In this document: positions 1 to 64,000 of the stretch, in pieces
Layout of the letters: each line of letters starts with the position of its first letter
How positions within the stretch are numbered: position 1 is the stretch's first letter
Assembly (NCBI RefSeq): GCF_000025225.2
Contig: NC_013895.2
Coordinates: 1,736,001-1,800,000 of the forward strand
Origin: Mageeibacillus indolicus UPII9-5
Lineage (GTDB): Bacteria; Bacillota; Clostridia; Saccharofermentanales; Fastidiosipilaceae
Reading direction: 5' to 3'
Length of the DNA: 64,000 nt
Notes under the pieces: model-generated
The model's input: the letters and a program-made list of their open reading frames with translations, nothing else
Database searches by the model: none
What the model was told of the DNA's origin: nothing
Made by a program: the position numbers and the translations under genes

Positions 1-584
1 CTCCTATGGATATTCTTCTTACACAGCTTTACGGCATGATTATGGTGTTAAACATGTTTGGCATAATAGTCGCCGCATGCATTATCTACAACATGGAATT
101 TAAGGGAAATGCAGTAAAAAAGATGCATATGCTACCCATGAGCGTTCCTGCTATGTACCTATGCAAATTTATGCTGCTGACTGTCCTATTACTAATCGCT
201 ATTTGCATACAAAATTTAGCACTTGCCAAAATCGGTGCAACAGATTTGCCACAAGGTACGTTTAATGTAAGTACTCTTATATCTTTTGCTGCATATTCAT
301 TTATTACGTCAATGCCTGTATTGTCCTTTATGATTTTTGTATCATCACGATTTGAAAACATGTGGGTGACGCTTGGAATTGGTGTAGCAGGATTTTTAAG
401 CGGCCTGGCATTGGCTTCGTCAGACATAGTGCTTTTTATGGCATCACCTTTTATCGTCATGTTAAAACCGGCAGTTGCCATGAGTGCGCAGCCTAATATT
501 ACGGTCGTAACCGTATCAATAGTTGAAACACTTCTGTTCTTATGTTCTGGATTGTGGACAGCTAAGAACCTGCACTACGAATAA
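1..584 (+). CDS. Lantibiotic-immunity-type ABC transporter permease, 5' partial
   Basis: An ABC-2-like membrane permease of the family that exports or expels lantibiotics (LanE/MutE-like). The reading frame is open to the window edge, so the start lies outside. The visible part, at least 192 residues, has about six hydrophobic segments and no ATPase motifs. It is followed after 7 bases by a second permease of the same type, the usual LanE-LanG order; the partner ATPase (LanF) would lie upstream. The family call rests on overall character and the paired arrangement, not on a diagnostic motif. An unrelated ABC-2 permease pair is the alternative. Confidence 0.65.
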   Translation, partial: PMDILLTQLYGMIMVLNMFGIIVAACIIYNMEFKGNAVKKMHMLPMSVPAMYLCKFMLLTVLLLIAICIQNLALAKIGATDLPQGTFNVSTLISFAAYSFITSMPVLSFMIFVSSRFENMWVTLGIGVAGFLSGLALASSDIVLFMASPFIVMLKPAVAMSAQPNITVVTVSIVETLLFLCSGLWTAKNLHYE

Positions 585-591
585 GGAGATT

Positions 592-1362
592 ATGAAAATG
601 AGATTTTTTGAACTTCTTAGAATCGAATTTAAGAAAGTAAAGCGTAGTAAAATTATTCCTTTGATTTTTATTGCCCCACTAATTGTGGTTGGATCCGGGG
701 TAGCAAGCCTTCATAGATACTTCACTCCAGAATATACAAATGCATGGGCTGCTATGTTTATTCAAAGCGCATTAGTCTATTCATACTATTTGCTTCCTCT
801 TAGTATGATTGTTATTTGTGTGATGATTGCAGGACGAGAAACAAGCAATAACGGAATACTTAAAATGCTGGCACTACCTGTTAGCCGACACGCGATTTCT
901 GCTGCAAAATTTTGCGTACTGTTATTTTATTTGCTTATGGAAATGGTCGTATTTTTTGCTGTATTCGTTATAGCAGGACTGTTTGCAACCAGAAGCACAG
1001 GAGTTACAGAAACGCTCCCAATTATGTATCTACTAAAATGGTGTTTAGATCTGTTTTTGACTATGATTCCAAGCGTAATAGTCATGTGGGCGATTACTGT
1101 ACTTTTTGAAAAATCAATGTTATCCATTGGATTAAATATACTTCTTGTAATTCCTGGCATATTAATAGCAAATACTCCACTTTGGATAGGTTATCCTTAT
1201 TGTTACAGCGGATATATGGTTTCCCGCTCTCTGCATGCAGTTACATCAACAGGATTAGGAAACGGATTTAATCTTATACCATTTTTACCATGTGCAATTG
1301 CGATATCTTTGTTCGTTTTTTTGATAGCAATAACACAATTTGGCAAAAAAGAAATGAGATAA
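592..1362 (+). CDS. Lantibiotic-immunity-type ABC transporter permease
   Basis: Second membrane subunit of the putative lantibiotic immunity exporter (LanG/MutG-like), 256 residues with six predicted membrane segments. An AAGGAG at 583-588 precedes the ATG at 592; the same frame is open further upstream to 523, but that start would overlap the preceding gene and has no good ribosome site. The N-terminus (MKMRFFELLRIEFKKVKRSK) is typical of these permeases: a short basic amphipathic stretch before the first membrane segment. Probably cotranscribed and complexed with the upstream permease and an ATPase outside the window. The exact substrate cannot be told. Confidence 0.65.
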   Translation: MKMRFFELLRIEFKKVKRSKIIPLIFIAPLIVVGSGVASLHRYFTPEYTNAWAAMFIQSALVYSYYLLPLSMIVICVMIAGRETSNNGILKMLALPVSRHAISAAKFCVLLFYLLMEMVVFFAVFVIAGLFATRSTGVTETLPIMYLLKWCLDLFLTMIPSVIVMWAITVLFEKSMLSIGLNILLVIPGILIANTPLWIGYPYCYSGYMVSRSLHAVTSTGLGNGFNLIPFLPCAIAISLFVFLIAITQFGKKEMR

Positions 1363-1386
1363 CAAAAGATACTCCCTTGTCTAAAT

Positions 1387-1435
1387 TGATATGTACCCTC
1401 TTTACTGGACAGACCCGTAAGGAGGGTACATATCA
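1387..1435. repeat. Long hairpin repeat, copy 1
   Basis: Arms at 1387-1400 (TGATATGTACCCTC) and 1422-1435 are perfect inverted repeats, and pairing continues inward with two mismatches around a TTACTGGACA centre. A related hairpin with the same TGATATGTA start and TTACTGGACA core is at 36601-36640. It could terminate the plus-strand permease operon, but the second copy suggests a small mobile or IS-end element. Confidence 0.6.
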
Positions 1436-1472
1436 GATCCAAAACATATACTAAATCATACTTTTCAACTTT

Positions 1473-2684
1473 TTACCAAGCTTCAGATAAAAGGAAATCA
1501 CGAATATTCCTGTGCTTAATACCGTTCCGGCTCATGTCAAACTCATCGAGAGAAACAACGTATTTCGGGAAATTATCGCGAATAGCATCATACACTCCAA
1601 ACTCCCGCCTCACCGTTTCTTCTGAAGCAAGCAAATAAGTGACCTGAACATATAGTTTTTCACCGTGCGTACTGCATACAAAGTCAATTTCTTTGTCACC
1701 CATTCTGCCAACAGTCACTTCATAACCTCGGCGAAGCAATTCCAAATAGACAATATTTTCCAAAATGAGATTAATATCTCGCATATTGCCACCAAAAATA
1801 GCCTCGCGTATACCATGATCAGCAATATAATACTTTTCATTAGAAGAAAGAACCTGCCTGCCCTGCAAATCCTCTCTCTTAACCTGATAAAACAAATACG
1901 CATCACAACAGTATTTTATATAGTTCAAAATCGTTTCTGGAGCGACAATACGATGCTCGCTTTTTAAAAACTTTGCAAGAGACGTTGCAGAAAAAGTCGT
2001 TCCAACATTAACAATCACATAAGCAATAATTCGTTCAAGCAAATCAACATCACGAATTTTATTACGTTTTACAATATCCTTAAGCTGAACCGAATTAAAC
2101 AAATCATGAAGATACTGCTTAGACGGCGCATCTATATAACGCAGATTCGCAAGATAAGGCATGCCTCCAACGAGCAGGTATTCGTTAAAACACTGCTGAT
2201 TAGATGCATCAGGGTTAACAGAGCGATATAACTCAATAAACTCCTCAAAAGAAAAAGGATATATCACAAACTCCACATATCTACCACCCAAATAAGTCAC
2301 AAGCTCACCAGACAGCAACTTTGCATTCGACCCAGTAATGTAAATATCGCAATCCAGCGAAACACGTAGAGAATTGATACACTTTTCCCAATCTTTAACC
2401 TCCTGAATCTCATCGAAAAAGAGGTAAACCTTACCACCAATCTCTTTGGCACGTTTAACAATCTCGTCGTTCAGCGCCTGAGCGGTTAGAAGATGCGAAT
2501 AGCACATATCTTCAAAGTTAATTGAAATAAACTGCGTCGAACTAACACCAGATTCTGTAATCTCCTGCTGAATCAGCTCCAACATAACCGACTTTCCACA
2601 TCGGCGTATGCCAGTCATAACCTTAATCAAATCAGTTCCAATAAATGGACGAATACGGCTCATATACAGTTCACGTTTAATCAT
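1473..2684 (-). CDS. AAA ATPase of the DUF4143 family
   Basis: A 403-residue ATPase with a Walker A loop (GIRRCGKS, about residues 26-33), a Walker B segment (YLFFDEIQEV, about 95), a sensor-like TGSNAKLLSGEL and the C-terminal DUF4143 domain. That domain contains EIDFV...YVQVTYLL, resembling a degenerate PD-(D/E)xK nuclease core. Such proteins are common in accessory DNA; their cellular role is not settled. It stands alone on the minus strand after an AT-rich gap. A full-length paralogue is at 15286-16494 and broken relatives at 2761-2961, 17413-18165 and 29431-29567. Identity as AAA_14/DUF4143 is firm; function unknown. Confidence 0.85.
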   Translation of the reverse strand: MIKRELYMSRIRPFIGTDLIKVMTGIRRCGKSVMLELIQQEITESGVSSTQFISINFEDMCYSHLLTAQALNDEIVKRAKEIGGKVYLFFDEIQEVKDWEKCINSLRVSLDCDIYITGSNAKLLSGELVTYLGGRYVEFVIYPFSFEEFIELYRSVNPDASNQQCFNEYLLVGGMPYLANLRYIDAPSKQYLHDLFNSVQLKDIVKRNKIRDVDLLERIIAYVIVNVGTTFSATSLAKFLKSEHRIVAPETILNYIKYCCDAYLFYQVKREDLQGRQVLSSNEKYYIADHGIREAIFGGNMRDINLILENIVYLELLRRGYEVTVGRMGDKEIDFVCSTHGEKLYVQVTYLLASEETVRREFGVYDAIRDNFPKYVVSLDEFDMSRNGIKHRNIRDFLLSEAW

Positions 2685-2760
2685 AAAACTTCACCACCCA
2701 TACTTAACTAATTACAGTTTATCACACCTATAAGTGAAATTTAATAACAAAATTGATAGT

Positions 2761-2961
2761 TTATAAGTTATGACTGATAAAAGCAAAATCACATCTAACA
2801 TCTCGACGTGAGGTTGAGGGGGTCAGTATAGACAAATTTCCAAGTTTTTCAAAAGCCTCGTATGTGGGAATATCTCCATAAATGCTAGAAACTGTTCCAT
2901 CCAAATAGTCTGTATAAATTCTTAAATCACGGATACATAAGTTTTCAAACAAAATTCCCAT
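2761..2961 (-). pseudogene. DUF4143 ATPase fragment fused to an rlmD-tail-like scar
   Basis: The first about 20 residues (LFENLCIRDLRIYTDYLDG) match the C-terminal domain of DUF4143 ATPases. The frame then runs into unrelated DNA. In another frame that DNA reads E-I-F-P-H-T (2859-2876) and, 60 bases on, H-V-E-M-L-D-V-I-L-L-L-S, which resembles the end of RlmD. About 60 bp here (2821-2880) closely resemble 29345-29410. This is a composite remnant, not a functional gene. Confidence 0.5.
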
Positions 2962-3160
2962 GGTATTTAAATCACATATAAACTCATAGGTCGCATTAAA
3001 AGCCTGGAAATTCTTCCTGTACCCGTATGCATAGACTCGTCAAGTTCATTCGGTACTGCTTGCGTCTAATCGTTCTTCCAATAATTTATATGCAATTCTA
3101 TGTAAATACTCCTTCACTATTTCCTCGCATACTCAATACTTAAGTGGATTTTATAAGTTA

Positions 3161-3252
3161 TTCAAGCATTTGTCCAATTTTTATTCATGTATTTGTCTGT
3201 AATTTATTCAAGCACTTGTCAAGTTTCTGTTCAAGTATTTGGCCATTCTGCT
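3161..3252. repeat. Four iteron-like direct repeats of exact 23-bp period
   Basis: Units start at 3161, 3184, 3207 and 3230, each beginning TTCAAGYAYTTGTC or a close variant, with an AT-rich remainder. The period is exactly 23 bp, about two helical turns and not a multiple of three, so it is not a coding repeat. This is the layout of plasmid or ICE iterons, or of a cooperative regulator-binding array. No replication initiator gene is visible nearby. Confidence 0.6.
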
Positions 3253-3306
3253 GCTAATGTGAGATTATTAGGTTATTTTTGAAAGCCAGTCTAAATTCTT
3301 TGTTTT

Positions 3307-3525
3307 TCACTTATTTGCAGTCATTATCAATAGTTTGCTTACAATTGAAACTATGCTATTTTTATCTACGCCCTGAAAAGCTACTTTTTCTCCCAGTAAC
3401 TCATTGCTATACGTTCTTTCATCGCCCCAACGAATGTGTGGTATTTCAAATTTTCCATCAAAGAATGCTGTTTCAATTAAGGAAACTCTGAAACCTTCAT
3501 CTACAAGCGTTTCTATTTTAGGCAT
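3307..3525 (-). CDS. Small protein coupled to the immunity array
   Basis: A 72-residue ORF (MPKIETLVDEGFRVSLIETA...) starting at 3525, preceded by GGGAGAGGA and overlapping the stop of the last immunity gene by 8 bases, so it is probably translationally coupled to it. I recognise no domain. It may be a further immunity protein or the N-terminal part of a larger broken gene. The longer frame from 3555 lacks its own ribosome site. Confidence 0.45.
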   Translation of the reverse strand: MPKIETLVDEGFRVSLIETAFFDGKFEIPHIRWGDERTYSNELLGEKVAFQGVDKNSIVSIVSKLLIMTANK

Positions 3526-3853
3526 TAGCGTCCTCTCCCAATGCTGCTTCGGCATACTTCACACAGCCGGCAAAGTTAAATGTCTTCGCCATATCTGGAT
3601 ACTTTTTCCCTAAATTTTTGTACGCTTCTACTATTTCTCTGCTTCGTGTTTTAACAGCTAGGTCATCAATGATTTCGCTGATCCAAAAAAATTCTTTCGG
3701 TGTGCAGTCATTTTTCAAATACGTAACAGTTGAAGGCACGTCTTCCGACATGATTTCTATTTCTTCTTTCCAGCACATTTCTACGCCATAATCATATTCA
3801 TCATGCGTTTCATTGCGCTTTTTAATTACCTCTTTAAACTTTTGTACATCCAT
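3518..3853 (-). CDS. Putative EndoU-toxin immunity protein, copy 4
   Basis: 111 residues, last of four tandem paralogues behind an EndoU toxin cassette. All four begin MDVQ[KR]FKEV and share VPST or IPST, a W[IV][SC]EIIDDLA core and a Y.NL..KYP segment. Small, acidic and cytosolic, as expected for an immunity protein that neutralises a nuclease. The ATG shares one base with the preceding stop (TAATG), implying translational coupling. This copy lacks the DSNQ.SKKRGNK tail found on the other three. Its immunity role is inferred from position; I cannot name the Imm family. Confidence 0.7.
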   Translation of the reverse strand: MDVQKFKEVIKKRNETHDEYDYGVEMCWKEEIEIMSEDVPSTVTYLKNDCTPKEFFWISEIIDDLAVKTRSREIVEAYKNLGKKYPDMAKTFNFAGCVKYAEAALGEDANA

Positions 3854-4227
3854 TATTTATTACCTCTTTTCTTACTTGTTTGATTTGAATCAGAAGATTT
3901 ATCAGTATCCTCAAGAAAATCTTCAGCACACTCTACACAAAAGCCAATGTGATATTCTTTAGTTTCTTCTGGATATTTATTCATCAAATTTTTATAACAC
4001 TCTACAAGTTCTCTGCTTCGTGTCTTTTCAGCTAGATCATCGATAATCTCGCTAATCCATACAAATTCATCTGCCGTGCATTGATTTTGCAAGTACTCGA
4101 TAGTTGACGGTATATCTTCAGCTAATATTTGAACTTCTTCTTTGTCACACATTTCTACGCCATAATCATATTCATCATGCGTTTCATTGCGCTTTTTAAT
4201 TACCTCTTTAAACCTTTGTACATCCAT
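3853..4227 (-). CDS. Putative EndoU-toxin immunity protein, copy 3
   Basis: 124 residues, paralogous to its neighbours, with closest similarity to copy 1 (4613-4987): their C-terminal halves are almost identical, including YHIGFCVECAEDFLED. It ends DSNQTSKKRGNK, a tail also seen at the end of the toxin itself (DSNQPSNKRG). It overlaps both neighbours by one base (TAATG). The near-identity with copy 1 but not copy 2 shows an alternating pattern produced by duplication or gene conversion. Confidence 0.7.
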   Translation of the reverse strand: MDVQRFKEVIKKRNETHDEYDYGVEMCDKEEVQILAEDIPSTIEYLQNQCTADEFVWISEIIDDLAEKTRSRELVECYKNLMNKYPEETKEYHIGFCVECAEDFLEDTDKSSDSNQTSKKRGNK

Positions 4228-4613
4228 TATTTATTACCTCTTTTCTTACTCGGTTGATTTGAATCGACGTGATTTACATCGTTTTGTAACGCAATTTCCA
4301 GTGCTTCTTCTGCATACGAAGCGCAGAACTCAAAGCTAAAAGTTTTTGCCATATCCGGATACTTTTTCCCTAAATTTTTGTACGCTTCTACTATTTCTCT
4401 GCTCTGTGTTTTAGCTGCTAGGTCATCAATGATTTCGCAAATCCAAGCAAATTCATCTGCTGTACACTCGTTTTTTAGGTATGTGACCGTAGAAGGCACG
4501 TCTTCCGACAATATTTCTATTTCTTCTTTCCAACATTCCTCTACGCCAACGTAGTATTCGTCAACAGTGTTAATCCGTTTTTGAATTACCTCTTTAAACC
4601 TTTGTACATCCAT
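4227..4613 (-). CDS. Putative EndoU-toxin immunity protein, copy 2
   Basis: 128 residues, same family as copies 1, 3 and 4. Its central section (SREIVEAYKNLGKKYPDMAKTF) matches copy 4 rather than copies 1 and 3, so the array alternates two immunity types. It ends DSNQPSKKRGNK. One-base TAATG overlaps at both ends predict coupled translation along the whole array. Two divergent types side by side would fit protection against more than one toxin variant, which is inference. Confidence 0.7.
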   Translation of the reverse strand: MDVQRFKEVIQKRINTVDEYYVGVEECWKEEIEILSEDVPSTVTYLKNECTADEFAWICEIIDDLAAKTQSREIVEAYKNLGKKYPDMAKTFSFEFCASYAEEALEIALQNDVNHVDSNQPSKKRGNK

Positions 4614-4987
4614 TATTTATTACCTCTTTTCTTACTTGTTTGATTTGAATCAGAAGATTTATCAGTATCCTCAAGAAAATCTTCAGCACACTCTACACAA
4701 AAGCCAATGTGATATTCTTTAGTTTCTTCTGGATATTTATTCATCAAATTTTTATAACACTCTACAAGTTCTCTGCTTCGTGTCTTTTCAGCCAGATCAT
4801 CAATAATTTCGCTAATCCATACAAATTCATCTGCCGTGCATTTGTTTTGCAAGTACTCGATAGTTGATGGTATATCTTTAGACAATATTTCAACTTCCTC
4901 CTTCCAACACATTTCTAGTCCGTAAGTATATTCACTGTGTGTCTCATCACGTCTTTTAAGCACTTCTTTAAACTTTTGTACATCCAT
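4613..4987 (-). CDS. Putative EndoU-toxin immunity protein, copy 1
   Basis: First of four tandem paralogues, 124 residues from the ATG at 4987 (MDVQKFKEVLKRRDE), preceded by GAGGG. The same frame is open 40 codons further upstream, but that part overlaps the toxin and is a shadow. The gene overlaps the toxin's 3' end by 20 bases. The tail DSNQTSKKRGNK repeats the toxin's own C-terminal DSNQPSNKRG, suggesting the array grew by recombination at this shared 3' sequence. Confidence 0.7.
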   Translation of the reverse strand: MDVQKFKEVLKRRDETHSEYTYGLEMCWKEEVEILSKDIPSTIEYLQNKCTADEFVWISEIIDDLAEKTRSRELVECYKNLMNKYPEETKEYHIGFCVECAEDFLEDTDKSSDSNQTSKKRGNK

Positions 4988-5345
4988 TATTTCGCCCTCT
5001 TTTATTACTTGGTTGATTTGAATCGGGAAAGATTGTGCCGATTTGACCGTGTGTTCGTATAACTCCAACACGCACGCCTTTCCAATTACCAAATACGATA
5101 ACTCCATCCTTCACATGCTTATTTCCCTTTAAATTAGCAACATGTTCACCTGCATGTTTAATGTCTTTGGTTGTCCAATGTGCAGGAAACCACGCTTGAT
5201 TAGTACCCTCTTGTTTTACAGGTTTCTTATGATCTGGCACATATCCAACTCTTACGCCATTGGGATATGTTTTCACGATATGATACTCAATGCCGTATTT
5301 ATCCAATTCTTTAAGTCCTGTCTGACCATGGCCACCGGATTTCAA
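4968..5345 (-). CDS. Orphan EndoU-family toxin domain
   Basis: 125 residues matching the bacterial EndoU ribonuclease toxin domain of polymorphic toxins: GGHGQTGLKEL, then Y.IVKTYPNGVRVGYVP, WFPAHWTTKDIKHAGEHV and GVRVGVIRTHGQIGTIFP. EndoU toxins cleave RNA in competing cells after delivery by CdiA, Rhs or LXG-type N-terminal parts. No delivery domain is present: the frame runs only about 24 codons upstream of the TTG used here before a TGA. It is therefore a displaced C-terminal toxin cassette, kept with four immunity genes. Whether it is translated is uncertain. A second, more decayed EndoU fragment lies at 36655-36835. Confidence 0.75.
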   Translation of the reverse strand: MKSGGHGQTGLKELDKYGIEYHIVKTYPNGVRVGYVPDHKKPVKQEGTNQAWFPAHWTTKDIKHAGEHVANLKGNKHVKDGVIVFGNWKGVRVGVIRTHGQIGTIFPDSNQPSNKRGRNNGCTKV

Positions 5346-5529
5346 GCGGATGTGATTATCCTTCTGTGGCTTTGTGTATGCTCCCTCGTTAGAATGAACA
5401 ACAGCAAATTGACTTCACCATATGCGTACGGTGAAGAGCTTTATTTATATTTAATTTCACCATATACCACGCCTTTCTACCTGTTCTTAAAAACAGGTTT
5501 TATTTCCATATTTTTCTTGTAGTTACTTA

Positions 5530-5580
5530 GTAGGCGTGATAAAATGTTCATTGCTTAGATGGGTGTTTTATAACGCCTAC
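5530..5580. repeat. Large inverted repeat
   Basis: Arms 5530-5544 (GTAGGCGTGATAAAA) and 5566-5580 pair at 14 of 15 positions around a 21-base loop. It lies between the orphan toxin cassette and the ImmA operon terminator. It could be a terminator-like structure, a protein site or the end of a lost element. Confidence 0.5.
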
Positions 5581-5582
5581 AT

Positions 5583-5622
5583 AAAACGCTTTTGAATTGC
5601 TCCAACAATTCAGGAGCGTTTT
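5583..5622 (-). terminator. Terminator of the XRE-ImmA operon
   Basis: AAAACGC and GCGTTTT arms enclose an inner GAATTG/CAATTC stem. The minus-strand transcript would end in GCGUUUU, 16 bases past the ImmA stop. The symmetry makes it usable in both directions. Confidence 0.6.
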
Positions 5623-5637
5623 AATTTACTAGTTCAT

Positions 5638-6222
5638 TCACGTTTGTCCCCCCTTTTCTGTCAATTCATAAAACCCAAATGCTATCGGATCAATCTTTTT
5701 TATAAATTCTTCTTCATGACTAAATAATTTAAATCCGAATTTTTTATTACGACTTGTAATATTCGCGCTTGCATTGCGCGCAGCTTCAAAACTTACACCA
5801 CAAAATGCCACAATCTCATTGGCAGATTCTATGCCCTTCAACATAAGATAAGCTGTTGGACACATAAAATGCCGTGCAAAATAATCAGCTAAATCATCTT
5901 TAGAATCATCTTCATCTTCGCAAATATAATGCCCAATTTCATGAAAAATAGAAAGACGGATTGCACCTTCTGATTCAAACAGGTCATTGTAATAAATGGT
6001 TGGAGGGTTTTCTTTAGACTCTTTAACAAAGAATGCGTGCTTTGATTTCTTATGCAACAATTTTTTAGCTTCATCGGAAAAAGCAGAATAGGGAACAAGA
6101 GCGATTTTCATCTTCCGACAAAGCTCTTTCGCGTCTATCGGGAATTTATCAATATTGTAATCGTCGTATATTGAATAAATCAACTTATCCAGTTTGTCAT
6201 ACTCACTTCCACTCCTATACAT
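5638..6222 (-). CDS. ImmA/IrrE-family metallopeptidase
   Basis: A 194-residue zinc-peptidase-like protein with the HExxH motif in IFHEIGHYI, followed by the downstream acidic segment and ADYFARHFMCP helix typical of ImmA/IrrE. These enzymes cleave or inactivate a partner XRE repressor, as ImmA does ImmR in ICEBs1. Start at 6222 (MYRSGSEYDKL), preceded by GGGAGT and overlapping the upstream XRE stop by 8 bases, which couples the pair. A longer frame from 6258 lies inside the regulator gene and is less likely. The pair is a typical mobile-element induction switch, though no element genes remain beside it. Confidence 0.85.
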   Translation of the reverse strand: MYRSGSEYDKLDKLIYSIYDDYNIDKFPIDAKELCRKMKIALVPYSAFSDEAKKLLHKKSKHAFFVKESKENPPTIYYNDLFESEGAIRLSIFHEIGHYICEDEDDSKDDLADYFARHFMCPTAYLMLKGIESANEIVAFCGVSFEAARNASANITSRNKKFGFKLFSHEEEFIKKIDPIAFGFYELTEKGGQT

Positions 6223-6565
6223 CTGCTTTACTCCCAAGAAGTAGTGCGATAAGCTCATTTTTTTCTTCAGCCGTCAGCTCTCCACCTTTCCTGGCAATCG
6301 CAGTAGAAATTGTTTCATAAGCACTTGTTTCATAAGCACTTGTTTCATAAGCACTTGTTTCACTATCTTCCCCCTCATCAAGAAGATACTCGGTTGCAAC
6401 ACCAAATGCCTTTGCAAAGTTCACAACAATATCAAGTCGTGGCCTACGCTCAGAACGAAGATACCGCGATACAGAACTTTCTGTAATACCGCTTAATTGT
6501 GATAGCTGCTTTTGATTGATGCCTCTGTCCAACATTAAGTTTTCAACTTTTTCTTGCCAGCTCAT
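6215..6565 (-). CDS. XRE-family regulator, ImmR-like
   Basis: 116 residues from the ATG at 6565 (MSWQEKVENLML), preceded by GGAGGG. The helix-turn-helix spans about residues 8-60 (NQKQLSQLSGITESSVSRYLRSERRP). Between the DNA-binding domain and the C-terminal helix lies a threefold ETSAY repeat encoded by exact 15-bp units at 6311-6355. It forms a coupled operon with the ImmA peptidase downstream, which probably controls its level. Target operators are not visible with confidence. Confidence 0.85.
   Translation of the reverse strand: MSWQEKVENLMLDRGINQKQLSQLSGITESSVSRYLRSERRPRLDIVVNFAKAFGVATEYLLDEGEDSETSAYETSAYETSAYETISTAIARKGGELTAEEKNELIALLLGSKADV
6311..6355. repeat. Three exact 15-bp tandem repeats inside the XRE gene
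   Basis: TGTTTCATAAGCACT occurs three times head to tail, encoding repeated SAYET on the minus strand. Fifteen bases keep the frame, so copy-number change would alter linker length only. Confidence 0.85.
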
Positions 6566-6649
6566 ATCAATCCCTCCTTCAACGCTTGCAATTATACATT
6601 GCATTTTGGCAACCGTCAACATCAAAACATCGTATCTGTAAAATAGTGA

Positions 6650-6949
6650 CTTCCAAATGTTGTATATGCACGAATCGACACCACACTTAAAGAAAATGCT
6701 GAAAACATTTTAAACCGGCTTGGCATAACACCGTCTTCTGCGATTCAAATGCTTTATAGTCAAATCGTTTTACAAAAAGGCATGTCCTTTGAACTTCGCC
6801 TGCCAGTAAATAAACCTACTGCTTTAGGTAACTTAACAAGAGATGAGTTAGATAAGGAATTGCAGAAAGGCTTAGACTCTCTAAGATCCGGCAAATCTTA
6901 TAGTGCAGATGAAGTAGATCAGTTCTTTGCAAAGGAATATGGTGCATGA
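6650..6949 (+). pseudogene. RelB/DinJ-type antitoxin, start codon lost
   Basis: The frame reads NVVYARIDTTLKENAENILNRLG from 6656, a typical RelB/DinJ N-terminus, and continues through SAIQMLYSQIVLQKGMSFEL to the end at 6949. No ATG precedes it: a TGA is at 6647-6649, two codons before. The normal start therefore seems destroyed, and only an internal ATG at 6749 remains. A RelE-like toxin start overlaps its end (GCATGA) but is truncated. Confidence 0.7.
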
Positions 6950-7035
6950 GTACAACTTATAACATCATCTATTCTCCGCAAGCGTTCCTTAATCTTAGTG
7001 AATTATACGAGTATATCTGTTTTCATTTCTTATAA
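6946..7035 (+). pseudogene. RelE/ParE toxin fragment
   Basis: Twenty-nine codons (MSTTYNIIYSPQAFLNLSELYEY...) starting in a 4-base overlap with the antitoxin stop and ending at a premature TAA. It matches the N-terminal third of RelE/ParE toxins; the catalytic part is gone. Confidence 0.6.
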
Positions 7036-7157
7036 TCAACTGCCATGTAAAAACACTAAAAGTATGTACAAAACCCGGAAAATAAAAATCAGGAGAATGC
7101 GGAAATCAAAACCGAAAACCACATTCTTCTGATCAATTCCCGGCCAACTACCAGTTC

Positions 7158-7790
7158 TTACTTATCACGCAACTTACCAACTTGCGTAAATTCCTTATCC
7201 CCAACACACATCTTCTTATCAGTGAACTTTACTCGCATCATTCTGCTAATAATATACTCATCCGTTATCAGCACAAAAAATTGCTTTTCTTTTTTATTCA
7301 CCAAGTAATACTGTTCACTGCCAATACTCTCTACCGCTTTACCGAATGCAAACGTATCAAACAAAGGAATGCCTCCGAACAAAGTAGTAATAAACCCGAT
7401 AAAATTATCCATAAACTTTTCAGACGAATTGGGAATAAACTTCGTCACCGTGAGCATAATAATTTCAGCGTCTGGATATTCATCGCGAACAATTTGTTCC
7501 TTTATTTTGATTTTCTTACGTACACCCAATTTTGCATTAAGAGCATACTTCGCTAAATCAATAGGCTTCTTAATGATTGACAAATCAATAGCATTGTCTT
7601 TATCCAACAAATAGTCGACAGTGACACCCAGCGCATCCGCAATCATCTTCAAATTTGCAACATCCGGCAGACCGCGACCACCTTCCCACTTCGCTACCGC
7701 AGCACGCGATACCATAATCATTTCAGCAAGTTCTTCCTGAGTTAAACCCGCTTCCACGCGCGCATTTCTGATTTTTTCTCCTAACAACAT
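7158..7790 (-). CDS. XRE-family regulator with C-terminal sensing-type domain
   Basis: 210 residues. Residues 6-60 form a strong helix-turn-helix (LTQEELAEMIMVSRAAVAKWEGGRGLPDVANL). Residues about 95-205 form an alpha/beta region with a hydrophobic stretch (FIGFITTLFGGIPLF) that I do not recognise. Starts with ATGTTGTTAGG after a weak AGGAG. Single gene, convergent with the decayed antitoxin locus. Probably controls its own promoter in the AT-rich 7791-8030 gap; regulon unknown. Confidence 0.75.
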   Translation of the reverse strand: MLLGEKIRNARVEAGLTQEELAEMIMVSRAAVAKWEGGRGLPDVANLKMIADALGVTVDYLLDKDNAIDLSIIKKPIDLAKYALNAKLGVRKKIKIKEQIVRDEYPDAEIIMLTVTKFIPNSSEKFMDNFIGFITTLFGGIPLFDTFAFGKAVESIGSEQYYLVNKKEKQFFVLITDEYIISRMMRVKFTDKKMCVGDKEFTQVGKLRDK

Positions 7791-8047
7791 CGTATAACTC
7801 CTTTCATTGGCTATGAGTTTTCGTTCTTAATGATTATTTGTTTTGCTCGTAATGCAATTAATAATCGCACTGCGTAATTACATGCTAACGCGCAACATAT
7901 GAATAAAAAAGGAACGAACGAGAACACAAGCGTTACGAATCGTAACATGGCATTTTCTTAGCACACGCGCACTTTTTCTCCATATCCTGAGCAATTTGTT
8001 TTAAGTGCGCTTCTTCTCCTTACCATTTTTTCCTCCTAATTTTGAGT
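7791..8047. other. Gap without recognisable genes
   Basis: AT-rich spacer between two regulator loci. It should hold the promoter of the XRE gene at 7790; I see no ORF, repeat or RNA structure that I can support. Confidence 0.4.
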
Positions 8048-8085
8048 ATAAAAAAAGACGATAGAGTTTTAACTGTCTATCGTCT
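8048..8085 (-). terminator. Terminator of the small XRE-membrane protein operon
   Basis: AGACGATAG (8056-8064) pairs with CTATCGTCT (8077-8085), and the minus strand continues with a T run (TTTTTTA). A partial copy of the first arm recurs at about 8860, upstream of the operon. Confidence 0.75.
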
Positions 8086-8106
8086 AATACCTTTACTATG
8101 ATATTT

Positions 8107-8556
8107 TTAAATCTTTTTCGACCAATATACTTTTAATAATTTAGAAAATAGTATTTGTACAAATGCAACTATTATTAACGCTAAAAAGGCTTCATAACTT
8201 ATATATGCTACAATTAAAGAAACTATTACAATAACCATTGAAAATATAGGTATTATATTTGATCCTGACTTCATCTTTATTAATATCATTCTTTCATCTG
8301 TTTCTTTAGTATACATCTTCTCCAATACATCTCTATTTCTATATGCTCTACTAAGCATTGACATGTAGAATACAGATACAAGTTCAAGTCCAATAAAAAA
8401 TCCTACTACATAATCTGTCACATCTTCTTTTAATGGAAATTTATATTTTAAGTAAAAATTTCCAATAATAACTGTGAGTAAGGCAACCATACATAATAAG
8501 ACTAAAATACTAATTCTAAATCCTATTTCTTTTTTATATTTTTCTAATTTGTTCAT
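8107..8556 (-). CDS. Small membrane protein, partner of an XRE regulator
   Basis: 149 residues with four predicted membrane segments in two hairpins, separated by a charged cytosolic loop (YRNRDVLEKMYTKETDERM). Resembles the DUF-type membrane proteins paired with small XRE regulators in Bacillota. Start chosen at the ATG 8556 (MNKLEKYKK), placed after GAAGAGG; an ATG three codons upstream overlaps the regulator stop. Cotranscribed with the regulator. A similar regulator-membrane pair, in the opposite gene order, lies at 29797-30419. Function unknown. Confidence 0.7.
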   Translation of the reverse strand: MNKLEKYKKEIGFRISILVLLCMVALLTVIIGNFYLKYKFPLKEDVTDYVVGFFIGLELVSVFYMSMLSRAYRNRDVLEKMYTKETDERMILIKMKSGSNIIPIFSMVIVIVSLIVAYISYEAFLALIIVAFVQILFSKLLKVYWSKKI

Positions 8557-8557
8557 A

Positions 8558-8758
8558 TTAATCATCCTCTTCTATACTAAATATTTCTTCAATACTCATA
8601 TCAAAAAACTTAGCAATTTTAAAAGCCAACGGCAGTGACGCTATATATTTTCCGGTTTCAATGGAAGTTATGGTCTGTCTTGTTACTCCAACTTCATTTG
8701 CCAATTCTTCTTGAGTTATTTTATGCTGCTTTCTTAATTGAGAAATTGTATTTTTCAT
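8558..8758 (-). CDS. Small XRE-family regulator
   Basis: 66 residues, almost entirely one helix-turn-helix (ITQEELANEVGVTRQTITSIETGKYIASLPLAFKIAKFF), close to the YozG/Xre-like group that pairs with a membrane protein. The RBS is AGGA just before ATG. Likely autoregulatory and cotranscribed with the membrane protein downstream. Confidence 0.85.
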   Translation of the reverse strand: MKNTISQLRKQHKITQEELANEVGVTRQTITSIETGKYIASLPLAFKIAKFFDMSIEEIFSIEEDD

Positions 8759-9013
8759 TTTCCTCCTTCAATAGCAAGCTTGCTTTACATGCGTAGTATA
8801 GTTCACTTTGCTTTTTTTGTCAAGCTCGCTTTACTTTTTATAGTTTCTTAAACTAAAAAGACGATAGATTTTTAATGCCTTAGATTTTGAAGTTAATGCA
8901 GAAAGATAAGTCCGATGATTACCTTTCTATATTCCGCTGCCGAGATATGTCTCTACAGAACGCAAGCCGCATCTCACAGTTGTTTTTAAAAGCCAATGTT
9001 GACATTGGTTTTA

Positions 9014-9102
9014 TTAGGTTCTGCTTTTTACAGAAATTATTTCAAATGGCCCTGTTTTCCTTCTTAGCCATTCATGTGTTTCCGCATCTGATTCATCTAA
9101 AA
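9014..9102 (-). pseudogene. Fragment shared with another island remnant
   Basis: The minus strand reads LDESDAETHEWLRRKTG followed by PFEIISVKSRT and a stop. The end (EIISVKSR) recurs at 31103-31135. It is the tail of a gene I cannot name, present twice in the island. Confidence 0.35.
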
Positions 9103-9104
9103 CC

Positions 9105-9404
9105 TTAATGTTTAGAATAATATGAAGTTACAACTGCAACTACAATTACACCTATAATTATGGTTCCTACCACCACAAAAATAGCTTTCTCTGCCATTAT
9201 TATTCCTTTTAATATTAAGAATGATTCTACTAATAGCAAAAGTCCAAGCAGCAATAACAACAGACCGGACATTGTCGCCAATCGAGTTTCATCAACACCT
9301 GATTTCGGAGTATATCCAGCTAAAATTCCTACTAATTTAAATTTCCATATCAATATCCCTACAATTGTCAATGTAATGCCTGCTAATAATGAGACAATAG
9401 TCAT
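9105..9404 (-). CDS. DUF3784-like membrane protein
   Basis: 99 residues with three predicted membrane segments: one at the N-terminus, a Leu-rich GLLLLLLGLLLLVES segment and a C-terminal GTIIIGVIVVAVVTSYY. Layout and length fit the DUF3784 family of small Bacillota membrane proteins of unknown role. GGAGG precedes the ATG at 9404. Monocistronic as far as visible. Confidence 0.55.
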   Translation of the reverse strand: MTIVSLLAGITLTIVGILIWKFKLVGILAGYTPKSGVDETRLATMSGLLLLLLGLLLLVESFLILKGIIMAEKAIFVVVGTIIIGVIVVAVVTSYYSKH

Positions 9405-9481
9405 AAACAAGCCTCCTTATTTTTAGACTAATAAATTCTAGATTTTCTCACCATGATAATTAGCCTAAACCTTATTTTCCC

Positions 9482-9497
9482 ACCTCGCAACCTGGGT
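9482..9497. repeat. Truncated island repeat (GCAACCTGGGTGCAAA)
   Basis: CCTCGCAACCTGGGTGCA matches the left edge of the hairpin repeat at about 34054 but stops before the hairpin. It ends the TipAS coding fragment exactly, so the repeat marks a recombination joint. Confidence 0.55.
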
Positions 9498-9720
9498 GCA
9501 AAATAGAAATTAGCTGTAATAAATTCCTGCAGTTTCTTTACCAAAGCCTGAACTTCAACTGAATCGCTGTGTTGTGATTTTACCTTGCCAAATTCTGCAA
9601 AAATCAGCATGAGTTGTTGATGGAACATTTTTGTTTCCTCGCTGTTTCTCCTTAATTTCTTTGAGCGGAAATTCCAAAGCTTTAAACAGCAAACTGGATT
9701 GCAGTACCTTTAAATTAACC
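9490..9720 (-). pseudogene. MerR/TipAL-type regulator remnant
   Basis: Two pieces of one regulator remain. LLFKALEFPLKEIKE (about 9655-9715) fits the MerR N-terminal region, and LMLIFAEFGKVK..VEVQALVKKLQEFI (about 9500-9620) fits the TipAS drug-recognition domain. The dimerisation helix between them is deleted, and the 3' end is cut by the repeat at 9482. Confidence 0.55.
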
Positions 9721-10010
9721 TTTCTACCACTATTCAAAGAAGATTTATTAGAAACACTTGACTATATAACCAATACACTGCAAAATCCCAAAACTGCTCA
9801 CAGACTTGTTGACGATATAGAATCAGCAATCGATAAACGACTTGAATCGCCCCTCTTATTTGCTCCTTACCAATCATCAACAACCCTAGAACACCCCTAC
9901 TACAGGATTAGCGTACGCAACTTTTCTGTTTTTTTACGTTGTCATCGACGACACTGAGGAAGATATCTTTTCCTACCCTAAAATATCTGCACAAGTTTTA
10001 TAGGTTTTAT
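9700..10010 (+). pseudogene. ParE/RelE-type toxin, frameshifted
   Basis: The frame reads KLTFLPLFKEDLLETLDYI and RLVDDIESAIDKRL as in ParE/RelE toxins. After RNFSVF it shifts at a run of seven T (about 9926) and the family ending (YVVIDDTEEDIFSYPKI) continues in the next frame to about 9997. No start codon in the usual place and no antitoxin beside it. Confidence 0.65.
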
Positions 10011-10134
10011 CTATTAGAAACTTATAGTTTTCTAAGATCGATAAGCTGGGAGTTGTCAGCTAATAAGTTTACTTGCCAACTTGTACACTTGATTTGTTTC
10101 TTTGCTTTCCAACTTCCAGCTATTAAGTTCAACT

Positions 10135-11871
10135 TTAATTTGCGAATCTCCAGCTTTCAGCCTTGCTTCTCGATTCGATAAGAGCTCGATAAAGACCTCC
10201 TTGCAGCATCAATTCATCATGTGTGCCGCACTGCTCAATCCCTGCTTTGTTCAGTACCAAAATCCGGTTTGCATTACGGATCGTCTTCAAGCGGTGCGCG
10301 ATCATGATGACGGTTTTGTTTTGAGTAAGGGCTTCAATGGCTGCTTTCAGCTTGTCTTCGTTTTCCGGATCAACATTTGCAGTAGCTTCATCAAAGATGA
10401 TAATCGGTGCATCTTTCAGCATTGCTCTGGCAATGGAGATGCGCTGTTTTTCACCGCCGGAAAGACTTGTTCCACCTTCTCCGATCATGCTCTGATAGCC
10501 ATCGGGCAAGGCGGAAATAAAGTCATGGCACTGGGCCTTTTTTGCCGCCGCAATCACATCATCGCGGTTGGCATTTGGGCATCCGAATTTAATGTTGTTT
10601 TCAATCGTATCGGCAAAAAGATAGACATCTTGGAAGACCATCGAAATATGCTTCATGAGATTTTCAAGGGAGTAATCTTTTATGTTCTTTCCTCCAAGGC
10701 GAATCTCTCCTGAATTGACATCCCAAAAGCGAGAGATCAAATTGCAAAAAGTTGTTTTCCCTGAACCAGACGGCCCTACGATAGCCGTCATTGATCTTTC
10801 GGGGATATAGCAAGACACATTATTTAAGATTGGCTTTTCGCCATAGGCAAAGGAAACATTTTTAAATTCAATATCGTGTTGCTGAAGTGCATCATTGATA
10901 TGACCTTCCGGCATATCTTGCATTTGATTGACGTAATCATAAGAATCCATCGCGTTGTCAATGGTTCTAAGCATGGCCATAGCACTACCAGAAGCCAATA
11001 AACTGTTAAAAATCACAAAACTGGCAACCAGCGTCATGATGGTATAGTCCAAAGAAAGCTCTCCCGAAAAGTAGCATGAAAGTGCTGTGGCAATCATAAC
11101 CGAAATCGTGATAGCAATGATGATTTTCAGCAGTACCGTGTAAGGCGTAACGGCCCTTTCAAGGCTCAACGTCGATTTTTTTGTTTCTTCAAAACTTTGA
11201 TCCAGCTTGTTGTTATTTTGTCCGCCCAAGTTATAGGACTTGATGATCTGCATACCTTGCAAGGTTGCCAGCACTTCTTTCGTGAGATCGTTTTGTACAA
11301 TAGAAACTCGATCCGAACTCTTTTTAGATCTTTGCTGCATTAAAACGGCCGCCGCCAAGAAAATCAAAGACCCAGCGATAGCAATGAGTGCAATTTTCCA
11401 ATACAGCATAAAAAGGGACAGAATAAATACCACGGTTACAAGAAGACCGCTGAATACCATAATAAAAAGTGTGGGCACCCAAGTTTCGAGACTGTCCAAC
11501 TTTGTCGTCGCAATGGCCGTTAAATTTCCTAAGCTAAAATCATTGAAAAAGCCCATTGGCACTTTTTTGATTTTTTCTCCCATAGCGATACGTTTATTTG
11601 CGGCTGTAAAATAGCCGGCATGCGTTTGCTTAAGCATGGAATTTTTCTTAGAAATAATGATGCCCAGTAAGGAAAGCAATAAGAATGCGCTGCACATACC
11701 AATCGTCTGCCACGTAATTTCCTGCTTTATAATCGCCGCAATGACCAAATAGATGGCCATAAATTGAAAAACGTTAAAAATCGCGCCCAAAAAACTCCAG
11801 ATCACCGAGGAGCGAATCATTCCTTGCTCACGCTCTGCAAATTTCCATAACTTCTTAAATATATTAATCAT
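10135..11871 (-). CDS. Heterodimeric ABC exporter subunit B
   Basis: 578 residues: an N-terminal six-helix exporter membrane domain (about 1-320) and a C-terminal ATPase with GPSGSGKTT, LSGGEKQR, IIIFDEATANVD and the switch His in AHRL. Start at 11871 (MINIFKKLWKF) because AGGTGA sits just before it; the ORF extends eight codons further. It overlaps the partner gene's stop by 8 bases, so the two are translationally coupled. Together they form a TetR-controlled exporter related to multidrug or siderophore-type exporters; substrate unknown. Confidence 0.85.
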   Translation of the reverse strand: MINIFKKLWKFAEREQGMIRSSVIWSFLGAIFNVFQFMAIYLVIAAIIKQEITWQTIGMCSAFLLLSLLGIIISKKNSMLKQTHAGYFTAANKRIAMGEKIKKVPMGFFNDFSLGNLTAIATTKLDSLETWVPTLFIMVFSGLLVTVVFILSLFMLYWKIALIAIAGSLIFLAAAVLMQQRSKKSSDRVSIVQNDLTKEVLATLQGMQIIKSYNLGGQNNNKLDQSFEETKKSTLSLERAVTPYTVLLKIIIAITISVMIATALSCYFSGELSLDYTIMTLVASFVIFNSLLASGSAMAMLRTIDNAMDSYDYVNQMQDMPEGHINDALQQHDIEFKNVSFAYGEKPILNNVSCYIPERSMTAIVGPSGSGKTTFCNLISRFWDVNSGEIRLGGKNIKDYSLENLMKHISMVFQDVYLFADTIENNIKFGCPNANRDDVIAAAKKAQCHDFISALPDGYQSMIGEGGTSLSGGEKQRISIARAMLKDAPIIIFDEATANVDPENEDKLKAAIEALTQNKTVIMIAHRLKTIRNANRILVLNKAGIEQCGTHDELMLQGGLYRALIESRSKAESWRFAN

Positions 11872-13582
11872 TTTCTTCACCTCGCATGGCCGCACTCCAC
11901 AATTCTTGGTAAACCGGAGAATCTTTTAATAGTTCATCGTGTGTTCCGTGATTTTCAACATATCCATCATGGATTACAAATATTTGATCCACATCTGCAA
12001 TGGTTTTCAGTCGATGGGCGATAATAATGAGCGTTTTGCCTTTTACCAATGTGGCGATGGCATCTTGCAAAATAGCTTCATTTTCTGGATCGATATAGGA
12101 AGTGGCTTCATCCAAAATGACAATCGGTGCATCTTTGAGCATGGCGCGTGCAATAGAGATGCGTTGGCGTTCACCGCCGGAGAGATGCCCGCCACCTTCT
12201 CCGGCAACCGTTTCATAGCCTTGTGAGAGCTTCATAATGAAATCGTGGCAGCCCGATTTTTTAGCAATATCTATAATTTCCTCATCCGTTGCATCTTTTT
12301 TGCCGATGCGAATATTATCTTTGATGGAAATATCAAACAAATAATTGTCTTGAGATACATAAGAAATAGCGTCTGAAAGCTGTTCTAAAGGCATATCCTT
12401 GAGAGCTATGCCACCAATTGTTATGGTGCCACTATCTGTATCCCAAAATCCGGCGAGGAGCTTTGCAACGGTCGATTTCCCTGAGCCAGAATACCCGACG
12501 AGTGCATTGACACTACCTTCATTGATGTGCAGATTGACATCCTTGATAACCTGTTTGTTGTCATCGTAAGAGAAATACACGTGATCGAAAGTGATGTTAT
12601 AGCGTGAAATGTTTTGTGTACCGGTTGCGTGGGATAACTCTTTTGAGTTGAGAACTTTTTCAATCTCACCGGCAATGGTTTTGATGCGACCCATATCGTC
12701 CTCATAAGACATCACCTGCATGATATTTGAGATTGTGCCAAACGATAAAATAATCAACATCAAAAGATGAGCGCCGCTTAGGCTACCTTGCATACAGAAG
12801 AAAAGGCCAAACGGAATGATGGTTAAAATACCCATCGGTGCAAGCGACATACTCACCGCATAGTCGTTGTTGTTCAAGCCCATCCACTTGCAGTAATAAT
12901 CTGCTTTGGCATAAACATTATCGCTGTATTTTTTATAGGATGTATCGCCTTGATTAAAAGACTTAATGACCTCGATGCCGTTGATATATTCCACAATCGA
13001 GTTGTTCATGTCTTGACCGATTTTGACTGCTTTGGGAAACATTTTAGGCATGCGCTTCATCGGGCCGACCATAAAAAATATGCCGATCACAAGAGGGACC
13101 AGTGACAAGAGCGAAACGCGCCAATCGAGTACAAACATGTAAACAAGAAGTAAAGCCGGGCCAACAATATTAGCGGTCATTTCAGGAATCAGGTGAGCCA
13201 GGGTTGTCTCCATGCTGTCAACTTGATTCACGATGACATCTTTTAGTTTTCCTGTGCTTAAATTCAAAATGTTTCCTAACGGCATTTTGAAAAGTTTCTC
13301 CATGATATCTCGCCTGATTTTACACAAAGCACCATAGGTCACTGTATGAGAAATCGTGGTGGAAATACCCATAAAAACTTCTTTGGCGCACAGCAGCGCG
13401 AGAATATTGAGGACTCCTTTAGTATAAAAAGCAAAATCTGTATTCCCTGCAATGAGGGCAACGATCATTTTACTCAAGAGCACATAGGTAAAAAGTCCTG
13501 CCAGTACACCCAAAACGGCAAAAAGAACCGAGAAAAAGTATCCGGTCTTATTTTTGGCGATGTACTTTTTCAATAAGTTCAT
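11864..13582 (-). CDS. Heterodimeric ABC exporter subunit A
   Basis: 572 residues: six-helix membrane domain followed by an ATPase with GYSGSGKST, HLSGGERQR, VILDEATSYID and AHRL. Preceded by AAGGAGG. First gene of a two-gene exporter operon, 73 bp downstream of a TetR gene on the same strand and probably cotranscribed with it. Domain order matches the two half-transporters at 24909-28350, although the sequences are clearly different. Confidence 0.85.
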   Translation of the reverse strand: MNLLKKYIAKNKTGYFFSVLFAVLGVLAGLFTYVLLSKMIVALIAGNTDFAFYTKGVLNILALLCAKEVFMGISTTISHTVTYGALCKIRRDIMEKLFKMPLGNILNLSTGKLKDVIVNQVDSMETTLAHLIPEMTANIVGPALLLVYMFVLDWRVSLLSLVPLVIGIFFMVGPMKRMPKMFPKAVKIGQDMNNSIVEYINGIEVIKSFNQGDTSYKKYSDNVYAKADYYCKWMGLNNNDYAVSMSLAPMGILTIIPFGLFFCMQGSLSGAHLLMLIILSFGTISNIMQVMSYEDDMGRIKTIAGEIEKVLNSKELSHATGTQNISRYNITFDHVYFSYDDNKQVIKDVNLHINEGSVNALVGYSGSGKSTVAKLLAGFWDTDSGTITIGGIALKDMPLEQLSDAISYVSQDNYLFDISIKDNIRIGKKDATDEEIIDIAKKSGCHDFIMKLSQGYETVAGEGGGHLSGGERQRISIARAMLKDAPIVILDEATSYIDPENEAILQDAIATLVKGKTLIIIAHRLKTIADVDQIFVIHDGYVENHGTHDELLKDSPVYQELWSAAMRGEEND

Positions 13583-13655
13583 ATCAAAAAACCTCCTTAG
13601 TAAATGAATGAAATGCGGAAATTGATGGAAGATTTTAGAGTCCTGAAACTTCCGC

Positions 13656-14249
13656 TTACTGAGAAGTCAAACGAGTAAAATAACCTTCAAGCATGGATAC
13701 CAAGTGCTGTCTGTTCTTTAGAAAATTTTCACGCGTATCTAAAATTTCACAGGATAACAAGCTTGCATTGATGAGATTCGTTACAAATTCATAGTCATCA
13801 TCAGTAAACAATCCGCAGTCGTACCCATTCATAAAATGCTTAAAGTAAGTAATCGAATCCCTCTTGAGTTTTTCATATAATGCGTTAAGCTGTTCATTTT
13901 TCTTAATCTCACCAAGAAACATGACATAGATAGGCGTAAAAGGATTATTCGCCAACATTTTATCGACGACAATTTCAGCCAAGACGTGTGGTGTAAGCCT
14001 GTTTCCCATATGTTGAACCGTGTTTGTTACCGTCGCTTCACGCATCCTGCTTCCTCTGTCCATAATGTCGTAGAGGATTTCTGCCGTATTTTTGTAGTAG
14101 TAGTATAATCCGCCGGCTGATAAACCGGATTTTTCACGAACTTCATCCATCGTCGTATTGTTAAAGCCCTTAGAAGAAAAGAGTGCCATAGCAGCCTTTT
14201 GAATGTCTTCCTTACGCATTTCCGGATCTAATCGTTCTCTGACCATCAT
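13656..14249 (-). CDS. TetR-family regulator of the ABC exporter
   Basis: 197 residues from ATGATG at 14249 after GGGAGGG; the ORF is open further upstream across the operator. The N-terminal helix-turn-helix is typical (IQKAAMALFSSKGFNNTTMDEVREKSGLSAGGLYYYYKN split over residues 17-55), with a helical ligand-binding part behind. It lies immediately upstream of, and on the same strand as, the two exporter genes. A palindrome between its ribosome site and promoter is the obvious operator. Confidence 0.85.
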   Translation of the reverse strand: MMVRERLDPEMRKEDIQKAAMALFSSKGFNNTTMDEVREKSGLSAGGLYYYYKNTAEILYDIMDRGSRMREATVTNTVQHMGNRLTPHVLAEIVVDKMLANNPFTPIYVMFLGEIKKNEQLNALYEKLKRDSITYFKHFMNGYDCGLFTDDDYEFVTNLINASLLSCEILDTRENFLKNRQHLVSMLEGYFTRLTSQ

Positions 14250-14259
14250 TTCCCTCCCT

Positions 14260-14281
14260 TTACCGAGATTATTCTCGGTAA
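14260..14281. promoter_or_regulatory. Predicted TetR operator
   Basis: A 22-bp palindrome, TTACCGAGA - TTAT - TCTCGGTAA, between the TetR ribosome site and a TTGACA box at 14310-14315 (minus strand). Position and symmetry fit an autoregulatory operator. Confidence 0.7.
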
Positions 14282-14522
14282 GTAGCAAGTTATCATAGAT
14301 TAACTTATTTGTCAAGAATTTTATGCGATAATGGCAATTCGTTTAATGTTGCATAAAAAAGAACCCTGCCAGATACATCAAGATTCTTGTAACGCGTAAT
14401 TCCTCTTAGTTTAATTTTAGGATGAACATCGCTGTGAGCTTATTAATTTTCGTACCCCTTAGTATTAGGTTCGTACCCTAAGCAGCGATGCCGTTAAATC
14501 GATAGCAGTATTTTGAAATACT

Positions 14523-14702
14523 TTAATAAAGACCTGAAACCTTATCTACAAGTTCCTTACCTTTGCCAAGCTCATCAGGATTATTAAAGCTCACATAAAG
14601 TACGAGCACATAATCTTTGTATCTTGAAGGCTCCACACCACCCCTTAACTTGTTACAAGCCTCCCACAAAATTGAATACAGCTCGGATTTTTTCACAGCC
14701 AT
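14523..14702 (-). pseudogene. HsdM N-terminal fragment
   Basis: A 59-codon ORF, MAVKKSELYSILWEACNKL...YKDYVLVL, matching the start of type I restriction methylase subunit HsdM. It jumps directly to VSFNNPDELGKGKELVDKVSGL and stops, so nearly all of the gene is missing. AAGAGGA precedes the ATG. Confidence 0.6.
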
Positions 14703-14721
14703 TGTCCTCTTTATCTCCTCG

Positions 14722-14815
14722 TTAATAATCTAAAATATCTATACACGCACGGACTAAAACGTTAACATCCTGTGCACTCGACCCTAGAGCGTAGACATCT
14801 TCCCTCAAACAGCCA
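14722..14815 (-). pseudogene. Remnant with REDVYALGSSAQDVN motif, overlapping an inverted scar
   Basis: The minus strand reads REDVYALGSSAQDVNVLV and then RACIDILDY and a stop, just upstream of the HsdM fragment. Similar segments occur at 46009 and 50033. The plus strand of the same bases reads V-D-I-F-P-Q-T (14791-14811), like the rlmD end. I cannot tell which strand carried the original coding sequence. Confidence 0.35.
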
Positions 14816-14835
14816 AACTGCGCTCAAAAATCGCA

Positions 14836-15110
14836 AGAACCCAGCCTATATAACATCAAAACAAGAACTTCATTCTTAATTTCATAAACTAAAAGCCAAT
14901 CCGGTTCAATATGACATTAATTACTTTTAAAAGACCATCCGTATTTTTATTTTGTTTCTTAGCTAATTTAAGGTCTTTTTTTGAATTGATGTATCATTCG
15001 GAACCTCTAATTTAAGAGAAAAAGGAATCCCGTTCTCACGAATCGTTGTTCGCAAAAACATATTTATCGCTATCAGCACTTTTACGATAGCCACTGAACA
15101 AGCCTGTAAA
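14836..15110 (-). pseudogene. RelB-like antitoxin fragment, duplicated at 34150
   Basis: The minus strand contains MFLRTTIRENGIPFSLKLEVPN and a short flanking segment DFTGLFSGYRKSAD, with the reading frame broken. The same DNA recurs at 34150-34500 with high identity and one insertion. These are duplicated remains of an antitoxin gene. Confidence 0.5.
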
Positions 15111-15144
15111 ATCAATATTGAGAGAACGAATAGTGTATCTAATT

Positions 15145-15284
15145 TTATATATTAATCCAATACCTTCTTGTTGCAACATTTCCTCTTGCTAAGCTGTTTT
15201 TCACTTTGTTTTCCAAAATTCCGCCATTATTTTCTATAACTTTTATTGATCCGATATTGTCATCATCGCATGTAATCAAAACCT
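15145..15284 (-). pseudogene. GNAT acetyltransferase C-terminal fragment
   Basis: The frame reads VLITCDDDNIGSIKVIENNG, then ILENKV...TRRYWINI and a stop at 15145. This is the usual end of a GNAT acetyltransferase; the acetyl-CoA-binding part is absent. Confidence 0.55.
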
Positions 15285-15285
15285 T

Positions 15286-16494
15286 TTACGCATTCTCTTC
15301 CAGTAGAAATTCCGGTAAATATTTGTGGATAATCCCTTCTTGTGAAAAATTCATTGTATCCATCGATAAAACATATTTAGGATAATTATCCTTAACCAAT
15401 CGATAAACGCCAAACTCCCTCCTACGAGTATCTTCACCGGCCAGCAAATAAGACACTTGATAATACTCAGTTTCACCTTTTCTAGTAGCAATGAAGTCGA
15501 TTTCTTGATTGTTAATACGACCAACTTGAACTTGAAAGCCACGAGACAAAAGCTCAATATAGACGATATTTTCCAGAATACGTTCAATTGATGCAACATT
15601 TGAAAAGCCTACTGCTTGCCTAAAGCCATGATCCGTTACATAGTATTTTTCCTCAACCGTCAATAACTTTTTTCCGACACTGTCATAGCGTGGAACTTTT
15701 TTCAGAAGATACGCAGCTTGGCAAAAATTCAAGTAATTCAAAATGGTGTCCACTGAAACTTTACGATTTTCGCTCATAAAATATTTACGTAAGCTGTTAG
15801 CCGAAAAACTTTGTCCAATATTATCTAAACAAAAAAGTAAAATGCGATTGAACACGTCAACATCTCGAATTGAATTATATTCAAGCACATCTTTAACAAC
15901 AACAGTATTGTAGATATCATTTAAATATTTAAAACTCGACTCTTCTTCTCCATTAAAATAATGAAGAGGAGGCATACCGCCAATCTTGATATATAGCTGA
16001 AATAATTCTTGTATGCTTAAATTTAAGTTTTGATACAAATCCACAAATTCGCCAAAGGTAAAAGGAAGCACCTCAAAACTCACGTAACGCCCCGCAAGCA
16101 AAGTGGCAAGCTCGCCGGACAATAATTTTGAGTTAGAACCGGTCAAATAGATATCGCAATCATAATCAACTCTAAGCGCATTTATAACACGCTCCCAGTG
16201 AGTAACTAATTGTATTTCATCAAAGAAAAAATATATTTTACCTTCGATTTGTTGACTACGTTTCATAATTAGTTGCTGCAGATCAAAATCATTTTTGACA
16301 GATAAGTATTGAGCTGATTCTAAATTAATATAAATAATATTACTTGAGGGAACGTCTGTAAGTAATTCAGATTGAATCATTTTTAACAAAGTGGACTTGC
16401 CCACGCGTCTCATACCTGTAATCACCTTCACAATAGGCTTGTCAATAAAAGGTTTGATCTTATTGAGATATTTTTTACGTAGTATGTATGACAT
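15286..16494 (-). CDS. AAA ATPase of the DUF4143 family
   Basis: 402 residues from the ATG at 16494 (MSYILRKKYLNKI), placed after AAAGGC; the frame runs 16 codons further upstream. Walker A is GMRRVGKST (about residue 27), Walker B is YFFFDEIQLV and a TGSNSKLLSGEL sensor follows. The C-terminal DUF4143 domain holds EIDFIATRKGETEYYQVSYLL, the degenerate nuclease-like core. Clear paralogue of the protein at 1473-2684, about half identical by eye. Role unknown. Confidence 0.85.
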   Translation of the reverse strand: MSYILRKKYLNKIKPFIDKPIVKVITGMRRVGKSTLLKMIQSELLTDVPSSNIIYINLESAQYLSVKNDFDLQQLIMKRSQQIEGKIYFFFDEIQLVTHWERVINALRVDYDCDIYLTGSNSKLLSGELATLLAGRYVSFEVLPFTFGEFVDLYQNLNLSIQELFQLYIKIGGMPPLHYFNGEEESSFKYLNDIYNTVVVKDVLEYNSIRDVDVFNRILLFCLDNIGQSFSANSLRKYFMSENRKVSVDTILNYLNFCQAAYLLKKVPRYDSVGKKLLTVEEKYYVTDHGFRQAVGFSNVASIERILENIVYIELLSRGFQVQVGRINNQEIDFIATRKGETEYYQVSYLLAGEDTRRREFGVYRLVKDNYPKYVLSMDTMNFSQEGIIHKYLPEFLLEENA

Positions 16495-16715
16495 ATCATC
16501 GCGCCTTTCGATTATAGTCGATAAATTTATCGTTTCTTGCATTTGCTTCTATTATAAACGAAGCAAATTAAGAATTCATCTTTTGGGTCTATAATTAAAA
16601 AGTCTTTATTCAAGCTTCTGCAATTCGTACGCTTTAATGCACAGCACTTGTCAAATTACGCTCTAATTCCAACTTATATCAAGTTTTATTGCTTCTTTTT
16701 TGATCTATATGTCTG

Positions 16716-17309
16716 CTACTTTGCAATAGCTTTCCCATTAAGGCAGTGCACCGTGTAATGCGCAAATCCATCGTTTTTACAGTTTACCTTCTTCTCATCT
16801 GAAACCTCGGTGACACCATTCTCACAATCTACTTCAAGGCTTGCATCCTTGGTGATTGTTCCTTCTAAAATACTCATGCCATTTAACGTATCGAGTGTAC
16901 AAACATGAGTTACTTCTACGTTTGTTGCTGAAGCCGACCCATTACAACATTTAAGAAAGACATCATCCGCTTTCACATTAACAACTTCTACCTTGCCATT
17001 GTTCACTTCTACATAAAGCTCACCAATCTCAATATCTGTGATGAGCACTTGATTAGAATCAGATTCAACCTCACAAACTTCCACATCATGTGGCAAACTC
17101 ACAACAATTTCAGGCATACCCTGAGTAAACCACCTCAGCCAATTCGAAGCTGAAACTTTTTTAGTTTGAATAAGCCTTATAACATTTTGCGCTTCCTCAA
17201 CCCTCAATATATCTTGTTCACAGTTAACAAAGCTCACGCCAAAGGTATCAGCACGTTTCACCGTTAAACGAACATCTTTCGTCTCTGCGATAAACTTCTT
17301 ATTATCCAT
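16716..17309 (-). CDS. DUF4097-like beta-strand repeat protein
   Basis: 197 residues with no signal peptide or membrane segment. Short alternating strands (EIGELYVEVNNGKVEVVNVKADDVFLKCCNG and similar) fit the DUF4097 beta-helix-like family, often found next to membrane-stress genes. AAGGA precedes the ATG. Monocistronic here. An intracellular protein without its usual partners; function unknown. Confidence 0.6.
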   Translation of the reverse strand: MDNKKFIAETKDVRLTVKRADTFGVSFVNCEQDILRVEEAQNVIRLIQTKKVSASNWLRWFTQGMPEIVVSLPHDVEVCEVESDSNQVLITDIEIGELYVEVNNGKVEVVNVKADDVFLKCCNGSASATNVEVTHVCTLDTLNGMSILEGTITKDASLEVDCENGVTEVSDEKKVNCKNDGFAHYTVHCLNGKAIAK

Positions 17310-17412
17310 TCCTTAAGCACCTCCTCGTGCACATACTAATAATCAGGTTTCATTGCCATTAAATTGTGGGTAAGACTGTCCTGTATAAATAATTTTATCC
17401 CTTTTTCTGTTC

Positions 17413-18165
17413 TCATGTAAAACAGCTGAGGATTTTGTTCTCATTCAATCGAGATTTTAGGACTTCCGAAACAATTAGATTTTCGAAAAGATTTCCACGT
17501 AATGGATCTCTATTCGCTTGATTTTCTGTTTCAATTCCCAATAAGTATGAAGCCAATCCAATTTCTGTAAAATATATTTTCGGCGATTTGGTATGTCGTT
17601 TTGAAATGTTAGAAAAATATGGCTGTAACTTATACACTATATAAGATGCCTCAAGTACTGACAGCCATTGCGCCAAAGTTGCAGACGAAACGCCAACATC
17701 TCCGGACATAGAAGACAAATTTACAACTTGCCCAACTCTGCCTGCAAGCAGGGTTATGAATCGTAGAAACTTATCCAAATTTTTAACTTCTAACATTTCG
17801 CGTAAATCTTTTTCTACATAGGTATTCAAGTAATCACGATAATATACACTGCTTTCCCTTGAATTTTCTCTATACAATTCCGGCATAAAGCCCTGAATCA
17901 ATAACTTATCAGCAGATAATTTCCCTAGACGTCCGTCTTCTGCAAGTTCATCCATGCTTAATGGGAGAAGCGTCACTATGCTCGTTCTACCTGCTAAAGA
18001 TTATTGACGTAATTGTATTCCGGAAAACACTCCTTTACTAAAGTAGTTTTACCGGATTGTCTTGGCCCAATTACAGTAACTACAGGCACTTGCTTGGAAA
18101 CTTGTACCAACTTTTCAGCAACTTTTCTTTTTTATCATAAAAGCCCCCTTGCATAATATAGCAAC
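17413..18165 (-). pseudogene. Broken AAA/DUF4143 ATPase
   Basis: The 5' part encodes VAEKLVQVSKQVPVVTVIG and Walker A GPRQSGKTT (about 18040-18120). The Walker B region is then deleted with loss of frame, and the rest resumes as TSIVTLLPLSMDELAEDGRLG through the DUF4143 domain (17976-17413). The 3' end is frameshifted once more: NPQLFYMRTEKG continues in another frame. Member of a second DUF4143 subgroup with GPRQSGKT rather than G[MI]RR.GKS. Confidence 0.75.
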
Positions 18166-18312
18166 CATTTTAGGCGTAAATTTCAAGTTCAGCTTTAAGA
18201 TTACGCCCGAATTGTTTAACTTGTCTTTTTGCGTTTAAAAGACGTACGGCAAAAGAATTGCTCCGCGATTTATTCACACACTCCCCGAGTGTTTCGGGAG
18301 ATTTGTCTTATG

Positions 18313-21300
18313 TTAGCTTTTTTTTGGTTTTGAATTAAATTTTCTAATTTCGTTTATCGTTTTATCTATAACATCACTACACAAGTTTGAGTACAGCTTT
18401 TTATCTCCAATTATATAAAATTCTTTTTTGGCTCTAGTTGCTGATACATTCATTATGTTTGGATTTTCTGATCCCATTGCCCAGTTTGCAGCTCCCTTAC
18501 TTTTTTCATCTGCTCCTAAAACCAAGAATACTATTGGTGCTTCTTTTCCTTGGAATGTGTGTACTGTTCCTACATTTGTCGGACTGTATTTGCTGTCATA
18601 TCTTGTAAAGTTGAGATCTGTTGCAAGTTTTCTGGATAAATTATACGCAACATTTTTAAACGGCGATATTACATAGACTTGGTCTTTCTTAGTTTTATCT
18701 AGAATGTCTTTATTGGTTTCTGCTAATTTCTTGATTTTTTCTACCAATAATTCACCCTGTTCTTTTACATACTTATTATCCGCAGATCCTCCAACATCAT
18801 ACCATTCTGCTTTTCCGTCTGATTTATTTCCTTGAACCATGTTACCACCATAAGAGATTTCATTTGATATGCTGAACATTGGATACTTGCAACGTCTGTG
18901 TACCCATAAAGGAATTCCTATCCAATCTTCAAGATTGTTGATACCTTTGTAAAATCCATATTGACTAGCACTGTCAATCAAAGTTTGAGTAGATGCATCT
19001 TCTGATAGATAAGCTTGTCCAACTCCATAATTTTGTCCCAATAAACTAAGTATATATGAGTCTAAAGTTAAAACTGGTTTGATTTGGGCTGGATCTCCAA
19101 CTGCCATAACATGCTTACATCTAAAAATCGCGCCAACGCTTGCTTGAGGCAAGGCTTGTCCTGCTTCATCAATGAATAAATGTCCCAAAGAATTTGCTTG
19201 AATATTTGAAAACATCCTTCCCATACTTGCAAATGTGGAACTTATAACTGGAACTGTCATGTTAATCCAATTCCACGCTTCTTGTATAATAATATTTTTA
19301 TCCAAGTAATTTTGTTGTTTGTTCCATATTCTAGTTGCAGCTTCAATATTTTTTATATTTTCATATAAGAATTGTTTGCGAACTTTCAGTGCAACTATGA
19401 ATAGTTCAGACTGAATTCTACGATACGCTTCATCAAACCAAGGATTACTCATTTGCAAATCATCATATGGCAATGAAAAATCTAACACATTAACATCTGT
19501 ATTTACTAATACAGATTTCATATCTCTTATTTTTGCTTCTAGTTTTTTGATCTCGTTATCCTCATTTTGAATCGCTTGAACAATCTCTGAATTTTTATCT
19601 TCGATAAGCTTATTTCCATAAGAAATTTGATCTTCGATATGTTTTAAATCTTTTATAAAAGCACCTATCTTTAATTTTGTCGATCTTTCTTGGTCTAATA
19701 TTTTTATTAAATCGTCGGAGTATTTCCTCATCTGCTCATTATATGTTTTTTTCCTACTGAATTGGAAAAATCCTGGCTTTTGTAATTTGAGGACATCAAT
19801 GCTATTTTCAATCATTTTTTTATTTTCACTTATATTTGACGAATCGTTCTTCAATTCATTTACTTTTTGATTCAAATGACTTTTGTTCAAATATAATTCT
19901 TCTAATTTCAAATTAACATTATTTTTTAAATTACTGAACTCGCTTTCTCTGAATTTTACATTTTTACTGAATTTTGATTTTTTGTTTAATAATTCGCATT
20001 CAAATTTTTCTAAAGAGAAGTATTTATCTGATATCTCTTGTCTCTTATTTCTATAAGATAATGCTTCATTGTATTTTTTCTCAAATTCACTATAGACATT
20101 ATTATCAGAAATATAATTGTTTTTTAAATCATCAACCACATATTTTAATGCAGTAATTATGTACTGCATGTTTTCTTTTCTTCCACCTTCAAGAGAAAAC
20201 AATCCCCAGAATTTTTCATCTAATTGTTTCTCGGCTTCTAATTTCTCTATATATTTTCCATTTTCTTCTACCCATTCTGTTAAAAGTTTAGAATTAGAAA
20301 TGTCTTTGAAATAATCTATTCTTTTTATTTCATCTGCCAATGAATTGTCGATTTCGGATATCAGTGGGAGTTCATCTACAATGTTTTTTACAGCTCCATT
20401 ATTAGAACTTGCAACAATAATCCCATTTTCTGCTATTTTTGCTGGAAGTATACCAATTGAAGCTTTTTGTGATCCGTTTTTCCAATAAACAGTCTCGTCA
20501 TTTCCCGTAATTTTTTTGTTGTTTAGTTTTGTGATTTCATAGGATTGATCTACTAATAATTGTGCAAAAATGTCTCTCAAAAGTGTTGTTTTCCCTGTTC
20601 CTGGAGGTCCATTTACACTTCTCATATTATTAGAATCAAATCCTAATGACAAATTGATTGCGACTTGTTGCATAAAAGATGGTGCATATTGTATATTACT
20701 CGGAAATCTAGACAAAGGATAGTTGTTTGGCTGTAAAATCTCTGTAAAAATATATTTATTAAACTTAGGAGAAGTGATTCTACTATCTAAGTCTTTTCTA
20801 TTTGAACAATTCCCAAGCAAATAATCATTCAAGTTTTTCGAATGAACAGATTTCGCCTTTTGCAAATCATTAATGAAAAATGAATGTAGATTAATTGCAT
20901 CGTTCTCCAAATTTTTCAAAGGCTTCATTCTACAATTATCAATATCTATTTTATTGGTTTCTAAAATGCCCAGTATAGCCTTGTTGAACCAATCTTTATA
21001 AGGTTTATTCTCTGGACATTCAAATACTTCTTGAATTTTCTTGTTGAAATCTTCATCATATTCCCTAAACTCTTTTTCCGAAGGAATTTTATGAAAGTTT
21101 CTAATATAAAAGCTTTCTGTTAAAAAAGTCATATCATTATTTATCTGCAAATCCTTATCGAAATACAGTGCAAATGAAAATTTGTTTCCTAAAGTGATTT
21201 CTTGATTGGATACTGGAAGATTGAATTTATCTCTCAAAAATTCAATTACTTCTGTAAATTTGAAAATATCAAAATATACAACTATCCCGCCTTTTTGGTA

Positions 21301-21465
21301 TGGATTTAAATTAAAATATTTGATCTTTTTCTTAAATGCATCATAGAAATCATAATCTTTAAGATCTTTAAAAGTTAAAATATTCTTGTCTCTTAAATTA
21401 ATATCTCCCTCCGATAAATGCTCCACCATAATCCATGATTCTAGTATTTTTTCTTTTTGATTCAT
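18313..21465 (-). CDS. Large SF1 (Upf1/Dna2-like) helicase
   Basis: 1050 residues. Walker A is GPPGTGKTT (about residues 286-294), motif II is LFIDEAGQA, followed by GDPAQIKPV. C-terminal motifs are VGTVHTFQGKEAPIV and SATRAKKEFYIIGD. Residues about 440-700 form a charged coiled-coil insertion between motifs I and II, as in Upf1/Dna2-like SF1 helicases. The N-terminal 270 residues are not recognised. AAAGGAG precedes ATG. A stand-alone gene between decayed DNA and without a visible nuclease partner. Such lone large SF1 helicases in islands are plausible defence proteins, but that is inference. Confidence 0.85.
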   Translation of the reverse strand: MNQKEKILESWIMVEHLSEGDINLRDKNILTFKDLKDYDFYDAFKKKIKYFNLNPYQKGGIVVYFDIFKFTEVIEFLRDKFNLPVSNQEITLGNKFSFALYFDKDLQINNDMTFLTESFYIRNFHKIPSEKEFREYDEDFNKKIQEVFECPENKPYKDWFNKAILGILETNKIDIDNCRMKPLKNLENDAINLHSFFINDLQKAKSVHSKNLNDYLLGNCSNRKDLDSRITSPKFNKYIFTEILQPNNYPLSRFPSNIQYAPSFMQQVAINLSLGFDSNNMRSVNGPPGTGKTTLLRDIFAQLLVDQSYEITKLNNKKITGNDETVYWKNGSQKASIGILPAKIAENGIIVASSNNGAVKNIVDELPLISEIDNSLADEIKRIDYFKDISNSKLLTEWVEENGKYIEKLEAEKQLDEKFWGLFSLEGGRKENMQYIITALKYVVDDLKNNYISDNNVYSEFEKKYNEALSYRNKRQEISDKYFSLEKFECELLNKKSKFSKNVKFRESEFSNLKNNVNLKLEELYLNKSHLNQKVNELKNDSSNISENKKMIENSIDVLKLQKPGFFQFSRKKTYNEQMRKYSDDLIKILDQERSTKLKIGAFIKDLKHIEDQISYGNKLIEDKNSEIVQAIQNEDNEIKKLEAKIRDMKSVLVNTDVNVLDFSLPYDDLQMSNPWFDEAYRRIQSELFIVALKVRKQFLYENIKNIEAATRIWNKQQNYLDKNIIIQEAWNWINMTVPVISSTFASMGRMFSNIQANSLGHLFIDEAGQALPQASVGAIFRCKHVMAVGDPAQIKPVLTLDSYILSLLGQNYGVGQAYLSEDASTQTLIDSASQYGFYKGINNLEDWIGIPLWVHRRCKYPMFSISNEISYGGNMVQGNKSDGKAEWYDVGGSADNKYVKEQGELLVEKIKKLAETNKDILDKTKKDQVYVISPFKNVAYNLSRKLATDLNFTRYDSKYSPTNVGTVHTFQGKEAPIVFLVLGADEKSKGAANWAMGSENPNIMNVSATRAKKEFYIIGDKKLYSNLCSDVIDKTINEIRKFNSKPKKS

Positions 21466-21642
21466 GTTAGGCTCCTTTGTTATTTGATCTTATGATTTTT
21501 GTTCTATAACTTTATATGCAATTTGTCAATTATCATAGCCTTGTTTTGTTTATTTCGCTATCCTAATCTGTCTTTTCTTGCAAGGCTTCATTAGTTTTTA
21601 ATATCTTAATTTTAAAATTCTCAATCTTAGATATTATTTGAA

Positions 21643-21912
21643 TCATTCCAACTTTTTAATTTCTCCATAAGTTGCATCTTTTGAAAAATCTATTTCAGAT
21701 AATTCTTCTCCGATTTCTATATCAATATGTTGGTCTGGGTTTAGTTTGGACAATGATACCATCGTCTCGCCAGTAGACCTGATATATCTGCTCGCTGACT
21801 TTAACCCTTTGTCCGTTGACATAAAGGTAATATTCTTTTGCCATAAAGTTTCCTCCATTTCTTTTTTGTCTGCGTTTTTAGACAAAAAAGGAGGACTTCT
21901 GCATCCGGGCAT
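21643..21912 (-). pseudogene. Remnant resembling an RlmD-like C-terminal extension
   Basis: The last 45 codons read ETMVSLSKLNPDQHIDIEI...DATYGEIKKLE. To me this recalls the extended C-terminus (VETVVLLSKL...HI.VE...ATYEEIK) of some RNA-methyltransferase ends carried by mobile elements. The upstream part of the frame covers the ECF-operon terminator and is not coding. A family match is from memory and needs a search. Confidence 0.4.
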
Positions 21913-21925
21913 AAGAAGTCCTCTA
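21885..21925 (-). terminator. Terminator of the ABC-ECF operon
   Basis: AGGACTTCT (21892-21900) pairs with AGAAGTCCT (21913-21921); the minus strand continues CCTTTTTTG. It lies about 180 bp past the last ECF gene. Confidence 0.75.
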
Positions 21926-22099
21926 AAATGAAAGAAATTTGCTCTTTCTCTATATTTAAAATTTGATTTTTTATGATAATTACCAGTATCAAAAAGGCCT
22001 ATTCTTTTTTCCTATATGAATAACATACCCTAAACAACACATAGCAATTACCTCCAACTACTTAATCCATTTTTCTTTTCCCTCACAAATAAATATTGA

Positions 22100-22684
22100 T
22101 TAAATCACTCCGGCTTTTTCAAAATGTTTTTTAAGTATTCTTGTTGCAACAAAAGCTCCTATGCAAGCAAGAACAAAAGTTATCAAGCCAAATCCTACTG
22201 CCCACGAAACTTTGAAATAAGATAATGCTTCATTTATTTGTGCTTCGCTCATTTTCCATTTTGTTGCTCTTTCCACAAAAGAAGCAGTTCCGAATAAAAT
22301 CACGGGAATTACAGTCCCTAAAAAATCTGCTAATGCAAATGTCCCATATCCAATAATCATTCGTCCCTTGCTCTTGTAATTTCCTATAATCAAATCACAT
22401 ATAATTCCACCGATTACAGCAAAGACTGCATGAGGCAAATGTCCTCCTGACAGCGCAATTAAACCAAGAAGCGTTCCTGATATTGTAAATACGCCCTTCT
22501 TTTTAACTTTCACAGCCATAAGGATATAAACGGTGGCAGCTACCATAAAGCTAACTCCTGAAGCAATAAATCCTCCAACAACTGTTGTTGCCATGGCAAA
22601 TGCAACTGCCATGTATATGACAATTCCAATTGCATTAAAAATTCCGATTGTAATAAAATCACGACCATTTAATTTGTTTTTCAT
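22100..22684 (-). CDS. ECF transporter S component (Trep_Strep/MptD-like)
   Basis: 194 residues with five to six membrane segments. It begins LNGRDFITIGIFNAIGIVIYM, typical of the TIGR02185 S components, and keeps the conserved SGGHLPHAVFAVIGGIICDLI region. S components give substrate specificity to energy-coupling-factor importers. TAGGAGG precedes the ATG. Last gene of a five-gene operon with two ATPase half-exporters, the fused ECF ATPase and the T component. Substrate unknown. Confidence 0.8.
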   Translation of the reverse strand: MKNKLNGRDFITIGIFNAIGIVIYMAVAFAMATTVVGGFIASGVSFMVAATVYILMAVKVKKKGVFTISGTLLGLIALSGGHLPHAVFAVIGGIICDLIIGNYKSKGRMIIGYGTFALADFLGTVIPVILFGTASFVERATKWKMSEAQINEALSYFKVSWAVGFGLITFVLACIGAFVATRILKKHFEKAGVI

Positions 22685-22694
22685 AAAAGCCCTC

Positions 22695-23399
22695 CTAATA
22701 AATTCTCTGTATTACTATCATAAGAGCGATCATAAAAGCTCCTAATAGTCCAATAGTTAAGTCTGCACATCTAAACTGCAATTCTGTTAATGTTACCCTC
22801 TTCTCATCACTATCAAGTCCTCTAATGAGTGCTGAAGCTGACAGTTCATCTGAAATCTTAATCATTCTCATTAAAAGCGGAACAAGCGTATATTCAATGT
22901 ATTTAATTGGGTGTAGCAATGGGAAAAATCTGCTTGTTACAATTCCTCGAATCCTCATATTCTCTTTTAATGCCTTGAGTTCTGTTTTTATAGTTGGTAC
23001 AAACCTAAGCAAAACACTAAAAGGTATACCAATGCTTCTTGGTACTTTCATTCTATTTAACGCTTCCAGCATTTCACTTACACTTGTAGTCTTTGTTATA
23101 TATCCACCAAACATAGCGATTAAGGTCATTCTTGATACAAAGTAAATAAACATATATATTGCAAATACGATGCTTGCTTCAGAAAACTTGCTAAGCCCTA
23201 ACTCTATGCAGTATAAAAGCACAAAAAACAAGATAAAGCGTAACGCCCTTTTCCACATACTGCTATATACATACAGAAAAAAGGCAAAAACAATTAGAAT
23301 AAAAAGTAGAATTGTATCGCTTATAAAAAAGCTCGTAAATCCAACAATTGGAAGTAGAGTAAGCTTTATTCTCGGATCAATGGTTTTTCTATCTACCAC
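22695..23399 (-). CDS. ECF transporter T component (CbiQ/EcfT-like)
   Basis: 234 residues, about five membrane segments. Contains the two coupling-helix motifs as PRSIGIPFSV...AL..NMRIRGI and SDELSASALIRGLD, the A-R-G class signature that docks on the ECF ATPases. Start taken at GTG 23399 (MVDRKTIDPRIKL) because AGGAGG lies 8 bases before it; it overlaps the ATPase gene by 11 bases. Works with the neighbouring A and S components. Confidence 0.85.
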   Translation of the reverse strand: MVDRKTIDPRIKLTLLPIVGFTSFFISDTILLFILIVFAFFLYVYSSMWKRALRFILFFVLLYCIELGLSKFSEASIVFAIYMFIYFVSRMTLIAMFGGYITKTTSVSEMLEALNRMKVPRSIGIPFSVLLRFVPTIKTELKALKENMRIRGIVTSRFFPLLHPIKYIEYTLVPLLMRMIKISDELSASALIRGLDSDEKRVTLTELQFRCADLTIGLLGAFMIALMIVIQRIY

Positions 23400-24906
23400 G
23401 CTTACCACCTCCTCTCATCTTGTCTAATATGAGAAATTTGTTACTTTCACTCATATTCAAAACAGTTTCTATTTTTCCATCTCCCATTACCCACAGCTCA
23501 CTTACTGTGTTTGCTAAAAACTCAAAATCATGACTTATTACCAAAACTGTTGTCCCATTTTTTAATTGTTCTTCAATCAATTTTGCCACCGAAAGCATTG
23601 AGTCTTTATCACAACCTGATGTTGGTTCATCATAGATGAAAATCTTTGCCTGTTTCATCATTCCACAAGCTATTGTCAATCTTTGTTTTTCTCCTCTTGA
23701 TAAAGCAAACGGATGTTTATCAACGTATTTATCTAAGCCAAGTACACTCAAAATAAACTTTGCCTTTTGGGTATTTTCTTTTTTATCTTTACTTGAAATA
23801 CCAAGTAGCATTTCATCAAGTACACTTTCCGAAAATAACTGATAGTCTGAATCTTGAAAGACAAAATATGACATATCCATTAAATCTTTATGATTAAGCG
23901 ACTTATCTTTTCCCGCCCATATTGTTCCCTCTTTTATCTTCTCAAGTCCTGAAATCACTCTTGCAAAGGTAGTTTTCCCGGTACCGTTTAAGCCGATAAG
24001 ACCAATGGCTTTCCCACACTCTATATTGAAATCAAGATGATTTAAGATGTACTTGTTTTGTTTCTTTCCATCCTTAGCTACATTCGGATAGCAAAATCTC
24101 AAGCCTTTTCCACTGATACTTTCATCATTTAATTGATATGAATCTTTCTTCTCACTTATCCTGTATTCTTCTAATTCAAGAGTTCTTAGTCCATTCTCAT
24201 CCCAAAACTCCTCTTCAAGATGGATAACTTCTTCCCGGCTCAAGTCCTGTGCAATCTCTCCATCTTTCATCAAAAGAAAACGGTCAAATAAAGATTTTGC
24301 ATAGTACAAACGATGCTCAATTAGAACAACTGTTGTACCTTTTTTCTTTAATTTCTCCAAAATTAAAAACAGATCAAATGTTGCTTTCATATCCAAATTT
24401 GCTGAAGGCTCATCTAAAATTAAAACTTTCGGATTCATTGCATAGATACTTGCAATAGCTATCTTTTGTTTCTGCCCGCTTGATAATTCAAAAACAGATT
24501 TTCCTTTCAGTTCCTCAATATCCAGCTCTGCATATACTTCTTCTACTCTCTGTTTGATTTCATCTCTTGATTTACAGATAGTTTGAAGCCCAAAAGCTAT
24601 TTCTTCATCTGTCGTTGTCGTGAAAAACTGACTTCTTGGATCTTGAAATACAGTCCCTACAATATGCCCTACTTCATGAAGTAATAATTTGCTTATATCT
24701 TTTCCGAACGCAAAGGCTTCTCCTTTCATTTTGCCTTTGTAATAATGTGGAATAAGGCCATTCATTACACTTCCAAGAGTGCTTTTACCACTTCCACTTT
24801 TCCCTGAAATTAAAACAAATTCACCTTTTTTAATTTCAAGATTGATATTTTTTAAAGCAGTTCGCCCATCTTCCCATTCATAAGAAACATCTTTTAACAA
24901 AATCAT
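23389..24906 (-). CDS. Fused ECF transporter ATPase (EcfA-EcfA')
   Basis: 505 residues with two complete ATP-binding domains. The first has GKSGSGKST, LSSGQKQKIAIA and LILDEPSANLD. The second (from about residue 270) has GLNGTGKTT, LSRGEKQRLTIA and FIYDEPTSGCD. Both keep the switch His (IEHRL, ISHDF). It powers import through the adjacent T and S proteins. The start is 2 bases past the exporter stop, with GAGGTG as ribosome site. Confidence 0.9.
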   Translation of the reverse strand: MILLKDVSYEWEDGRTALKNINLEIKKGEFVLISGKSGSGKSTLGSVMNGLIPHYYKGKMKGEAFAFGKDISKLLLHEVGHIVGTVFQDPRSQFFTTTTDEEIAFGLQTICKSRDEIKQRVEEVYAELDIEELKGKSVFELSSGQKQKIAIASIYAMNPKVLILDEPSANLDMKATFDLFLILEKLKKKGTTVVLIEHRLYYAKSLFDRFLLMKDGEIAQDLSREEVIHLEEEFWDENGLRTLELEEYRISEKKDSYQLNDESISGKGLRFCYPNVAKDGKKQNKYILNHLDFNIECGKAIGLIGLNGTGKTTFARVISGLEKIKEGTIWAGKDKSLNHKDLMDMSYFVFQDSDYQLFSESVLDEMLLGISSKDKKENTQKAKFILSVLGLDKYVDKHPFALSRGEKQRLTIACGMMKQAKIFIYDEPTSGCDKDSMLSVAKLIEEQLKNGTTVLVISHDFEFLANTVSELWVMGDGKIETVLNMSESNKFLILDKMRGGGKRGR

Positions 24907-24908
24907 GG

Positions 24909-26618
24909 TTACACCTCATACTGAGCTTTCCATAATTTTGTGTAGTAACCATTTTTATCAAGAAGTTCCCCGTGCTTTCCTTTTTCAAGTAAATTACCTT
25001 TTTGAAATACGAGAATTTGGTCGGCTTTTTGAATGGTTTTTAAATGATGAGCCACTACAAGTACAGTTCTATTCTTTGCGAGTTCTGTAATAGCATCTTG
25101 TATCAAAGATTCATTTACAGGATCAACATTACTTGTCATTTCATCAAGAATTAAAATAGGTGCATCCTTTAGAAAAGCTCTTGCAATAGATATTCTTTGT
25201 CTCTGTCCACCTGATAAAATCCCACCATTTTCTCCAATATCAGTTTCATAACCTTTTGGTAAACTCATAATGAAATCATGTATTCTCGCTTTCTTTGCAG
25301 CTTCAATGATTTCTTCTTTTGTAGCTCCTTTTTTACCTACTCTGATATTTTCTTCAATCGTGTTATCAAACAGTTGAACATTCTGCATGACAATGCTGAT
25401 ACGATCTAAAAGCTCATCATAAGGAATATCCCTTATATCAGTTCCTCCAAGTATAATTTTCCCTTTATGCACATCATAAAATCTTAGAAGCAAGTTGGTA
25501 ATAGTAGTCTTTCCACTACCTGATTCTCCAACTAAGGCTGTCATTGTTTTTTCAGCAATAGAAAAGCTCAATTTTTCCATTTTAAATTCATCTTTTTCAT
25601 AAGAAAAATCTATGTTTTCAAAAGCTATATCATTATCTTTCGGAACAATTCCATTCACTTTATCCGGGATTACATCTGCATATAAAATTCTTGAAAGTCT
25701 CTCATAACTATCTACCGCCGAAACATAGTACATATAGTGTTGTTCCATAGAAGCGAATGGCTTATAAAATTCTTTTGAAATTACTGCAAAGATAATAAAA
25801 TGAAGTACATCAAGACTTCCCGTTGTAACAAGTATTGCTCCTGCAATTAAAAGAACTAAATATCCAATATCCAGTAAAAACCCAAATATAGATAGCTGTT
25901 TTGCCTTTAATCTTGAAGCTACTTTGCTTGTTTCTCCAAACTTTTTTGTCTTATTCATAAGCTCATTATCCAAGCTCTTATTGTTTGAAAAACTCTTTAA
26001 TACAGGTATTCCTCTAACATATTCAACAAATAAGCTAACCATATCAAGAAGTGCTGAGTTGTTCTGATTTTCTATTTTTTCAGATTGCTTAATTGTCAGA
26101 TATAGAAAGATTAGTGCAATCGGAACAGATACAGCCATAATAATAGAAAGTTTGAAATCAATATTTGCAAGACCAACAAATACGACTGCGCCTATCAAAA
26201 AATCACCAAACATTCTCGACCACATATGCCCTACAACAAGGGACATATTATCAACATCTTTGTGTAAAATTGTATTTATTTCCCCAAGTCGTTCATTGGT
26301 ATAAAATCCCAAACTGAATTTCTTTAATTTGATAATCATGCGTTCTCTTATTTGCTGAACAATATCAAAACCTGCACTATGCTTTTTCATATCTGCGACC
26401 ATGTTACAAATACCTTTGAAGACTACAAGTAATCCAATCGCAATAAAATATTTATATAGGCTTGTTAAGCTCGTTCCGTCAAAGATTTGGAACAGTATAG
26501 AAAATACGATAACAATCATGGCTATGGAGCTGAGTCCATAAAGGGCAAAAAATACACTTGATATAATCAAATCTCTCTTGCCGGTTTTTGTAAGTAGTTT
26601 TAACATTTCTCTAAACAT
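24909..26618 (-). CDS. ABC half-transporter B of the ABC-ECF operon
   Basis: 569 residues: exporter-type six-helix domain, then an ATPase with GESGSGKTT, LSGGQRQR, LILDEMTSNVD and AHHL. It overlaps the partner's stop by 8 bases, with AGGTGG as ribosome site. This fold also occurs in YbtPQ/IrtAB-type transporters that import metal-siderophore complexes despite exporter topology. Combination with an ECF module and TetR suggests scavenging of a metal-chelate or cofactor; that is inference. Confidence 0.85.
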   Translation of the reverse strand: MFREMLKLLTKTGKRDLIISSVFFALYGLSSIAMIVIVFSILFQIFDGTSLTSLYKYFIAIGLLVVFKGICNMVADMKKHSAGFDIVQQIRERMIIKLKKFSLGFYTNERLGEINTILHKDVDNMSLVVGHMWSRMFGDFLIGAVVFVGLANIDFKLSIIMAVSVPIALIFLYLTIKQSEKIENQNNSALLDMVSLFVEYVRGIPVLKSFSNNKSLDNELMNKTKKFGETSKVASRLKAKQLSIFGFLLDIGYLVLLIAGAILVTTGSLDVLHFIIFAVISKEFYKPFASMEQHYMYYVSAVDSYERLSRILYADVIPDKVNGIVPKDNDIAFENIDFSYEKDEFKMEKLSFSIAEKTMTALVGESGSGKTTITNLLLRFYDVHKGKIILGGTDIRDIPYDELLDRISIVMQNVQLFDNTIEENIRVGKKGATKEEIIEAAKKARIHDFIMSLPKGYETDIGENGGILSGGQRQRISIARAFLKDAPILILDEMTSNVDPVNESLIQDAITELAKNRTVLVVAHHLKTIQKADQILVFQKGNLLEKGKHGELLDKNGYYTKLWKAQYEV

Positions 26619-28350
26619 TTTCTGTTACCACCTCTTTCAAATTCCATCTATCTACCTTGTTCTGTGCTTCAACCATATCCTTATAGAACTCACATCTTTC
26701 CATCAGCTCTTCATGACTTCCTGCATCAAGAACAAGGCCTTTATCCATAACAATAATTTGGTCTGAATCTCTAATCGTATTTAGATGATGAGCAATTGTA
26801 ATGATGGTTTTATCCTGACTTAAATCATCAATCGCTTCACCGATTAGTCTTTCGTTTTCACTATCAACAGCTGCCATTGCCTCATCTAATATTAAAATCG
26901 GTGCATTTTTAAGTATCATTCTCGCAATTGATATTCTTTGTTTTTCTCCACCGGATAACTTAACTCCCATTTCACCTACTCGTGTTTCATATCCATTTGG
27001 CAACGCTGAAATAAAGTCATGACATCTCGCTTTTTTGGCAGCTTCTATGACTTCTTCTTTTGTCGCATTAAGTTTCCCGATTGCAATATTGTCAAAAATA
27101 CTTAAATCGAAAAGGATGACCTCCTGTTGCACACTTCCAATAAGATTTGAAATATTTTCCTGACTGTAATCCTTTATATCTTTCCCATTTATTTCTATTC
27201 GTCCGCTGTCAGCATCCCAAAATCCCATAAGCAAATTAGATACGGTACTTTTCCCACAACCGCTTGCCCCTACAAAGGCATTCAAGCTATTTTTCTTAAA
27301 AGTTAAATTGATATCTTTAAGCGCAAAGCCATCTTTTCCGTATGCAAAATTCACATCTTTAAATTCTATGTTTCCAAATTCTAAACCTTGTTCTGTCTTT
27401 TTCTTTGGAAGCGGAACGGTTAAAACTTTGCCAATCGCCTTTAATGCCTCCTTAAATACAATAGAAAAATGTTGTAGAGTGGCTGTCTTGCTTATGGATG
27501 CTGTAAACGCAGATGATAAAATAATTGCAAGTATAAAATTAGGGGTTGTAATATTTCCATAGTAAAGAAATATACTTCCCAAAATCATGACAATAACTAC
27601 TCCAATTTCCATAAATATGTCAATGAGTCCCATTGGAATTGTGATTGCCCCCATACTCTTTTTAACCCAGTAAACATACTCTCTTGCCGTTTTTAATGTT
27701 CTTTCGCTAATCTCCTCTTCTTTAGCAAAAGCCTTAATCACAGAAATATTTTTTACATATTCCATTAGCTCTTCTCTCATCTTGTTTTCATGGTTAAAGT
27801 AAATAGCAAAATTTTTATCCATTGTTTTCTGTGAAAGAACTTTCACCAAATACATGAGTGGAACTCCGGCAATCATTCCAAGAGCAAGACGCCAATCCAC
27901 AAAAATCATAGCTACAAAAATAATGGTAGGTAGAAGTGTAACTGACATTATTTCAGGAAGACCATGGGCAAGGTATACTTCCACTTGTTCCACATCATGC
28001 TGAACAATGTTGGTAAGCTCTCCTGTATTATGTTCTTTAAAAAATCCTAAACTTAGTTTTTTTAGATGATCAATAATATCTAACCTAAGTTCTGTTAATT
28101 TTTCGTATGCTTTCTCATGAGCAGCCTTTGTTGCAAAATAGTAAAACACGCCTTTTAACACAAATGAGATAAAGATTCCAAAGAATACATACTTTAAATC
28201 AACTTCGTTAGTATTGTTTGTGATTAAAGAACTAATTAAATATACAAGTAAGATTTGTGGTATCAAATCAAATACTATTTTTAAAGCAAGAAGTGAATTG
28301 GATAAGCCATTTTTCCCTATCACTTTTTTCCTTAATTCTTTTTCTGGCAT
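26611..28350 (-). CDS. ABC half-transporter A of the ABC-ECF operon
   Basis: 579 residues from the ATG at 28350 (MPEKELRKKVIG), 8 bases after AAAGGAG; the open frame begins six codons upstream. Membrane domain about 1-320; ATPase with GASGCGKST, LSGGEKQR, LILDEAMAAVD and AHHL. First structural gene of the operon, downstream of TetR and of a palindromic site at 28377-28400. Forms a heterodimer with the next gene. Confidence 0.85.
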   Translation of the reverse strand: MPEKELRKKVIGKNGLSNSLLALKIVFDLIPQILLVYLISSLITNNTNEVDLKYVFFGIFISFVLKGVFYYFATKAAHEKAYEKLTELRLDIIDHLKKLSLGFFKEHNTGELTNIVQHDVEQVEVYLAHGLPEIMSVTLLPTIIFVAMIFVDWRLALGMIAGVPLMYLVKVLSQKTMDKNFAIYFNHENKMREELMEYVKNISVIKAFAKEEEISERTLKTAREYVYWVKKSMGAITIPMGLIDIFMEIGVVIVMILGSIFLYYGNITTPNFILAIILSSAFTASISKTATLQHFSIVFKEALKAIGKVLTVPLPKKKTEQGLEFGNIEFKDVNFAYGKDGFALKDINLTFKKNSLNAFVGASGCGKSTVSNLLMGFWDADSGRIEINGKDIKDYSQENISNLIGSVQQEVILFDLSIFDNIAIGKLNATKEEVIEAAKKARCHDFISALPNGYETRVGEMGVKLSGGEKQRISIARMILKNAPILILDEAMAAVDSENERLIGEAIDDLSQDKTIITIAHHLNTIRDSDQIIVMDKGLVLDAGSHEELMERCEFYKDMVEAQNKVDRWNLKEVVTENV

Positions 28351-28376
28351 GAACAACACTCCTTTCAAAACCGAAT

Positions 28377-28400
28377 AATATTGAATTTTAATTTAATATT
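28377..28400. promoter_or_regulatory. Predicted TetR operator, structural-gene side
   Basis: Palindromic AATATTGAAT...TTTAATATT of 24 bp between tetR and the first transporter gene. It matches the 24-bp site at 29047-29070 upstream of tetR itself, with AATA.TGAA and TTnAATATT ends in both. Confidence 0.65.
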
Positions 28401-28453
28401 AAGGCTTAAAATAAGACTTTGCTGATTACACAAAGTCTATTTTTTAGTGCTGA

Positions 28454-29026
28454 TTACAGGGATTCCACTCCCTTGTAATAACACCTTGCAATAAGTTTTA
28501 GCATATCTTTTGCCCACTTTTCACTTTGATAGTGCCTTGCTATTTCAAGAAGCCCCTCTGTAAAGTTACTGGCTAAAATATGGGAAAGCATTGGATCATA
28601 TTCTTCTTTTGATTGTCTTTTTAAACTTACTTCAATATGAACCTGCATTTGCGATATGAGTTTTTGTTTTGCGTCTGCATGCTTTGTACCTGAACTTTTA
28701 TCCATTAAAATAATTAACTTCTTACGCTCTTTTAAAAGTTCATGAATATAATTTTCTCCAACTTCATCAAATCTTTCAGAAGCAGAACCTTTTTCCAAAG
28801 ATTCTTCCTCATTAAAAGCTGAGTCAAAGTTTATATAAACAGAACTTACTACTGCATCAAACAAAACTTCCTTATTTTTGAAATAGGTATAAATGAGTGC
28901 CACAGGAATATCTGCTTCTTTTGCAATTTCTGTTAATTTAGCACCTCTATAATCATTTTTATAAAATACTTTTTCTGCTGCATCAAGTATTCTATTTCTA
29001 ACTTCTTCTTTCAATACTTGTGCCAT
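28454..29026 (-). CDS. TetR-family regulator of the ABC-ECF operon
   Basis: 190 residues. Helix-turn-helix in ILDAAEKVFYKNDYRGAKL followed by TEIAKEADIPVALIYTYFKN; variable helical C-terminal part. AGAGGTG precedes ATG. Lies at the head of, and on the same strand as, the transporter operon. Two similar 24-bp palindromes flank it, one at its own promoter and one before the transporter genes, so it probably represses both. Confidence 0.9.
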   Translation of the reverse strand: MAQVLKEEVRNRILDAAEKVFYKNDYRGAKLTEIAKEADIPVALIYTYFKNKEVLFDAVVSSVYINFDSAFNEEESLEKGSASERFDEVGENYIHELLKERKKLIILMDKSSGTKHADAKQKLISQMQVHIEVSLKRQSKEEYDPMLSHILASNFTEGLLEIARHYQSEKWAKDMLKLIARCYYKGVESL

Positions 29027-29046
29027 ATCACACCTCTTTCTAATAA

Positions 29047-29070
29047 AATACTGAACTCATATTCAATATT
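29047..29070. promoter_or_regulatory. Predicted TetR operator and promoter
   Basis: AATACTGAA - CTCATA - TTCAATATT lies beside a TTGACA box (29069-29074, minus strand) upstream of tetR. Same family as the site at 28377-28400. Confidence 0.7.
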
Positions 29071-29210
29071 TGTCAAGAGTTTAGTGTATTAGTTCAAAAA
29101 GAAACTGGATTTAAGACTGCGAGAAAAGCAGATTTCCGTTAAATTACATCTCATTAATTCTATTTGATAAAATTGTAGCCACGCCAACAACCTTATTTTC
29201 CCACATAAAC

Positions 29211-29275
29211 AGCTGGGTGCAAAGTGGTTGCACCTTTTAACGATAGGAAAAGCTATCGTTAAAAAGTTTAAGACC
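29211..29275. repeat. Island hairpin repeat R, copy 1
   Basis: GCTGGGTGCAAAGTGGTTGCACC is followed by a perfect hairpin at 29235-29264: TTTTAACGATAG, loop GAAAAG, CTATCGTTAAAA. It recurs with the same flanks at 44720 and, with another left flank, at 42488. Degraded copies lie at 34088, 38470 and 41711. Confidence 0.85.
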
Positions 29276-29344
29276 TGCTTAATAGCTTGATTATTGAGTA
29301 TTGAGATGGACCCAGAATTTCGGACACACTAGGCGACAAGCTGG

Positions 29345-29410
29345 ATTAAGTGGTCAGTATGGATAAGATGAAATGTTTTTCAAAGCTTCGTATGTGGGAA
29401 TATATCCATA
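29345..29410 (-). repeat. rlmD-like scar (D-I-F-P-H-T)
   Basis: Minus-strand 29406-29389 reads GATATATTCCCACATACG, D-I-F-P-H-T, resembling the rlmD codons D-M-F-P-Q-T at 50237-50254. The surrounding 60 bp closely resemble 2821-2880. Confidence 0.55.
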
Positions 29411-29430
29411 CTAATAAATAAAGGTATTCG

Positions 29431-29567
29431 TTATAAATCTAAACTATGCTTATCCAATAAGAAGTCGAATAAATTAAGAGTGAGTATCCCATTTTCATCT
29501 AAAAATGACTTTATTCTATCTTTTACGATAAGTATTTTTTTAAATGAGTCATTATTTCCGTAAATCT
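29431..29567 (-). pseudogene. AAA/DUF4143 ATPase 3'-end fragment
   Basis: The frame NDSFKKILIVKDRIKSF followed by LDENGILTLNLFDFLLDKHSLDL and stop resembles the closing segment of DUF4143 ATPases (...GI..RNIRDFLL). Everything upstream is missing. Confidence 0.45.
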
Positions 29568-29796
29568 ATGCCTCTCCCTATTTAGAATTAATTCCATAAC
29601 AGACATATTTTGAAGTTGGATTTACAAAATGAATTTACACCAACGTTAGAGCTTGACCTACGCCGTAATTCTCTATTCTTTGGTGTCCAAAAGAAATTTA
29701 CAAGCTCAATATTGACAAGCTGTTTTCAAAGTTATATATTTATAACACATGTTAGAAATATATCACCTTATGTTTTTACACTAGAAGGAGATTAAT

Positions 29797-30213
29797 ATGA
29801 AGAAAAAAGTATCAATACTAGAAATTGTAGCAACAAAAATTGTCATTGCCTTATTAGTTGCAGGTTACTATTGGATGTGGAGTAGATCCGATTGGATGCC
29901 CGAATATCGCCAATATTCAGCTTACTTCGGCGGATTCTTATTCCTTATATTGCTAGCCCATTATCTTAGGATACATAAGTATAAGAAAGAATGTTTTGAT
30001 GAGTTGGCGATAAAAACACTACGCAAATGCGATGCAATATGCCTGAAAGTTCTAACTGTTTTAATGGTAATAGTTGCATATGTGGGAGGGATTTTAGGGC
30101 ACGTCAATGCAATGTCAACTGCAATGATGGGCTGGCTAATCATCGGAAGCATTATCACAATCGCAACGCTTCGTACCATGCTGTTCCTTATCTTGAATTC
30201 AAAAGGGGTATAG
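29797..30213 (+). CDS. Small membrane protein paired with an XRE regulator
   Basis: 138 residues with four predicted membrane segments and a basic cytosolic loop (RIHKYKKECFDELAIKTLRK). AGAAGGAG precedes ATG. Followed after 2 bases by a small XRE regulator, so the two form an operon. The pairing mirrors 8107-8758 with gene order reversed. Such pairs are common in Bacillota; function unknown. Confidence 0.7.
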   Translation: MKKKVSILEIVATKIVIALLVAGYYWMWSRSDWMPEYRQYSAYFGGFLFLILLAHYLRIHKYKKECFDELAIKTLRKCDAICLKVLTVLMVIVAYVGGILGHVNAMSTAMMGWLIIGSIITIATLRTMLFLILNSKGV

Positions 30214-30215
30214 CT

Positions 30216-30419
30216 ATGGCGTTAATAACAAAACTAAAAGATTACCGAGAAAAAGCAAACTATAAACAGTCAGAGCTGGCTGAAATGGTTAATGTCAGAA
30301 GAGAAACTATTGTTCATCTAGAAAACGGTAGGTATAATCCGTCTTTGAAACTGGCCATGGATATCGCAAAAATTTTCAAAGTAAAAGTAGAAGATTTATT
30401 TGAATTTACTGATGAGTAA
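30216..30419 (+). CDS. Small XRE-family regulator
   Basis: 67 residues, start ATG 30216 (MALITKLKDYREKANYKQ) after AAAGGGG. Helix-turn-helix YKQSELAEMVNVRRETIVHLENGRY. Close to the YozG-like regulators; its C-terminus DLFEFTDE is typical. The longer frame from 30027 overlaps the membrane gene and is a shadow. Confidence 0.85.
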   Translation: MALITKLKDYREKANYKQSELAEMVNVRRETIVHLENGRYNPSLKLAMDIAKIFKVKVEDLFEFTDE

Positions 30420-30444
30420 TCTATTGGGAAGTCTGTCTAAATTT

Positions 30445-30541
30445 TGAGTGCACACTATGGATATTGGGTGCACCTTTTAACGAAATGTAATAATTTTTTA
30501 CACGTATTTTTCTAAAACCAAGCTCACCCCACGGCTGCTCA
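30445..30541 (-). pseudogene. RelE toxin fragment cut by hairpin repeat copy 2
   Basis: Following the antitoxin on the minus strand, EQPWGELGFRKIRVKNYYI is the middle of a RelE toxin (compare 42548-42700). It stops exactly where the repeat begins (30445-30483: GTGCACACTATGGATATTGGGTGCACCTTTTAACGA in plus orientation, here split for length). The repeat copy lacks its second hairpin arm. The joint is a recombination scar. Confidence 0.6.
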
Positions 30542-30853
30542 GCTATACAATTCACACGATAAGGCATTGTCTGTAAAAACATCATCTATCGGATAACTAT
30601 CACCACGAACCGCCTGATCATAACCTTTAGCCATCAACGCGTTAAACGTTTTCTCGTCCATATCATCTTGTGCCGGAAGTGACTTTGGAATAGTAAGCGA
30701 AAACGGAATACCCTTATTAAGAATGATTTGACGATAAAACATGTCAATAGCAGTAGCCCTAGAAATTCCAATAGTTTCCAGAATCTGCTCTGCCTGCTGT
30801 TTAATATTTTCTTGTATTCTCACATTCACATTCGCACTTTTAGTAACTGCCAT
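30539..30853 (-). CDS. RelB/DinJ-type antitoxin
   Basis: 104 residues from ATG 30853 (MAVTKSANVNVRIQENIKQ), 6 bases after GGAGG. The N-terminal ribbon-helix-helix region is followed by ATAIDMFYRQIILNKGIPFSL, typical of RelB/DinJ. Near-identical to the antitoxin at 42699-42992 up to DDVF; here the last residues differ (TDNALSCELYS) because the downstream toxin junction has changed. The partner toxin is truncated by the hairpin repeat, so the antitoxin is now solitary. Confidence 0.8.
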   Translation of the reverse strand: MAVTKSANVNVRIQENIKQQAEQILETIGISRATAIDMFYRQIILNKGIPFSLTIPKSLPAQDDMDEKTFNALMAKGYDQAVRGDSYPIDDVFTDNALSCELYS

Positions 30854-31019
30854 ATCAATCAACCTCCATATTCATACCATACATAATTGTGTCGTATATT
30901 GCAACACAATTTACATGAATAGGATTGCTTGGCTACCATACGCGCTTTGCGTGTTCGCATTCCTTCATCAGATAGCACAATCAAGCGCCATGATGGTGGG
31001 GAAGCCCCGCTTATTTTCT

Positions 31020-31135
31020 CGTTTGAGTTTGAACATAAAAATAGCAGATAAAGGGAAGAAAATGAATTTACACCAAAGTTAAGGCTTGACCGTCTAAACC
31101 TCATTTTCGAGAGTATGAAATAATTTCTGTAAAAA
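31020..31135. repeat. Copy of the antitoxin/ABC-F junction
   Basis: 31022-31105 matches 43012-43095 closely, the junction between the second antitoxin and the end of the ABC-F gene, including the last codons NEV-stop. A shorter piece (AATGAATTTACACCAA...GCTTGACC) is also at about 29625. It shows that the whole antitoxin-ABC-F unit was once duplicated here. Confidence 0.6.
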
Positions 31136-31196
31136 GCAGATGAAAGATTCCAATAGGTACTCCTGCGATATAAACTAATTAAAGGAGGCCGAAAAA

Positions 31197-31481
31197 ATGG
31201 CAAGAAGCAAAAAAGAAAACATCCACAAAGTGAAAATTACTGAAGGGAAGACGTAGATGTGATGATCATATGTGCTGACGGACTAGTCGGCATTCGTGAA
31301 GCTATATCTACAGCTTTTCCTAACACTGAATACCAACGTTGTATAGTTCATCAAGTCCGAAACACTCTGAAATATGTGGCAGATAAGGACAGAAAAGAAG
31401 AAATGGACTATGCCACTTAGAAACTGGGGCCAAGTTTATGGCGAATTAACGCTCATGTATGAGGATAGGCTACCTGAATAA
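31197..31481 (+). pseudogene. IS256-family transposase remnant
   Basis: Begins MARSKKENIHKVKITEGKT, then after a break reads CADGLVGIREAISTAFPNT, EYQRCIVHQVRNTLKYVA and, after another stop, WGQVYGELTLMYEDRLPE. These are the hallmark stretches of IS256-type (mutator) transposases with most of the gene deleted. A GC-rich inverted repeat, AGAGCAGACAGG / CCTGCCTGCTCT at 31501-31529, follows and may be a terminator or element end. Confidence 0.75.
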
Positions 31482-31500
31482 CTTGAAAATACCAAGCAAA

Positions 31501-31529
31501 AGAGCAGACAGGAAACACCTGCCTGCTCT
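31501..31529. terminator. Hairpin after the IS256 remnant
   Basis: AGAGCAGACAGG and CCTGCCTGCTCT pair with one G-T wobble around a 5-base loop and are followed by TTGAC rather than a long T run. Terminator or IS end. Confidence 0.45.
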
Positions 31530-31729
31530 TGACATGCAATTTCATATGAATTATATAATGAATAACTGCTAAGTAGTTGGAATAGCAAGCATCTGGGCTA
31601 ATTAGCAGGAAATTATATCACAGGAAATCTTATTTACAGAGATTTACTCACACACTCTATTATTTATTCACCGGCTCATGTTTATAGCTTCAGGCTATTT
31701 CATATTGCCTAAGAAAATCTACGCATTTA

Positions 31730-32854
31730 TTGGAGGAAACATTATGTTTAAACGCCGTTCATTTTCTACGGTGGGAAATAGAAGAAAATATTGATCAGAA
31801 AAATAAAGATCTGAAAAATATAGCGATTAAAAGCGGCGGCTTTGATGCAATTGCCGAACCTTTGGTTTTCTTATTACTTTTAATAATAGTTTCCTTAATT
31901 TTCGTCTATGGCGGAAAAAGAGTCCAAAGCGGCGAAATCACAATCGGTGTCTTGATTCCATTTCTCCTCTACTTACTACAACTTCTTAATCCGATTGCTT
32001 ATACAAGCAACTTTTTCATGGCTAAGTCGAAATGGAATACCAACAAAGTCGAACTGGAAAAATATTTAACATTGGAATCGGAAACAACTAACGAGGGGAA
32101 GGAAGAATTAACAGAAATAAAAAGTCTCTCTTTTTGCAATCTTTCTTTCGCCTACGAGCACACTGCAGTACTGGATAATTTATCCTGTGAAATTCCTATC
32201 GGCAGTAAAATTGCAGTCGTCGGTCCATCAGGTTCCGGCAAAAGTACATTATACAAATTATTGCTTCGTTTGTACGAACCTGATAGCGGCAAAATCCTGC
32301 TTAACGCACAAGAATTAAATTCTTTCAGCAAAAAAAGCATCCGCCGACACATTGCCTTAGTTCCACAAGAAAGTAGCATCATCGGCTCAAGTTTATCTGA
32401 TTTTCTTAATTTAGGGCAAGAGCATAAGGTATCTAACGCTCAGCTTATAGATACACTGAACACCGTCGGCTTAGCTGCTGAATTAAATCTGAATACAGAG
32501 AATATTGCAGGCTACGATTTCGGTTTAGCTGCCAAAAATTTATCCGTCGGTCAAAAGCAACGTTTAATGATCGCTAAAGCTTTGTTGAAAGAAGCTTCTA
32601 TTTATTTACTCGATGAATCTACAGCTTCGGTTGACTCGGAATTGGAAACTCTGATTTTTGAAACACTGCTTAAATTCAAGCCGGATAAAACAATTATTTC
32701 TATTGCCCACCGTCTTTCAACTGTTAAATACGCTGATACGATTATTTTCCTGGAAGAGGGAAAAATCAGCGGCATCGGTACCCACAGCGAATTATATGCG
32801 CAACACGAGCATTATCGCCATTTTATCGATCTGCAATTAATTAAAACGGAATAA
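31730..32854 (+). pseudogene. ABC exporter with truncated membrane domain
   Basis: The intact part is a full ATPase (GPSGSGKST, LSVGQKQR, YLLDESTASVD, AHRL) behind only the last two membrane helices (about 31830-32010). GGAGG and ATGTTTAAACGCCG at 31744 look like the true gene start, but after 14 codons the sequence joins the middle of the membrane domain out of frame. An internal deletion of roughly 600-700 bp is the simplest explanation. One of the few plus-strand genes in the island. Bacteriocin-type exporter is possible. Confidence 0.65.
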
Positions 32855-32978
32855 GCTCGCCAAGCTCGGCTCGACAAATGCAAAGCAGTGCAACAAAAAA
32901 GAAGTGCAACAGTAGCAGCCAGCTCACTCTTACCCATTTACCGCTTTAAACTATCAAGATAAATTTTCGAATGATATT

Positions 32979-33251
32979 TTATCCTAAGTTCTTTATCTTG
33001 AATTTTTCGTCCTCACTATTCCTTCTATGAAGCCAATCTTCCATATAAAAGCCTACCAAAACGACAGCCTGCAATAACGAAGAAAAAGCTCCAAAATTCA
33101 CTGAAAATGGAATGGCTACAGCAATCGTAATAACCCAAACAATACTAGGTAGAATCCATTTATTTACTCGTCTGCTTTTAACAAAGTAAATTTCAAGTCC
33201 GGCTAAAACAATACCCATCACCAAGTAAAGAAGCAATAACTCTCTATTCAT
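32979..33251 (-). CDS. Small membrane protein
   Basis: 90 residues from ATG 33251 (MNRELLLLYLVMG) after AAAGGAGG. Two to three membrane segments and a charged C-terminus (RRNSEDEKFKIKNLG). Overlaps the upstream DUF2089-like gene by 8 bases, so coupled. I do not recognise the family. Confidence 0.65.
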   Translation of the reverse strand: MNRELLLLYLVMGIVLAGLEIYFVKSRRVNKWILPSIVWVITIAVAIPFSVNFGAFSSLLQAVVLVGFYMEDWLHRRNSEDEKFKIKNLG

Positions 33252-33531
33252 TTGCTTGCCTCCTTTCATTGTATTTATCAATCAGTTTCTTCGTAGTCTC
33301 ATAATCATATTTATCTTGCAAAGCTAAAGACTTAATGAACTTCACGTACGGATCTTCATCCACCTCCATAAGCTTTACCTTTTCAATTAACTGATTGAGA
33401 TTATTCCTGATTATGTGATAGGAACTATCGTAATAGTTAGCCATGCTCTTCAATGATCCAGATGATAAAATGAACTGCTTGATAAATGCTATTTCATTAT
33501 CATCGAGATTAAAGATCCAATCACTCTTCAT
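33244..33531 (-). CDS. DUF2089-like regulator
   Basis: 95 residues from ATG 33531 (MKSDWIFNLDDNEIAFIKQF), 7 bases after AAGGAG. The core FIKQFILSSGSLKSMANYY...SYHIIRNNLNQLIEKV fits DUF2089, a helix-turn-helix family whose members sit beside small membrane proteins. Forms an operon with the membrane gene downstream. Role unknown. Confidence 0.65.
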   Translation of the reverse strand: MKSDWIFNLDDNEIAFIKQFILSSGSLKSMANYYDSSYHIIRNNLNQLIEKVKLMEVDEDPYVKFIKSLALQDKYDYETTKKLIDKYNERRQANE

Positions 33532-34087
33532 TACCATACTCCTTTTCTTTTATACTAACCTATTTTCTAATGATATTCAATAGTAACCTTCAACTTTTTA
33601 TTTTTGTTTAACTTTCTTTCTAATTTTGCTTATAGCAATGTGTGGTTGACACCTAAGCATAAAAAACGCTTACTTGCGTCCATATCGTTTCTATCTACTA
33701 CGAGCAAAAGCCCTGCTTGGGGCCAATGCCTTTCATCTCTTGTTCTTAAAGGTTGTCTATAAGATCGTCAAACCATGTAGCTGTTCTTTAGACAAATTCT
33801 CAGATGTGAAAAGAATAGCGCTAAGCGAGTCGTATTTTTTTATATAGCTAGCTACTATATTCCTAGAAATGCCTAAATCATCTGCTCTTTTTCTTTGCGA
33901 GATACATTTGTTATGAAGAGTGCTTATTTTGTGTGTCTATCATTGTTATCATTTCCTATACACCTCCTAGAACTATTGCCCTAAAGAGGAAGGGATGGCT
34001 CAATTTTCAATTGCGCGAGTGGCTCAAAATTAAAGTACTATAGACACATAATCCCACCTCGCAACCTGGGTGCAAAGTGGGTGCACC
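33532..34087. other. Decayed DNA with a helix-turn-helix remnant
   Basis: No intact gene. On the minus strand at about 33810-33910, SQRKRADDLGISRNIVASYIKKYD reads like the helix-turn-helix of an IS21-type or recombinase protein, with stops before and after. At 34054-34080, GCAACCTGGGTGCAAAGTGG is the left edge of repeat R. Confidence 0.4.
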
Positions 34088-34115
34088 TTTTAACGATTGG
34101 AAAATTATCGCAAAG
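34054..34115. repeat. Island hairpin repeat R, degraded copy 3
   Basis: CCTGGGTGCAAAGTGGGTGCACC and TTTTAACGAT are intact, but the right arm has become ATTATCGCAAAGG, so the hairpin is weak. Confidence 0.65.
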
Positions 34116-34149
34116 GTATCATTTTATTTCTTAAATAATTCTGAATGTG

Positions 34150-34510
34150 TACCCAGCCTATATAACATCAATTACTTTTAAAAGACTATCCGTATTTTTA
34201 TTTTGTTTTTTAGCTAATTTAAGGTCTTTTTTGAATTGATGTATCATTCGGAACCTCTAATTTAAGAGAAAAAGGAATCCCGTTCTCACGAATCGTTGTT
34301 CGCAAAAATATATTTATCGCTGTCGTCATATTGAGCCCGAGTTCTGATTGTTTCAAAAAAAGAGAGACCTAAACAAAAATCTTCAAATAAACAAAGCATA
34401 TAGGAGGCTTGCACCATAGCTAAAATCAATCCTTAGTCACAAAAAATAAAAGCTCACTCATCGCTATAAGCACTTTTACGATAGCCACTGAGCAAGCCGG
34501 TAAAATCAAC
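34150..34510 (-). pseudogene. RelB-like antitoxin fragment, second copy
   Basis: Near-identical to 14836-15110: the same MFLRTTIRENGIPFSLKLEVPN stretch with the same broken frame, and the flanking DFTGLLSGYRKSAYSDE at 34465-34500. About 130 bp are inserted between the two conserved parts in this copy. Confidence 0.55.
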
Positions 34511-34529
34511 ACAACACACTCAACTTGTT

Positions 34530-34738
34530 CATCATTGTCCGTTAGGTTGTTTATCTTCATATTCCTCAATTAGCTTAAACTTTGTAGAATGACTCTTCCT
34601 CAATTCCTTTTGGTAATTATCTATTTCTTTTTCTATTTCAGAGGTATCCACCTTCATGTTGATTTTTTCTTGATACACTTGTTTCCATACATTCCCACTC
34701 CACATATCGGGCATTTTACAATTCCAGAAAGCAAGTGC
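34530..34738 (-). pseudogene. Large serine recombinase fragment
   Basis: One frame reads LSGIVKCPICGVGMYGNKCIKKK, the zinc-ribbon of large serine recombinases. Another carries the following coiled-coil part (EIEKEIDNYQKELRKSHSTKFKLIEEYED). The catalytic domain is absent. This family integrates ICEs and phages, including at rlmD-type targets. Confidence 0.7.
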
Positions 34739-34798
34739 GTACGTGTATCTTTTCCTTTATTCTCCTTAAGATTTATTTTTCATTATTCACAAATATTT

Positions 34799-35410
34799 TT
34801 ATAATTTTCTAGCTAAAAATACTATATGATCTTTCTCGTCCAGATGGTATTCACATTTAAATCCTATCTTATTCAATGTTTCTGTAAGATATTCGGGAGA
34901 ATAAACTTCAAAATCTAGCATGTCCGCCCATTTTTTTATATTTTTATGTTCTCTATATGCTCCTTCGTTGCATATTAGAAGCTGACCGTCCTGAACTAGA
35001 ACACGATGGATTTCCCTAAAAGGTACTTCTATATTCTTCCAAAAATAAATGGTTTCAAAGGCAGTTACTATATTTATGGATTCATCTTCAAAAGGTAACT
35101 TAGCCACGTCTGCTTCAATAATTTTACACCTGCCATCTTTGATTGCTTCGCTATTTACTGAACTTGCGATATCTACACTTGTTTTAGAATAGTCCATTCC
35201 ATATACTTTTTTAGCCTTTGTTAAGAAGTATTGAACATTACGTCCACCGCCACATCCTAGATCTAAAACTGCATCCGATGGTTTAATATTCAGAAAGGAT
35301 CTGCCCCATTTCGCCATTTTTTCGTGACCAATATTCATTTCTTTCACCATGAAGCGACCGCCGAAATTGTTTTTCGGTTTTTTAACATTTTCAAAAAATT
35401 TTTTTAACAT
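34799..35410 (-). CDS. Class I SAM-dependent methyltransferase
   Basis: 203 residues from ATG 35410 after AGGAG. SAM motif I is VLDLGCGGGRNV (about residues 47-58), motif II VYGMDYSKTSV, followed by IIEADVAKLPF and an IHRVL...G.LLICNE segment, all typical of UbiE/Methyltransf_11 enzymes. Substrate unknown. Monocistronic, followed directly by decayed recombinase DNA. Such single methyltransferases are frequent passengers of resistance-type islands. Confidence 0.8.
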   Translation of the reverse strand: MLKKFFENVKKPKNNFGGRFMVKEMNIGHEKMAKWGRSFLNIKPSDAVLDLGCGGGRNVQYFLTKAKKVYGMDYSKTSVDIASSVNSEAIKDGRCKIIEADVAKLPFEDESINIVTAFETIYFWKNIEVPFREIHRVLVQDGQLLICNEGAYREHKNIKKWADMLDFEVYSPEYLTETLNKIGFKCEYHLDEKDHIVFLARKL

Positions 35411-35507
35411 TTTCATCTCCTATTGATAACTATTATCAGTGTCACTTTAGCATAAATTTTACGTTTATTCAATTTTATATACTATTTAATAGGACTTTTA
35501 CTTATTC

Positions 35508-35672
35508 CTATCCTACGCCAAAGATTTGACCATTACCAAACTCTTCAAATTTTTCTCTTGGTACTTTTTCTACCAGTCTATCCCAAACTTTTGGGAAATT
35601 TGAACTTTTAGTTACATCTGATTTAATACCCGCTACTTTAAACGCTTTCTTTTTCTCAATCTTAACATCCAT
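35508..35672 (-). pseudogene. Truncated GyrI-like (effector-binding) domain
   Basis: 54 codons from ATG 35672 (MDVKIEKKKAFKVAGIKSD) after AAGGAGG. The sequence up to FEEFGNGQIFGVG matches the first third of GyrI-like/AraC effector-binding proteins, usually about 150 residues. It ends at a stop there. A short ORF on the far side (GVFLFGYLSEQDDILAFMRDEV, 35755-35825) looks like another gene's tail. Confidence 0.5.
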
Positions 35673-35835
35673 TTGATTTCCTCCTTGAACTGAAATTGAA
35701 AAGTAGATTTTTGGGAAATATTGATACTTTTCTCCTTGTATGGGAAACTTCATCTCTCATAAATGCCAAAATATCATCTTGCTCTGATAAGTATCCAAAA
35801 AGAAATACACCATACATTCTAACTTGGTCACCTTT

Positions 35836-36300
35836 TCAAATCTTATTAATCAGCTTTCTTTTGAATACACTGCAGCCATCACTTTCTCCAATAAATTCAA
35901 AATCATTTTTCATCGCAATTCGTTTGGAATTTTCATGGTTCGAGGCACACTCAATAATCAAGTTTTTTCCTATCTCTGAACTACGATTTATAAAGGCTTT
36001 TGTTAATTCATTGGCATATCCTTTCCCCCAGTATCTCTTATTGAGTATCCAACCAAATTCGAAGGAGTCATTGTCATACTCATGAAATATTACATATCCG
36101 ATAAACTTCTGACTAAAATCTTCCACCGCATAAATCAAAGGAGGGTCAATCAGTGCAACACTATTTAGAAAATTCGCTGTTTTTTCCCATGAAAAAGGCG
36201 GTTCTATAAATTCCATGACATCTTCATCTGAAAGTAGATTATAGAGTTCCGTTAGATCATTATTAGTAAATTTTCTTATCTTTAATCGTTCAGTAATCAT
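35836..36300 (-). CDS. RimJ/RimL-type GNAT acetyltransferase
   Basis: 154 residues. Starts MITERLKIRKFTNNDL, the usual opening of this GNAT group. The acetyl-CoA loop is RYWGKGYANEL (about residue 94), followed by IECASNHENSKRIAMKNDFEFIG. AGGAGG precedes ATG. Acetylates an unknown protein or small molecule. Single-gene module. Confidence 0.85.
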   Translation of the reverse strand: MITERLKIRKFTNNDLTELYNLLSDEDVMEFIEPPFSWEKTANFLNSVALIDPPLIYAVEDFSQKFIGYVIFHEYDNDSFEFGWILNKRYWGKGYANELTKAFINRSSEIGKNLIIECASNHENSKRIAMKNDFEFIGESDGCSVFKRKLINKI

Positions 36301-36400
36301 ACTGCACCTCCTTCTCTTTTCCTATTGTTTTCTTGCATTCTATGATACGTTAATTTATAAGATTTATACATCTATTTGTACGATTTCTGCATCCTTTATT

Positions 36401-36577
36401 TTAAGCGGTTTCTTTTGCTCGGTTTAAATCACTTGAATAGATATCAGCGATACCTTTTCCTAATAATTTATGCTTTGCACTATTAACCTGTGACCTACCA
36501 ACTTCAGTTAAACCATATTCACTCCATCCACCATAACGATCGACCGGATCTGCACCATGTCTCATTAAATAAATCAT
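36401..36577 (-). pseudogene. Histidine-phosphatase N-terminal fragment
   Basis: 58 codons beginning MIYLMRHGADPVDRYGGWSE with the catalytic RHG motif and IYSSDLNRAKETA, as in phosphoglycerate-mutase-like phosphatases. It stops after about 58 residues; the rest of the fold is missing. Confidence 0.7.
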
Positions 36578-36600
36578 TTTAAAATATCTGACTCCATCTT

Positions 36601-36640
36601 TGATATGTATCCTCCTTACTGGACAAAACCAGTAAGGAGG
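36601..36640. repeat. Long hairpin repeat, copy 2
   Basis: CCTCCTTACTGG (36611-36622) and CCAGTAAGGAGG (36629-36640) are a perfect 12-bp inverted repeat with loop ACAAAA, preceded by TGATATGTAT. Same family as 1387-1435. Confidence 0.7.
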
Positions 36641-36654
36641 ATATTTTTATGCGC

Positions 36655-36835
36655 TACATTTTTACATTCTTGTCTTCTTTTAAATTGTCAACATATTTAC
36701 CTGCATGTTTAATGTCCTTGCTTGTCCAGCTAGCCAGAAAACATGATTAATTGGTTCCTTTACGTTTTATAGGCCGCCTATGCTTCGGCACATATCCAAC
36801 TCTTACGCCATTGGGATATGTTTTTACAAGGTGTT
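36655..36835 (-). pseudogene. Second EndoU toxin fragment
   Basis: The minus strand reads VKTYPNGVRVGYVPKHRRP, then a stop in KRKGTN*SCFLASW, then TSKDIKHAGKYVDNLKE. It aligns with the middle of the toxin at 4968-5345 but is broken and lacks both ends. No immunity genes are beside it. Confidence 0.65.
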
Positions 36836-37024
36836 TGCATAAAAATGCTTACCAAACGAGACCCTATCTCCGTGATCGAAATAAACGGGAGGTGTTAAAA
36901 CCATATTCAGTTTTATTGACCATACGAATTCCTCATTTCAATTCATCAACTTGTAATAAAATATCATTCTGCGTAGATTATGAAGAGACACGCAGTTTAG
37001 ATATGAAAAGGAAAATGCACCCAG

Positions 37025-37063
37025 CTAATCAGCCCTTGACATCAATACAACGCTCTCGACGGG
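37025..37063 (-). repeat. rlmD 3'-end copy (PVESVVLMSRAD-stop)
   Basis: Thirteen codons including TAG read P-V-E-S-V-V-L-M-S-R-A-D-stop, against H-V-E-S-V-V-L-M-S-R-V-D-stop at the native rlmD end. GCTGGGTGCATTTT follows, as after other copies. Confidence 0.85.
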
Positions 37064-37187
37064 GATTAAGACTACCCTGATGATAACCCTACATCAAGAA
37101 CTTGGTCTTAACGCTCGTTGCAGGGGGGAAGTGGGGAATGTCGTTGGATGGAAAAAGTCTAAGGCACTGCAAACTGGAATTTGTCGC
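37064..37187. other. Short gap at the module boundary
   Basis: No ORF on the minus strand and no hairpin repeat. It separates the rlmD-tail copy from the GNAT gene. Confidence 0.4.
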
Positions 37188-37718
37188 TTATTTCCATTCT
37201 TGGCTAAGGATTCGCATCATTATAAAATCGCTGTACTCATCGTTATAATAATATGCCTCTTCTAAAATACCTTCCTGCTTGAAACCGATTTTCTTGTAGA
37301 ATTCCAGTGCATCTGTATTCAACCCTACCACGCCAATCGAGACCCGATGCATCTCATACTCATGAAATGCCATGTCCAACATGATGCGGATTGCTTCCGA
37401 ACCATATCCTTTATGCTGCATTTCAGGGTCTGGAATAATAATCGTCAGATCGGTTTGGTGCCACGCGGGAAACATACGGAGCAAACCGGTCTCGCCAATA
37501 ATATTACCGTCAAGATCAGTAATCGTAAACCAAACCGAGTCTTCCGATTTGTGGCTGACGTTAATAGTTCTTTTCTCCTCTTCTTCATCGGTTGTCTTCT
37601 CAAATCCGCATTGAAACATAACCTGTGGCTGATTAAACCAATAGGCGAAAAACGGAGCGTCTTCTTCTCTTTGCCTGCGCAGTATAATCTTTTTTCCTCT
37701 TATTTCTTCATGCTTCAT
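37188..37718 (-). CDS. RimJ/RimL-type GNAT acetyltransferase
   Basis: 176 residues from ATG 37718 (MKHEEIRGKKIILRRQREED), preceded by AAGG; the ORF runs 51 codons further upstream into the TfoX remnant, which is unlikely to be translated as one protein. The acetyl-CoA motif is MQHKGYGSEAIRIM, followed by IGVVGLNTDALEFYKKIGFKQEG. Cotranscribed with, or read through from, the broken TfoX gene. Substrate unknown. Confidence 0.8.
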   Translation of the reverse strand: MKHEEIRGKKIILRRQREEDAPFFAYWFNQPQVMFQCGFEKTTDEEEEKRTINVSHKSEDSVWFTITDLDGNIIGETGLLRMFPAWHQTDLTIIIPDPEMQHKGYGSEAIRIMLDMAFHEYEMHRVSIGVVGLNTDALEFYKKIGFKQEGILEEAYYYNDEYSDFIMMRILSQEWK

Positions 37719-37801
37719 ATGGCCTTGCAGTCCTATCTTTTGTCCCGATAAATTCTGATTTAACACTATCATACTTTCATCACGTAAATCCATCAACAGC
37801 C

Positions 37802-38128
37802 TCATCCTCCACGTCTTTTCTTCTTTTTCGGCTTTGGCAATTCCTCGTACATCGCCAACAGCAAGCCACATAGTTTCTCCCTGTTATCAACTTCCTCAAC
37901 CAGCAGCATTTCCTTTGCCCCGGTGTAAGGAAGTTCAAACTTCGGACAACTCATATATGAGACCGCGGATGGGACGGGCTTTACAAGTAGTCTGTCATCA
38001 TAAATGCCGCCGATGATTTTTCCTCGGTAATATAAAATGGACTCTCCCATCATTGCGCGATAGGAAATATCCTCTAAACCAGATAGCTGTTCTAATATGT
38101 AATCGAGATAATATTTGCTTTATGCCAT
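37802..38128 (-). pseudogene. TfoX/Sxy N-terminal-domain protein with nonsense codon 3
   Basis: From a well-placed GGGAGGA and ATG at 38128 the frame reads M-A-stop-S-K-Y-Y-L-D-Y-I-L-E-Q-L-S-G-L-E-D-I-S, then continues open as MMGESILYYRGKIIGGIYDDRLLVK, the TfoX N-terminal domain. The TAA at 38120-38122 is the only defect. Restart at ATGATG (38053) would lose the first helix. Confidence 0.75.
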
Positions 38129-38330
38129 AACTCTTCCTCCCGTCTCACATACCGAAGCTCTATATCATACCCCAGAGCTTCCATCATTTTGACAAGCGTG
38201 TTGTTGACGATGGTTTCTTTGTTTGCGGATCACCAGGTCATAGGGAGCGGATGTTTCGATTTCCTTTGCCAGCCTATCCAGGGTGATTCCGGATTCAATA
38301 CATTTCGTTTTTATGTCTAGGCTTTTCTTA
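38129..38330 (-). pseudogene. XRE-type regulator remnant
   Basis: Pieces KCIESGITLDRLAKEIETSA and, in another frame, TIVNNTLVKMMEALGYDIELRYVRREEE are the start and end of a small helix-turn-helix protein with a frameshift and deletion between. It overlaps the TfoX start and was probably its operon partner. Confidence 0.55.
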
Positions 38331-38363
38331 GAAATACCTTGATTTCAAGCCTTTTTATACAGT

Positions 38364-38405
38364 TTAGTCATTCACCCTTGACATCAATACAACACTCTCG
38401 ACGTG
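38364..38405 (-). repeat. rlmD 3'-end copy (HVESVVLMSRVND-stop)
   Basis: Reads H-V-E-S-V-V-L-M-S-R-V-N-D-stop. Going upstream, the same frame stays open as H-P-V-S-I-V-C-T-Q-K-S-V-A-I-L-G-V-L-S-I to a TAA inside the hairpin repeat at 38470-38500. Confidence 0.85.
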
Positions 38406-38431
38406 GATTGAGAGAACTCCTAGTATTGCTA

Positions 38432-38500
38432 CACTTTTTTGAGTGCACACTATGGATACCGGGTGCACTTTTTAACGATAGCATAAGGTTATCGCTAAAA
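38432..38500. repeat. Island hairpin repeat R, copy 4
   Basis: TTGAGTGCACACTATGGATA and GGGTGCAC flank a hairpin TTTTAACGATA / TATCGCTAAAA (one mismatch). The hairpin ends 65 bases from the rlmD-tail copy on its left. Confidence 0.8.
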
Positions 38501-38528
38501 GGTATTACCTCGACAAACTGGGATCTGT

Positions 38529-39152
38529 TTACTTACAGTATTCCTCTACTTTATATTCATACTTTTTTAAAAGTTCTCGTGAGTAAACTTTTTCACTCTT
38601 TGATTCTCTAACTTCTTTCCAGAGAATAGCTGCAACTTTTAACTTATTAGAATAACAATCGCTAAATTCATCTAAACAAAAGTCTTTTAGAAACTTATTC
38701 CATTGACAAGCCGAACTATCATACTTAGCATAATCCGACTCACCATAATATATTTTAATCATATCTTGAATAGTGAATTTTATATCTTTATCCCTTTTTA
38801 CTTTTCGCCAAGCCGTTGCCATATCAGCACTAAATTTAAACGGACTAATACCTGTTACAGCTGAAAAATAATCTCGAAATTTTTGGTTAAATGAAAAACC
38901 GCATTTAAGTAATGGTGTCTCCAAGGTTATAACTTCGGACTGATTTTTATTTCCTCTACTCATACTCAAAAATTTTTCTACTCTATTTCCCCTAAAATAT
39001 TGTTCGATAATATAGTTCAATTCTTGCTTCGTACATCTATACTCTAATCCAAGAGACTTACAAATTTGTGAAAGTTCTTCTCGATACCAATAGTATTTGT
39101 TAAATTCTTCAAATGATTTTATATCTCTAAAATCAGGTCTTTTTTCTTTCAT
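38529..39152 (-). CDS. SAP-like domain protein
   Basis: 207 residues. The N-terminal FEEFNKYYWYREELSQICKSLGLEYRCTKQELNYIIEQYF resembles a SAP-type helical DNA-binding motif. The middle part, PLLKCGFSFNQKFRDYFS...F.ADMATAWRKVKR, is shared with the paralogue at 40956-41574. AAGG precedes ATG. Downstream of Fic on the same strand; a toxin-antitoxin-like link to Fic is possible but unproved. Reminiscent of DUF6434/SAP-type proteins found singly in Bacillota. Confidence 0.65.
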   Translation of the reverse strand: MKEKRPDFRDIKSFEEFNKYYWYREELSQICKSLGLEYRCTKQELNYIIEQYFRGNRVEKFLSMSRGNKNQSEVITLETPLLKCGFSFNQKFRDYFSAVTGISPFKFSADMATAWRKVKRDKDIKFTIQDMIKIYYGESDYAKYDSSACQWNKFLKDFCLDEFSDCYSNKLKVAAILWKEVRESKSEKVYSRELLKKYEYKVEEYCK

Positions 39153-39216
39153 ATGGAGCCTTAATTAATTCTAATTTATCAGAACCTAAAACTTAACAGC
39201 CTCTTATTTTTCCGTC

Positions 39217-40281
39217 TCAGATGGCAGCATCGGATCTGACATAATGTGTTTTTCTGCCTGCCCCCAATCGTTTTAAAGTTCCATCCTCCACAAGTTTTTT
39301 TAAGGCTGATTCCACGGATGAGCTTCCAAGGCTCGGACATGCTATCATCGCTTCCTGCTTTGTAAATGTCCCGATTTTATTCCGAACAAATTCCTTTACG
39401 ATATTATATGATGTGCTCCTGACCCCGCTTTTTTCCGCAATAGTAACTCGCGCCTCAAATTCCCTGTAGCAGGCGAGTATTACACCCAGCATATATTTTA
39501 TAAAAGGCTTCGGATCGTTCTTTTCTTCATGCCACAGTTTGTCTGCATCTGCCAGAGCCTTGTAATACGACTCTTTTGTATCCGCAATAGCTTTTTCGAT
39601 GCTGATATACTGCCCGACCATATATCCGCTCCGATAAAGCAGGAGCAGCGTAAGAAGTCTGCTCATTCTTCCATTCCCATCATTGAATGGATGAATACAA
39701 AGAAAATCCAGTATAAAGCATGGTATCAGAATGAGGGGATGAACGATTTCCTTCTCAAGAGATTCCTGATAGCTCTCACATATATGCGTGACAGCATCCG
39801 GAGTTTCATATGGTTCCAGCGGCTTGAAAAGAACAATTTTCTTCCCATCGCCAAGAATCATGTCTATTTCATTTGGCGTAGTCTTAAAACTCCCGCCGTA
39901 TGTCAGGTTTGTAAACCGAAGCAGATCCCTGTGCATCTGCAGGATGCAATTTGGTCTTACCGGTATGGCATCATAATCTTCATGCACTAAAGATAAAACA
40001 TTCCGATAGCCGAGGATCTCCTCTTCATCACGATTTCTTGGAGTAGTCTTATCGTTCATCAGTTGTTTTAACCTTGGATTAGTCGTTACAATCCCTTCAA
40101 TACGGTTAGAACTTTCAGTACTCTGTATCCTGGCTATCTGGGTAAGGCGTTTAAGCTCCGTCGGTTTCTGCCTTGTAAATAATTCCTGCTTGCCTTTATA
40201 TTCTTGTATCTGTGAGACATATGACAGTATTTCATTATCCCATGTCCGGTCTTTGAGTATGGAGTAATCAAATTTTCTCAT
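39217..40281 (-). CDS. Class II Fic-domain AMPylase-like protein
   Basis: 354 residues with the full catalytic motif HPFNDGNGRMSR (about residues 197-208). An N-terminal inhibitory helix carries SNRIEG (S/TxxxEG), so this is a class II, self-inhibited Fic protein. A C-terminal winged-helix-like region (TFTKQEAMIACPSLGSSSVESALKKLVEDGTLKRL) follows. Fic proteins transfer AMP from ATP to protein hydroxyls. Its promoter lies in 40282-40380. Target unknown. Confidence 0.9.
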   Translation of the reverse strand: MRKFDYSILKDRTWDNEILSYVSQIQEYKGKQELFTRQKPTELKRLTQIARIQSTESSNRIEGIVTTNPRLKQLMNDKTTPRNRDEEEILGYRNVLSLVHEDYDAIPVRPNCILQMHRDLLRFTNLTYGGSFKTTPNEIDMILGDGKKIVLFKPLEPYETPDAVTHICESYQESLEKEIVHPLILIPCFILDFLCIHPFNDGNGRMSRLLTLLLLYRSGYMVGQYISIEKAIADTKESYYKALADADKLWHEEKNDPKPFIKYMLGVILACYREFEARVTIAEKSGVRSTSYNIVKEFVRNKIGTFTKQEAMIACPSLGSSSVESALKKLVEDGTLKRLGAGRKTHYVRSDAAI

Positions 40282-40383
40282 TGTCTTTTACTTTCTCCCA
40301 ATCACTTTTATCTTATCCCAATTATGTCAGCATTTTGGGAGAATATCAATTGCCTTGGGAGATTTTTTTCGCAAACGAAAAAA

Positions 40384-40410
40384 CACCCGGCTATAGCCGA
40401 GTGCCATTCA
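40384..40410 (-). terminator. Terminator after the serine recombinase fragment
   Basis: CACCCGGCTA / TAGCCGAGTG (40384-40403, one mismatch); the minus strand continues GTGTTTTTTCG. It ends the recombinase remnant's transcription unit. Confidence 0.75.
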
Positions 40411-40423
40411 TATCTGCATACCT

Positions 40424-40712
40424 TTATGTCTCCACATCAATCTCCAGCCCCGATTTAAATTTAACGAGTGAGTTTTTCATCATATACTGTTATCTTCTCG
40501 ATTAGCCTTCTGACCTGTGTTTCCGAGTACTCAGTAATTCCTTCCGTCTGGCCGTCCAGAAAAGAAGTGAGGTCATCAACCTTATCTTTAACTCTCTGGC
40601 GGGATGCCGCATCCGCATCCCCCATAAGCACCGTCTTCCAATTTTCTTTCAGGGCGGGGAGAACAGCATCTTTCCTTGACCAAGCAATATTATCGGAATA
40701 CCTTGATTTCAA
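40424..40712 (-). pseudogene. Large serine recombinase C-terminal fragment
   Basis: Reads SRQRVKDKVDDLTSFLDGQ, then ITEYSETQVRRLIEKITVYDEKLT, a typical C-terminal ending of large serine recombinases. An extra base breaks the last residues, which continue in the next frame as VKFKSGLEIDVET-stop at 40424. The upstream catalytic part is missing. It lies 17 bases from an rlmD-tail copy, the place where an element's integrase normally sits. Confidence 0.75.
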
Positions 40713-40728
40713 GGCTTTTCTGTACGCC

Positions 40729-40770
40729 TTAGTCCTTTACCCTAGACATCAAAACAACACTCTCAACGTG
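40729..40770 (-). repeat. rlmD 3'-end copy (HVESVVLMSRVKD-stop)
   Basis: Reads H-V-E-S-V-V-L-M-S-R-V-K-D-stop. Upstream in the same frame is F-I-H-S-V-D-S-R, partly matching the ATCCATAGTGT flank of the copy at 38364. Confidence 0.9.
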
Positions 40771-40807
40771 CCTGGAGTCAACACTATGGATAAAAAGTTC
40801 ATTTTTT

Positions 40808-40905
40808 CGTTTTCGCGAACATATCATTGACTTTTTTAATGTTTTCCTCGTATTGGTAAACATATCATAGGTTTTTTTATACTAGTACGTATTTGGAAAC
40901 ATATC
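40808..40905 (-). repeat. Three tandem D-M-F-x-x-T scars
   Basis: GATATGTT boxes at 40888-40905, 40849-40866 and 40808-40825 read D-M-F-P-N-T, D-M-F-T-N-T and D-M-F-A-K-T on the minus strand, at 39- and 41-bp intervals. The native rlmD codons at 50237-50254 read D-M-F-P-Q-T. The 20-odd bases after each box differ. Confidence 0.75.
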
Positions 40906-40955
40906 GAGTTTTATGTTTTTGATATATAATACACATTATATAATGTAGAATTTAC

Positions 40956-41574
40956 TCATTTACAATATCCTTTTATTTTATCTGCATATTTGCTTAAAAG
41001 CTCTTTTGAATATACTTTACTTTGGTTAGATTCTCTCACTTCGTTCCAAAGAATTGCAGCAACTTTCATCTTATTAGAAAATTTATCACTACGTTCATCT
41101 AAGTTAAAATCTTTTACAAACTGGTTCCATTGGTTAGTAGTATTATCATATTTTGCGTAATCAGAGTCTCCATTATATGCATCAAGCATATTTTTAATTG
41201 TAAAATTTTTGTCGTTCTTTCTTTTTACTTTTCGCCAAGCTTCTGCCATATTCGCATTAAATTTAAATGGCTTAATTCCAGTTTGCTCTGAAAAATAGTC
41301 TCTAAATTTTTGATTGAATGAAAATCCACATTCTAGTAATGGAGTATTTAATGTTATATTATCAGTTATCTTTTTATTTTTATTCCTTGAAGATTTTTTT
41401 TATTTTATTTCCCTTAAAATATTCTTCTATAATATAATTCAGTTCCTTTTTTGTTCCTCTATATTCTAATCCAAGAGACTTACAAACTTTTGATAACTCC
41501 TCTCGATACCAATAATATTTGTTGAATTCTTCAAATGATTTTATATCTTTAAATTCAGGTCTACTTTCTAACAT
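40956..41574 (-). pseudogene. SAP-like protein paralogue with frameshift at A8
   Basis: The 5' half (MLESRPEFKDIKSFEEFNKY, 41574-41380) and 3' half (to 40956) match the protein at 38529-39152 from end to end. The frame is lost in a run of eight A (minus strand, about 41395-41402), after GNKIKK, and resumes as SRNKNKKITDNITLN...ECGFSFNQKFRDYFSEQTG. Apart from this one-base shift the gene looks whole, so slippage could restore it. Confidence 0.75.
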
Positions 41575-41608
41575 ACACTTTCCCTCAATTATCTTTTTTT
41601 CTATTCGT

Positions 41609-41635
41609 TTGTCATCAATACCAGAGCCTCCGCCG
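41609..41635 (-). repeat. Direct repeat flanking a GNAT gene, left
   Basis: TTGTCATCAATAC...CCTCCGCCG matches 42269-42295 at 24 of 27 positions. On the minus strand it reads A-E-A-L-V-L-M-T-N-E-stop, comparable with V-E-S-V-V-L-M-S-R at the rlmD ends. Confidence 0.7.
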
Positions 41636-41684
41636 CAGCTTTCACATTAAACGAGTAAACACTAGGTATGTCTTATGACATGTT

Positions 41685-41741
41685 CGTATGCAGAAACATA
41701 TCCATGAACCTTTTAACAATTATCTCTGCCTATCGTTAAAA
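41685..41741. repeat. D-M-F-x-x-T scar with degraded hairpin R, copy 6
   Basis: Minus-strand 41702-41685 reads GATATGTTTCTGCATACG (D-M-F-L-H-T). Directly beside it, 41711-41741 holds TTTTAACAATTA...CTATCGTTAAAA, a worn copy of the hairpin repeat. Confidence 0.65.
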
Positions 41742-41768
41742 GGTTTCAAGCAAATAAACTTAGAGTTC

Positions 41769-42239
41769 TCACACTCCTAGATATTTAATATATATTTGAC
41801 ACGGATTCCACTCATCCCATAAAGTTGGAAAACATTCCAATTCTTTATATCCCATCGCGATATAAAAATGATTTGTAATATCATATTCTTTGTAGTGTCC
41901 CATCTGAACAGTTTTTACCTGTGAGTATGTGTAACCCATCTTCCTTGCCATAGCTTCGTATGCTTTGTTAAGTACCGAGCCAACTCCCATTCTATGGAAT
42001 TTCTTTTTTATACCCATCACAAAAATCTCTGCACAATCCTTGCTTGTTGCGTTTAACACAATAAACCCAACAAGTTTATCATTAATATAACAAGCAAGAA
42101 AAGGCTTTTCCTGTGAATCTTGAATATATTCTTCTGTACTTTCTGGCATTCCAAACCATTCTTGAAGATCATACAATACTTCTCTCGATACAGATTCCTT
42201 TTCTAGTTTATTCTCAATTTCTTTTACTTTTATATTCAA
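41769..42239 (-). CDS. GNAT acetyltransferase
   Basis: 156 residues from a TTG at 42239 (read MNIKVKEIENKLEKESV), 6 bases after GGAGG. An ATG further upstream (42278) lies inside the flanking direct repeat and gives a non-family N-terminus. Acetyl-CoA motif KKFHRMGVGSVLNKAYE; conserved EWFGMPESTEEYI and WDEWNPCQIYIKYLG ends. A single gene exactly bracketed by a 27-bp direct repeat and a hairpin copy. Substrate unknown. Confidence 0.8.
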   Translation of the reverse strand: MNIKVKEIENKLEKESVSREVLYDLQEWFGMPESTEEYIQDSQEKPFLACYINDKLVGFIVLNATSKDCAEIFVMGIKKKFHRMGVGSVLNKAYEAMARKMGYTYSQVKTVQMGHYKEYDITNHFYIAMGYKELECFPTLWDEWNPCQIYIKYLGV

Positions 42240-42268
42240 TCCAGTCCTCCACAAACTATATTTTATTC

Positions 42269-42295
42269 TTGTCATCAATACTATAACCTCCGCCG
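42269..42295 (-). repeat. Direct repeat flanking a GNAT gene, right
   Basis: Partner of 41609-41635. The minus strand reads A-E-V-I-V-L-M-T-R. It lies 30 bp upstream of the GNAT start. Confidence 0.7.
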
Positions 42296-42387
42296 TCGAA
42301 TCTTTTCAATCGAAGCTTCCTATTCGGTCGCTTCTCTTGGAGATTCTTGACATGAGACCTACCTCTGCTTCGCATCGATTAGCTTTG

Positions 42388-42530
42388 CTAATCGCGCGAT
42401 AGCAGGGTTAGAGCTTCAACGTTGATTGAGAGAACTCCGAGTATTTCTACACTTTTTTGAGTGCACACTATGGGTATTGGGTGCACTTTTTAACGATAGG
42501 AAAAGCTATCGTTAAAAGGTTTAAGACTCG
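42388..42530 (-). repeat. Hairpin repeat R copy 7 joined to a divergent rlmD-like end
   Basis: A perfect hairpin at 42488-42517 (same 12-bp arms as copy 1) is followed on the minus strand by an open frame K-V-H-P-I-P-I-V-C-T-Q-K-S-V-E-I-L-G-V, then L-S-I-N-V-E-A-L-T-L-L-S-R-D-stop. It parallels the composite at 38364-38500 residue by residue, with V-E-A-L-T-L-L-S-R-D in place of V-E-S-V-V-L-M-S-R. Confidence 0.75.
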
Positions 42531-42547
42531 CTTGACAGCGCGTTACA

Positions 42548-42700
42548 TTACAATTGTTCCAGTTGCGTATCCTGATCTCTTCTCGCGTAAATAACCGCGA
42601 GTATTTGGACTTCTCGTTTACTCTCATCAACACAAAAGTAAAGGTAATAATTTTTTACGCGTATTCTTCTAAAACCAAGTTCACACCACGGCTGCTCATC
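42548..42700 (-). pseudogene. RelE toxin 3' fragment
   Basis: DEQPWCELGFRRIRVKNYYLYF, then VDESKREVQILAVIYARRDQDTQLEQL and stop. This is the C-terminal half of a RelE toxin with its catalytic-region residues, but the N-terminal half is missing where it meets the antitoxin stop. Confidence 0.65.
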
Positions 42701-42992
42701 AACGTTCAAGCTCTTCAAAAACATCATCTATAGGATAACTATCACCACGAACTGCCTGATCATAACCTTTAGCCATCAACGCGTTAAACCTTTTCTCATC
42801 CATATCATCTTGCGCCGGAAGTGACTTTGGAATAGTAAGCGAAAATGGAATACCGTTATTAAGAATGATTTGACGATAAAACATGTCAATAGCAGTAGCC
42901 CTAGGGATTCCAATCGTTTCTAAAATCTGCTCCGCCTGCTGCTTAATATTTTCTTGTATTCTCACATTCACATTCGCTGTCTTAGTAACTGC
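42699..42992 (-). CDS. RelB/DinJ-type antitoxin
   Basis: 97 residues from ATG 42992 (MAVTKTANVNVRIQENIKQ) after GGAGG. Near-identical to the antitoxin at 30539-30853. It ends PIDDVFEELER, probably the native ending. The downstream toxin is truncated, so no functional pair remains. Conserved IDMFYRQIILNNGIPFSL marks the DinJ group. Confidence 0.85.
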   Translation of the reverse strand, partial: AVTKTANVNVRIQENIKQQAEQILETIGIPRATAIDMFYRQIILNNGIPFSLTIPKSLPAQDDMDEKRFNALMAKGYDQAVRGDSYPIDDVFEELER

Positions 42993-43082
42993 CATATCAA
43001 TCAACCTCCATATGAGTTTGAACATAAAAATGGCGGATAAAGGAAAGGAAATGAATTTACACCAAAGTGAGGGCTTGACCGT

Positions 43083-44525
43083 TTAAACCTCATTTTCCTC
43101 ATTATATTGCTGCAAATTACCTTCAAAACCAGTAATCTTTTCATTCTCGATAAGTAACAAAGAATCCGCTACATTGTTGATAAAGGACACATCATGCGTC
43201 ACGAAAAGCAAGGGTCTGTCGTAGCCTTGAAGCAGCTCTTCTAAGGCTTCTATGGCACGAATATCTAAAAAGTTAGTTGGCTCATCCATCACCAAATAAT
43301 TAAAGTTACCTGTTAGAAGCTTCGCCAATTTCACCTTGGCTTTTTCACCATCACTAAGCACATTCGCTTGCTTGAACACATCATTTGTTTTGAAACCTAG
43401 ACGAGCCAAGATGATTCTCGTCATTGACTGGTCATAGATTGAATAAGGTAATACGTTGTCCAGAATCGTTTTTGTATAGTCGAGTGTTTCTCCTAGCTGA
43501 CTATAGTAACCAATTCGTAAATTCGGATGTGTCCACGTTTCACCGTTAAGAATCATGTTGAGCAAAGTGGTTTTCCCTGAACCGTTGTCACCTAATAAGG
43601 CAACTTTATTTGTATTGTCTATCGTAAAATTGACATTCTTAAAAATCACCTTGCTATCAAAGCTCTTATTGAGATTTTCTGCCCTGATGAGTACCTTGGA
43701 ATGAATTTTTTCTCGCTCGTCCATATTGAGCTTGATGGCTGCATTTTGATATGGCTTACTCTTCACCTCTAGTTGATTTACTCTTTCTAAAGTGGCTTTT
43801 ACCTGTTTGTCGAGCTTCTTCTTATTTTGTTGCCCACCCATTTTATGCAGCCTAGCTTCTGAGTTACCCATCCTTTTGGGTGTGGTTTTTACTTTTGCTG
43901 ACTGCTGTTTTATTGCATTTGCAACCTGTAAAAGACGCTTCTTTTCTTTTACATAACTCTCATATTCCCTCTCAGCACACTTATACCTCTTTTCTCTTTC
44001 GCATAGATAAAACGAATAATCACCGCTATAAACCTCAATTTTCCCATTGACCAATTCGAAAATTTTCGTACAGGTTTGATTAATAAAATCTCGATCATGG
44101 GAGACAAGAATAAAACCCTTATTGCGAGAATAGAGCCGTTTAGCTAATAGCTTTCTTTGCTTAATGTCTAAATGTGATGTAGGCTCGTCAATAAGCAAAA
44201 ATGCTTTATTATCAACTAAAAGGTGCTCCAGTTTCAATCTTTGCTGCTCGCCTGGACTACTACTACAATTCTGCTGAAAACGACGCTGATATATAAAACC
44301 GAGTTCATCTTCTAAATTGTTGAGCAAATAACTAATCTCGTCGTTCATTTGAACTCGCCCCGCGTAGTCAGTATCAAGACTTGAAAGTATGCGTAAAAAG
44401 GTGGTTTTGCCTGTGCCGTTATCACCAATTAAACCAACCTTGTCACAAGCACCAATAGATAGATGATCAATCGCAAATAAAGTTCTTGCACCTACAACTT
44501 TTGTTAAATCATCAATACGTATCAT
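43083..44525 (-). CDS. ABC-F ribosomal protection protein
   Basis: 480 residues with two ATPase domains and no membrane part. First: GDNGTGKTT, SPGEQQRLKLEHL, LLIDEPTSHLD, SHDRDF. Second: GDNGSGKTT, LSDGEKAKVKLAKLL, VMDEPTNFLD, THDVSF. The basic inter-domain linker (PKRMGNSEARLHKMGGQQNKKKLD) reaches the ribosome in antibiotic-resistance ABC-F proteins. Vga/Lsa/Msr-like by layout; the drug class cannot be fixed by eye. AAGGAGG precedes ATG. A leader peptide and hairpins upstream predict antibiotic-inducible expression. Confidence 0.9.
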   Translation of the reverse strand: MIRIDDLTKVVGARTLFAIDHLSIGACDKVGLIGDNGTGKTTFLRILSSLDTDYAGRVQMNDEISYLLNNLEDELGFIYQRRFQQNCSSSPGEQQRLKLEHLLVDNKAFLLIDEPTSHLDIKQRKLLAKRLYSRNKGFILVSHDRDFINQTCTKIFELVNGKIEVYSGDYSFYLCEREKRYKCAEREYESYVKEKKRLLQVANAIKQQSAKVKTTPKRMGNSEARLHKMGGQQNKKKLDKQVKATLERVNQLEVKSKPYQNAAIKLNMDEREKIHSKVLIRAENLNKSFDSKVIFKNVNFTIDNTNKVALLGDNGSGKTTLLNMILNGETWTHPNLRIGYYSQLGETLDYTKTILDNVLPYSIYDQSMTRIILARLGFKTNDVFKQANVLSDGEKAKVKLAKLLTGNFNYLVMDEPTNFLDIRAIEALEELLQGYDRPLLFVTHDVSFINNVADSLLLIENEKITGFEGNLQQYNEENEV

Positions 44526-44545
44526 AAATCCTCCTTGAAAATACC

Positions 44546-44563
44546 GAGAGGATTTAACCTCTC
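44546..44563 (-). terminator. Attenuator-like hairpin in the ABC-F leader
   Basis: GAGAGG / CCTCTC with loop of six, followed on the minus strand by GGTATTTTC. It lies between the leader peptide stop and the ABC-F ribosome site. The U tract is weak, so it may act on translation instead. Confidence 0.5.
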
Positions 44564-44567
44564 TACA

Positions 44568-44597
44568 TTAGTTAGAACAGGATTTATTAATTACCAT
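44568..44597 (-). CDS. ABC-F leader peptide MVINKSCSN
   Basis: A nine-codon ORF with its own GGAGGT (44606-44611) 8 bases upstream. Codons for N-K-S (AATAAATCC) are complementary to the ABC-F ribosome site and start (GGATTTAT). Stalling of a drug-bound ribosome here would free the downstream site, as in known ABC-F and erm leaders. The peptide itself is not a known family. Confidence 0.65.
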   Translation of the reverse strand: MVINKSCSN

Positions 44598-44627
44598 CTT
44601 TTGATACCTCCGAAAATAATTGTCACT

Positions 44628-44633
44628 ATTATA
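44628..44633 (-). promoter_or_regulatory. ABC-F promoter -10 box
   Basis: TATAAT on the minus strand, 17 bases before the leader ribosome site. The -35 region (about 44651-44656) is weak. Confidence 0.55.
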
Positions 44634-44697
44634 CCATATACTCATATATAACTTAGTACCTCAACCAACTTAACTATCGTCTTACTTATTTCACAAA

Positions 44698-44760
44698 GCT
44701 GGGTGCAAAGTGGGGCACCTTTTAACGATAGGAAAAGCTATCGTTAAAAAGTTTAAGATT
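44698..44760. repeat. Island hairpin repeat R, copy 8
   Basis: GCTGGGTGCAAAGTGGGGCACC followed by the perfect hairpin at 44720-44749. The following GTTTAAGA.TGGCTTAATAGCTTGAT.TTTGAG matches copy 1 at 29265-29295 almost exactly. Confidence 0.85.
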
Positions 44761-44939
44761 GGCTTAATAGCTTGATTTTTGAGCATAAAAAACAGCCTAG
44801 AGAGGATTACCCCCCTAAGACAAAGTATTAGTATAGTTGATGCAATTTTTTTACCATATATGAACCCTAGTATAGAAATAATATTCTATTTTTCATATAA
44901 TATAGTAAAAGTAGTGGATAACGCACGAGGAGGTAATTT

Positions 44940-45758
44940 GTGAAGAAAAGATATATGTTGAGAAATATTTTTAAAACCAAATATAATTTCCATAATATTG
45001 TTTTAATCGTTTTCATTGGACTATTAGCAGGTTTTTTATCAGGATTGTTCGCTGTAGGTGGGGGAATTGTGATAGTTCCTGCATTAACTGTTTTTATGAA
45101 ATTTGATCAGCGTCATGCTACTGCTACTTCTCTTGTTGCCATAATTATAACGTCGCTTTGTGGAAGCATTGTTTACGGTTTAGACGGAAAAGTGTCATTT
45201 TTATCAGCATTTTTTCTAATAATAGGTTCAGTTTTCGGATCACAAATTGGGGTATATTTTTCACATATTTTGCCTAAAAAAATATTTCCTTGGTGTTTTA
45301 CACTTTTTGTATTACTAGTTATATGTTCTAGTCAAGTTTGGATTCCATTAAGAAATGTAGATTTTAATGTTAGTTTTTTAAAAGCTATATGTCTTATATT
45401 TATAGGCGTTTTTTCTGGTATTTTTTCAGGTATTTTAGGCGTTGGTGGCGGAGGAATTATAGTGCCATGCGTGCAACTTTTGCTCGGCATGGGAGACCTT
45501 ATGGCAAGAGGAACTGCTTTGCTTGTCACGCTTCCTACAGCTATAAGTGGTAGTATTGCTAATGCTCGTTACCATTATACTCATTTTACTGAAGGAATTA
45601 TTATCGGTATTTTTGCGACATTTACTGTAAAATTAGGCGCAATAATTGCGCACAGTATTTCACCTTTTATATGCAATATATTGTTTTGTATTTTTTTGTT
45701 CAGTGCATGCTTACGAATGATATTAAAAACAGGTGTTTTAGCTAAGAATAAGCGTTAA
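44940..45758 (+). CDS. TauE/SafE-family membrane permease
   Basis: 272 residues, eight predicted membrane segments in two related halves, each with a glycine-rich start: GLLAGFLSGLFAVGGGIVIVPAL (about 35-57) and FSGIFSGILGVGGGGIIVPC. This is the TauE/SafE (DUF81) signature; members export sulfite or sulfoacetate-like anions. Start is GTG after GAGGAGG. Isolated plus-strand gene between hairpin repeat copies. Substrate unknown. Confidence 0.9.
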   Translation: MKKRYMLRNIFKTKYNFHNIVLIVFIGLLAGFLSGLFAVGGGIVIVPALTVFMKFDQRHATATSLVAIIITSLCGSIVYGLDGKVSFLSAFFLIIGSVFGSQIGVYFSHILPKKIFPWCFTLFVLLVICSSQVWIPLRNVDFNVSFLKAICLIFIGVFSGIFSGILGVGGGGIIVPCVQLLLGMGDLMARGTALLVTLPTAISGSIANARYHYTHFTEGIIIGIFATFTVKLGAIIAHSISPFICNILFCIFLFSACLRMILKTGVLAKNKR

Positions 45759-45974
45759 ATATGCAAAGTCTTTGACTTTTATTTATTTGAAAAAATAGTT
45801 TTGAATATAAAAAGTTGGGCTTAGATTTAAGCCCCACGATATAGGAGAATGTTATAAAGTAACTTTTTACAATTATGCCATTTGAGTAACATCTCTTTTT
45901 GCTTGTATAAATTTTATTATCATGTTTTTTGCGTGATAAATAATTATGCAAACTATACTGTATATCCTCACTTC
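45759..45974. other. Gap with small hairpins
   Basis: AAAGTC-TTT-GACTTT at about 45764 may end the TauE transcript. GGGCTTA-GATT-TAAGCCC at about 45818 could terminate minus-strand transcription (followed there by AACTTTTTA). No gene seen. Confidence 0.4.
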
Positions 45975-46010
45975 ACAGCCTGGGTGCAAAGTGGGTGCAC
46001 CTTTTAACGT
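45975..46010. repeat. Island repeat R, truncated copy 9
   Basis: CACAGCCTGGGTGCAAAGTG and GGTGCACCTTTTAACG, then an abrupt switch into the 202-bp direct repeat. The hairpin's second half is missing. Confidence 0.7.
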
Positions 46011-46210
46011 TAACATCCTGTGCACTCGACCCTAAAGCGTAGACATGTTCCCTCATACAGCAAAATCGCACTCAAAAACCTCGAGAACCCGGCCTAAAGC
46101 CGCCACTCATTAAACCTTTTAACGATAGACTTCACTAAACCCTGCTACACAAGGGCAAAAATGCACCCACCTATTAAGCCCTTGACATCAATACGACAGT
46201 CTCGACGTGG
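46009..46210. repeat. 202-bp direct repeat, left copy
   Basis: Matches 50033-50233 along its length, with about 90 percent identity by eye. It starts GTTAACATCCTGTGCACTCGACC and ends with an rlmD 3'-end copy (46174-46209, HVETVVLMSRA-stop on the minus strand). It contains a half hairpin (TTTTAACGATAG, 46117-46128). On the plus strand it reads V-D-M-F-P-H-T-A-K (46039-46065). Confidence 0.9.
46174..46209 (-). repeat. rlmD 3'-end copy (HVETVVLMSRA-stop)
   Basis: Twelve codons including TAA. Upstream on the minus strand, within 130 bp, are two more scars: D-Q-F-P-R-T at 46257-46274 and D-L-F-P-R-T at 46318-46335. Confidence 0.9.
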
Positions 46211-46256
46211 CTCGACTGCTTCATCTTGATGTCGAGTGTGTAGCCAAATTCACGTT

Positions 46257-46335
46257 CGTACGCGGGAATTGGTCAAAGCGCATTTTTTGAGGATAACACA
46301 CCGATTTTACTCTTGTCCGTTCTCGGAAACAGGTC
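46257..46335 (-). repeat. Two D-x-F-P-R-T scars
   Basis: GACCAATTCCCGCGTACG (46257-46274) and GACCTGTTTCCGAGAACG (46318-46335), minus strand, each preceded by TT. They match the rlmD D-M-F-P-Q-T codons and lie upstream of the tail copy at 46174. Confidence 0.65.
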
Positions 46336-46441
46336 AAAGGCCATGTTCCTGCCTAATAATATGCAAACGCACAGATTTACCAACCGCCTCAAGGCTTCGC
46401 TCTGAGGTAATATGTCTGAAATCCCATCGCCTCAACTCGGC

Positions 46442-46657
46442 TCAGGCTTTATTTCCTCTGCCACCATGCTTTCCCTTGGTAACAATAAATAGTGCGATAC
46501 TGCCAATCGCGCCCACCGCACCTAATACGTCCTTTCTAATATTTGCGTTCCTTTCGCGTCTGCAATTATCACATAACTTGTGCTTATTCGTGCTTACAAG
46601 TTCGCATCCACACTTCTTGCAGTAACGAATTTCTGGACCTTTATTATTGCTCATCAT
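46442..46657 (-). CDS. Small zinc-ribbon membrane protein
   Basis: 71 residues from ATG 46657, 5 bases after GGAGG; a second ATG follows immediately. The N-terminus holds CKKCGCEL...LCDNCR, a CxxC-CxxC zinc ribbon, and a membrane segment (VLGAVGAIGSIALFIVT) follows. It overlaps the larger zinc-ribbon gene by 14 bases, so the two are cotranslated and probably interact. Unknown function. Confidence 0.7.
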   Translation of the reverse strand: MMSNNKGPEIRYCKKCGCELVSTNKHKLCDNCRRERNANIRKDVLGAVGAIGSIALFIVTKGKHGGRGNKA

Positions 46658-47777
46658 AATCACCTCCGGTATGTTCTGTTTCTACTGTCAACAGATTATG
46701 TACTGAATACTCAATTTGTGCCTTCGGATCAAAGGCTGTAATCCTCGCTGCAATATCGGTAAACTGATCAACTACTTCGATCCGCTTCTGAGAAGAATTC
46801 TCATTGAGCAACAATAATGTATCTCGCTCATTAAGTTTATTTTCCACTATGAAGGATTTGAATTCCTCTAAGCATTCCTTGCACGGTTCGTATTCTCCCA
46901 ACATTGCGTATCCTTCACACTCGGTCTGCACAGAGTTAGTAATGTAAACAAGTGCCTGAAATGCGTCAATTGCCTTCCTACTGACGTCTTTTTCTCCTTT
47001 GAATTCAAGCATCATTTGAAAATCAGACTTCTGGGAATGTTCGGTGATATGATACATATTCTGAGAAAAGTTCCGCATCAATACTCGCTTTGCATCTGTC
47101 GCACTATGTATAACATCCAGCATAGCCGCTTCTCTCAGCTTTGCATCCTGAATCAGCCTTGCCTGCATTAGTTTATCCCTTGCTCCTTCTGCCATAGCAA
47201 GACGATCATTCTGAAGCTCTACATGGATTTCTCTTATTGCATCAACGACATATTCTATTTCATCAAGAATCTGAGCCATTACCGCGTGCGTCGATAAATT
47301 GTTTAAGGACTGTATGAGATTAGGTGTCAAGGCCATGTCCTCAAGTCTAACCTGTTTAACAAATCCATCTGCGTTACGAATTGTTGGTAGTATTTCTCCC
47401 TGTTTATCAATGGTGAATCGATAGATTCCCTTATCTATTAAATCCTTCACATAGGAATCCATCTTAGCAACCATGATGTGATCCTTGTCTGCCATAGCTC
47501 CTATTACTTCTGCAATTGCAGGAAGCTTCACCTTGATATTTTCCCACTTACCAAAATACTGAATAAGACTTCTATTATCTTCATATGAGATAATGCTTAG
47601 TTCTCCTCGATTCGGCTGCCACTCTTCAATATCATATTCGAAGATTGGAACCATCTCGTATTTGTCCTGCTCACTGATTGGCCTCTTTGGATCGGCACTT
47701 TGAAATCCACAATGCGGGCACTTCGTAGCTTTATCTGATATTTTTGTCCCGCATTCCGGGCATAGTATTCTGCTCAT
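46644..47777 (-). CDS. Zinc-ribbon protein of unknown function
   Basis: 377 residues. N-terminal double zinc ribbon CPECGTKISDKATKCPHCGF (residues 6-25), then a helical, mostly soluble body with a possible coiled coil around residues 180-260 (DEIEYVVDAIREIHVELQNDRLAMAEGARDKL). No membrane segment, no enzyme motif seen. First gene of a two-gene unit bounded by the 202-bp direct repeats. I do not recognise the body; a stress or defence role would be a guess. Confidence 0.7.
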   Translation of the reverse strand: MSRILCPECGTKISDKATKCPHCGFQSADPKRPISEQDKYEMVPIFEYDIEEWQPNRGELSIISYEDNRSLIQYFGKWENIKVKLPAIAEVIGAMADKDHIMVAKMDSYVKDLIDKGIYRFTIDKQGEILPTIRNADGFVKQVRLEDMALTPNLIQSLNNLSTHAVMAQILDEIEYVVDAIREIHVELQNDRLAMAEGARDKLMQARLIQDAKLREAAMLDVIHSATDAKRVLMRNFSQNMYHITEHSQKSDFQMMLEFKGEKDVSRKAIDAFQALVYITNSVQTECEGYAMLGEYEPCKECLEEFKSFIVENKLNERDTLLLLNENSSQKRIEVVDQFTDIAARITAFDPKAQIEYSVHNLLTVETEHTGGDYDEQ

Positions 47778-47814
47778 TTATTCACGACCTTTTCTTTTTA
47801 TTTGATGTTTCATA

Positions 47815-48345
47815 AGAGGCCTTGTAATTTTTGCGAAAAGTTTCCTCTACCGGTCAGCCCCATAAATTCTTGCATTTCTTTCCGTCTGCGAGGAACAGAG
47901 CAAAATTGAATTAAATCTTGTATCGTGGCTTGCTCCTTATCTTGTTCCCTTATCCCGCTTATCAGGATCGGACTTTTTGATATATTCCTTATAAAGATCT
48001 TAATTCATCAAATATCATCTCGCCGTTATTTTCTGCCCATACATAAAGTCAATCCTTCACACATCTACATCAATCATTAATCTTCCAGTGACCATAACGC
48101 TTGCCACCAATGCGTTCTATGCGGCCAGAGTCTTTCATCTCATCCATTTTTCTTTGTAAAGAACGATATGGAATATTAAGTATCTTGACAAGTTATACCT
48201 GCGTAATCTTAGGATCATTTTGAATGACTTCTATTATCTTATCCACCAAAACATCATTCAAAACGCCACTTAAAACGTCATCTTGGCGTTTTAGCACTTT
48301 GGCTTATCTATAAGTGCGCTTTGAAGTGCCCTAAAATGCAGATGA
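47815..48345 (-). pseudogene. Remains of AlbA-type regulator 3' ends
   Basis: Two broken C-terminal pieces. At 48065-48340: LVDKIIEVIQNDPKITQV-stop-LVKILNIPYRSLQRKM followed by GRIERIGGKRYGHWKIND, a winged helix like that closing AlbA-type ATP-binding proteins. At 47820-47950: IQDLIQFCSVPRRRKEMQEF then GLTGRGNFSQKL, another such ending. Both lack the rest of the gene. Confidence 0.5.
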
Positions 48346-48357
48346 ATATATTATATC

Positions 48358-49800
48358 TCAATTCTTATAAATAACTTCCCAATAGCCGTTCTGACTTGTC
48401 CCGTGGCGTAGAATTACGGAATTCTTCTTTAGCTTATTCATATAATATTTCACAGTATTAACATCCCAGTTTAATTCATTCGCAATCTTTGCTTGTGTAT
48501 GGTCCGGATGCTTCAGTAATAGATTAACTAACGTCTTATCTCTTTCGCTCAGTTCAGCTTGCATAATACCTTGGGTAGTACCTTGGGTAGTACCTTGGGT
48601 AGTCGGTCCGACTGTAACCGTTGCCGCCTCAGAAAGAGGAATCACTGTCGTAAAAACATCTGCCTCTGTAAAGACAGGCTCTCCACCAGAATACATCTTC
48701 GTGTATTTATAGCTGTTGCGCATGCCGCTTCCAAGCTCATCAGCAAGTCCGATTTCTCGGAACATTTTTGCTATAGGCGGATTCTTTGCGAATGGCCTGA
48801 ATGTTTTCAGATTCAAGTTTCCGTGCCCATGTGCAAGATTTGCATTTTCTGTTGTAATCTTATCCCGTTCAATGACAAGCTTTGGTACATATCCGCTGGA
48901 AAAATCACGGTGCATCAACAAATTGGAGATAATCTCACGCAGGATTTTGTCTCTGGTGCTTACCCTTTGGATGCCATCCAATGTAAAAACGTCATTTAGA
49001 TGCTTCTTTCCAAATTCCATCAAACGATCGTAGCTTTCAATCAGGTTTGTGATCACCACATCCCTGTCATCATAACGATCGACATTGAACACTCTGAAAA
49101 TAGCGTCTGTCTTATGCTGAGGTAACACGGACATGATACGGTTATCCGTACCAAAGAGTAAGATTGCCGCAAGTGTTATACCTTCTTTGTTCGTTTCCGG
49201 ATCCTCAAGTATAAGCCCGCAACTTCTGAGCATCTCCTCATCCGTCATGTCAATCCACGGATGGTGCTCAGTATTCACTCTCGTCATTCTCCTTGCTCGA
49301 TCCATAAGATCATGACGAAGGCTCGAAATCGGGATGGCAGGGTAGACCTTATTCACAAAATAGGTGCTTTGCTTACGGGCATAAAGATTGAAAACCATGT
49401 CCGCATTATCTGTAATATCGATGTCAGACTCATTATTGCGGTCAAATATTCTGCCTGCATTACGATAAACGGTTTTTCCAACCGGGACATAGACATAAAG
49501 AACAATACGCCCATCGATCTCATATTCCTCTGTAGTCAAATAGAGTGGCGGATACATTTTGCTTTCATTGTTGATCGTTGTAACAAAATTTTTCTTCATC
49601 TGCTCAACGGAGTCTTTATCAACACCAAGAATCGTCCCGTTATCCTTCACGCCAAAGAAAATATGACCGCCATCCCGATTGGAAAAAGAACAAACAGTAT
49701 CATAGACATCCTTCGTAATATCTGTTGTTGATTTTTTGAATTCGACTGTCAGCCCCTCGCCCTGACGAATCAAGCTCATCAAATTTTCAGGGAGTATCAT
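48358..49800 (-). CDS. AlbA-domain ATP-binding regulator
   Basis: 480 residues from ATG 49800 after GGGGTGA. N-terminal AlbA_2 (Schlafen AAA-like) domain: EGLTVEFKKSTTDI...FSNRDGGHIFFGVKDNGTILGVD. Middle HATPase_c_4-type region: REIISNLLMHRDFSSG and GSGMRNSYKY. C-terminal winged helix: DHTQAKIANELNWDVNTVKYYMNKLKK. A TTQG repeat (three 12-bp units, 48568-48603) links the parts. Common in Bacteroidota and Bacillota accessory DNA; thought to regulate transcription, partner unknown. Confidence 0.85.
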   Translation of the reverse strand: MILPENLMSLIRQGEGLTVEFKKSTTDITKDVYDTVCSFSNRDGGHIFFGVKDNGTILGVDKDSVEQMKKNFVTTINNESKMYPPLYLTTEEYEIDGRIVLYVYVPVGKTVYRNAGRIFDRNNESDIDITDNADMVFNLYARKQSTYFVNKVYPAIPISSLRHDLMDRARRMTRVNTEHHPWIDMTDEEMLRSCGLILEDPETNKEGITLAAILLFGTDNRIMSVLPQHKTDAIFRVFNVDRYDDRDVVITNLIESYDRLMEFGKKHLNDVFTLDGIQRVSTRDKILREIISNLLMHRDFSSGYVPKLVIERDKITTENANLAHGHGNLNLKTFRPFAKNPPIAKMFREIGLADELGSGMRNSYKYTKMYSGGEPVFTEADVFTTVIPLSEAATVTVGPTTQGTTQGTTQGIMQAELSERDKTLVNLLLKHPDHTQAKIANELNWDVNTVKYYMNKLKKNSVILRHGTSQNGYWEVIYKN

Positions 49801-49822
49801 ATAACTCACCCCTTTCGATTAT

Positions 49823-50080
49823 TCACTTATCAATTCCATTAGGCAAAATGGAATCAACCTCGTTCTCCTTAAAAGTCTGTTCTTCTTCCTTTTGCAAAGC
49901 CTTCTGCGCAGCCCTGTAGCTTCTCTCATCAGTTGCAGGATAATTATTATTGACTTCTGAAACTTTATTACAAAGAACATCTCTCTTTTTTTGTATCTCA
50001 CTATCGTCAAGCACTTCAAAATCAACTAATTCGTTAACATCCTGTGCACTCGACCCCAGAGCGTTGATATCTTCCCTCAT
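49823..50080 (-). pseudogene. 3' remnant of an unrecognised gene
   Basis: 85 codons; the first 20 (REDINALGSSAQDVNELV) lie in the 202-bp repeat. The rest (DDSEIQKKRDVLCNKVSEV...DERSYRAAQKALQKEEEQTF) looks like the charged, helical tail of a larger protein, ending VDSILPNGIDK. No ribosome site at the first ATG. Compare the similar start at 14722. Confidence 0.4.
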
Positions 50081-50233
50081 ACAGCAAAATCACTCTCCAA
50101 GACCGCGAGAACCCGGCCTAAAGCCGCCACTCATTAAACCTTTTAACGATAGACTTCGCTAAACCCTGCTACACAAGGGCAAAAATGCACCCACCTAATC
50201 AACCCTAGACATCAATACGACACTCTCCACATG
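50033..50233. repeat. 202-bp direct repeat, right copy, joined to rlmD
   Basis: Partner of 46009-46210. Its right end is the true rlmD 3' end. The two copies bracket a 3.8-kb module with the zinc-ribbon pair and the AlbA gene. The plus strand reads V-D-I-F-P-H-T-A-K at 50063-50089. Confidence 0.9.
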
Positions 50234-51571
50234 TGGTGTTTGCGGGAACATATCAACCGGCTGTACATCGCCTGCATGATAGCCAGCCTTCAGCAACAGA
50301 GCCATATCCCTAGCCAAGGTCGCCGGATTACATGAAACATATACAATTTTTGCCGGCCGAACCGTCGACAAAGCCTCGATAACCTCAGTAGCCAAACCCT
50401 TACGTGGCGGGTCTACCACCACTACATCCGGAGCCAGCCCTTCAGCCACCCATTGCGGTATTACGGTTTCCGCTTTACCGCAGACAAATGAAGCATTATG
50501 TATACCATTAACCTCGGCATTACGCTCAGCCATTTCAATCGCCGCCGGCACAATCTCCACTCCATAAACAAATTTTGCCCGCCGCGCCAAATACAGCGAG
50601 ATCGTCCCTATACCACAATAAGCATCGATAACCGTTTCATTACCCGACAAACCGGCCACCTCAAGCACAGTCTGATAGAGCTTTTCTGCCTGTAAAGTAT
50701 TTACTTGTAAAAAGCTTTGCCAAGAAACCATGAAAGTCAGACCTCCGATTGTTTCCCGATAACAGTCACAACCATAAAGCACCCTACTTTCATGCCCCAA
50801 AATAACGTTAGTTGCCTGACAGTTTTTGTTCATTATCAGCCCAGTCAAATTGGGAATAGCCGAAACTATTTCCTGTGTAACATCTATTTCTTCCGGTAAA
50901 ATCGCTCCATTAACGACAAAAATCACCATTATTTCACCGGTATGGAATCCGACTCTTACCCCAATATGGCGAAGCAAACCCCTACCGGTTTTTTCATCAT
51001 AAGCCGTCCAGCCGTGACGATTAATCACTTGAAGTACGGTTTGAATTGTCCGATCAATAATAGGCAGTTGAATTTTGTAATCAGCTACAGGGATAAACTT
51101 ATGCGAGTTTTGGCGATAAAAACCGCTGCAAAGATGACCAATTTTCCCAGCAATCGGGACTAAAGCTTTGTTGCGATAATGCCATGGCTCTTCCATACCT
51201 AAAGTATCTCTTACCGATATATCTCTAAGCTCCGGGAATTTCCCCAAGGTCCTCCGCACTTGGTCCTGCTTAAAAGTAAGTTGATACTGATAATTCAGAT
51301 GGGCCAAAGCTAAAGTTCCATCTCTCAGTTCGGAACTAACCTGAGCGCGACGGTCGGAGGTTGTATAGCGTTCAACCACTTTGGCGAAAGCATAGTTTTT
51401 TAAAGGACGCACTATCCGGGCCCGTACTCTTTCGGGGGGTAAGGCATCAGGCAAAAATAGTGGATAGCCATTGACCTTGGCCACTCCCAGCCCTTCGTGT
51501 GTCAAATCCTCTATTATAACGTCCATTTCTTGATTTTTAACCGGAGAATACAGGGAATTTTTGTTCGCCAT
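50195..51571 (-). CDS. rlmD: 23S rRNA (uracil-C5)-methyltransferase, RlmD/RlmCD type
   Basis: 458 residues. TRAM RNA-binding domain about residues 12-70; SAM site VIDAYCGIGTISLYLARRA; DPPRKGL; catalytic Cys in YVSCNPATLARD; closing MFPQTPHVESVVLMSRVD. It methylates a uracil of 23S rRNA (m5U1939, possibly also m5U747). The Fe-S cysteines usually found before the catalytic domain (CxxxxxCGGC) are absent here: that region reads LRDGTLALAHLNYQYQL. The last codons are copied downstream at least four times. Conserved chromosomal gene, the right boundary of the island. Confidence 0.9.
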   Translation of the reverse strand: MANKNSLYSPVKNQEMDVIIEDLTHEGLGVAKVNGYPLFLPDALPPERVRARIVRPLKNYAFAKVVERYTTSDRRAQVSSELRDGTLALAHLNYQYQLTFKQDQVRRTLGKFPELRDISVRDTLGMEEPWHYRNKALVPIAGKIGHLCSGFYRQNSHKFIPVADYKIQLPIIDRTIQTVLQVINRHGWTAYDEKTGRGLLRHIGVRVGFHTGEIMVIFVVNGAILPEEIDVTQEIVSAIPNLTGLIMNKNCQATNVILGHESRVLYGCDCYRETIGGLTFMVSWQSFLQVNTLQAEKLYQTVLEVAGLSGNETVIDAYCGIGTISLYLARRAKFVYGVEIVPAAIEMAERNAEVNGIHNASFVCGKAETVIPQWVAEGLAPDVVVVDPPRKGLATEVIEALSTVRPAKIVYVSCNPATLARDMALLLKAGYHAGDVQPVDMFPQTPHVESVVLMSRVD

Positions 51572-51714
51572 AGTGCCATCCTTTGCTGCTAGTTGCTGTT
51601 GATTCGCTAATCCACAAATATATCTTTATTTTACACTACCTCTTCCTCATAAAACAGCCGCGAGTCGAGCCTTCGTTCCCGGCCAGGACAGCTGCCGCTA
51701 GTTCACCATCCAGC

Positions 51715-51767
51715 AAAAAAATAGGCAGTGCCGACAACCCTCAAAGATGCTTTTTGCCGACACTGCC
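51715..51767 (-). terminator. Terminator of the purine permease gene
   Basis: GGCAGTG...TTGCC arms (51724-51737 with 51754-51767, including G-U pairs), followed on the minus strand by ATTTTTTT. Confidence 0.75.
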
Positions 51768-51790
51768 CGTATGAAATTTTTAGCTACATT

Positions 51791-53221
51791 TTACAGCAAA
51801 GAGAGAATGACAAAATTAAGGATGAACAGCGCTGTCGCTACCCATAAAATCGGATGTATGTCCTTCGCCTCTTTTTTAATCAACTTTATCAGGCAGTAAG
51901 ACATAAAGCCAAATGCGATTCCATAGGAGATGCTGTAAGCGAAGGCCATGAAAATAGCAGCGAAGAAGGCGGGAATTGCCTCAGTCAAGTCATGCCAGTC
52001 AATCTCTTTAAAAGCCGACATCATCATAACACCGACCATAACCAAGACAGGCGCGGTAGCCTCAGCCGGAACAATACCTACCATCGGAGCAATCAAGATG
52101 CTCAACGCGAACATTATCGCCGTCACCACCGAGGTCAAACCTGTGCGCCCACCAGCACCGATGCCGGCAGCAGATTCAACATAAGTAGTTGTATTGGAAG
52201 TACCGAAAACCGCACCGATAGAAGTAGCAATCGCATCGGCAAATAACGCGCGATCCATTTTCGTCTTAAAACCGGAAGACTCGAGCATTCTTTCCTCGTC
52301 TTCTACGCTAAAAATACCGGATACACGTCCGGTTCCAATAAATGTTCCAATCGTATCAAAGGTGTCAGACAGAGAAAAGGCAAAAATTGTCATCAAAATT
52401 TTAGGCAACTTTTCAATGTCCGTAAATAATGACTGAATACCAGGATTGCCGAATGCCGCTCCGAAAGTGACTCCCAATTCCGCAAAAGACTTACCGATAC
52501 CCGTTGAAACGCCGAAATTGGCCAAATTAGTAACTCCCATCGGTATACCTATCAAGGTAGTCGCGATAATTGAGATAATAACAGCACCTTTTACCTTAAG
52601 CACCAGTAAGAAAATTGAGATAACCAAACCGATCAAAGCTAATAAAACATGGGGCGTATTGAAATTGACCAAAGCCGGCACAGCGGAAGAGTTACCGATA
52701 ACCGTCGCATCGGCCGGTGTTTTGCCTAAAAATTGATAAGTTCCCGGATTTAAAGTAAAGCTGAATAATCCTGCGTTTTTCAAACCAATATAGGCGACAA
52801 ATACGCCGATACCAGCTCCGATGCCGTTCTGTAAATTGGTCGGGATCGAACTGATCAGCATTTTTCGAACTTTGGTGACGGTTATGAGAATGTTAATCAA
52901 GCCGCAAAGGAAAACCATAGCCATTGCTTCTTGCCATTTAAAGCCAAGGCCGAAACATACCGTGTAGGTGAAAAAAGCGTTAAGCCCCATACCTGCCGCT
53001 TGCGCATAAGGCACATTGGCAAAAAGTCCCATAACCAAGGTTCCTATGATCGCCGCAATAACGGTGGCCAAGAAAACACCGCCGGCCGGCATCCCGGTCT
53101 GACTCAAAATCGCAGGGTTAACAAAAAGTATGTACGACATCGCAAAAAATGTCGTCAATCCGGCTACTACCTCTCGCGAGAAAGTAGTACCATTTTCGCG
53201 TAAACGAAAAAACTTATCCAT
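51791..53221 (-). CDS. pbuG: Guanine/hypoxanthine permease, AzgA/PbuG type
   Basis: 476 residues, about 12-13 membrane segments. Opens FRLRENGTTFSREVVAGLTTFFAMSYI, as in AzgA/PbuG transporters, and keeps AAGMGLNAFFTYTV and the substrate-site SDTFDTIGT. It imports guanine and hypoxanthine with protons. AAAGGAGAG precedes ATG. The guanine-class riboswitch at 53295-53360 controls it, which also supports the substrate call. Confidence 0.9.
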   Translation of the reverse strand: MDKFFRLRENGTTFSREVVAGLTTFFAMSYILFVNPAILSQTGMPAGGVFLATVIAAIIGTLVMGLFANVPYAQAAGMGLNAFFTYTVCFGLGFKWQEAMAMVFLCGLINILITVTKVRKMLISSIPTNLQNGIGAGIGVFVAYIGLKNAGLFSFTLNPGTYQFLGKTPADATVIGNSSAVPALVNFNTPHVLLALIGLVISIFLLVLKVKGAVIISIIATTLIGIPMGVTNLANFGVSTGIGKSFAELGVTFGAAFGNPGIQSLFTDIEKLPKILMTIFAFSLSDTFDTIGTFIGTGRVSGIFSVEDEERMLESSGFKTKMDRALFADAIATSIGAVFGTSNTTTYVESAAGIGAGGRTGLTSVVTAIMFALSILIAPMVGIVPAEATAPVLVMVGVMMMSAFKEIDWHDLTEAIPAFFAAIFMAFAYSISYGIAFGFMSYCLIKLIKKEAKDIHPILWVATALFILNFVILSLL

Positions 53222-53294
53222 TCAAACTCTCCTTTTGCCGTCGTGGCGGTGAAATAATATTCATCAAAACGCACAATACAAAAGAAAAGCTGAA

Positions 53295-53360
53295 CCAATA
53301 GTCGAACGAGACTTGGCGTTCGGTAGAAACTTTGGGACCGTGCTTCCCAGATTATATTGG
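53295..53360 (-). promoter_or_regulatory. Guanine-class purine riboswitch
   Basis: P1 CCAATA/TATTGG; P2 TGGGA/TCCCA; P3 GAACG/CGTTC. Junctions TAATC, GTTTCTACC and GACTA match the purine aptamer. The specificity base (position 74 in xpt numbering) is C, predicting guanine/hypoxanthine rather than adenine. It lies 74 bases upstream of the purine permease. A downstream terminator is not obvious, so the expression platform is undefined. Confidence 0.9.
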
Positions 53361-53571
53361 CAATTTTTCATGAATATGGAACATATTCTAGCAGCAATTA
53401 CATTCAGACGCAAGCAGGTATGTTTCAAATTCAGTTATATTTCAAATTGTGATGTGTTTTAAAATGCAGAGGTTATTTTTCCTGTGGCACGCAATATTTT
53501 ACGGCCAACCAGTAACCTCGCATACTCAGCCATGTAACGTTTCCTACCCAAAATTATGGTAAAATTCAACT

Positions 53572-54549
53572 ATGAAAAAGCGAAATTCACCCAACCGACT
53601 TCAGATCACAGATGTTCAGACGACACCGCCCGTTCGTAATAATCATACTGCAAGCAGGCACCGGCATCGTTTAGTCCGTAGCCGATATCGGCGCATAGTT
53701 TATTTAAGTGGCGCCTGCATCACACTTCTCGTTCTGGCAGTGTTGTGGCTAATGGGCTCAGCCCACGGCGTTACCGAACCTTCCTTCGGCAACAGTACTT
53801 TGCCTTTGCCGCCAGAAGTTCAGGCACGGTTGCAACGTGAACAGCGTCGTCCCAGCCCCTCTTCACCCACCAGCGCCAACGCGGCTGACAGCGACAACGG
53901 CGATACCAATGATGCCAACGCGGCCGGATCTGGATCAAGGTCTGGATCAAAGGACGATTCAATATCCGCGCCAGGTTCAGCGTCCGGCGACAAGTCCGGA
54001 ACAAAGGGGCAGATCGACTATCCTCACAAAGTTTTCCCCGAAAAAGAGTTGCCGATTTTACATGCACCTCGCACCTCAGTTCGGGCTATGCAAGCCTTTG
54101 CTAAGTCGAGAAATGCTGCTCCTCTATTTGTCAAACTTGCGCCGAAATTTTTTACTCTGGCCACAAAAGCCGGAGTTGATCCCTTGGTTGCCTACTGCCA
54201 AGCTGCTTTAGAAACCAATTTCATGCATTTCACCGGAGTGGTAACCGCCGACCATCACAATCCCTGCGGTTTGAAAACCACTGTAGGCGGCGGCGATAAA
54301 GAAAAAGCCGCTCATACAGTTTTCCCAGACTGGGATACAGGGATCCGTGCCCAAGTTGAACATCTTGCCTTATACGCCGGAGCAGAAGGCTATCCGTTAG
54401 GACCTGCACACACCGCTGACCCAAGGCATTTTGCTTATTTGCACGGCAAAGCACCCATGGTAGAAGATCTAAGCCGCAGGTGGGCACCAGCAGCCGATTA
54501 CGGCCAACTGATTCGCGGTTTAATGGAACAAGCCAACAGCTTTAACTAA
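53572..54549 (+). CDS. Membrane-anchored glucosaminidase-like cell-wall protein
   Basis: 325 residues. A basic cytosolic start (to about 42), one membrane segment (YLSGACITLLVLAVLWLMG), a low-complexity Ser/Asp/Asn/Ala linker (about 90-150), and an extracellular domain (about 165-325). The domain has AYCQAALETNFMHFTG with a candidate catalytic Glu, and NPCGLK...FPDWDTGIRAQVEHLALYAG, as in Bax/FlgJ-type N-acetylglucosaminidases. It probably cuts peptidoglycan. Divergent from pbuG. Enzyme activity is inferred. Confidence 0.8.
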   Translation: MKKRNSPNRLQITDVQTTPPVRNNHTASRHRHRLVRSRYRRIVYLSGACITLLVLAVLWLMGSAHGVTEPSFGNSTLPLPPEVQARLQREQRRPSPSSPTSANAADSDNGDTNDANAAGSGSRSGSKDDSISAPGSASGDKSGTKGQIDYPHKVFPEKELPILHAPRTSVRAMQAFAKSRNAAPLFVKLAPKFFTLATKAGVDPLVAYCQAALETNFMHFTGVVTADHHNPCGLKTTVGGGDKEKAAHTVFPDWDTGIRAQVEHLALYAGAEGYPLGPAHTADPRHFAYLHGKAPMVEDLSRRWAPAADYGQLIRGLMEQANSFN

Positions 54550-54697
54550 ATTTTACCGCCTTATTTTATCGTGATATAATCAAGGAGTTTCTAGGCAGAA
54601 CTAAGATTTGCTACGGCTACGTACGGCGAACTTATTGAACAATCTATCGATAAATTATATTTAAGTTGATAAATTATATTGAAGGAATTGCAAGTAT

Positions 54698-56062
54698 ATG
54701 TATCATATTTCACCATCTCGCAAAATCGCCTTATCCTTCTTCCTAATTATTGTAGCAGGCTCAATCCTCCTGTATCTGCCTTGGCTACAACAACCCGGAC
54801 AACATGTAAGCTTTTTAGATTGTTTTTTTACTGCAACCAGTGCTACATGTGTTACCGGACTAAGCAGCGTAACCATTGCCACGGCATTCAATAACTGGGG
54901 ACATCTGGTAATCATGCTGTTAATTCAATTCGGTGGCCTTGGCTTTATGACAATTATGGCCGGTTTCATTCTTCTGTTGAAAAACCGTATTTCTCTGACC
55001 CAACAATTAGCCGTGCGTGATCTACTCAATCGCCGCGGCCTGTTCAACATCAACTCTTTTCTAAAAGAAATCGTCTTGATCACTATTTTTATTGAAAGTT
55101 TCGGTGCTGTCTTTATGAGCATCGCCCTGATACCCCAGTTCGGAATTTTACACGGAATCTGGCAGGCCGTTTTTCTGGCTGTAAGTGCTTTTTGCAACGC
55201 CGGATTTGATATATTGGGCTCAACAAGCCTGATCGCTTACCGCGACAACTGGCTAATTTGTGGTATAGTCATGCTTTTGATCACTATCGGCGGCATCGGT
55301 TTCGCGGTCTGGTACGATGTAAAAGAATACTATGCTAATTTACGTCTGCGTCGGCAAAAAGAGCTGCCGCGCAGAGCTTGGCAATCACTTTCCACCCATT
55401 CCCAAATCGCCCTCATCGCTTCCGCAGTTTTAATTGTCCTTCCCGCCTTGCTTATTTTGCTACAAGAAACCACCAATCCCAAGACCTTAGCCGGCGAAAC
55501 TTACGGTGGCAAAATATTGCAAGCCTTGTTCCAGTCAGTCACCTTGCGGACCGCCGGTTTTGCTTCCGTAGATATCGGTTCACTAACCTCGGCCACCAAA
55601 TTGCTCATGTTACCGGTTATGTTCATCGGCGGCTCCCCCGGCGGCACAGCAGGCGGAATAAAAACCACCACCGCCGTTTTAATCTTCTGCTTTATAATCA
55701 GCCTTATAAAAAATCGTGCCCATGTTTCGATATTCAAGCGTACAATACCTACCGCCCTCCTTCACAAAAGCTTGGCTGTTGGTGGAATCAGTGTGGTATT
55801 TTTGAGTATCAGCATATATTTATTAAGCTTAACCGAAACTGCTCCGATCTTCGATTTGGCATTTGAGGCTGTCAGTGCTTTAGCGACGGTTGGCCTGAGC
55901 ACCGGTATCACCGCCACTTTGAGTGGTTGGGGGAAATTAATCATTATCATTCTGATGTTTGCCGGACGCATCGGTATCGTTACCCTGATTTTTTCTCTCA
56001 TTGATCCGTCTGAAGTCGTCAGCCGCCGCCAATACCCGTCCGGGCACGTTTTGGTCGGTTAA
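54698..56062 (+). CDS. ktrB: TrkH/KtrB potassium uptake membrane subunit
   Basis: 454 residues with four membrane-pore-membrane repeats. The selectivity segments each keep a glycine: TSATCVTGLSSV, SAFCNAGFDILGS, VTLRTAGFASVDI and SALATVGLSTG. It transports K+ (often with Na+) across the membrane, gated by the RCK protein encoded next. AAGGA precedes ATG. The gap of about 90 bp to ktrA suggests one transcript. Confidence 0.9.
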   Translation: MYHISPSRKIALSFFLIIVAGSILLYLPWLQQPGQHVSFLDCFFTATSATCVTGLSSVTIATAFNNWGHLVIMLLIQFGGLGFMTIMAGFILLLKNRISLTQQLAVRDLLNRRGLFNINSFLKEIVLITIFIESFGAVFMSIALIPQFGILHGIWQAVFLAVSAFCNAGFDILGSTSLIAYRDNWLICGIVMLLITIGGIGFAVWYDVKEYYANLRLRRQKELPRRAWQSLSTHSQIALIASAVLIVLPALLILLQETTNPKTLAGETYGGKILQALFQSVTLRTAGFASVDIGSLTSATKLLMLPVMFIGGSPGGTAGGIKTTTAVLIFCFIISLIKNRAHVSIFKRTIPTALLHKSLAVGGISVVFLSISIYLLSLTETAPIFDLAFEAVSALATVGLSTGITATLSGWGKLIIIILMFAGRIGIVTLIFSLIDPSEVVSRRQYPSGHVLVG

Positions 56063-56153
56063 ACGCCGGGAGATTCATACGCAACAAACTGTCGCCTTGA
56101 CCTCCTCCCATCGCCCGCAATCTTACAAAACATAGAAAGTTTAAGGAGATATT

Positions 56154-56813
56154 ATGAAAAGAAATAAATTATACGGTGTTCTCGGCTTAGGAGTTTTCGG
56201 ATCCACCATTGCCCAGACCTTGGCCGAAAAAGGCTATGAAGTGATTGCCGTAGATAAAGAAGTCGCCTGCGTCGATCGTCTAGCCGAGTCCGTTGCCCAA
56301 GCCAATATAGCCGATATTACCGACATCGAGCAATTGAGGGAAATAGGGATCGGCAACTGTGATATTGTTGTCGTAGCGGTAAGTTCACAATTGGAAGTCA
56401 GCCTTATGGCGATTCTTAATTTACAGGAGTTAGGCATCCCTTATATTTTAGCCAAAGCCAAAAATAAAAAAGCCGTGCAAATACTCACCCGCATCGGAGT
56501 TAACAAGGTGGTAAGACCTGAACACGATATGGGTGAACGAGTGGCCAAATCGTTGATGTCCCAAAATATAATTGATGTCATTGATTTGGATGAAAATTAC
56601 AGTATTGTCGAGATGCATCTGCCGAACAGCTGGGTTGGACATTCGATAATTGACCTCGACGTACGCAACAAATACGGAATAAATATTCTCGGCATACGTG
56701 AGCCTGATGATACGGCTCTGACGATTAACTTTGATATTCATAAACCGCTTGCCGCAGATATCACACTTTATGTTATCGCCCCCACCGCAAAATTGAACAA
56801 ATTTAATTTCTGA
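56154..56813 (+). CDS. ktrA: TrkA/KtrA regulatory RCK subunit
   Basis: 219 residues: N-terminal Rossmann RCK domain with VLGLGVFGSTIAQTLAEKGYEVIAVDK (GxGxxG plus the acidic residue) and a C-terminal RCK_C domain (from about 140) that usually binds c-di-AMP or other ligands. AAGGAG precedes ATG. Forms the gating ring of KtrB. Gene order ktrB-ktrA. Confidence 0.9.
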   Translation: MKRNKLYGVLGLGVFGSTIAQTLAEKGYEVIAVDKEVACVDRLAESVAQANIADITDIEQLREIGIGNCDIVVVAVSSQLEVSLMAILNLQELGIPYILAKAKNKKAVQILTRIGVNKVVRPEHDMGERVAKSLMSQNIIDVIDLDENYSIVEMHLPNSWVGHSIIDLDVRNKYGINILGIREPDDTALTINFDIHKPLAADITLYVIAPTAKLNKFNF

Positions 56814-56939
56814 TCGAACAAAATATTAACCTTATTCGGGGTAATAAATGCTGACAGTTGCCTTGTTAACTCGTTTGCGCCCACTTTTCATCGCAAAATG
56901 TGAAAAAATCTCAACATTTTTTCCGTTTTGCCACAAATC

Positions 56940-56968
56940 TTGTTGATTTCTTCATCAAAGTGTGATAA
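56940..56968 (+). promoter_or_regulatory. Promoter of the secreted-protein gene
   Basis: TTGTTG (56940-56945), 17-base spacer, TGATAA (56963-56968), about 50 bases before the start codon. Confidence 0.5.
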
Positions 56969-57020
56969 ATTATGTGTAACAAATGATTCTTCGCATTTAC
57001 AAATTCTAGGAGGAATAATT

Positions 57021-58151
57021 ATGAACAAAGGATTAAAAGTATTGTCAGCCGTATTGACAATGTCCATGGTTCTTGCTTCCGGCGTTTTCGCTGTTGATGC
57101 AGAATGGAAAAAGGATGAGCTCAATCTCCTGAAGGACTACGGTTTTGCTATGCCGACCGAAACCAAAGAAGTCAAGAAGGACGTTCTCTACAAAGAACTC
57201 GTTGACGACGATTTCAAAGCTTCTCTCAAGGAGTACGACAAGGCTTTGTCATCTGTTACTACTGATGCCCAAACCATCCAAGCCTTGGGCGACGCACGTT
57301 GCCACGCTCAGTTCGATCTCGATTCTGCCAACAACCAAATTCTGGCAACCCGTAAATTCATGGAGTTGGCCGGCAAAGGCTTCAAGAAATACGATGCTGT
57401 TTTAACTTACAAAGCTGCTAACGCAGATAAAACCGCTTTGGAAGATGCTACTGCAGCAGTGAACGGAAAAACACTTTTCAAAGTTGATGCTGACAAGTTG
57501 GATAAACTCGTAAAAGATAATGCCAAACTTGTCAAAGCTGCTCCTGCTGATAATGCCGATAAAAAATTTGAGAAATGGTTAGACACAACTGCAAATGTAA
57601 ACTTTAAAGATCTCGGAATCGACTTACCTGGTAGCGAATCCAATGGCAAAAAGTTGGAAGCAAACGTTAAAGCAATCAAAGATTTGAGCGAAAAAGTCAC
57701 AAAACCAGCATATGGCAAAGTAATTGAAAACGTGTCAAAATACGAGGACAGAAGCTCTGCTGACACCGTTGTTTCTAACCTTACCACCAAAGCTAAAGTA
57801 TCTGCCGCTAAGATCAACCTGATCAACGATTTGGCTGAAAAGTACAAAGTAACCCTGCGTGCTTGCTCCTTAGCCGACTACACCGCTAAAGTACCCGGCA
57901 AAGCCGCTGCTAAGAAAGATGCTGCTAAGAAAGACGATGTCCCGAACACCGCTTCTTACTTCACCATCTATGTACCGACCTGTGAATTTGCTGCTCCTGC
58001 TGTAAAATACTACGGTGCTGCTCAAGTTTACGAAAAAGCTCTTCGTCGTCCTTTGGTTTGCAAGAAAGTTGAAACCAAGACTGTTGAAGTTCCGAGATTC
58101 ACCTTTGATGAACTCACCGCTTACGATGTAGCTTGCTGCTGCTGCAAATAA
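57021..58151 (+). CDS. Secreted protein with C-terminal Cys cluster
   Basis: 376 residues from ATG 57021, after AGGAGG. A clear signal peptide (MNKGLKVLSAVLTMSMVLAS, cleavage after about residue 25) and then a helical, Lys/Asp/Ala-rich body with no membrane segment. A KAAAKKDAAKKDD linker precedes a C-terminal domain ending AYDVACCCCK. Strong ribosome site, its own promoter and a good terminator suggest high expression. I find no family. Tandem cysteines at the end could bind metal or form disulfides; the copper ATPase gene lies next door on the other strand. Confidence 0.8.
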   Translation: MNKGLKVLSAVLTMSMVLASGVFAVDAEWKKDELNLLKDYGFAMPTETKEVKKDVLYKELVDDDFKASLKEYDKALSSVTTDAQTIQALGDARCHAQFDLDSANNQILATRKFMELAGKGFKKYDAVLTYKAANADKTALEDATAAVNGKTLFKVDADKLDKLVKDNAKLVKAAPADNADKKFEKWLDTTANVNFKDLGIDLPGSESNGKKLEANVKAIKDLSEKVTKPAYGKVIENVSKYEDRSSADTVVSNLTTKAKVSAAKINLINDLAEKYKVTLRACSLADYTAKVPGKAAAKKDAAKKDDVPNTASYFTIYVPTCEFAAPAVKYYGAAQVYEKALRRPLVCKKVETKTVEVPRFTFDELTAYDVACCCCK

Positions 58152-58174
58152 TCCCATATCTGACAAAGTTAATG

Positions 58175-58210
58175 AAAGCACCTTCTCAATTAAAGAGAGG
58201 GTGCTTTTTT
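58175..58210 (+). terminator. Terminator of the secreted-protein gene
   Basis: AAAGCACC...GGTGCTTTTTT hairpin with inner CTC/GAG pairing and a six-T tail, 23 bases past the stop. Confidence 0.9.
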
Positions 58211-58292
58211 GTAAGGACTTTTTAGAAGATGACGCTTTTACGGCAACTCTCGACACAGTAACTCTCTTCTAAGGTAGCTCTCGTTCTTGTTC

Positions 58293-58841
58293 TCACTCTC
58301 CCTCTCGCGCCTCAGTTACCACTTTCTGATATGCTAATCTAGCCTGCCCGTCTGCCAAATATATAACGCCGCAGTACACATAGCCACGTGTGGACAACAG
58401 TTTTTGCATAATTTTATTATCGCGGTGTGTATCAACTCTTATATTCTTTGCGCCCTGTTCGCTGTACTCAAAAACCGCATTAAAAACTCCCCGCCGTTTA
58501 CCGTTGCTGGCCAACCTATGCACCACCACATAAGGATCAGAATTTAGCCAAGCTCCGGATTCAATTCTCGCATAAGTCGGATCTGGGCCTTGCAATAAAG
58601 AAAAAGTTCCGCAAACTGCACCACCCGTGTCAACGACGACAAAACTGTTACCATTAACCATATCTTGCCATAGAGTGCTCGGCAAAGGATGCGTGTCCCC
58701 CCATTGATTCGGGTTACCGTTTTTTTTCATTATCCCTCGGGCAACGACAAAAGTCTTCTCAATCTCCGGCTGATCATCTATCTGCGCTGGCCTAATATAT
58801 AAGCCATTTTCAGCCTTCCACAGTCCTCCTACCACCTTCAT
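58293..58841 (-). CDS. GNAT-like acetyltransferase coupled to copA
   Basis: 182 residues from ATG 58841, which shares ATGA with the CopA stop, so translation is coupled. IRPAQIDDQPEIEKTFVVARGIMKKNG.P.QWG and the R-x-x-x-V-x-x-x-x-E-Y..G.KNIRVDTH..N..MQ pattern fit a GNAT group with a modified acetyl-CoA loop (ASNGKRRGVFNAV). Longer upstream frame lies within copA. Substrate unknown. Confidence 0.75.
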   Translation of the reverse strand: MKVVGGLWKAENGLYIRPAQIDDQPEIEKTFVVARGIMKKNGNPNQWGDTHPLPSTLWQDMVNGNSFVVVDTGGAVCGTFSLLQGPDPTYARIESGAWLNSDPYVVVHRLASNGKRRGVFNAVFEYSEQGAKNIRVDTHRDNKIMQKLLSTRGYVYCGVIYLADGQARLAYQKVVTEAREGE

Positions 58842-61219
58842 TTCTTCAGCTTTCCCCGCCACAGCCGCAAACGCAAAGCATTGGTTACCACGAATATCGA
58901 GCTGCAGCTCATTGCTAAAGCCGCCAACATTGGCGTAAGCCGTATCCCTGTCCACGGATAAAAAATCCCAGCTGCAAGTGGAATCCCCAGCACATTATAG
59001 GCAAAGGCCCAAAATAAATTTTCCTTTATATTACGCAATACAGCCCGGCCCAACTTCACCGCAACCACCAAATCCGTTAACTTCCCATGCATCAAAACAA
59101 CATCCGCCGCTTCTATCGCGATATCAGTTCCACCGCCGATTGCCACTCCTACATCAGCCTGCACCAAGGCCGGCGCATCATTTATCCCGTCTCCTACCAT
59201 AATGACAATTTTCCCACACTTCTGCAATTCTGCGATTCTGGCAGCTTTTTCTTGCGGCAAAACCTCGGCTACCACTTCATCAACTTCAACGGCCTTCCCT
59301 ATTACAGCCGCCGTATATTTGTTATCCCCCGTAATCATCAAGGTAGCCAAACCCAAGTGCCGCAGACATTTGACTGCCGCCGCACTTTCCGGTTTCACAA
59401 CATCTGCCACAGCAATCACCCCAGCAATCACCCCTCCGCTGCTGAAAATCAGCGGTGTTTTTCCCGCAGCAGCCAAACTTTCCGTTACCGCTTGCCATTC
59501 CCCAAGATCAATTCCTGCCTTTTCCAACAACCGCCGATTGCCACCCAAACACTCCGTTCCCTGTATTTTGGCCTTGATACCACCACCCGGCACTTGAACA
59601 AAACTCTCAAGACTGAAAACCGTATGGTCAATTTTCGCCTTGGCAGCTGCCGCCATAATCGCTCCAGCCAAGGGATGCTCCGACTTGACTTCCAAAGCAG
59701 CGGCCAATTGCAACAGCTCCGCTTCAGTCACCCCCTTATTCGGCAAAACATCCGTGACCTCAGGTCTGCCATACGTGATTGTTCCCGTTTTATCCAACAC
59801 CGCAAAATCAACCTTGGCCAAACGTTCAATCTCCGCCGCTGACTTAAACAAAACCCCCTTCCCGGCACCGACCCCGGCTCCAACTGTTATAGCGGTAGGA
59901 GTCGCTAGACCCAAAGCACACGGGCAGGAAATTACCAAAACACATATCGCAAAATTCAGAGCCGTAGCCGCTGCCGCCCCAGCCAAAAGCCAGCCTATAC
60001 CGGTAAGTACGGCCAAACCAATAACAACCGGAACAAATATTCCGCTGACCTTATCCGCGATTTTAGCAATTGGAGCTTTGCTTAAAGTAGCTTCATCTAC
60101 TGCACGAATAATTTGCGCCAACATAGAGTCTTCCCCGAGACGAGTAACTTTCACATGCAAATAGCCGCTCAAATTAAGCGTTGCGCCATTGACGGTATCA
60201 CCAGTTTTGCGACACACAGGCAAACTCTCCCCGGTAAGCATCGATTCATCAACCGTTCCGCTCCCCTCTACCACAAGCCCGTCCGCTGCAATAACTTCCC
60301 CGGCTTTGACCAAAATAATATCACCCAAGCCAAGTTTTCCCACCGGTTTCTCTGTCGGCACCCCATCCACCAAAACAGTTGCTCGTGGCGGTACCAAGCT
60401 GACCAACTTACCGATCACTTCAGAACTTTTCCCTTTAGCCCTGATTTCCAAAAAATTGCCCAGCATAATAAGCAACAAAATTGTCCCGGCCGATTCAAAA
60501 TAAAGATTAGACACCAGCTTTACTGCTGCATTGAGTTCACAATGCCCAAGCTGATAGCCCATAATCGCCAATTCAACCCAACCATACAGCATCGCAGCTC
60601 CAGCACCTACAGCAATCAAAGAGTCCATATTCGGTGCCAAATAGTATAAATTCTTCAAGCCATGCAAAAAAATGCTGCGATTGATCAAACAGACAGCCAG
60701 CGATAACGCAAGCTGAATCAACCCAAAAACTAAACAATTCTCCGGCTCCAGCAAAAAATTTGGCAAAGGCCAATGCATCATATGCCCCATCGCAATATAA
60801 AAAAGCGGCAAGCCAAAAACCGCGGATCCAATTAGCCGTTTTTTTGTCATTCTGAGTTCAGCTGCCGTTCCTGCCATCCCTTTAGCTATCAGCTCAGCCG
60901 TTTCCGAAAGCATCTCAGGGCCGCCATTCGAAGTTTTCTGCCCCCGAGACTTAGACCGCGATCCGCCAGCAAAACTGCTGTCACACCTACCGTCCCTTGC
61001 CCGGCCACCCACCTCCTCCGCAGCATAACCGACCTTATCTACCTGGGAAATAATTTCTGCCACACCCGTTTTATCCGCCGCAAATTCGACCTGCATAGAG
61101 TTGGTAAGCAAATTAACGTTTGCCGTTCTGACCCCCTCCAATTGCCGCACTGCTTTTTCCACCCGCAATGCACAGGCCGCACAGCTCATACCACTTACCG
61201 TAAATTTTGCCTTTGTCAT
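58838..61219 (-). CDS. copA: Copper-exporting P1B-type ATPase
   Basis: 793 residues. N-terminal heavy-metal domain with GMSCAAC (residues 10-16), eight membrane helices, the Cys-Pro-Cys in ISCPCALGLATPTAI, phosphorylation site LDKTGT, nucleotide-site HPLA and GDGINDAPAL. CPC plus these features define Cu(I) export. An unusual arginine/glycine-rich stretch (about 75-95) separates the metal domain from the membrane part. No copper sensor gene or operator is visible near it. Confidence 0.9.
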   Translation of the reverse strand: MTKAKFTVSGMSCAACALRVEKAVRQLEGVRTANVNLLTNSMQVEFAADKTGVAEIISQVDKVGYAAEEVGGRARDGRCDSSFAGGSRSKSRGQKTSNGGPEMLSETAELIAKGMAGTAAELRMTKKRLIGSAVFGLPLFYIAMGHMMHWPLPNFLLEPENCLVFGLIQLALSLAVCLINRSIFLHGLKNLYYLAPNMDSLIAVGAGAAMLYGWVELAIMGYQLGHCELNAAVKLVSNLYFESAGTILLLIMLGNFLEIRAKGKSSEVIGKLVSLVPPRATVLVDGVPTEKPVGKLGLGDIILVKAGEVIAADGLVVEGSGTVDESMLTGESLPVCRKTGDTVNGATLNLSGYLHVKVTRLGEDSMLAQIIRAVDEATLSKAPIAKIADKVSGIFVPVVIGLAVLTGIGWLLAGAAAATALNFAICVLVISCPCALGLATPTAITVGAGVGAGKGVLFKSAAEIERLAKVDFAVLDKTGTITYGRPEVTDVLPNKGVTEAELLQLAAALEVKSEHPLAGAIMAAAAKAKIDHTVFSLESFVQVPGGGIKAKIQGTECLGGNRRLLEKAGIDLGEWQAVTESLAAAGKTPLIFSSGGVIAGVIAVADVVKPESAAAVKCLRHLGLATLMITGDNKYTAAVIGKAVEVDEVVAEVLPQEKAARIAELQKCGKIVIMVGDGINDAPALVQADVGVAIGGGTDIAIEAADVVLMHGKLTDLVVAVKLGRAVLRNIKENLFWAFAYNVLGIPLAAGIFYPWTGIRLTPMLAALAMSCSSIFVVTNALRLRLWRGKLKK

Positions 61220-61240
61220 ATTCCCTCAATTACCATTCCT

Positions 61241-62455
61241 TTAAACCCGCTTACGCCGCAAAACACTTCGTCTGCTTTCATAACACCGCTGCAAAATCAG
61301 CCGCCGCAGATCAGACAAGCCCTCACCATTTTTAGCTGAAATTTCGACACATGACGACTCGGCTTCCGTTGTATGATGGGCCAAGGCTGTCAACGCCGCC
61401 AACTGCTCCTGCTGCTCCGGCGAAGTTATCAAATCAACCTTATTTAACACAATAATTCCCGGAATCTTATCCGCGCCAAGTTCCCGTAAAAGCTTCTCCG
61501 CTACCTCAAACTGCCGCACCGCCTCTTTATCAGCTGCATTAACCACATGAAGTAAAATATCCGCCTCTGTCGCTTCCTGCAAAGTAGAATGAAATGCATT
61601 AATGAGCGTATGCGGCAACCGACGAATAAAGCCCACCGTATCTACCAAAACTGGCGCAAAATAACAACTGTAATCCTGCGTTACCGCAAAAATTTCTTCG
61701 CTTGTCACATTCATTTTACGAGCAGCCGGGTCAAGCGTCGCAAAAAGTTGATTGGCAGCAGTTAAATCGGCCTTGCATAAGTTGTTTACCAAAGTCGTTT
61801 TACCGGCATTGGTGTAGCCAACCACCGCCACCGTATAGCTCCCACTTCGCCGCCTAGCTGCACGCAACCGCTCACGATGCTCCGCTACGGAAACCAAATC
61901 ATTTTTCAGCTGATTAATACGTCTATGAATGTGCCTCCGGTCACTTTCAAGCTTAGTTTCACCAGGCCCCCGTGTACCTATACCTCCGCCCAATCGCGAA
62001 AGTTCACCTTCCTCCTGCGTCAGACGCGACAACCTGTACTCCTGCTGAGCCAATTCCACTTGGATTTTCCCCTCTCGACTCTGGGCTCTTTTAGCAAAAA
62101 TGTCCAAAATCACTAAAGTGCGATCAAGCACTCTAAGACCAGTCATTGCTTCCAGCCGCCGCATTTGCGAGCCTGTAAGCTCGTCATCACAGATTAAAAT
62201 ATCAGCCTCCAACTTCGCCCCTAAGTCCTTAATTTCATCAATTTTGCCCTTGCCAAGATAGAAAGCCGCTTCGCGTGCTGGCCTTAATTGAGTTACAACC
62301 GCCACAACCTCACCACCACAAGTTTCCGTCAAGGCCGCAAGTTCATCTAGCGAAGGCAGTACCTCTTTTTCTAAAGTTCTTTGATCCGGGGCTAAAGCCA
62401 TCAATATTGCTTTTTCTTTACCTACTGTGAAAAGCGGTTTACTTTCTTTCATCAT
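61241..62455 (-). CDS. hflX: Ribosome-associated GTPase HflX
   Basis: 404 residues from ATG 62455, after AAGGAG; the upstream TTG of the open frame is part of the ribosome site. The HflX N-terminal domain (TCGGEVVAVVTQLRP...FYLGKGKIDEI) is followed by the Gly-rich LSRLGGGIGTRGPGE hinge and the GTPase (GYTNAGKTTL, DTVGFIRRLP, NKVD). It splits stalled ribosomes under stress. Overlaps the pcp gene by 17 bases. Confidence 0.9.
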   Translation of the reverse strand: MMKESKPLFTVGKEKAILMALAPDQRTLEKEVLPSLDELAALTETCGGEVVAVVTQLRPAREAAFYLGKGKIDEIKDLGAKLEADILICDDELTGSQMRRLEAMTGLRVLDRTLVILDIFAKRAQSREGKIQVELAQQEYRLSRLTQEEGELSRLGGGIGTRGPGETKLESDRRHIHRRINQLKNDLVSVAEHRERLRAARRRSGSYTVAVVGYTNAGKTTLVNNLCKADLTAANQLFATLDPAARKMNVTSEEIFAVTQDYSCYFAPVLVDTVGFIRRLPHTLINAFHSTLQEATEADILLHVVNAADKEAVRQFEVAEKLLRELGADKIPGIIVLNKVDLITSPEQQEQLAALTALAHHTTEAESSCVEISAKNGEGLSDLRRLILQRCYESRRSVLRRKRV

Positions 62456-63194
62456 TATCTCCTTCGGCAACAATCTTTTGCAGACAAACTGCTAAGCCAT
62501 CCTCCATCATTGTTAAACTCATACATGGAGCCTTCACGGCTAGGGTTTGTTCCGGTAAAAACGGGACATGCAAAAATCCCCCGCGCCACGCAGCTTTGCC
62601 GCCAAGTGAATTTTGCTCCGCCCAATACAGAATGTTATACATTATATAATTGCATACGTAAGTTCCGGCACTGTTTGAAATTTCAAACGGCACCCCAGCT
62701 GCAAGTCCCGCGTTCAGTATCGGCCTAATCGGCAAGGTCGCAAAATAAGCCGCAGCTCCATCACGCTGAATTTTTGCATCCTGTAATGTCATGCCGCAAT
62801 TATCTGCTACAGCCGAATCCGCAATATTTATCGCAATTCTTTCCAAACTCAATTTGCAGCGTCCGCCAGCCTGACCCAAAGCCAATACCGCATCATATGT
62901 TCTTGGCCGCGCCTCGCACCTACCGCCACCGCCCCCAACATCTGCCTGAATACTTTCCGCATTGACTCCTCCAACTTTGCCATCGACTTCGCTTGGTTTC
63001 TCCGGTGTAAGAAGCTTTTGCTTTAGCAGTTCACTTGCTCGCAAAAATTCTGTCGGCAAAAAAAGTCGATCAGTCTTAACGCTTTCCGGCAAATTAGCCT
63101 TACGCCGAACCTCATCTAATCGATTCAATAAAATCTCGGTCGGGTTAATCTTTTCTCCGCCAAATGCATTGAACGCTGTCAGCAAAATACGCAT
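62439..63194 (-). CDS. pcp: Pyroglutamyl peptidase (pyrrolidone-carboxylate peptidase)
   Basis: 251 residues from ATG 63194 (MRILLTAFNAFGGEKINPTE). Catalytic Cys in NSAGTYVCNYIMY and His in FLHVPFLPEQ; ERIAINIADS is also conserved. It removes N-terminal pyroglutamate. A Gly-rich insertion (VGGVNAESIQADVGGGGGR, about residues 78-96) sits where the family normally runs straight into YDAVLALGQAGGR. Overlaps hflX, so the two are cotranscribed. Confidence 0.9.
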   Translation of the reverse strand: MRILLTAFNAFGGEKINPTEILLNRLDEVRRKANLPESVKTDRLFLPTEFLRASELLKQKLLTPEKPSEVDGKVGGVNAESIQADVGGGGGRCEARPRTYDAVLALGQAGGRCKLSLERIAINIADSAVADNCGMTLQDAKIQRDGAAAYFATLPIRPILNAGLAAGVPFEISNSAGTYVCNYIMYNILYWAEQNSLGGKAAWRGGFLHVPFLPEQTLAVKAPCMSLTMMEDGLAVCLQKIVAEGDNDERK

Positions 63195-63359
63195 GTTTAT
63201 TTCCTCCACTTACTGTTACCGCTCTTACCCCGCCGTCATCGCCGGGCTGCTGCCACTCCTCCTACGACCTACGGGCTGTTGCCGAGCTGTTGCCGCCGCT
63301 GTTGCCGGACCGTGGCAGCTGCGGTTGCTAGATTTCATACACATTCATCACAACCCACT

Positions 63360-64000
63360 TCAACCGCGCAGTTGATTCAATAAATTCTTAGCATAGCCGT
63401 CCGTCATTCCGGAAATATAGTCAGTTACCAGCAACAACCGCAAATACAACTTTTCACTCTCCGGCCGCCCTCTACTGCACCGCCGGTAGCACTGAATATA
63501 GTTATCCGAAATTATATCGATCAATCTTTGCTGCACCGGATCCAACGCCTCTTCCGTATCAAAATTAACACAGGCAGGAACAAATAAATCCAACAACCCT
63601 CCAATAATAGAGTTAGCTGCCAACTCAAGTTTAATAATTTGCCGCGAATGAAAAACATATTTATATGCAATCGCCCCCAGTGCGGACAAAACCGGATCAG
63701 CAATTGTTCCGGTAGAAAGCTCCGATTGCCATTGCCCGCTCATTATCGCCATATAATTGACAACAAAATTTTTGGCCACCGTTTTCGCCAAAACATCTCG
63801 CAAAAAATCGAGCCACTTCTGCAAAGCATATAAATCTCTTTCCGGCAGCTTTCGCGCACTAGCCAACCTACGCTCCATTTGCAACCGCTTTACAAGTTCC
63901 GTATATCCATCGCACTGCTCCTCAGAATAGCCATATTTATTTTTCGAATTAAAATTTCGCAACTCCTTATACAACAAGTCAAAATTAAATTTGTTCTTCT
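63360..64000 (-). CDS. dGTPase-like protein, 5' partial
   Basis: The frame is open to the window edge (about 213 residues visible), reading KFNFDLLYKELRNF...GYTELVKRL and ending LLLVTDYISGMTDGYAKNLLNQLRG. The DYISGMTD motif and helical content are those of the C-terminal half of dNTP triphosphohydrolases; the HD motifs would lie outside the window. Ends 166 bases before pcp. Confidence 0.75.
   Translation of the reverse strand, partial: KNKFNFDLLYKELRNFNSKNKYGYSEEQCDGYTELVKRLQMERRLASARKLPERDLYALQKWLDFLRDVLAKTVAKNFVVNYMAIMSGQWQSELSTGTIADPVLSALGAIAYKYVFHSRQIIKLELAANSIIGGLLDLFVPACVNFDTEEALDPVQQRLIDIISDNYIQCYRRCSRGRPESEKLYLRLLLVTDYISGMTDGYAKNLLNQLRG

Follow-up and report, generated by a model that had tools for sequence, protein, structure and literature searches.

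Known Insertion Systems at Methyltransferase Gene Ends

In staphylococci, the composite SCC and pseudo-SCC islands at rlmH (orfX) depend on serine recombinases, which act at the 3' end of an rRNA methyltransferase gene. At this target, direct repeats regenerate the gene end, and the elements are found in tandem, some of them without ccr genes.

Phages and ICEs with serine recombinases at the 3' end of rum/rumA/rlmD are also well known (PMC4288039, PMC4260502, PMC4701971, PMC12785378). The Phi-m46.1-like prophages of S. pyogenes, and phiEr670 of Erysipelothrix, use this same gene end with an 18-bp core, which covers the CACGTGGAGTGTGT codons. They have been reported as single prophages, without a recombinase-free cassette array or a conserved composite site, and the reported transfers are within Firmicutes. 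Furthermore, tandem CIMEs have been described at other target genes, where they are common (PMC7563491).

The window analyzed here comprises 64,000 nucleotides of Mageeibacillus indolicus UPII9-5 (NC_013895.2, positions 1,736,001 to 1,800,000). In this island, a repeated landing site is followed by a stack of at least ten short gene packets that can be swapped. We interpret the region as an SCC- and CIME-like accretion array at rlmD, which Phi-m46.1-like serine-recombinase phages would have assembled and mobilized in trans, and assign this reading a probability of roughly 0.75.

The rlmD Cores and the Composite Site

The array starts at the end of rlmD, whose last codons recur downstream on the same strand (window positions):

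50195 to 51571, minus strand: rlmD, 23S rRNA m5U methyltransferase (TRAM and tRNA_U5-meth_tr domains), the anchor gene, ending in HVESVVLMSRVD and a stop
50203 to 50233, minus strand: native rlmD core, 31 bp
46179 to 46209, minus strand: second core
40740 to 40770, minus strand: third core
38375 to 38405, minus strand: fourth core
37033 to 37063, minus strand: fifth core, with a short left-arm stub at 37012 to 37032
42388 to 42427, minus strand: divergent core, NVEALTLLSRD and a stop, its upstream end overlapping a right-arm match

The 31-bp core was matched five times in the window with up to six substitutions allowed, and not once in 30 Markov shuffles of it. The minus-strand copies of the rlmD end and their coordinates, as given in the initial annotation, are therefore real, and its module lengths of 4.0, 5.4, 2.4, and 1.3 kb are correct. 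The divergent copy at 42388 is genuine as well; a right arm is joined there to a different core, and this core is also present in a viral contig. Genome-wide, seven matches with up to three mismatches were obtained, compared to none for the reversed pattern. The extra cores lie outside the window at 1,421,061 and 1,422,713 and flank an Abi_2/AbiD gene, which is located upstream of a pyrB-like gene. Another divergent core is found at ~1,288,580.

The flanks of separate cores are related to each other, and the cores are the middle part of a conserved composite site of ~354 bp. In rlmD orientation, an interior boundary consists of a right arm (RA, ending in GGAGTTCTCTCAATC), the core and a left arm (LA, starting with TGATTAGGTGGGTGCA). 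The RA contains the palindrome CCTTTTAACGATAG-n6-7-CTATCGTTAAAAGG, in which the stem is nearly invariant and the loop variable across 49 distinct matches; both strands were scanned, so each palindrome counts once per direction. With a profile derived from 14 sites that lie outside the window, 11 whole or partial sites were detected within it; all of them are on the minus strand, between 50249 and 14758. These include:

50032 to 50202, minus strand: LA behind the native rlmD core (profile score 207)
45975 to 46178, minus strand: full LA of the second site (score 255; ~90% identical to the AB1 phage site)
42416 to 42539, minus strand: RA (score 127)
38406 to 38506, minus strand: RA of the fourth site (score 136 for 38374 to 38506)
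30438 to 30485, minus strand: RA fragment, found by the profile
14758 to 14850, minus strand: LA fragment, found by the profile, the leftmost site piece in the window

These eleven sites give an array of ~36 kb inside the window, and the DNA shared with other taxa shows that the island extends a further ~3.2 kb beyond the left edge of the window, to genome position 1,732,814. The repeats first described thus stand, but the array is about four times longer than was stated, with about ten boundaries. Several of these are without one or both arms. At the cores 40740 and 38375, the LA differs from that of the other cores and represents a second element family.

The consensus site also carries CGTTAAAAAGTGCACCCACT twice, at positions 47 and 319, as an exact direct repeat of 20 bp flanking the core. 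At 44.7, 34.1, and 29.2 kb, an RA joins the end of an LA at this repeat and the core is absent:

44707 to 44773, minus strand: core-less scar, RA fused to the LA end
34071 to 34110, minus strand: decayed core-less scar
29219 to 29288, minus strand: core-less scar

These junctions demonstrate a loss of the core through deletion between the 20-bp repeats of both arms. Accordingly, the 5.4-kb module, although correct in length, is not a single module but at least three cassettes, namely TauE, ABC-F with RelB, and GNAT with SAP. The long conserved arms, the core-less scars and three cores elsewhere in the genome had been overlooked in the first reading.

Cargo of the Array and Its Presence in Other Taxa

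The cargo behind rlmD is as follows:

49823 to 50080, minus strand: C-terminal part of a SLATT_4 / 2TM effector (truncated), overlapping the LA match by 49 bp
48358 to 49809, minus strand: SLFN_AlbA_2 / winged-helix protein
46644 to 47777, minus strand: zinc-ribbon protein
44940 to 45758, plus strand: TauE/SafE permease cassette (DNA 44867 to 45990 is 96.8% identical to viral contig G565)
43083 to 44525, minus strand: ABC-F ribosomal-protection-like protein (43013 to 44730 is 98.8% identical to Lachnospiraceae KA00044, L078)
42699 to 43025, minus strand: RelB-type antitoxin (second copy at 30539 to 30862)
40769 to 42429, minus strand: GNAT + SAP_new25 cassette with a frame-broken SAP gene (99.0% over 1663 bp to viral contig G564)
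39217 to 40281, minus strand: Fic/SoFic protein
38529 to 39152, minus strand: SAP_new25 protein
37188 to 37871, minus strand: GNAT acetyltransferase
34799 to 36300, minus strand: methyltransferase, small ORF and GNAT (GNAT copy ~92% identical at 1.288 Mb)
21783 to 29068, minus strand: block of TetR, ABC exporters and ECF-type transporter (93.4% over 7.3 kb to genome G329)
18313 to 21465, minus strand: MkoC-like helicase, candidate defence gene
16649 to 17354, minus strand: DUF4097 cassette (97-98% identical to cassettes beside Gardnerella-phage relatives on several contigs)
1 to 1373, plus strand: ABC-2 permease (95.2% to viral contig G565), extending ~3.2 kb left of the window

No phage structural or lysis genes were recognized among the window ORFs examined, and no transfer (conjugation) module was seen in the ORF lists.

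Single modules of the window are 95-99% identical to foreign cassettes, and the similarity ends at or near the core or the arms. Within positions 1 to 50233, 16,377 bases match other taxa at ≥90% identity, compared to none within 50234 to 64000, and sharing thus ends at the rlmD core. The match to G564 stops at the core start, 40770, and that of the distal island to G565 halts where the core of G565 begins; in G329, the end of the shared TetR/ABC/ECF block adjoins an RA. The order of the cassettes is not conserved: G565 has TauE, CadD, a two-component system and the ABC permease side by side, whereas ~43 kb separate TauE from the ABC permease in the window. Gene orientation within the cassettes varies too, with TauE being reversed.

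Several copies of the composite site, together with recombinase genes, are present in G008, which belongs to another genus of the same family. Two of its contigs, C2 and C3, were considered as excised circles and set aside; their junction lies within a duplicated CadD gene and may reflect a tandem duplication or the assembly, so they are not counted as evidence. In Lachnospiraceae KA00044, a lone cassette of ABC-F and RelB, bordered by LA and RA, is located behind rlmD. Among 391 genomes of Clostridia the site is rare, with long matches only in G000 and G424; the remaining matches are short core or hairpin matches. A DNA search of plasmids gave no match to the composite site.

The Gardnerella phage vB_Gva_AB1 has the site as well, its record including core, LA and cargo. 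Mitomycin C treatment induced this phage, and PCR verified its circular form (PMC7996455). Its first site contains an 'NN', and filtered supernatant was the source from which its DNA was amplified. In IMG/VR, at least 17 stretches carry the site, as detected by a 20-base RA word, and some of these records have several sites. The viral contigs compared with AB1 share 86-97% identity with it over 4-7 kb; the hosts of most viral contigs are deduced from phage similarity. In these relatives, the order is phage, serine-recombinase triplet, RA-core-LA and cassettes; in some of them, the far end carries an rlmD homologue of actinobacterial type. One end of the 80-kb record G564 shows DUF3710, DUF3159, an rlmD homologue, core, LA and cargo, the two DUF neighbors being what we take to be actinobacterial families. 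Near its other end, phage genes are followed by the triplet with intact recombinase domains, RA-core-LA, the GNAT + SAP cassette, Tet(M) and Tet(L). In L200, an rlmD homologue ending in HVESVVLMSKAD is likewise followed by core and LA. The cargo types include Tet(M), Tet(L), an ABC-F ribosomal-protection-like protein, CadD, AbiD, Fic and toxin-antitoxin genes.

Recombinases

The genome of M. indolicus gave no match to the serine recombinase domains PF07508 and PF00239. What is left in the array is a single piece:

40464 to 40736, minus strand: C-terminal remnant of a large serine recombinase (phmmer 1.5e-7; tblastn matches to recombinases)

Three tyrosine recombinases are encoded in the genome, none of them near the array. 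Judged by their neighboring ORFs, these are an element-type integrase by a relaxase-like gene, a XerC/D type and one beside hsdS.

Recombinase genes are found beside rlmD cores in G008, G054, a Blautia (L049) and Listeria costaricensis. In AB1 and its relatives, a triplet of recombinase ORFs directly adjoins the RA, two of which are large and contain resolvase, recombinase and zinc-ribbon domains. The NCBIfam matches of the AB1 recombinases include CcrA/B/C, below the cut-offs. These comparative data support the proposal of the initial annotation that serine recombinases inserted elements site-specifically, one after another, at the 3' end of rlmD. The modules, however, are mostly small exchangeable cassettes and not whole trapped ICEs, so that the initial interpretation is supported in part.

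Proposed Mechanism and Alternative Explanations

A cassette would consist of LA, cargo and RA, with neighboring cassettes joined at RA-core-LA. Since the core copies the last rlmD codons, each insertion regenerates the gene end. The same arms would also form the ends of Phi-m46.1/AB1-like temperate phages, in which the triplet adjoins the RA. Phage enzymes may act in trans on the sites of the array, and a phage departing from it could carry neighboring cassettes along and deposit them at rlmD of another host. Deletion of a core would then lock neighboring cassettes together. With the enzyme genes lost from this genome, the array is now non-autonomous. Points against this reading are the boundaries that lack one or both arms, the second left-arm family, the 'NN' in the first AB1 site and the amplified AB1 DNA, as well as the indirect host assignment of most viral contigs. 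The near-identical packets beside phages of unrelated bacteria (Gardnerella) suggest phages as carriers between distant members of the vaginal flora. A further-reaching version, which we hold tentatively and at somewhat less than even odds, is a phage-operated, integron-like platform, in which the triplets would excise, package and insert cassettes at the rlmD composite site. In this way, one pool of resistance, toxin-antitoxin and defence-type genes would be spread among vaginal Bacillota and Actinomycetota, and core deletion would serve as an inherent locking step.

Much of the same pattern is also predicted by homologous recombination between the arms, once DNA has entered by natural uptake or transduction, with the site-specific step having only founded the array. 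The arms are long and highly conserved, and the core-less scars reveal repeat-mediated deletion. This is a real rival for a part of the traffic. As the main route of exchange it appears unlikely, because some junctions lie exactly at the core edge without arms (40769/40770, and 16814 in L124). The array could also be a graveyard, where independent ICEs, IMEs or prophages decayed at rlmD and left CIME remnants no longer moving as units. The genome without a recombinase gene, the recombinase scrap beside one core, the two left-arm families and the frequency of tandem CIMEs at other targets (PMC7563491) would fit to this. Nevertheless, single modules are 95-99% identical across families and phyla in differing orders, and one cassette stands alone at rlmD in KA00044, which renders pure decay rather improbable.

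The cassette layout and the single-strand fold of the site, which is stronger than that of shuffles (z -6.4), recall an integron with folded single-stranded sites and a tyrosine integrase. This fold is due to the inverted repeats in the site and does not speak for an integron mechanism. The enzymes adjacent to the site are all serine recombinases, and the three tyrosine recombinases of the genome lie away from the array; this very improbable reading was therefore rejected. Gene duplication was rejected as well and has a negligible probability: the tails do read as rlmD codons, but similarity ends at the core, the upstream flanks differ, the arms are foreign and conserved, and the same site occurs in other taxa. 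A search for a full-length paralogue gave a single rlmD match in the genome.

Comparison with Known Systems

The preferred reading, an accretion array moved by phages, thus combines features of several systems. With the streptococcal CIMEs and accretion islands it shares the stacking, at a target gene, of att-flanked modules that lack recombination genes (PMC7563491), and the window likewise shows tandem att-flanked modules at one target with no recombination genes of their own. The gene order beside phages would agree with a mobilization in cis by an element integrated next to such an array. In contrast to CIMEs, the array has about ten boundaries and retains no autonomous element, the arms are common to unrelated cargos, and the helper relatives are phages instead of ICEs. 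From a Phi-m46.1/AB1-like prophage, the array differs in that no phage structural or lysis genes were recognized. Small gene cassettes, long foldable conserved sites and a single direction resemble integrons, whereas IntI and attI are absent, the orientation of the cassette genes is not fixed and the recombinases are serine, not tyrosine, recombinases.

In the literature searched, with little coverage of subscription journals, no description of the composite site or of rlmD cassette arrays common to Gardnerella phages and Bacillota was found. The principle is known; the conserved site, the cross-phylum cassette pool and the core-deletion scars appear to be undescribed. If true, genes would have a concrete, sequence-defined route across phyla within a single human body site. 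This would also account for the arrival of small modules in genomes without a recombinase, and offer a short searchable site for mapping cassette arrays in metagenomes.

The composite SCC islands at rlmH form the nearest working parallel. These differ from the array in their target, rlmH (orfX) instead of rlmD, and in their core; ccrA/B/C are absent here, as is any serine recombinase domain in the genome. Compared to SCC, the site described here has long conserved arms, its recombinases reside on tailed phages and its cassettes are shared across phyla.

Repeated and Ectopic Units in M. indolicus

Within the array of cargo cassettes stacked behind rlmD, two RelB antitoxin units are present (window 30539-31203 and 42640-43097), which share about 89-94% identity. 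Furthermore, four small paralogous ORFs lie in tandem at window 3518-5107; for the one tested (3853-4227), no match in Pfam was obtained.

Away from rlmD, an ectopic AbiD cassette is found at genome position 1421061-1422743 (L122:7062-8744), flanked by two direct copies of the core (the 31-bp copy of the rlmD 3' end) with the right arm (RA) of the composite site, and followed by a RelB fragment. A second ectopic unit at about 1288.07-1288.72 kb (L123:8072-8721) harbors an RA palindrome, a divergent core reading HVETVVVISHR and a GNAT gene with about 92% identity to window 35836-36300.

Related Elements in Other Genomes

In the deposited genome of the Gardnerella phage vB_Gva_AB1 (MW387018), an 'NN' is present within the composite site (about 39025; L195:7081-7084), which probably represents an unresolved hairpin or repeat. 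On a Gardnerella-phage-like contig, Tet(M) and Tet(L) genes (L237:10483-14248) are located immediately behind the GNAT + SAP cassette.

In contigs of G008, a genome from another genus of the same family, a stretch of 11.9 kb bounded by two copies of CadD is repeated (L164, L167, L168, L169), which may reflect a tandem duplication, a circle or an assembly artefact.

Diverged RA-like palindromes with SAP_new25-like genes are present in another genus (genomes G562 and G412; L228:9064-14377, L230:5909-9853), in G562 just 3' (downstream) of rlmD. These are perhaps a remoter branch of the rlmD cassette system.

Follow-up and report, generated by a model that had tools for sequence, protein, structure and literature searches.

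Three rlmD-like boxes in the putative left attachment arm of a small recombinase-less cassette behind rlmD of Mageeibacillus indolicus

Three boxes encoding DMFPNT, DMFTNT and DMFAKT lie behind the rlmD gene of Mageeibacillus indolicus UPII9-5, and we consider it probable (about 0.7), from comparison of sequences, that they are conserved, built-in repeats of the left attachment arm of a small rlmD cassette lacking a recombinase, where they would act as putative attB-like arm sites for mobility in trans. The DNA analysed as a whole (the window) comprises 64,000 nucleotides of contig NC_013895.2, and its features are listed in Table 1.

The boxes and the cassette that carries them

A preliminary description had reported three minus-strand DMFxxT boxes at a spacing of about 40 bp near a copy of the rlmD tail, with different DNA between them, and this was confirmed. 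The start-to-start distances are 39 and 41 bp, the spacers of 21 and 23 bp differ in sequence, and 37 bp separate box 3 from the rlmD-tail copy CACGTTGAGAGTGTTGTTTTGATGTCTAGGGTAAAGGACTAA (HVESVVLMSRVKD*), whose start is at 40770. A degenerate box pattern allowing up to two mismatches matched 11 times in the window, compared to 0.75 expected matches and a maximum of 4 in 100 shuffles, an enrichment that by itself counts for little since the pattern was derived from the boxes themselves. Independent evidence against chance is that the same array turns up in other genomes. Dyad symmetry within the box was looked for by eye and no convincing palindrome was seen. Spacings of 39 and 41 bp correspond to non-integral helical turns, and cooperative binding on one face of the DNA was not evident. 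Boxes in the inverted orientation occur in two right arms of the window (Table 1), and the right arms of several phage-type elements also carry an inverted box, ~150 bp beyond the tail start.

Table 1. Features of the window, in order of decreasing distance from its first nucleotide
Feature	Position	Strand	Remarks
rlmD (rumA), target gene	50195..51571	-	PF05958 and TRAM domains
Original rlmD codons GATATGTTCCCGCAAACA (DMFPQT)	50237..50254	-	5' end at -21 from the CA of the HVE codons
Inverted box GATATCTTCCCTCATACA	50066..50083	+	In element right arm adjoining rlmD
rlmD tail and right arm	46078..46209	-	93% identical to rlmD 3' end over 132 bp
Inverted box GACATGTTCCCTCATACA	46042..46059	+	Equivalent position in next right arm
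Recombinase-less, putatively mobile cassette	~40771..42424	-	1,654 bp; order: rlmD tail, GNAT gene, degenerate junction, SAP-domain gene, three boxes, core
Cassette's own rlmD tail NVEALTLLSRD*	42388..42424	-	HVEALTMLSRD* in G428; read directly from sequence
GNAT acetyltransferase gene	41769..42278	-	
Inverted repeat ACCTTTTAACGATAGGCAGAGATAATTGTTAAAAGGT	41708..41744	-	Upstream of fourth box
Fourth box GATATGTTTCTGCATACG	41685..41702	-	~65 bp before degenerate rlmD tail; read as older fused single-box end
Degenerate rlmD tail VAEALVLMTNE*	41607..41636	-	Inside cassette
SAP_new25-domain gene	40956..41575	-	Frameshifted; Pfam PF18953 on intact copy
Box 1 GATATGTTTCCAAATACG (DMFPNT)	40888..40905	-	5' end at -135 from CA
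Box 2 GATATGTTTACCAATACG (DMFTNT)	40849..40866	-	5' end at -96 from CA; most conserved box
Box 3 GATATGTTCGCGAAAACG (DMFAKT)	40808..40825	-	5' end at -55 from CA
Core of element's left end CTTTTTATCCATAGTGTTGACTCCAGG	40771..40797	-	Immediately before CA
CA dinucleotide	40769..40770	-	Putative crossover and outer boundary of cassette; four cassette copies stop being similar here
rlmD-tail copy HVESVVLMSRVKD*	40729..40770	-	Outside cassette; older rlmD 3' end
rlmD-tail copy	38374..38405	-	Behind box-less (type H) end
rlmD-tail copy	37012..37060	-	
Single-box (type S) end GATATATTCCCACATACG, core CATACTGACCACTTAATCCA	29342..29406	-	

The GNAT and SAP genes are the only genes of the cassette, and genes for recombination or transfer are absent from it. 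Copies of the cassette were found in a viral contig (L138) and in two genomes (G504 and G428), with 96-99% identity across 1.66 kb and different flanks in each case. The SAP-domain gene is frameshifted in the window by an extra A in a run of A residues, and is intact, with 205 aa, in L138, G116, G428 and G504. Attachment-site sequences bound the cassette on both sides, as an rlmD-tail end and a box/core end, each of which meets the flank at a CA. At the box end, similarity among the copies stops after ...GACTCCAGG and the common CA; beyond this point the window has an rlmD-type tail, L138 has Tn916 orf13-like DNA, and G428 and G504 have different tails. The opposite end begins with the cassette's own rlmD tail, upstream of which the DNA again varies among copies. 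Since the boundary of similarity lies at the CA, the boxes belong to the interior of the element, at distances of 55, 96 and 135 bp from that dinucleotide.

Copies of the rlmD tail start at 46209, 40770, 38405 and 37063 behind rlmD, and the single-box end lies further out, at ~29.4 kb. In common with rumA-type elements, the cassette has a position at the 3' end of rlmD and swaps the tail of the gene. We looked for a recombinase with a serine resolvase domain in the cassette and in the 1,809,746-bp genome and found none; the three tyrosine recombinases of the genome all lie away from the array.

Two observations concern junctions and ends of this kind. At position 2979 of L138, a Gardnerella-type viral contig, the left end of the cassette meets the 3' half of a Tn916 orf13-like gene at the CA; as only this half is joined to the cassette, we claim a junction and not a clean insertion. 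An inverted repeat, AACGATAG...CTATCGTT followed by AAAAGGT, is repeated near element ends both in this genome (including 41708-41744) and in phages, and could serve as a terminator or as a further site for a recombinase.

Element ends in other genomes

Viral contigs were scanned exactly for two spaced boxes, which gave a single contig, L138, that also carries an rlmD tail. Among 391 class-mate genomes scanned, G116, G285 and G001 proved to have the same end, and further ends of the kind came from 130 genomes of the family of G116. Three boxes are present at nine distinct loci (the window, L138, G116, G428, G504, G487, G285, G442 and G459), two boxes at four (G001, G513, G460 and a second copy in G459) and one box at two (G412 and a third copy in G459). 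The preliminary description had expected likeness of its units to element ends, and the same three-box array does end elements at the eight loci outside the window, which belong to seven class-mate genomes and L138 and in which the spacing is nearly unchanged. Boxes 1, 2 and 3 correspond position by position between loci, indicating that the array predates its spread. The two-box end of G001 fits a deletion between boxes 2 and 3. In G487 the interval from rlmD to the triple-box end holds serine recombinase genes and no further recognised end, and in G285 a truncated serine recombinase gene is found upstream of the triple-box end. Searches of plasmids yielded nothing useful, nor did a search of viral contigs with an alternative core pattern, which gave one chance match (L150).

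The ends fall into three types, of which T and S were separated by reading the core in each row, as the T pattern also caught S ends. Type T ends (core ...ATAGTGTCGACTCGAGG) have boxes at -54/-55, -93 to -97 and -134 to -136, type S ends (core ...ATACTGACCACTCAAGC) have one box at -64 (-63 in one case) in 29 of 32 loci, and type H ends have boxes in 0 of 14, with a background rate of 0.05 boxes per 200 bp. Among eight independent type T ends, pairwise identity was 0.68, 0.92 and 0.85 for boxes 1, 2 and 3, 0.59 and 0.77 for the spacers, 0.90 for the core and 0.38 for the upstream flank. The higher conservation of the boxes than of the spacers, together with their fixed distances from the CA, suggests selection. 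Not every member of the family needs the boxes, as type H ends, judged by their spread, work without left boxes. A further end in G504 (L205, 3900-4420, minus strand) has four DMFPxT-like boxes at ~-65, -89, -120 and -150, counted by hand, with a spacing of 24-31 bp.

The resemblance of the boxes to the DMFPxT codons of rlmD, noted in the preliminary description, was borne out by a matrix made from element boxes only. In the 36 of 80 rlmD loci that were scored (the other 44 did not fit the motif definition and were excluded), these codons ranked first of ~1,370 positions in 35-36 genes and at or near the top in every scored gene. This ranking makes the comparison of the boxes with rlmD a sound one; it does not make the boxes scars. 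The empty Tn916 orf13 (tcpC) sequence that matches the L138 junction scored poorly with the matrix. The idea that a box is needed in every target was dropped, and this site, which has GATATG 17 bp from the CA but a poor score, was not used as support.

Origin and possible role of the boxes

We propose that the cassette would insert at the 3' end of rlmD. The sequences show that one end of the cassette lies at the CA and that the opposite end supplies a substitute rlmD tail, and the boxes within it, at -55, -96 and -135 from the CA, mimic the DMFPxT codons located at -21 in rlmD. The CA would be the crossover dinucleotide of a large serine recombinase from the family that accompanies related phages and islands, and this recombinase, or a partner of it, would bind the boxes as attB-like arm sites, whose number and distance would be characteristic of the type of end. 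Movement would occur when the recombinase is supplied in trans, a supply that we infer because this genome is without a serine recombinase. Each insertion would swap the tail of rlmD and push older elements outward together with their tails, giving rise to the tandem array of the window.

The preliminary description had taken the boxes for half-sites that became stacked as elements integrated and excised repeatedly at the same base pairs; in such a model each box would go back to one of these cycles in this chromosome. Repeated integration at rlmD is real, given the several tail copies at the locus, and this part of the earlier reading stands; the boxes do look like the rlmD half-site, and their number varies from one to three among related ends. 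As leftovers of events in this chromosome they are nevertheless very unlikely, since the array is part of a 1,654-bp cassette that travels as one unit and is nearly identical in L138, G504 and G428, and the ordered array, with boxes 1, 2 and 3 matching individually, recurs in at least eight other loci, including other families. Moreover, no box is followed by the right half of an attB, and the deletion in G001 accounts for the two-box end there. Conservative recombination would not duplicate the half-site proximal to rlmD: it leaves the DMFPxT half in rlmD and passes on only tails, so boxes would not become stacked at the far end. A related possibility, which we regard as unlikely, is that half-sites from the rlmD 3' end were captured by an ancestral element on one or a few occasions and that the array is now a passenger with no function. 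The real rlmD codons are the best matches to the boxes, and the four-box end of G504 is independent and differently spaced, as such capture would have it, but a functionless array is at odds with the selection suggested by the better conservation of the boxes than of the spacers and by their fixed distances from the CA.

SAP-type domains can bind DNA, and the boxes could in principle be operators bound by a regulator, for instance by the adjacent SAP-domain protein, whose gene precedes them in the window, L138, G116, G428 and G504. This is highly improbable, as the boxes stand at equal distances from the CA after unrelated genes in G285 (an ABC transporter), G442, G459 and G001, and the second SAP-gene element of the window (38529-39152) has a box-less end; the occurrence of box ends with unrelated cargo assigns the boxes to the element end and not to the SAP gene. 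That the boxes are coding, as the end of a conserved frame running into the rlmD tail, was an alternative named in the preliminary description and is scarcely credible. The window, G116, G285 and G487 have box 2 and the tail in one frame (DMFTNTRKTLKKSMICSRKRKNELFIHSVDSRHVESVVLMSRVKD* in the window), yet in five of the nine loci (L138, G504, G428, G442 and G459) this frame is interrupted by stops or by indels of a single base, and a stop follows box 1 in the window copy.

Relation to known rlmD elements

The rumA gene (rlmD) is a known target of serine integrases (PMC4701971, PMC12785378). The Streptococcus ICEs and IMEs that use rumA (PMC4701971, PMC5704250) resemble the cassette in the target gene, the exchange of its 3' end, the short direct repeats and the serine type of the integrase implicated; unlike them, however, the 1.65-kb cassette carries three boxes in its arm and no recombinase, and so has no serine integrase of its own with att in the 3' end of the gene, the arrangement by which rumA-type ICEs and IMEs are recognised. 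The rlmD prophages vB_Gva_AB1, phi-SsuSSJ28_rum and phiEr670 (PMC12785378) are whole phages, unlike the cassette. The Gardnerella phage vB_Gva_AB1 (MW387018) has an rlmD tail and right arm ~90% identical to that of the window beside three large serine recombinases, an arrangement also seen in other viral contigs; no boxes were found in the region upstream of its rlmD tail. A relative of the SAP gene lies near the end of the Streptococcus phage phi-SsuSSJ28_rum (MN270276).

CIMEs and accretion arrays (PMC5704250) are likewise tandem, att-ended elements without an integrase stacked at one site, but the cassette is much smaller than CIMEs and recurs at 96-99% identity in other families. Similarly, the ssrA genomic islands of Dehalococcoides (PMC3146451) and SCC elements are serine-recombinase islands that stand in tandem behind their target, each with a copy of the target 3' end and many without an integration module; their target is ssrA or rlmH, and a single 15-bp motif lies beside the repeat where the cassette has a repeated mimic of the half-site. 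Both rumA/rlmD as a target and tandem integrase-less islands (CIMEs, ssrA islands) are already known. A limited literature search gave no account of a recombinase-less cassette of 1.65 kb, shared between families, with a multi-box arm that mimics the half-site of its target.

According to the usual description, large serine integrases require no more than a compact att site of ~50 bp. Boxes resembling attB at fixed distances, in elements of several families, suggest an accessory layer in the attachment sites. A comparison with lambda-like arm sites finds direct repeats at the cassette end, and the recombinases found with such ends are of the serine type. Tentatively, and with considerable doubt, one may picture arrays of attB-mimicking arm sites, comparable to the arms of lambda-type tyrosine integrases, with which a serine-recombinase system would move cassettes of one or two genes in and out of rlmD in trans, in which case rlmD would be an integron-like assembly point across phyla with cargo including defence genes (AbiD, Fic). 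A 1.65-kb cassette with no recombinase of its own is present almost unchanged in distant human-associated anaerobes, and rlmD is a good place to study the spread of small gene cassettes, some of them with defence genes.

Some minor observations bear on rlmD as a site. In genomes of family f34, type S ends lie hundreds of kb apart within one genome, often beside an rlmD-like tail, indicating that rlmD is not the sole site used. In the present genome, an AbiD (Abi_2) gene is found between two rlmD-tail copies near pyrB, far from rlmD (L130, ~9060-10780; genome 1,421,061-1,422,780), and this element at ~1.42 Mb is a cassette of the type described here that occupies a secondary site. The RlmD protein of this genome shows 55% identity to Aerococcus RlmD and at most 43% to that of genomes of the same family; in view of this closer relationship, the target gene rlmD may itself have been acquired from elsewhere.
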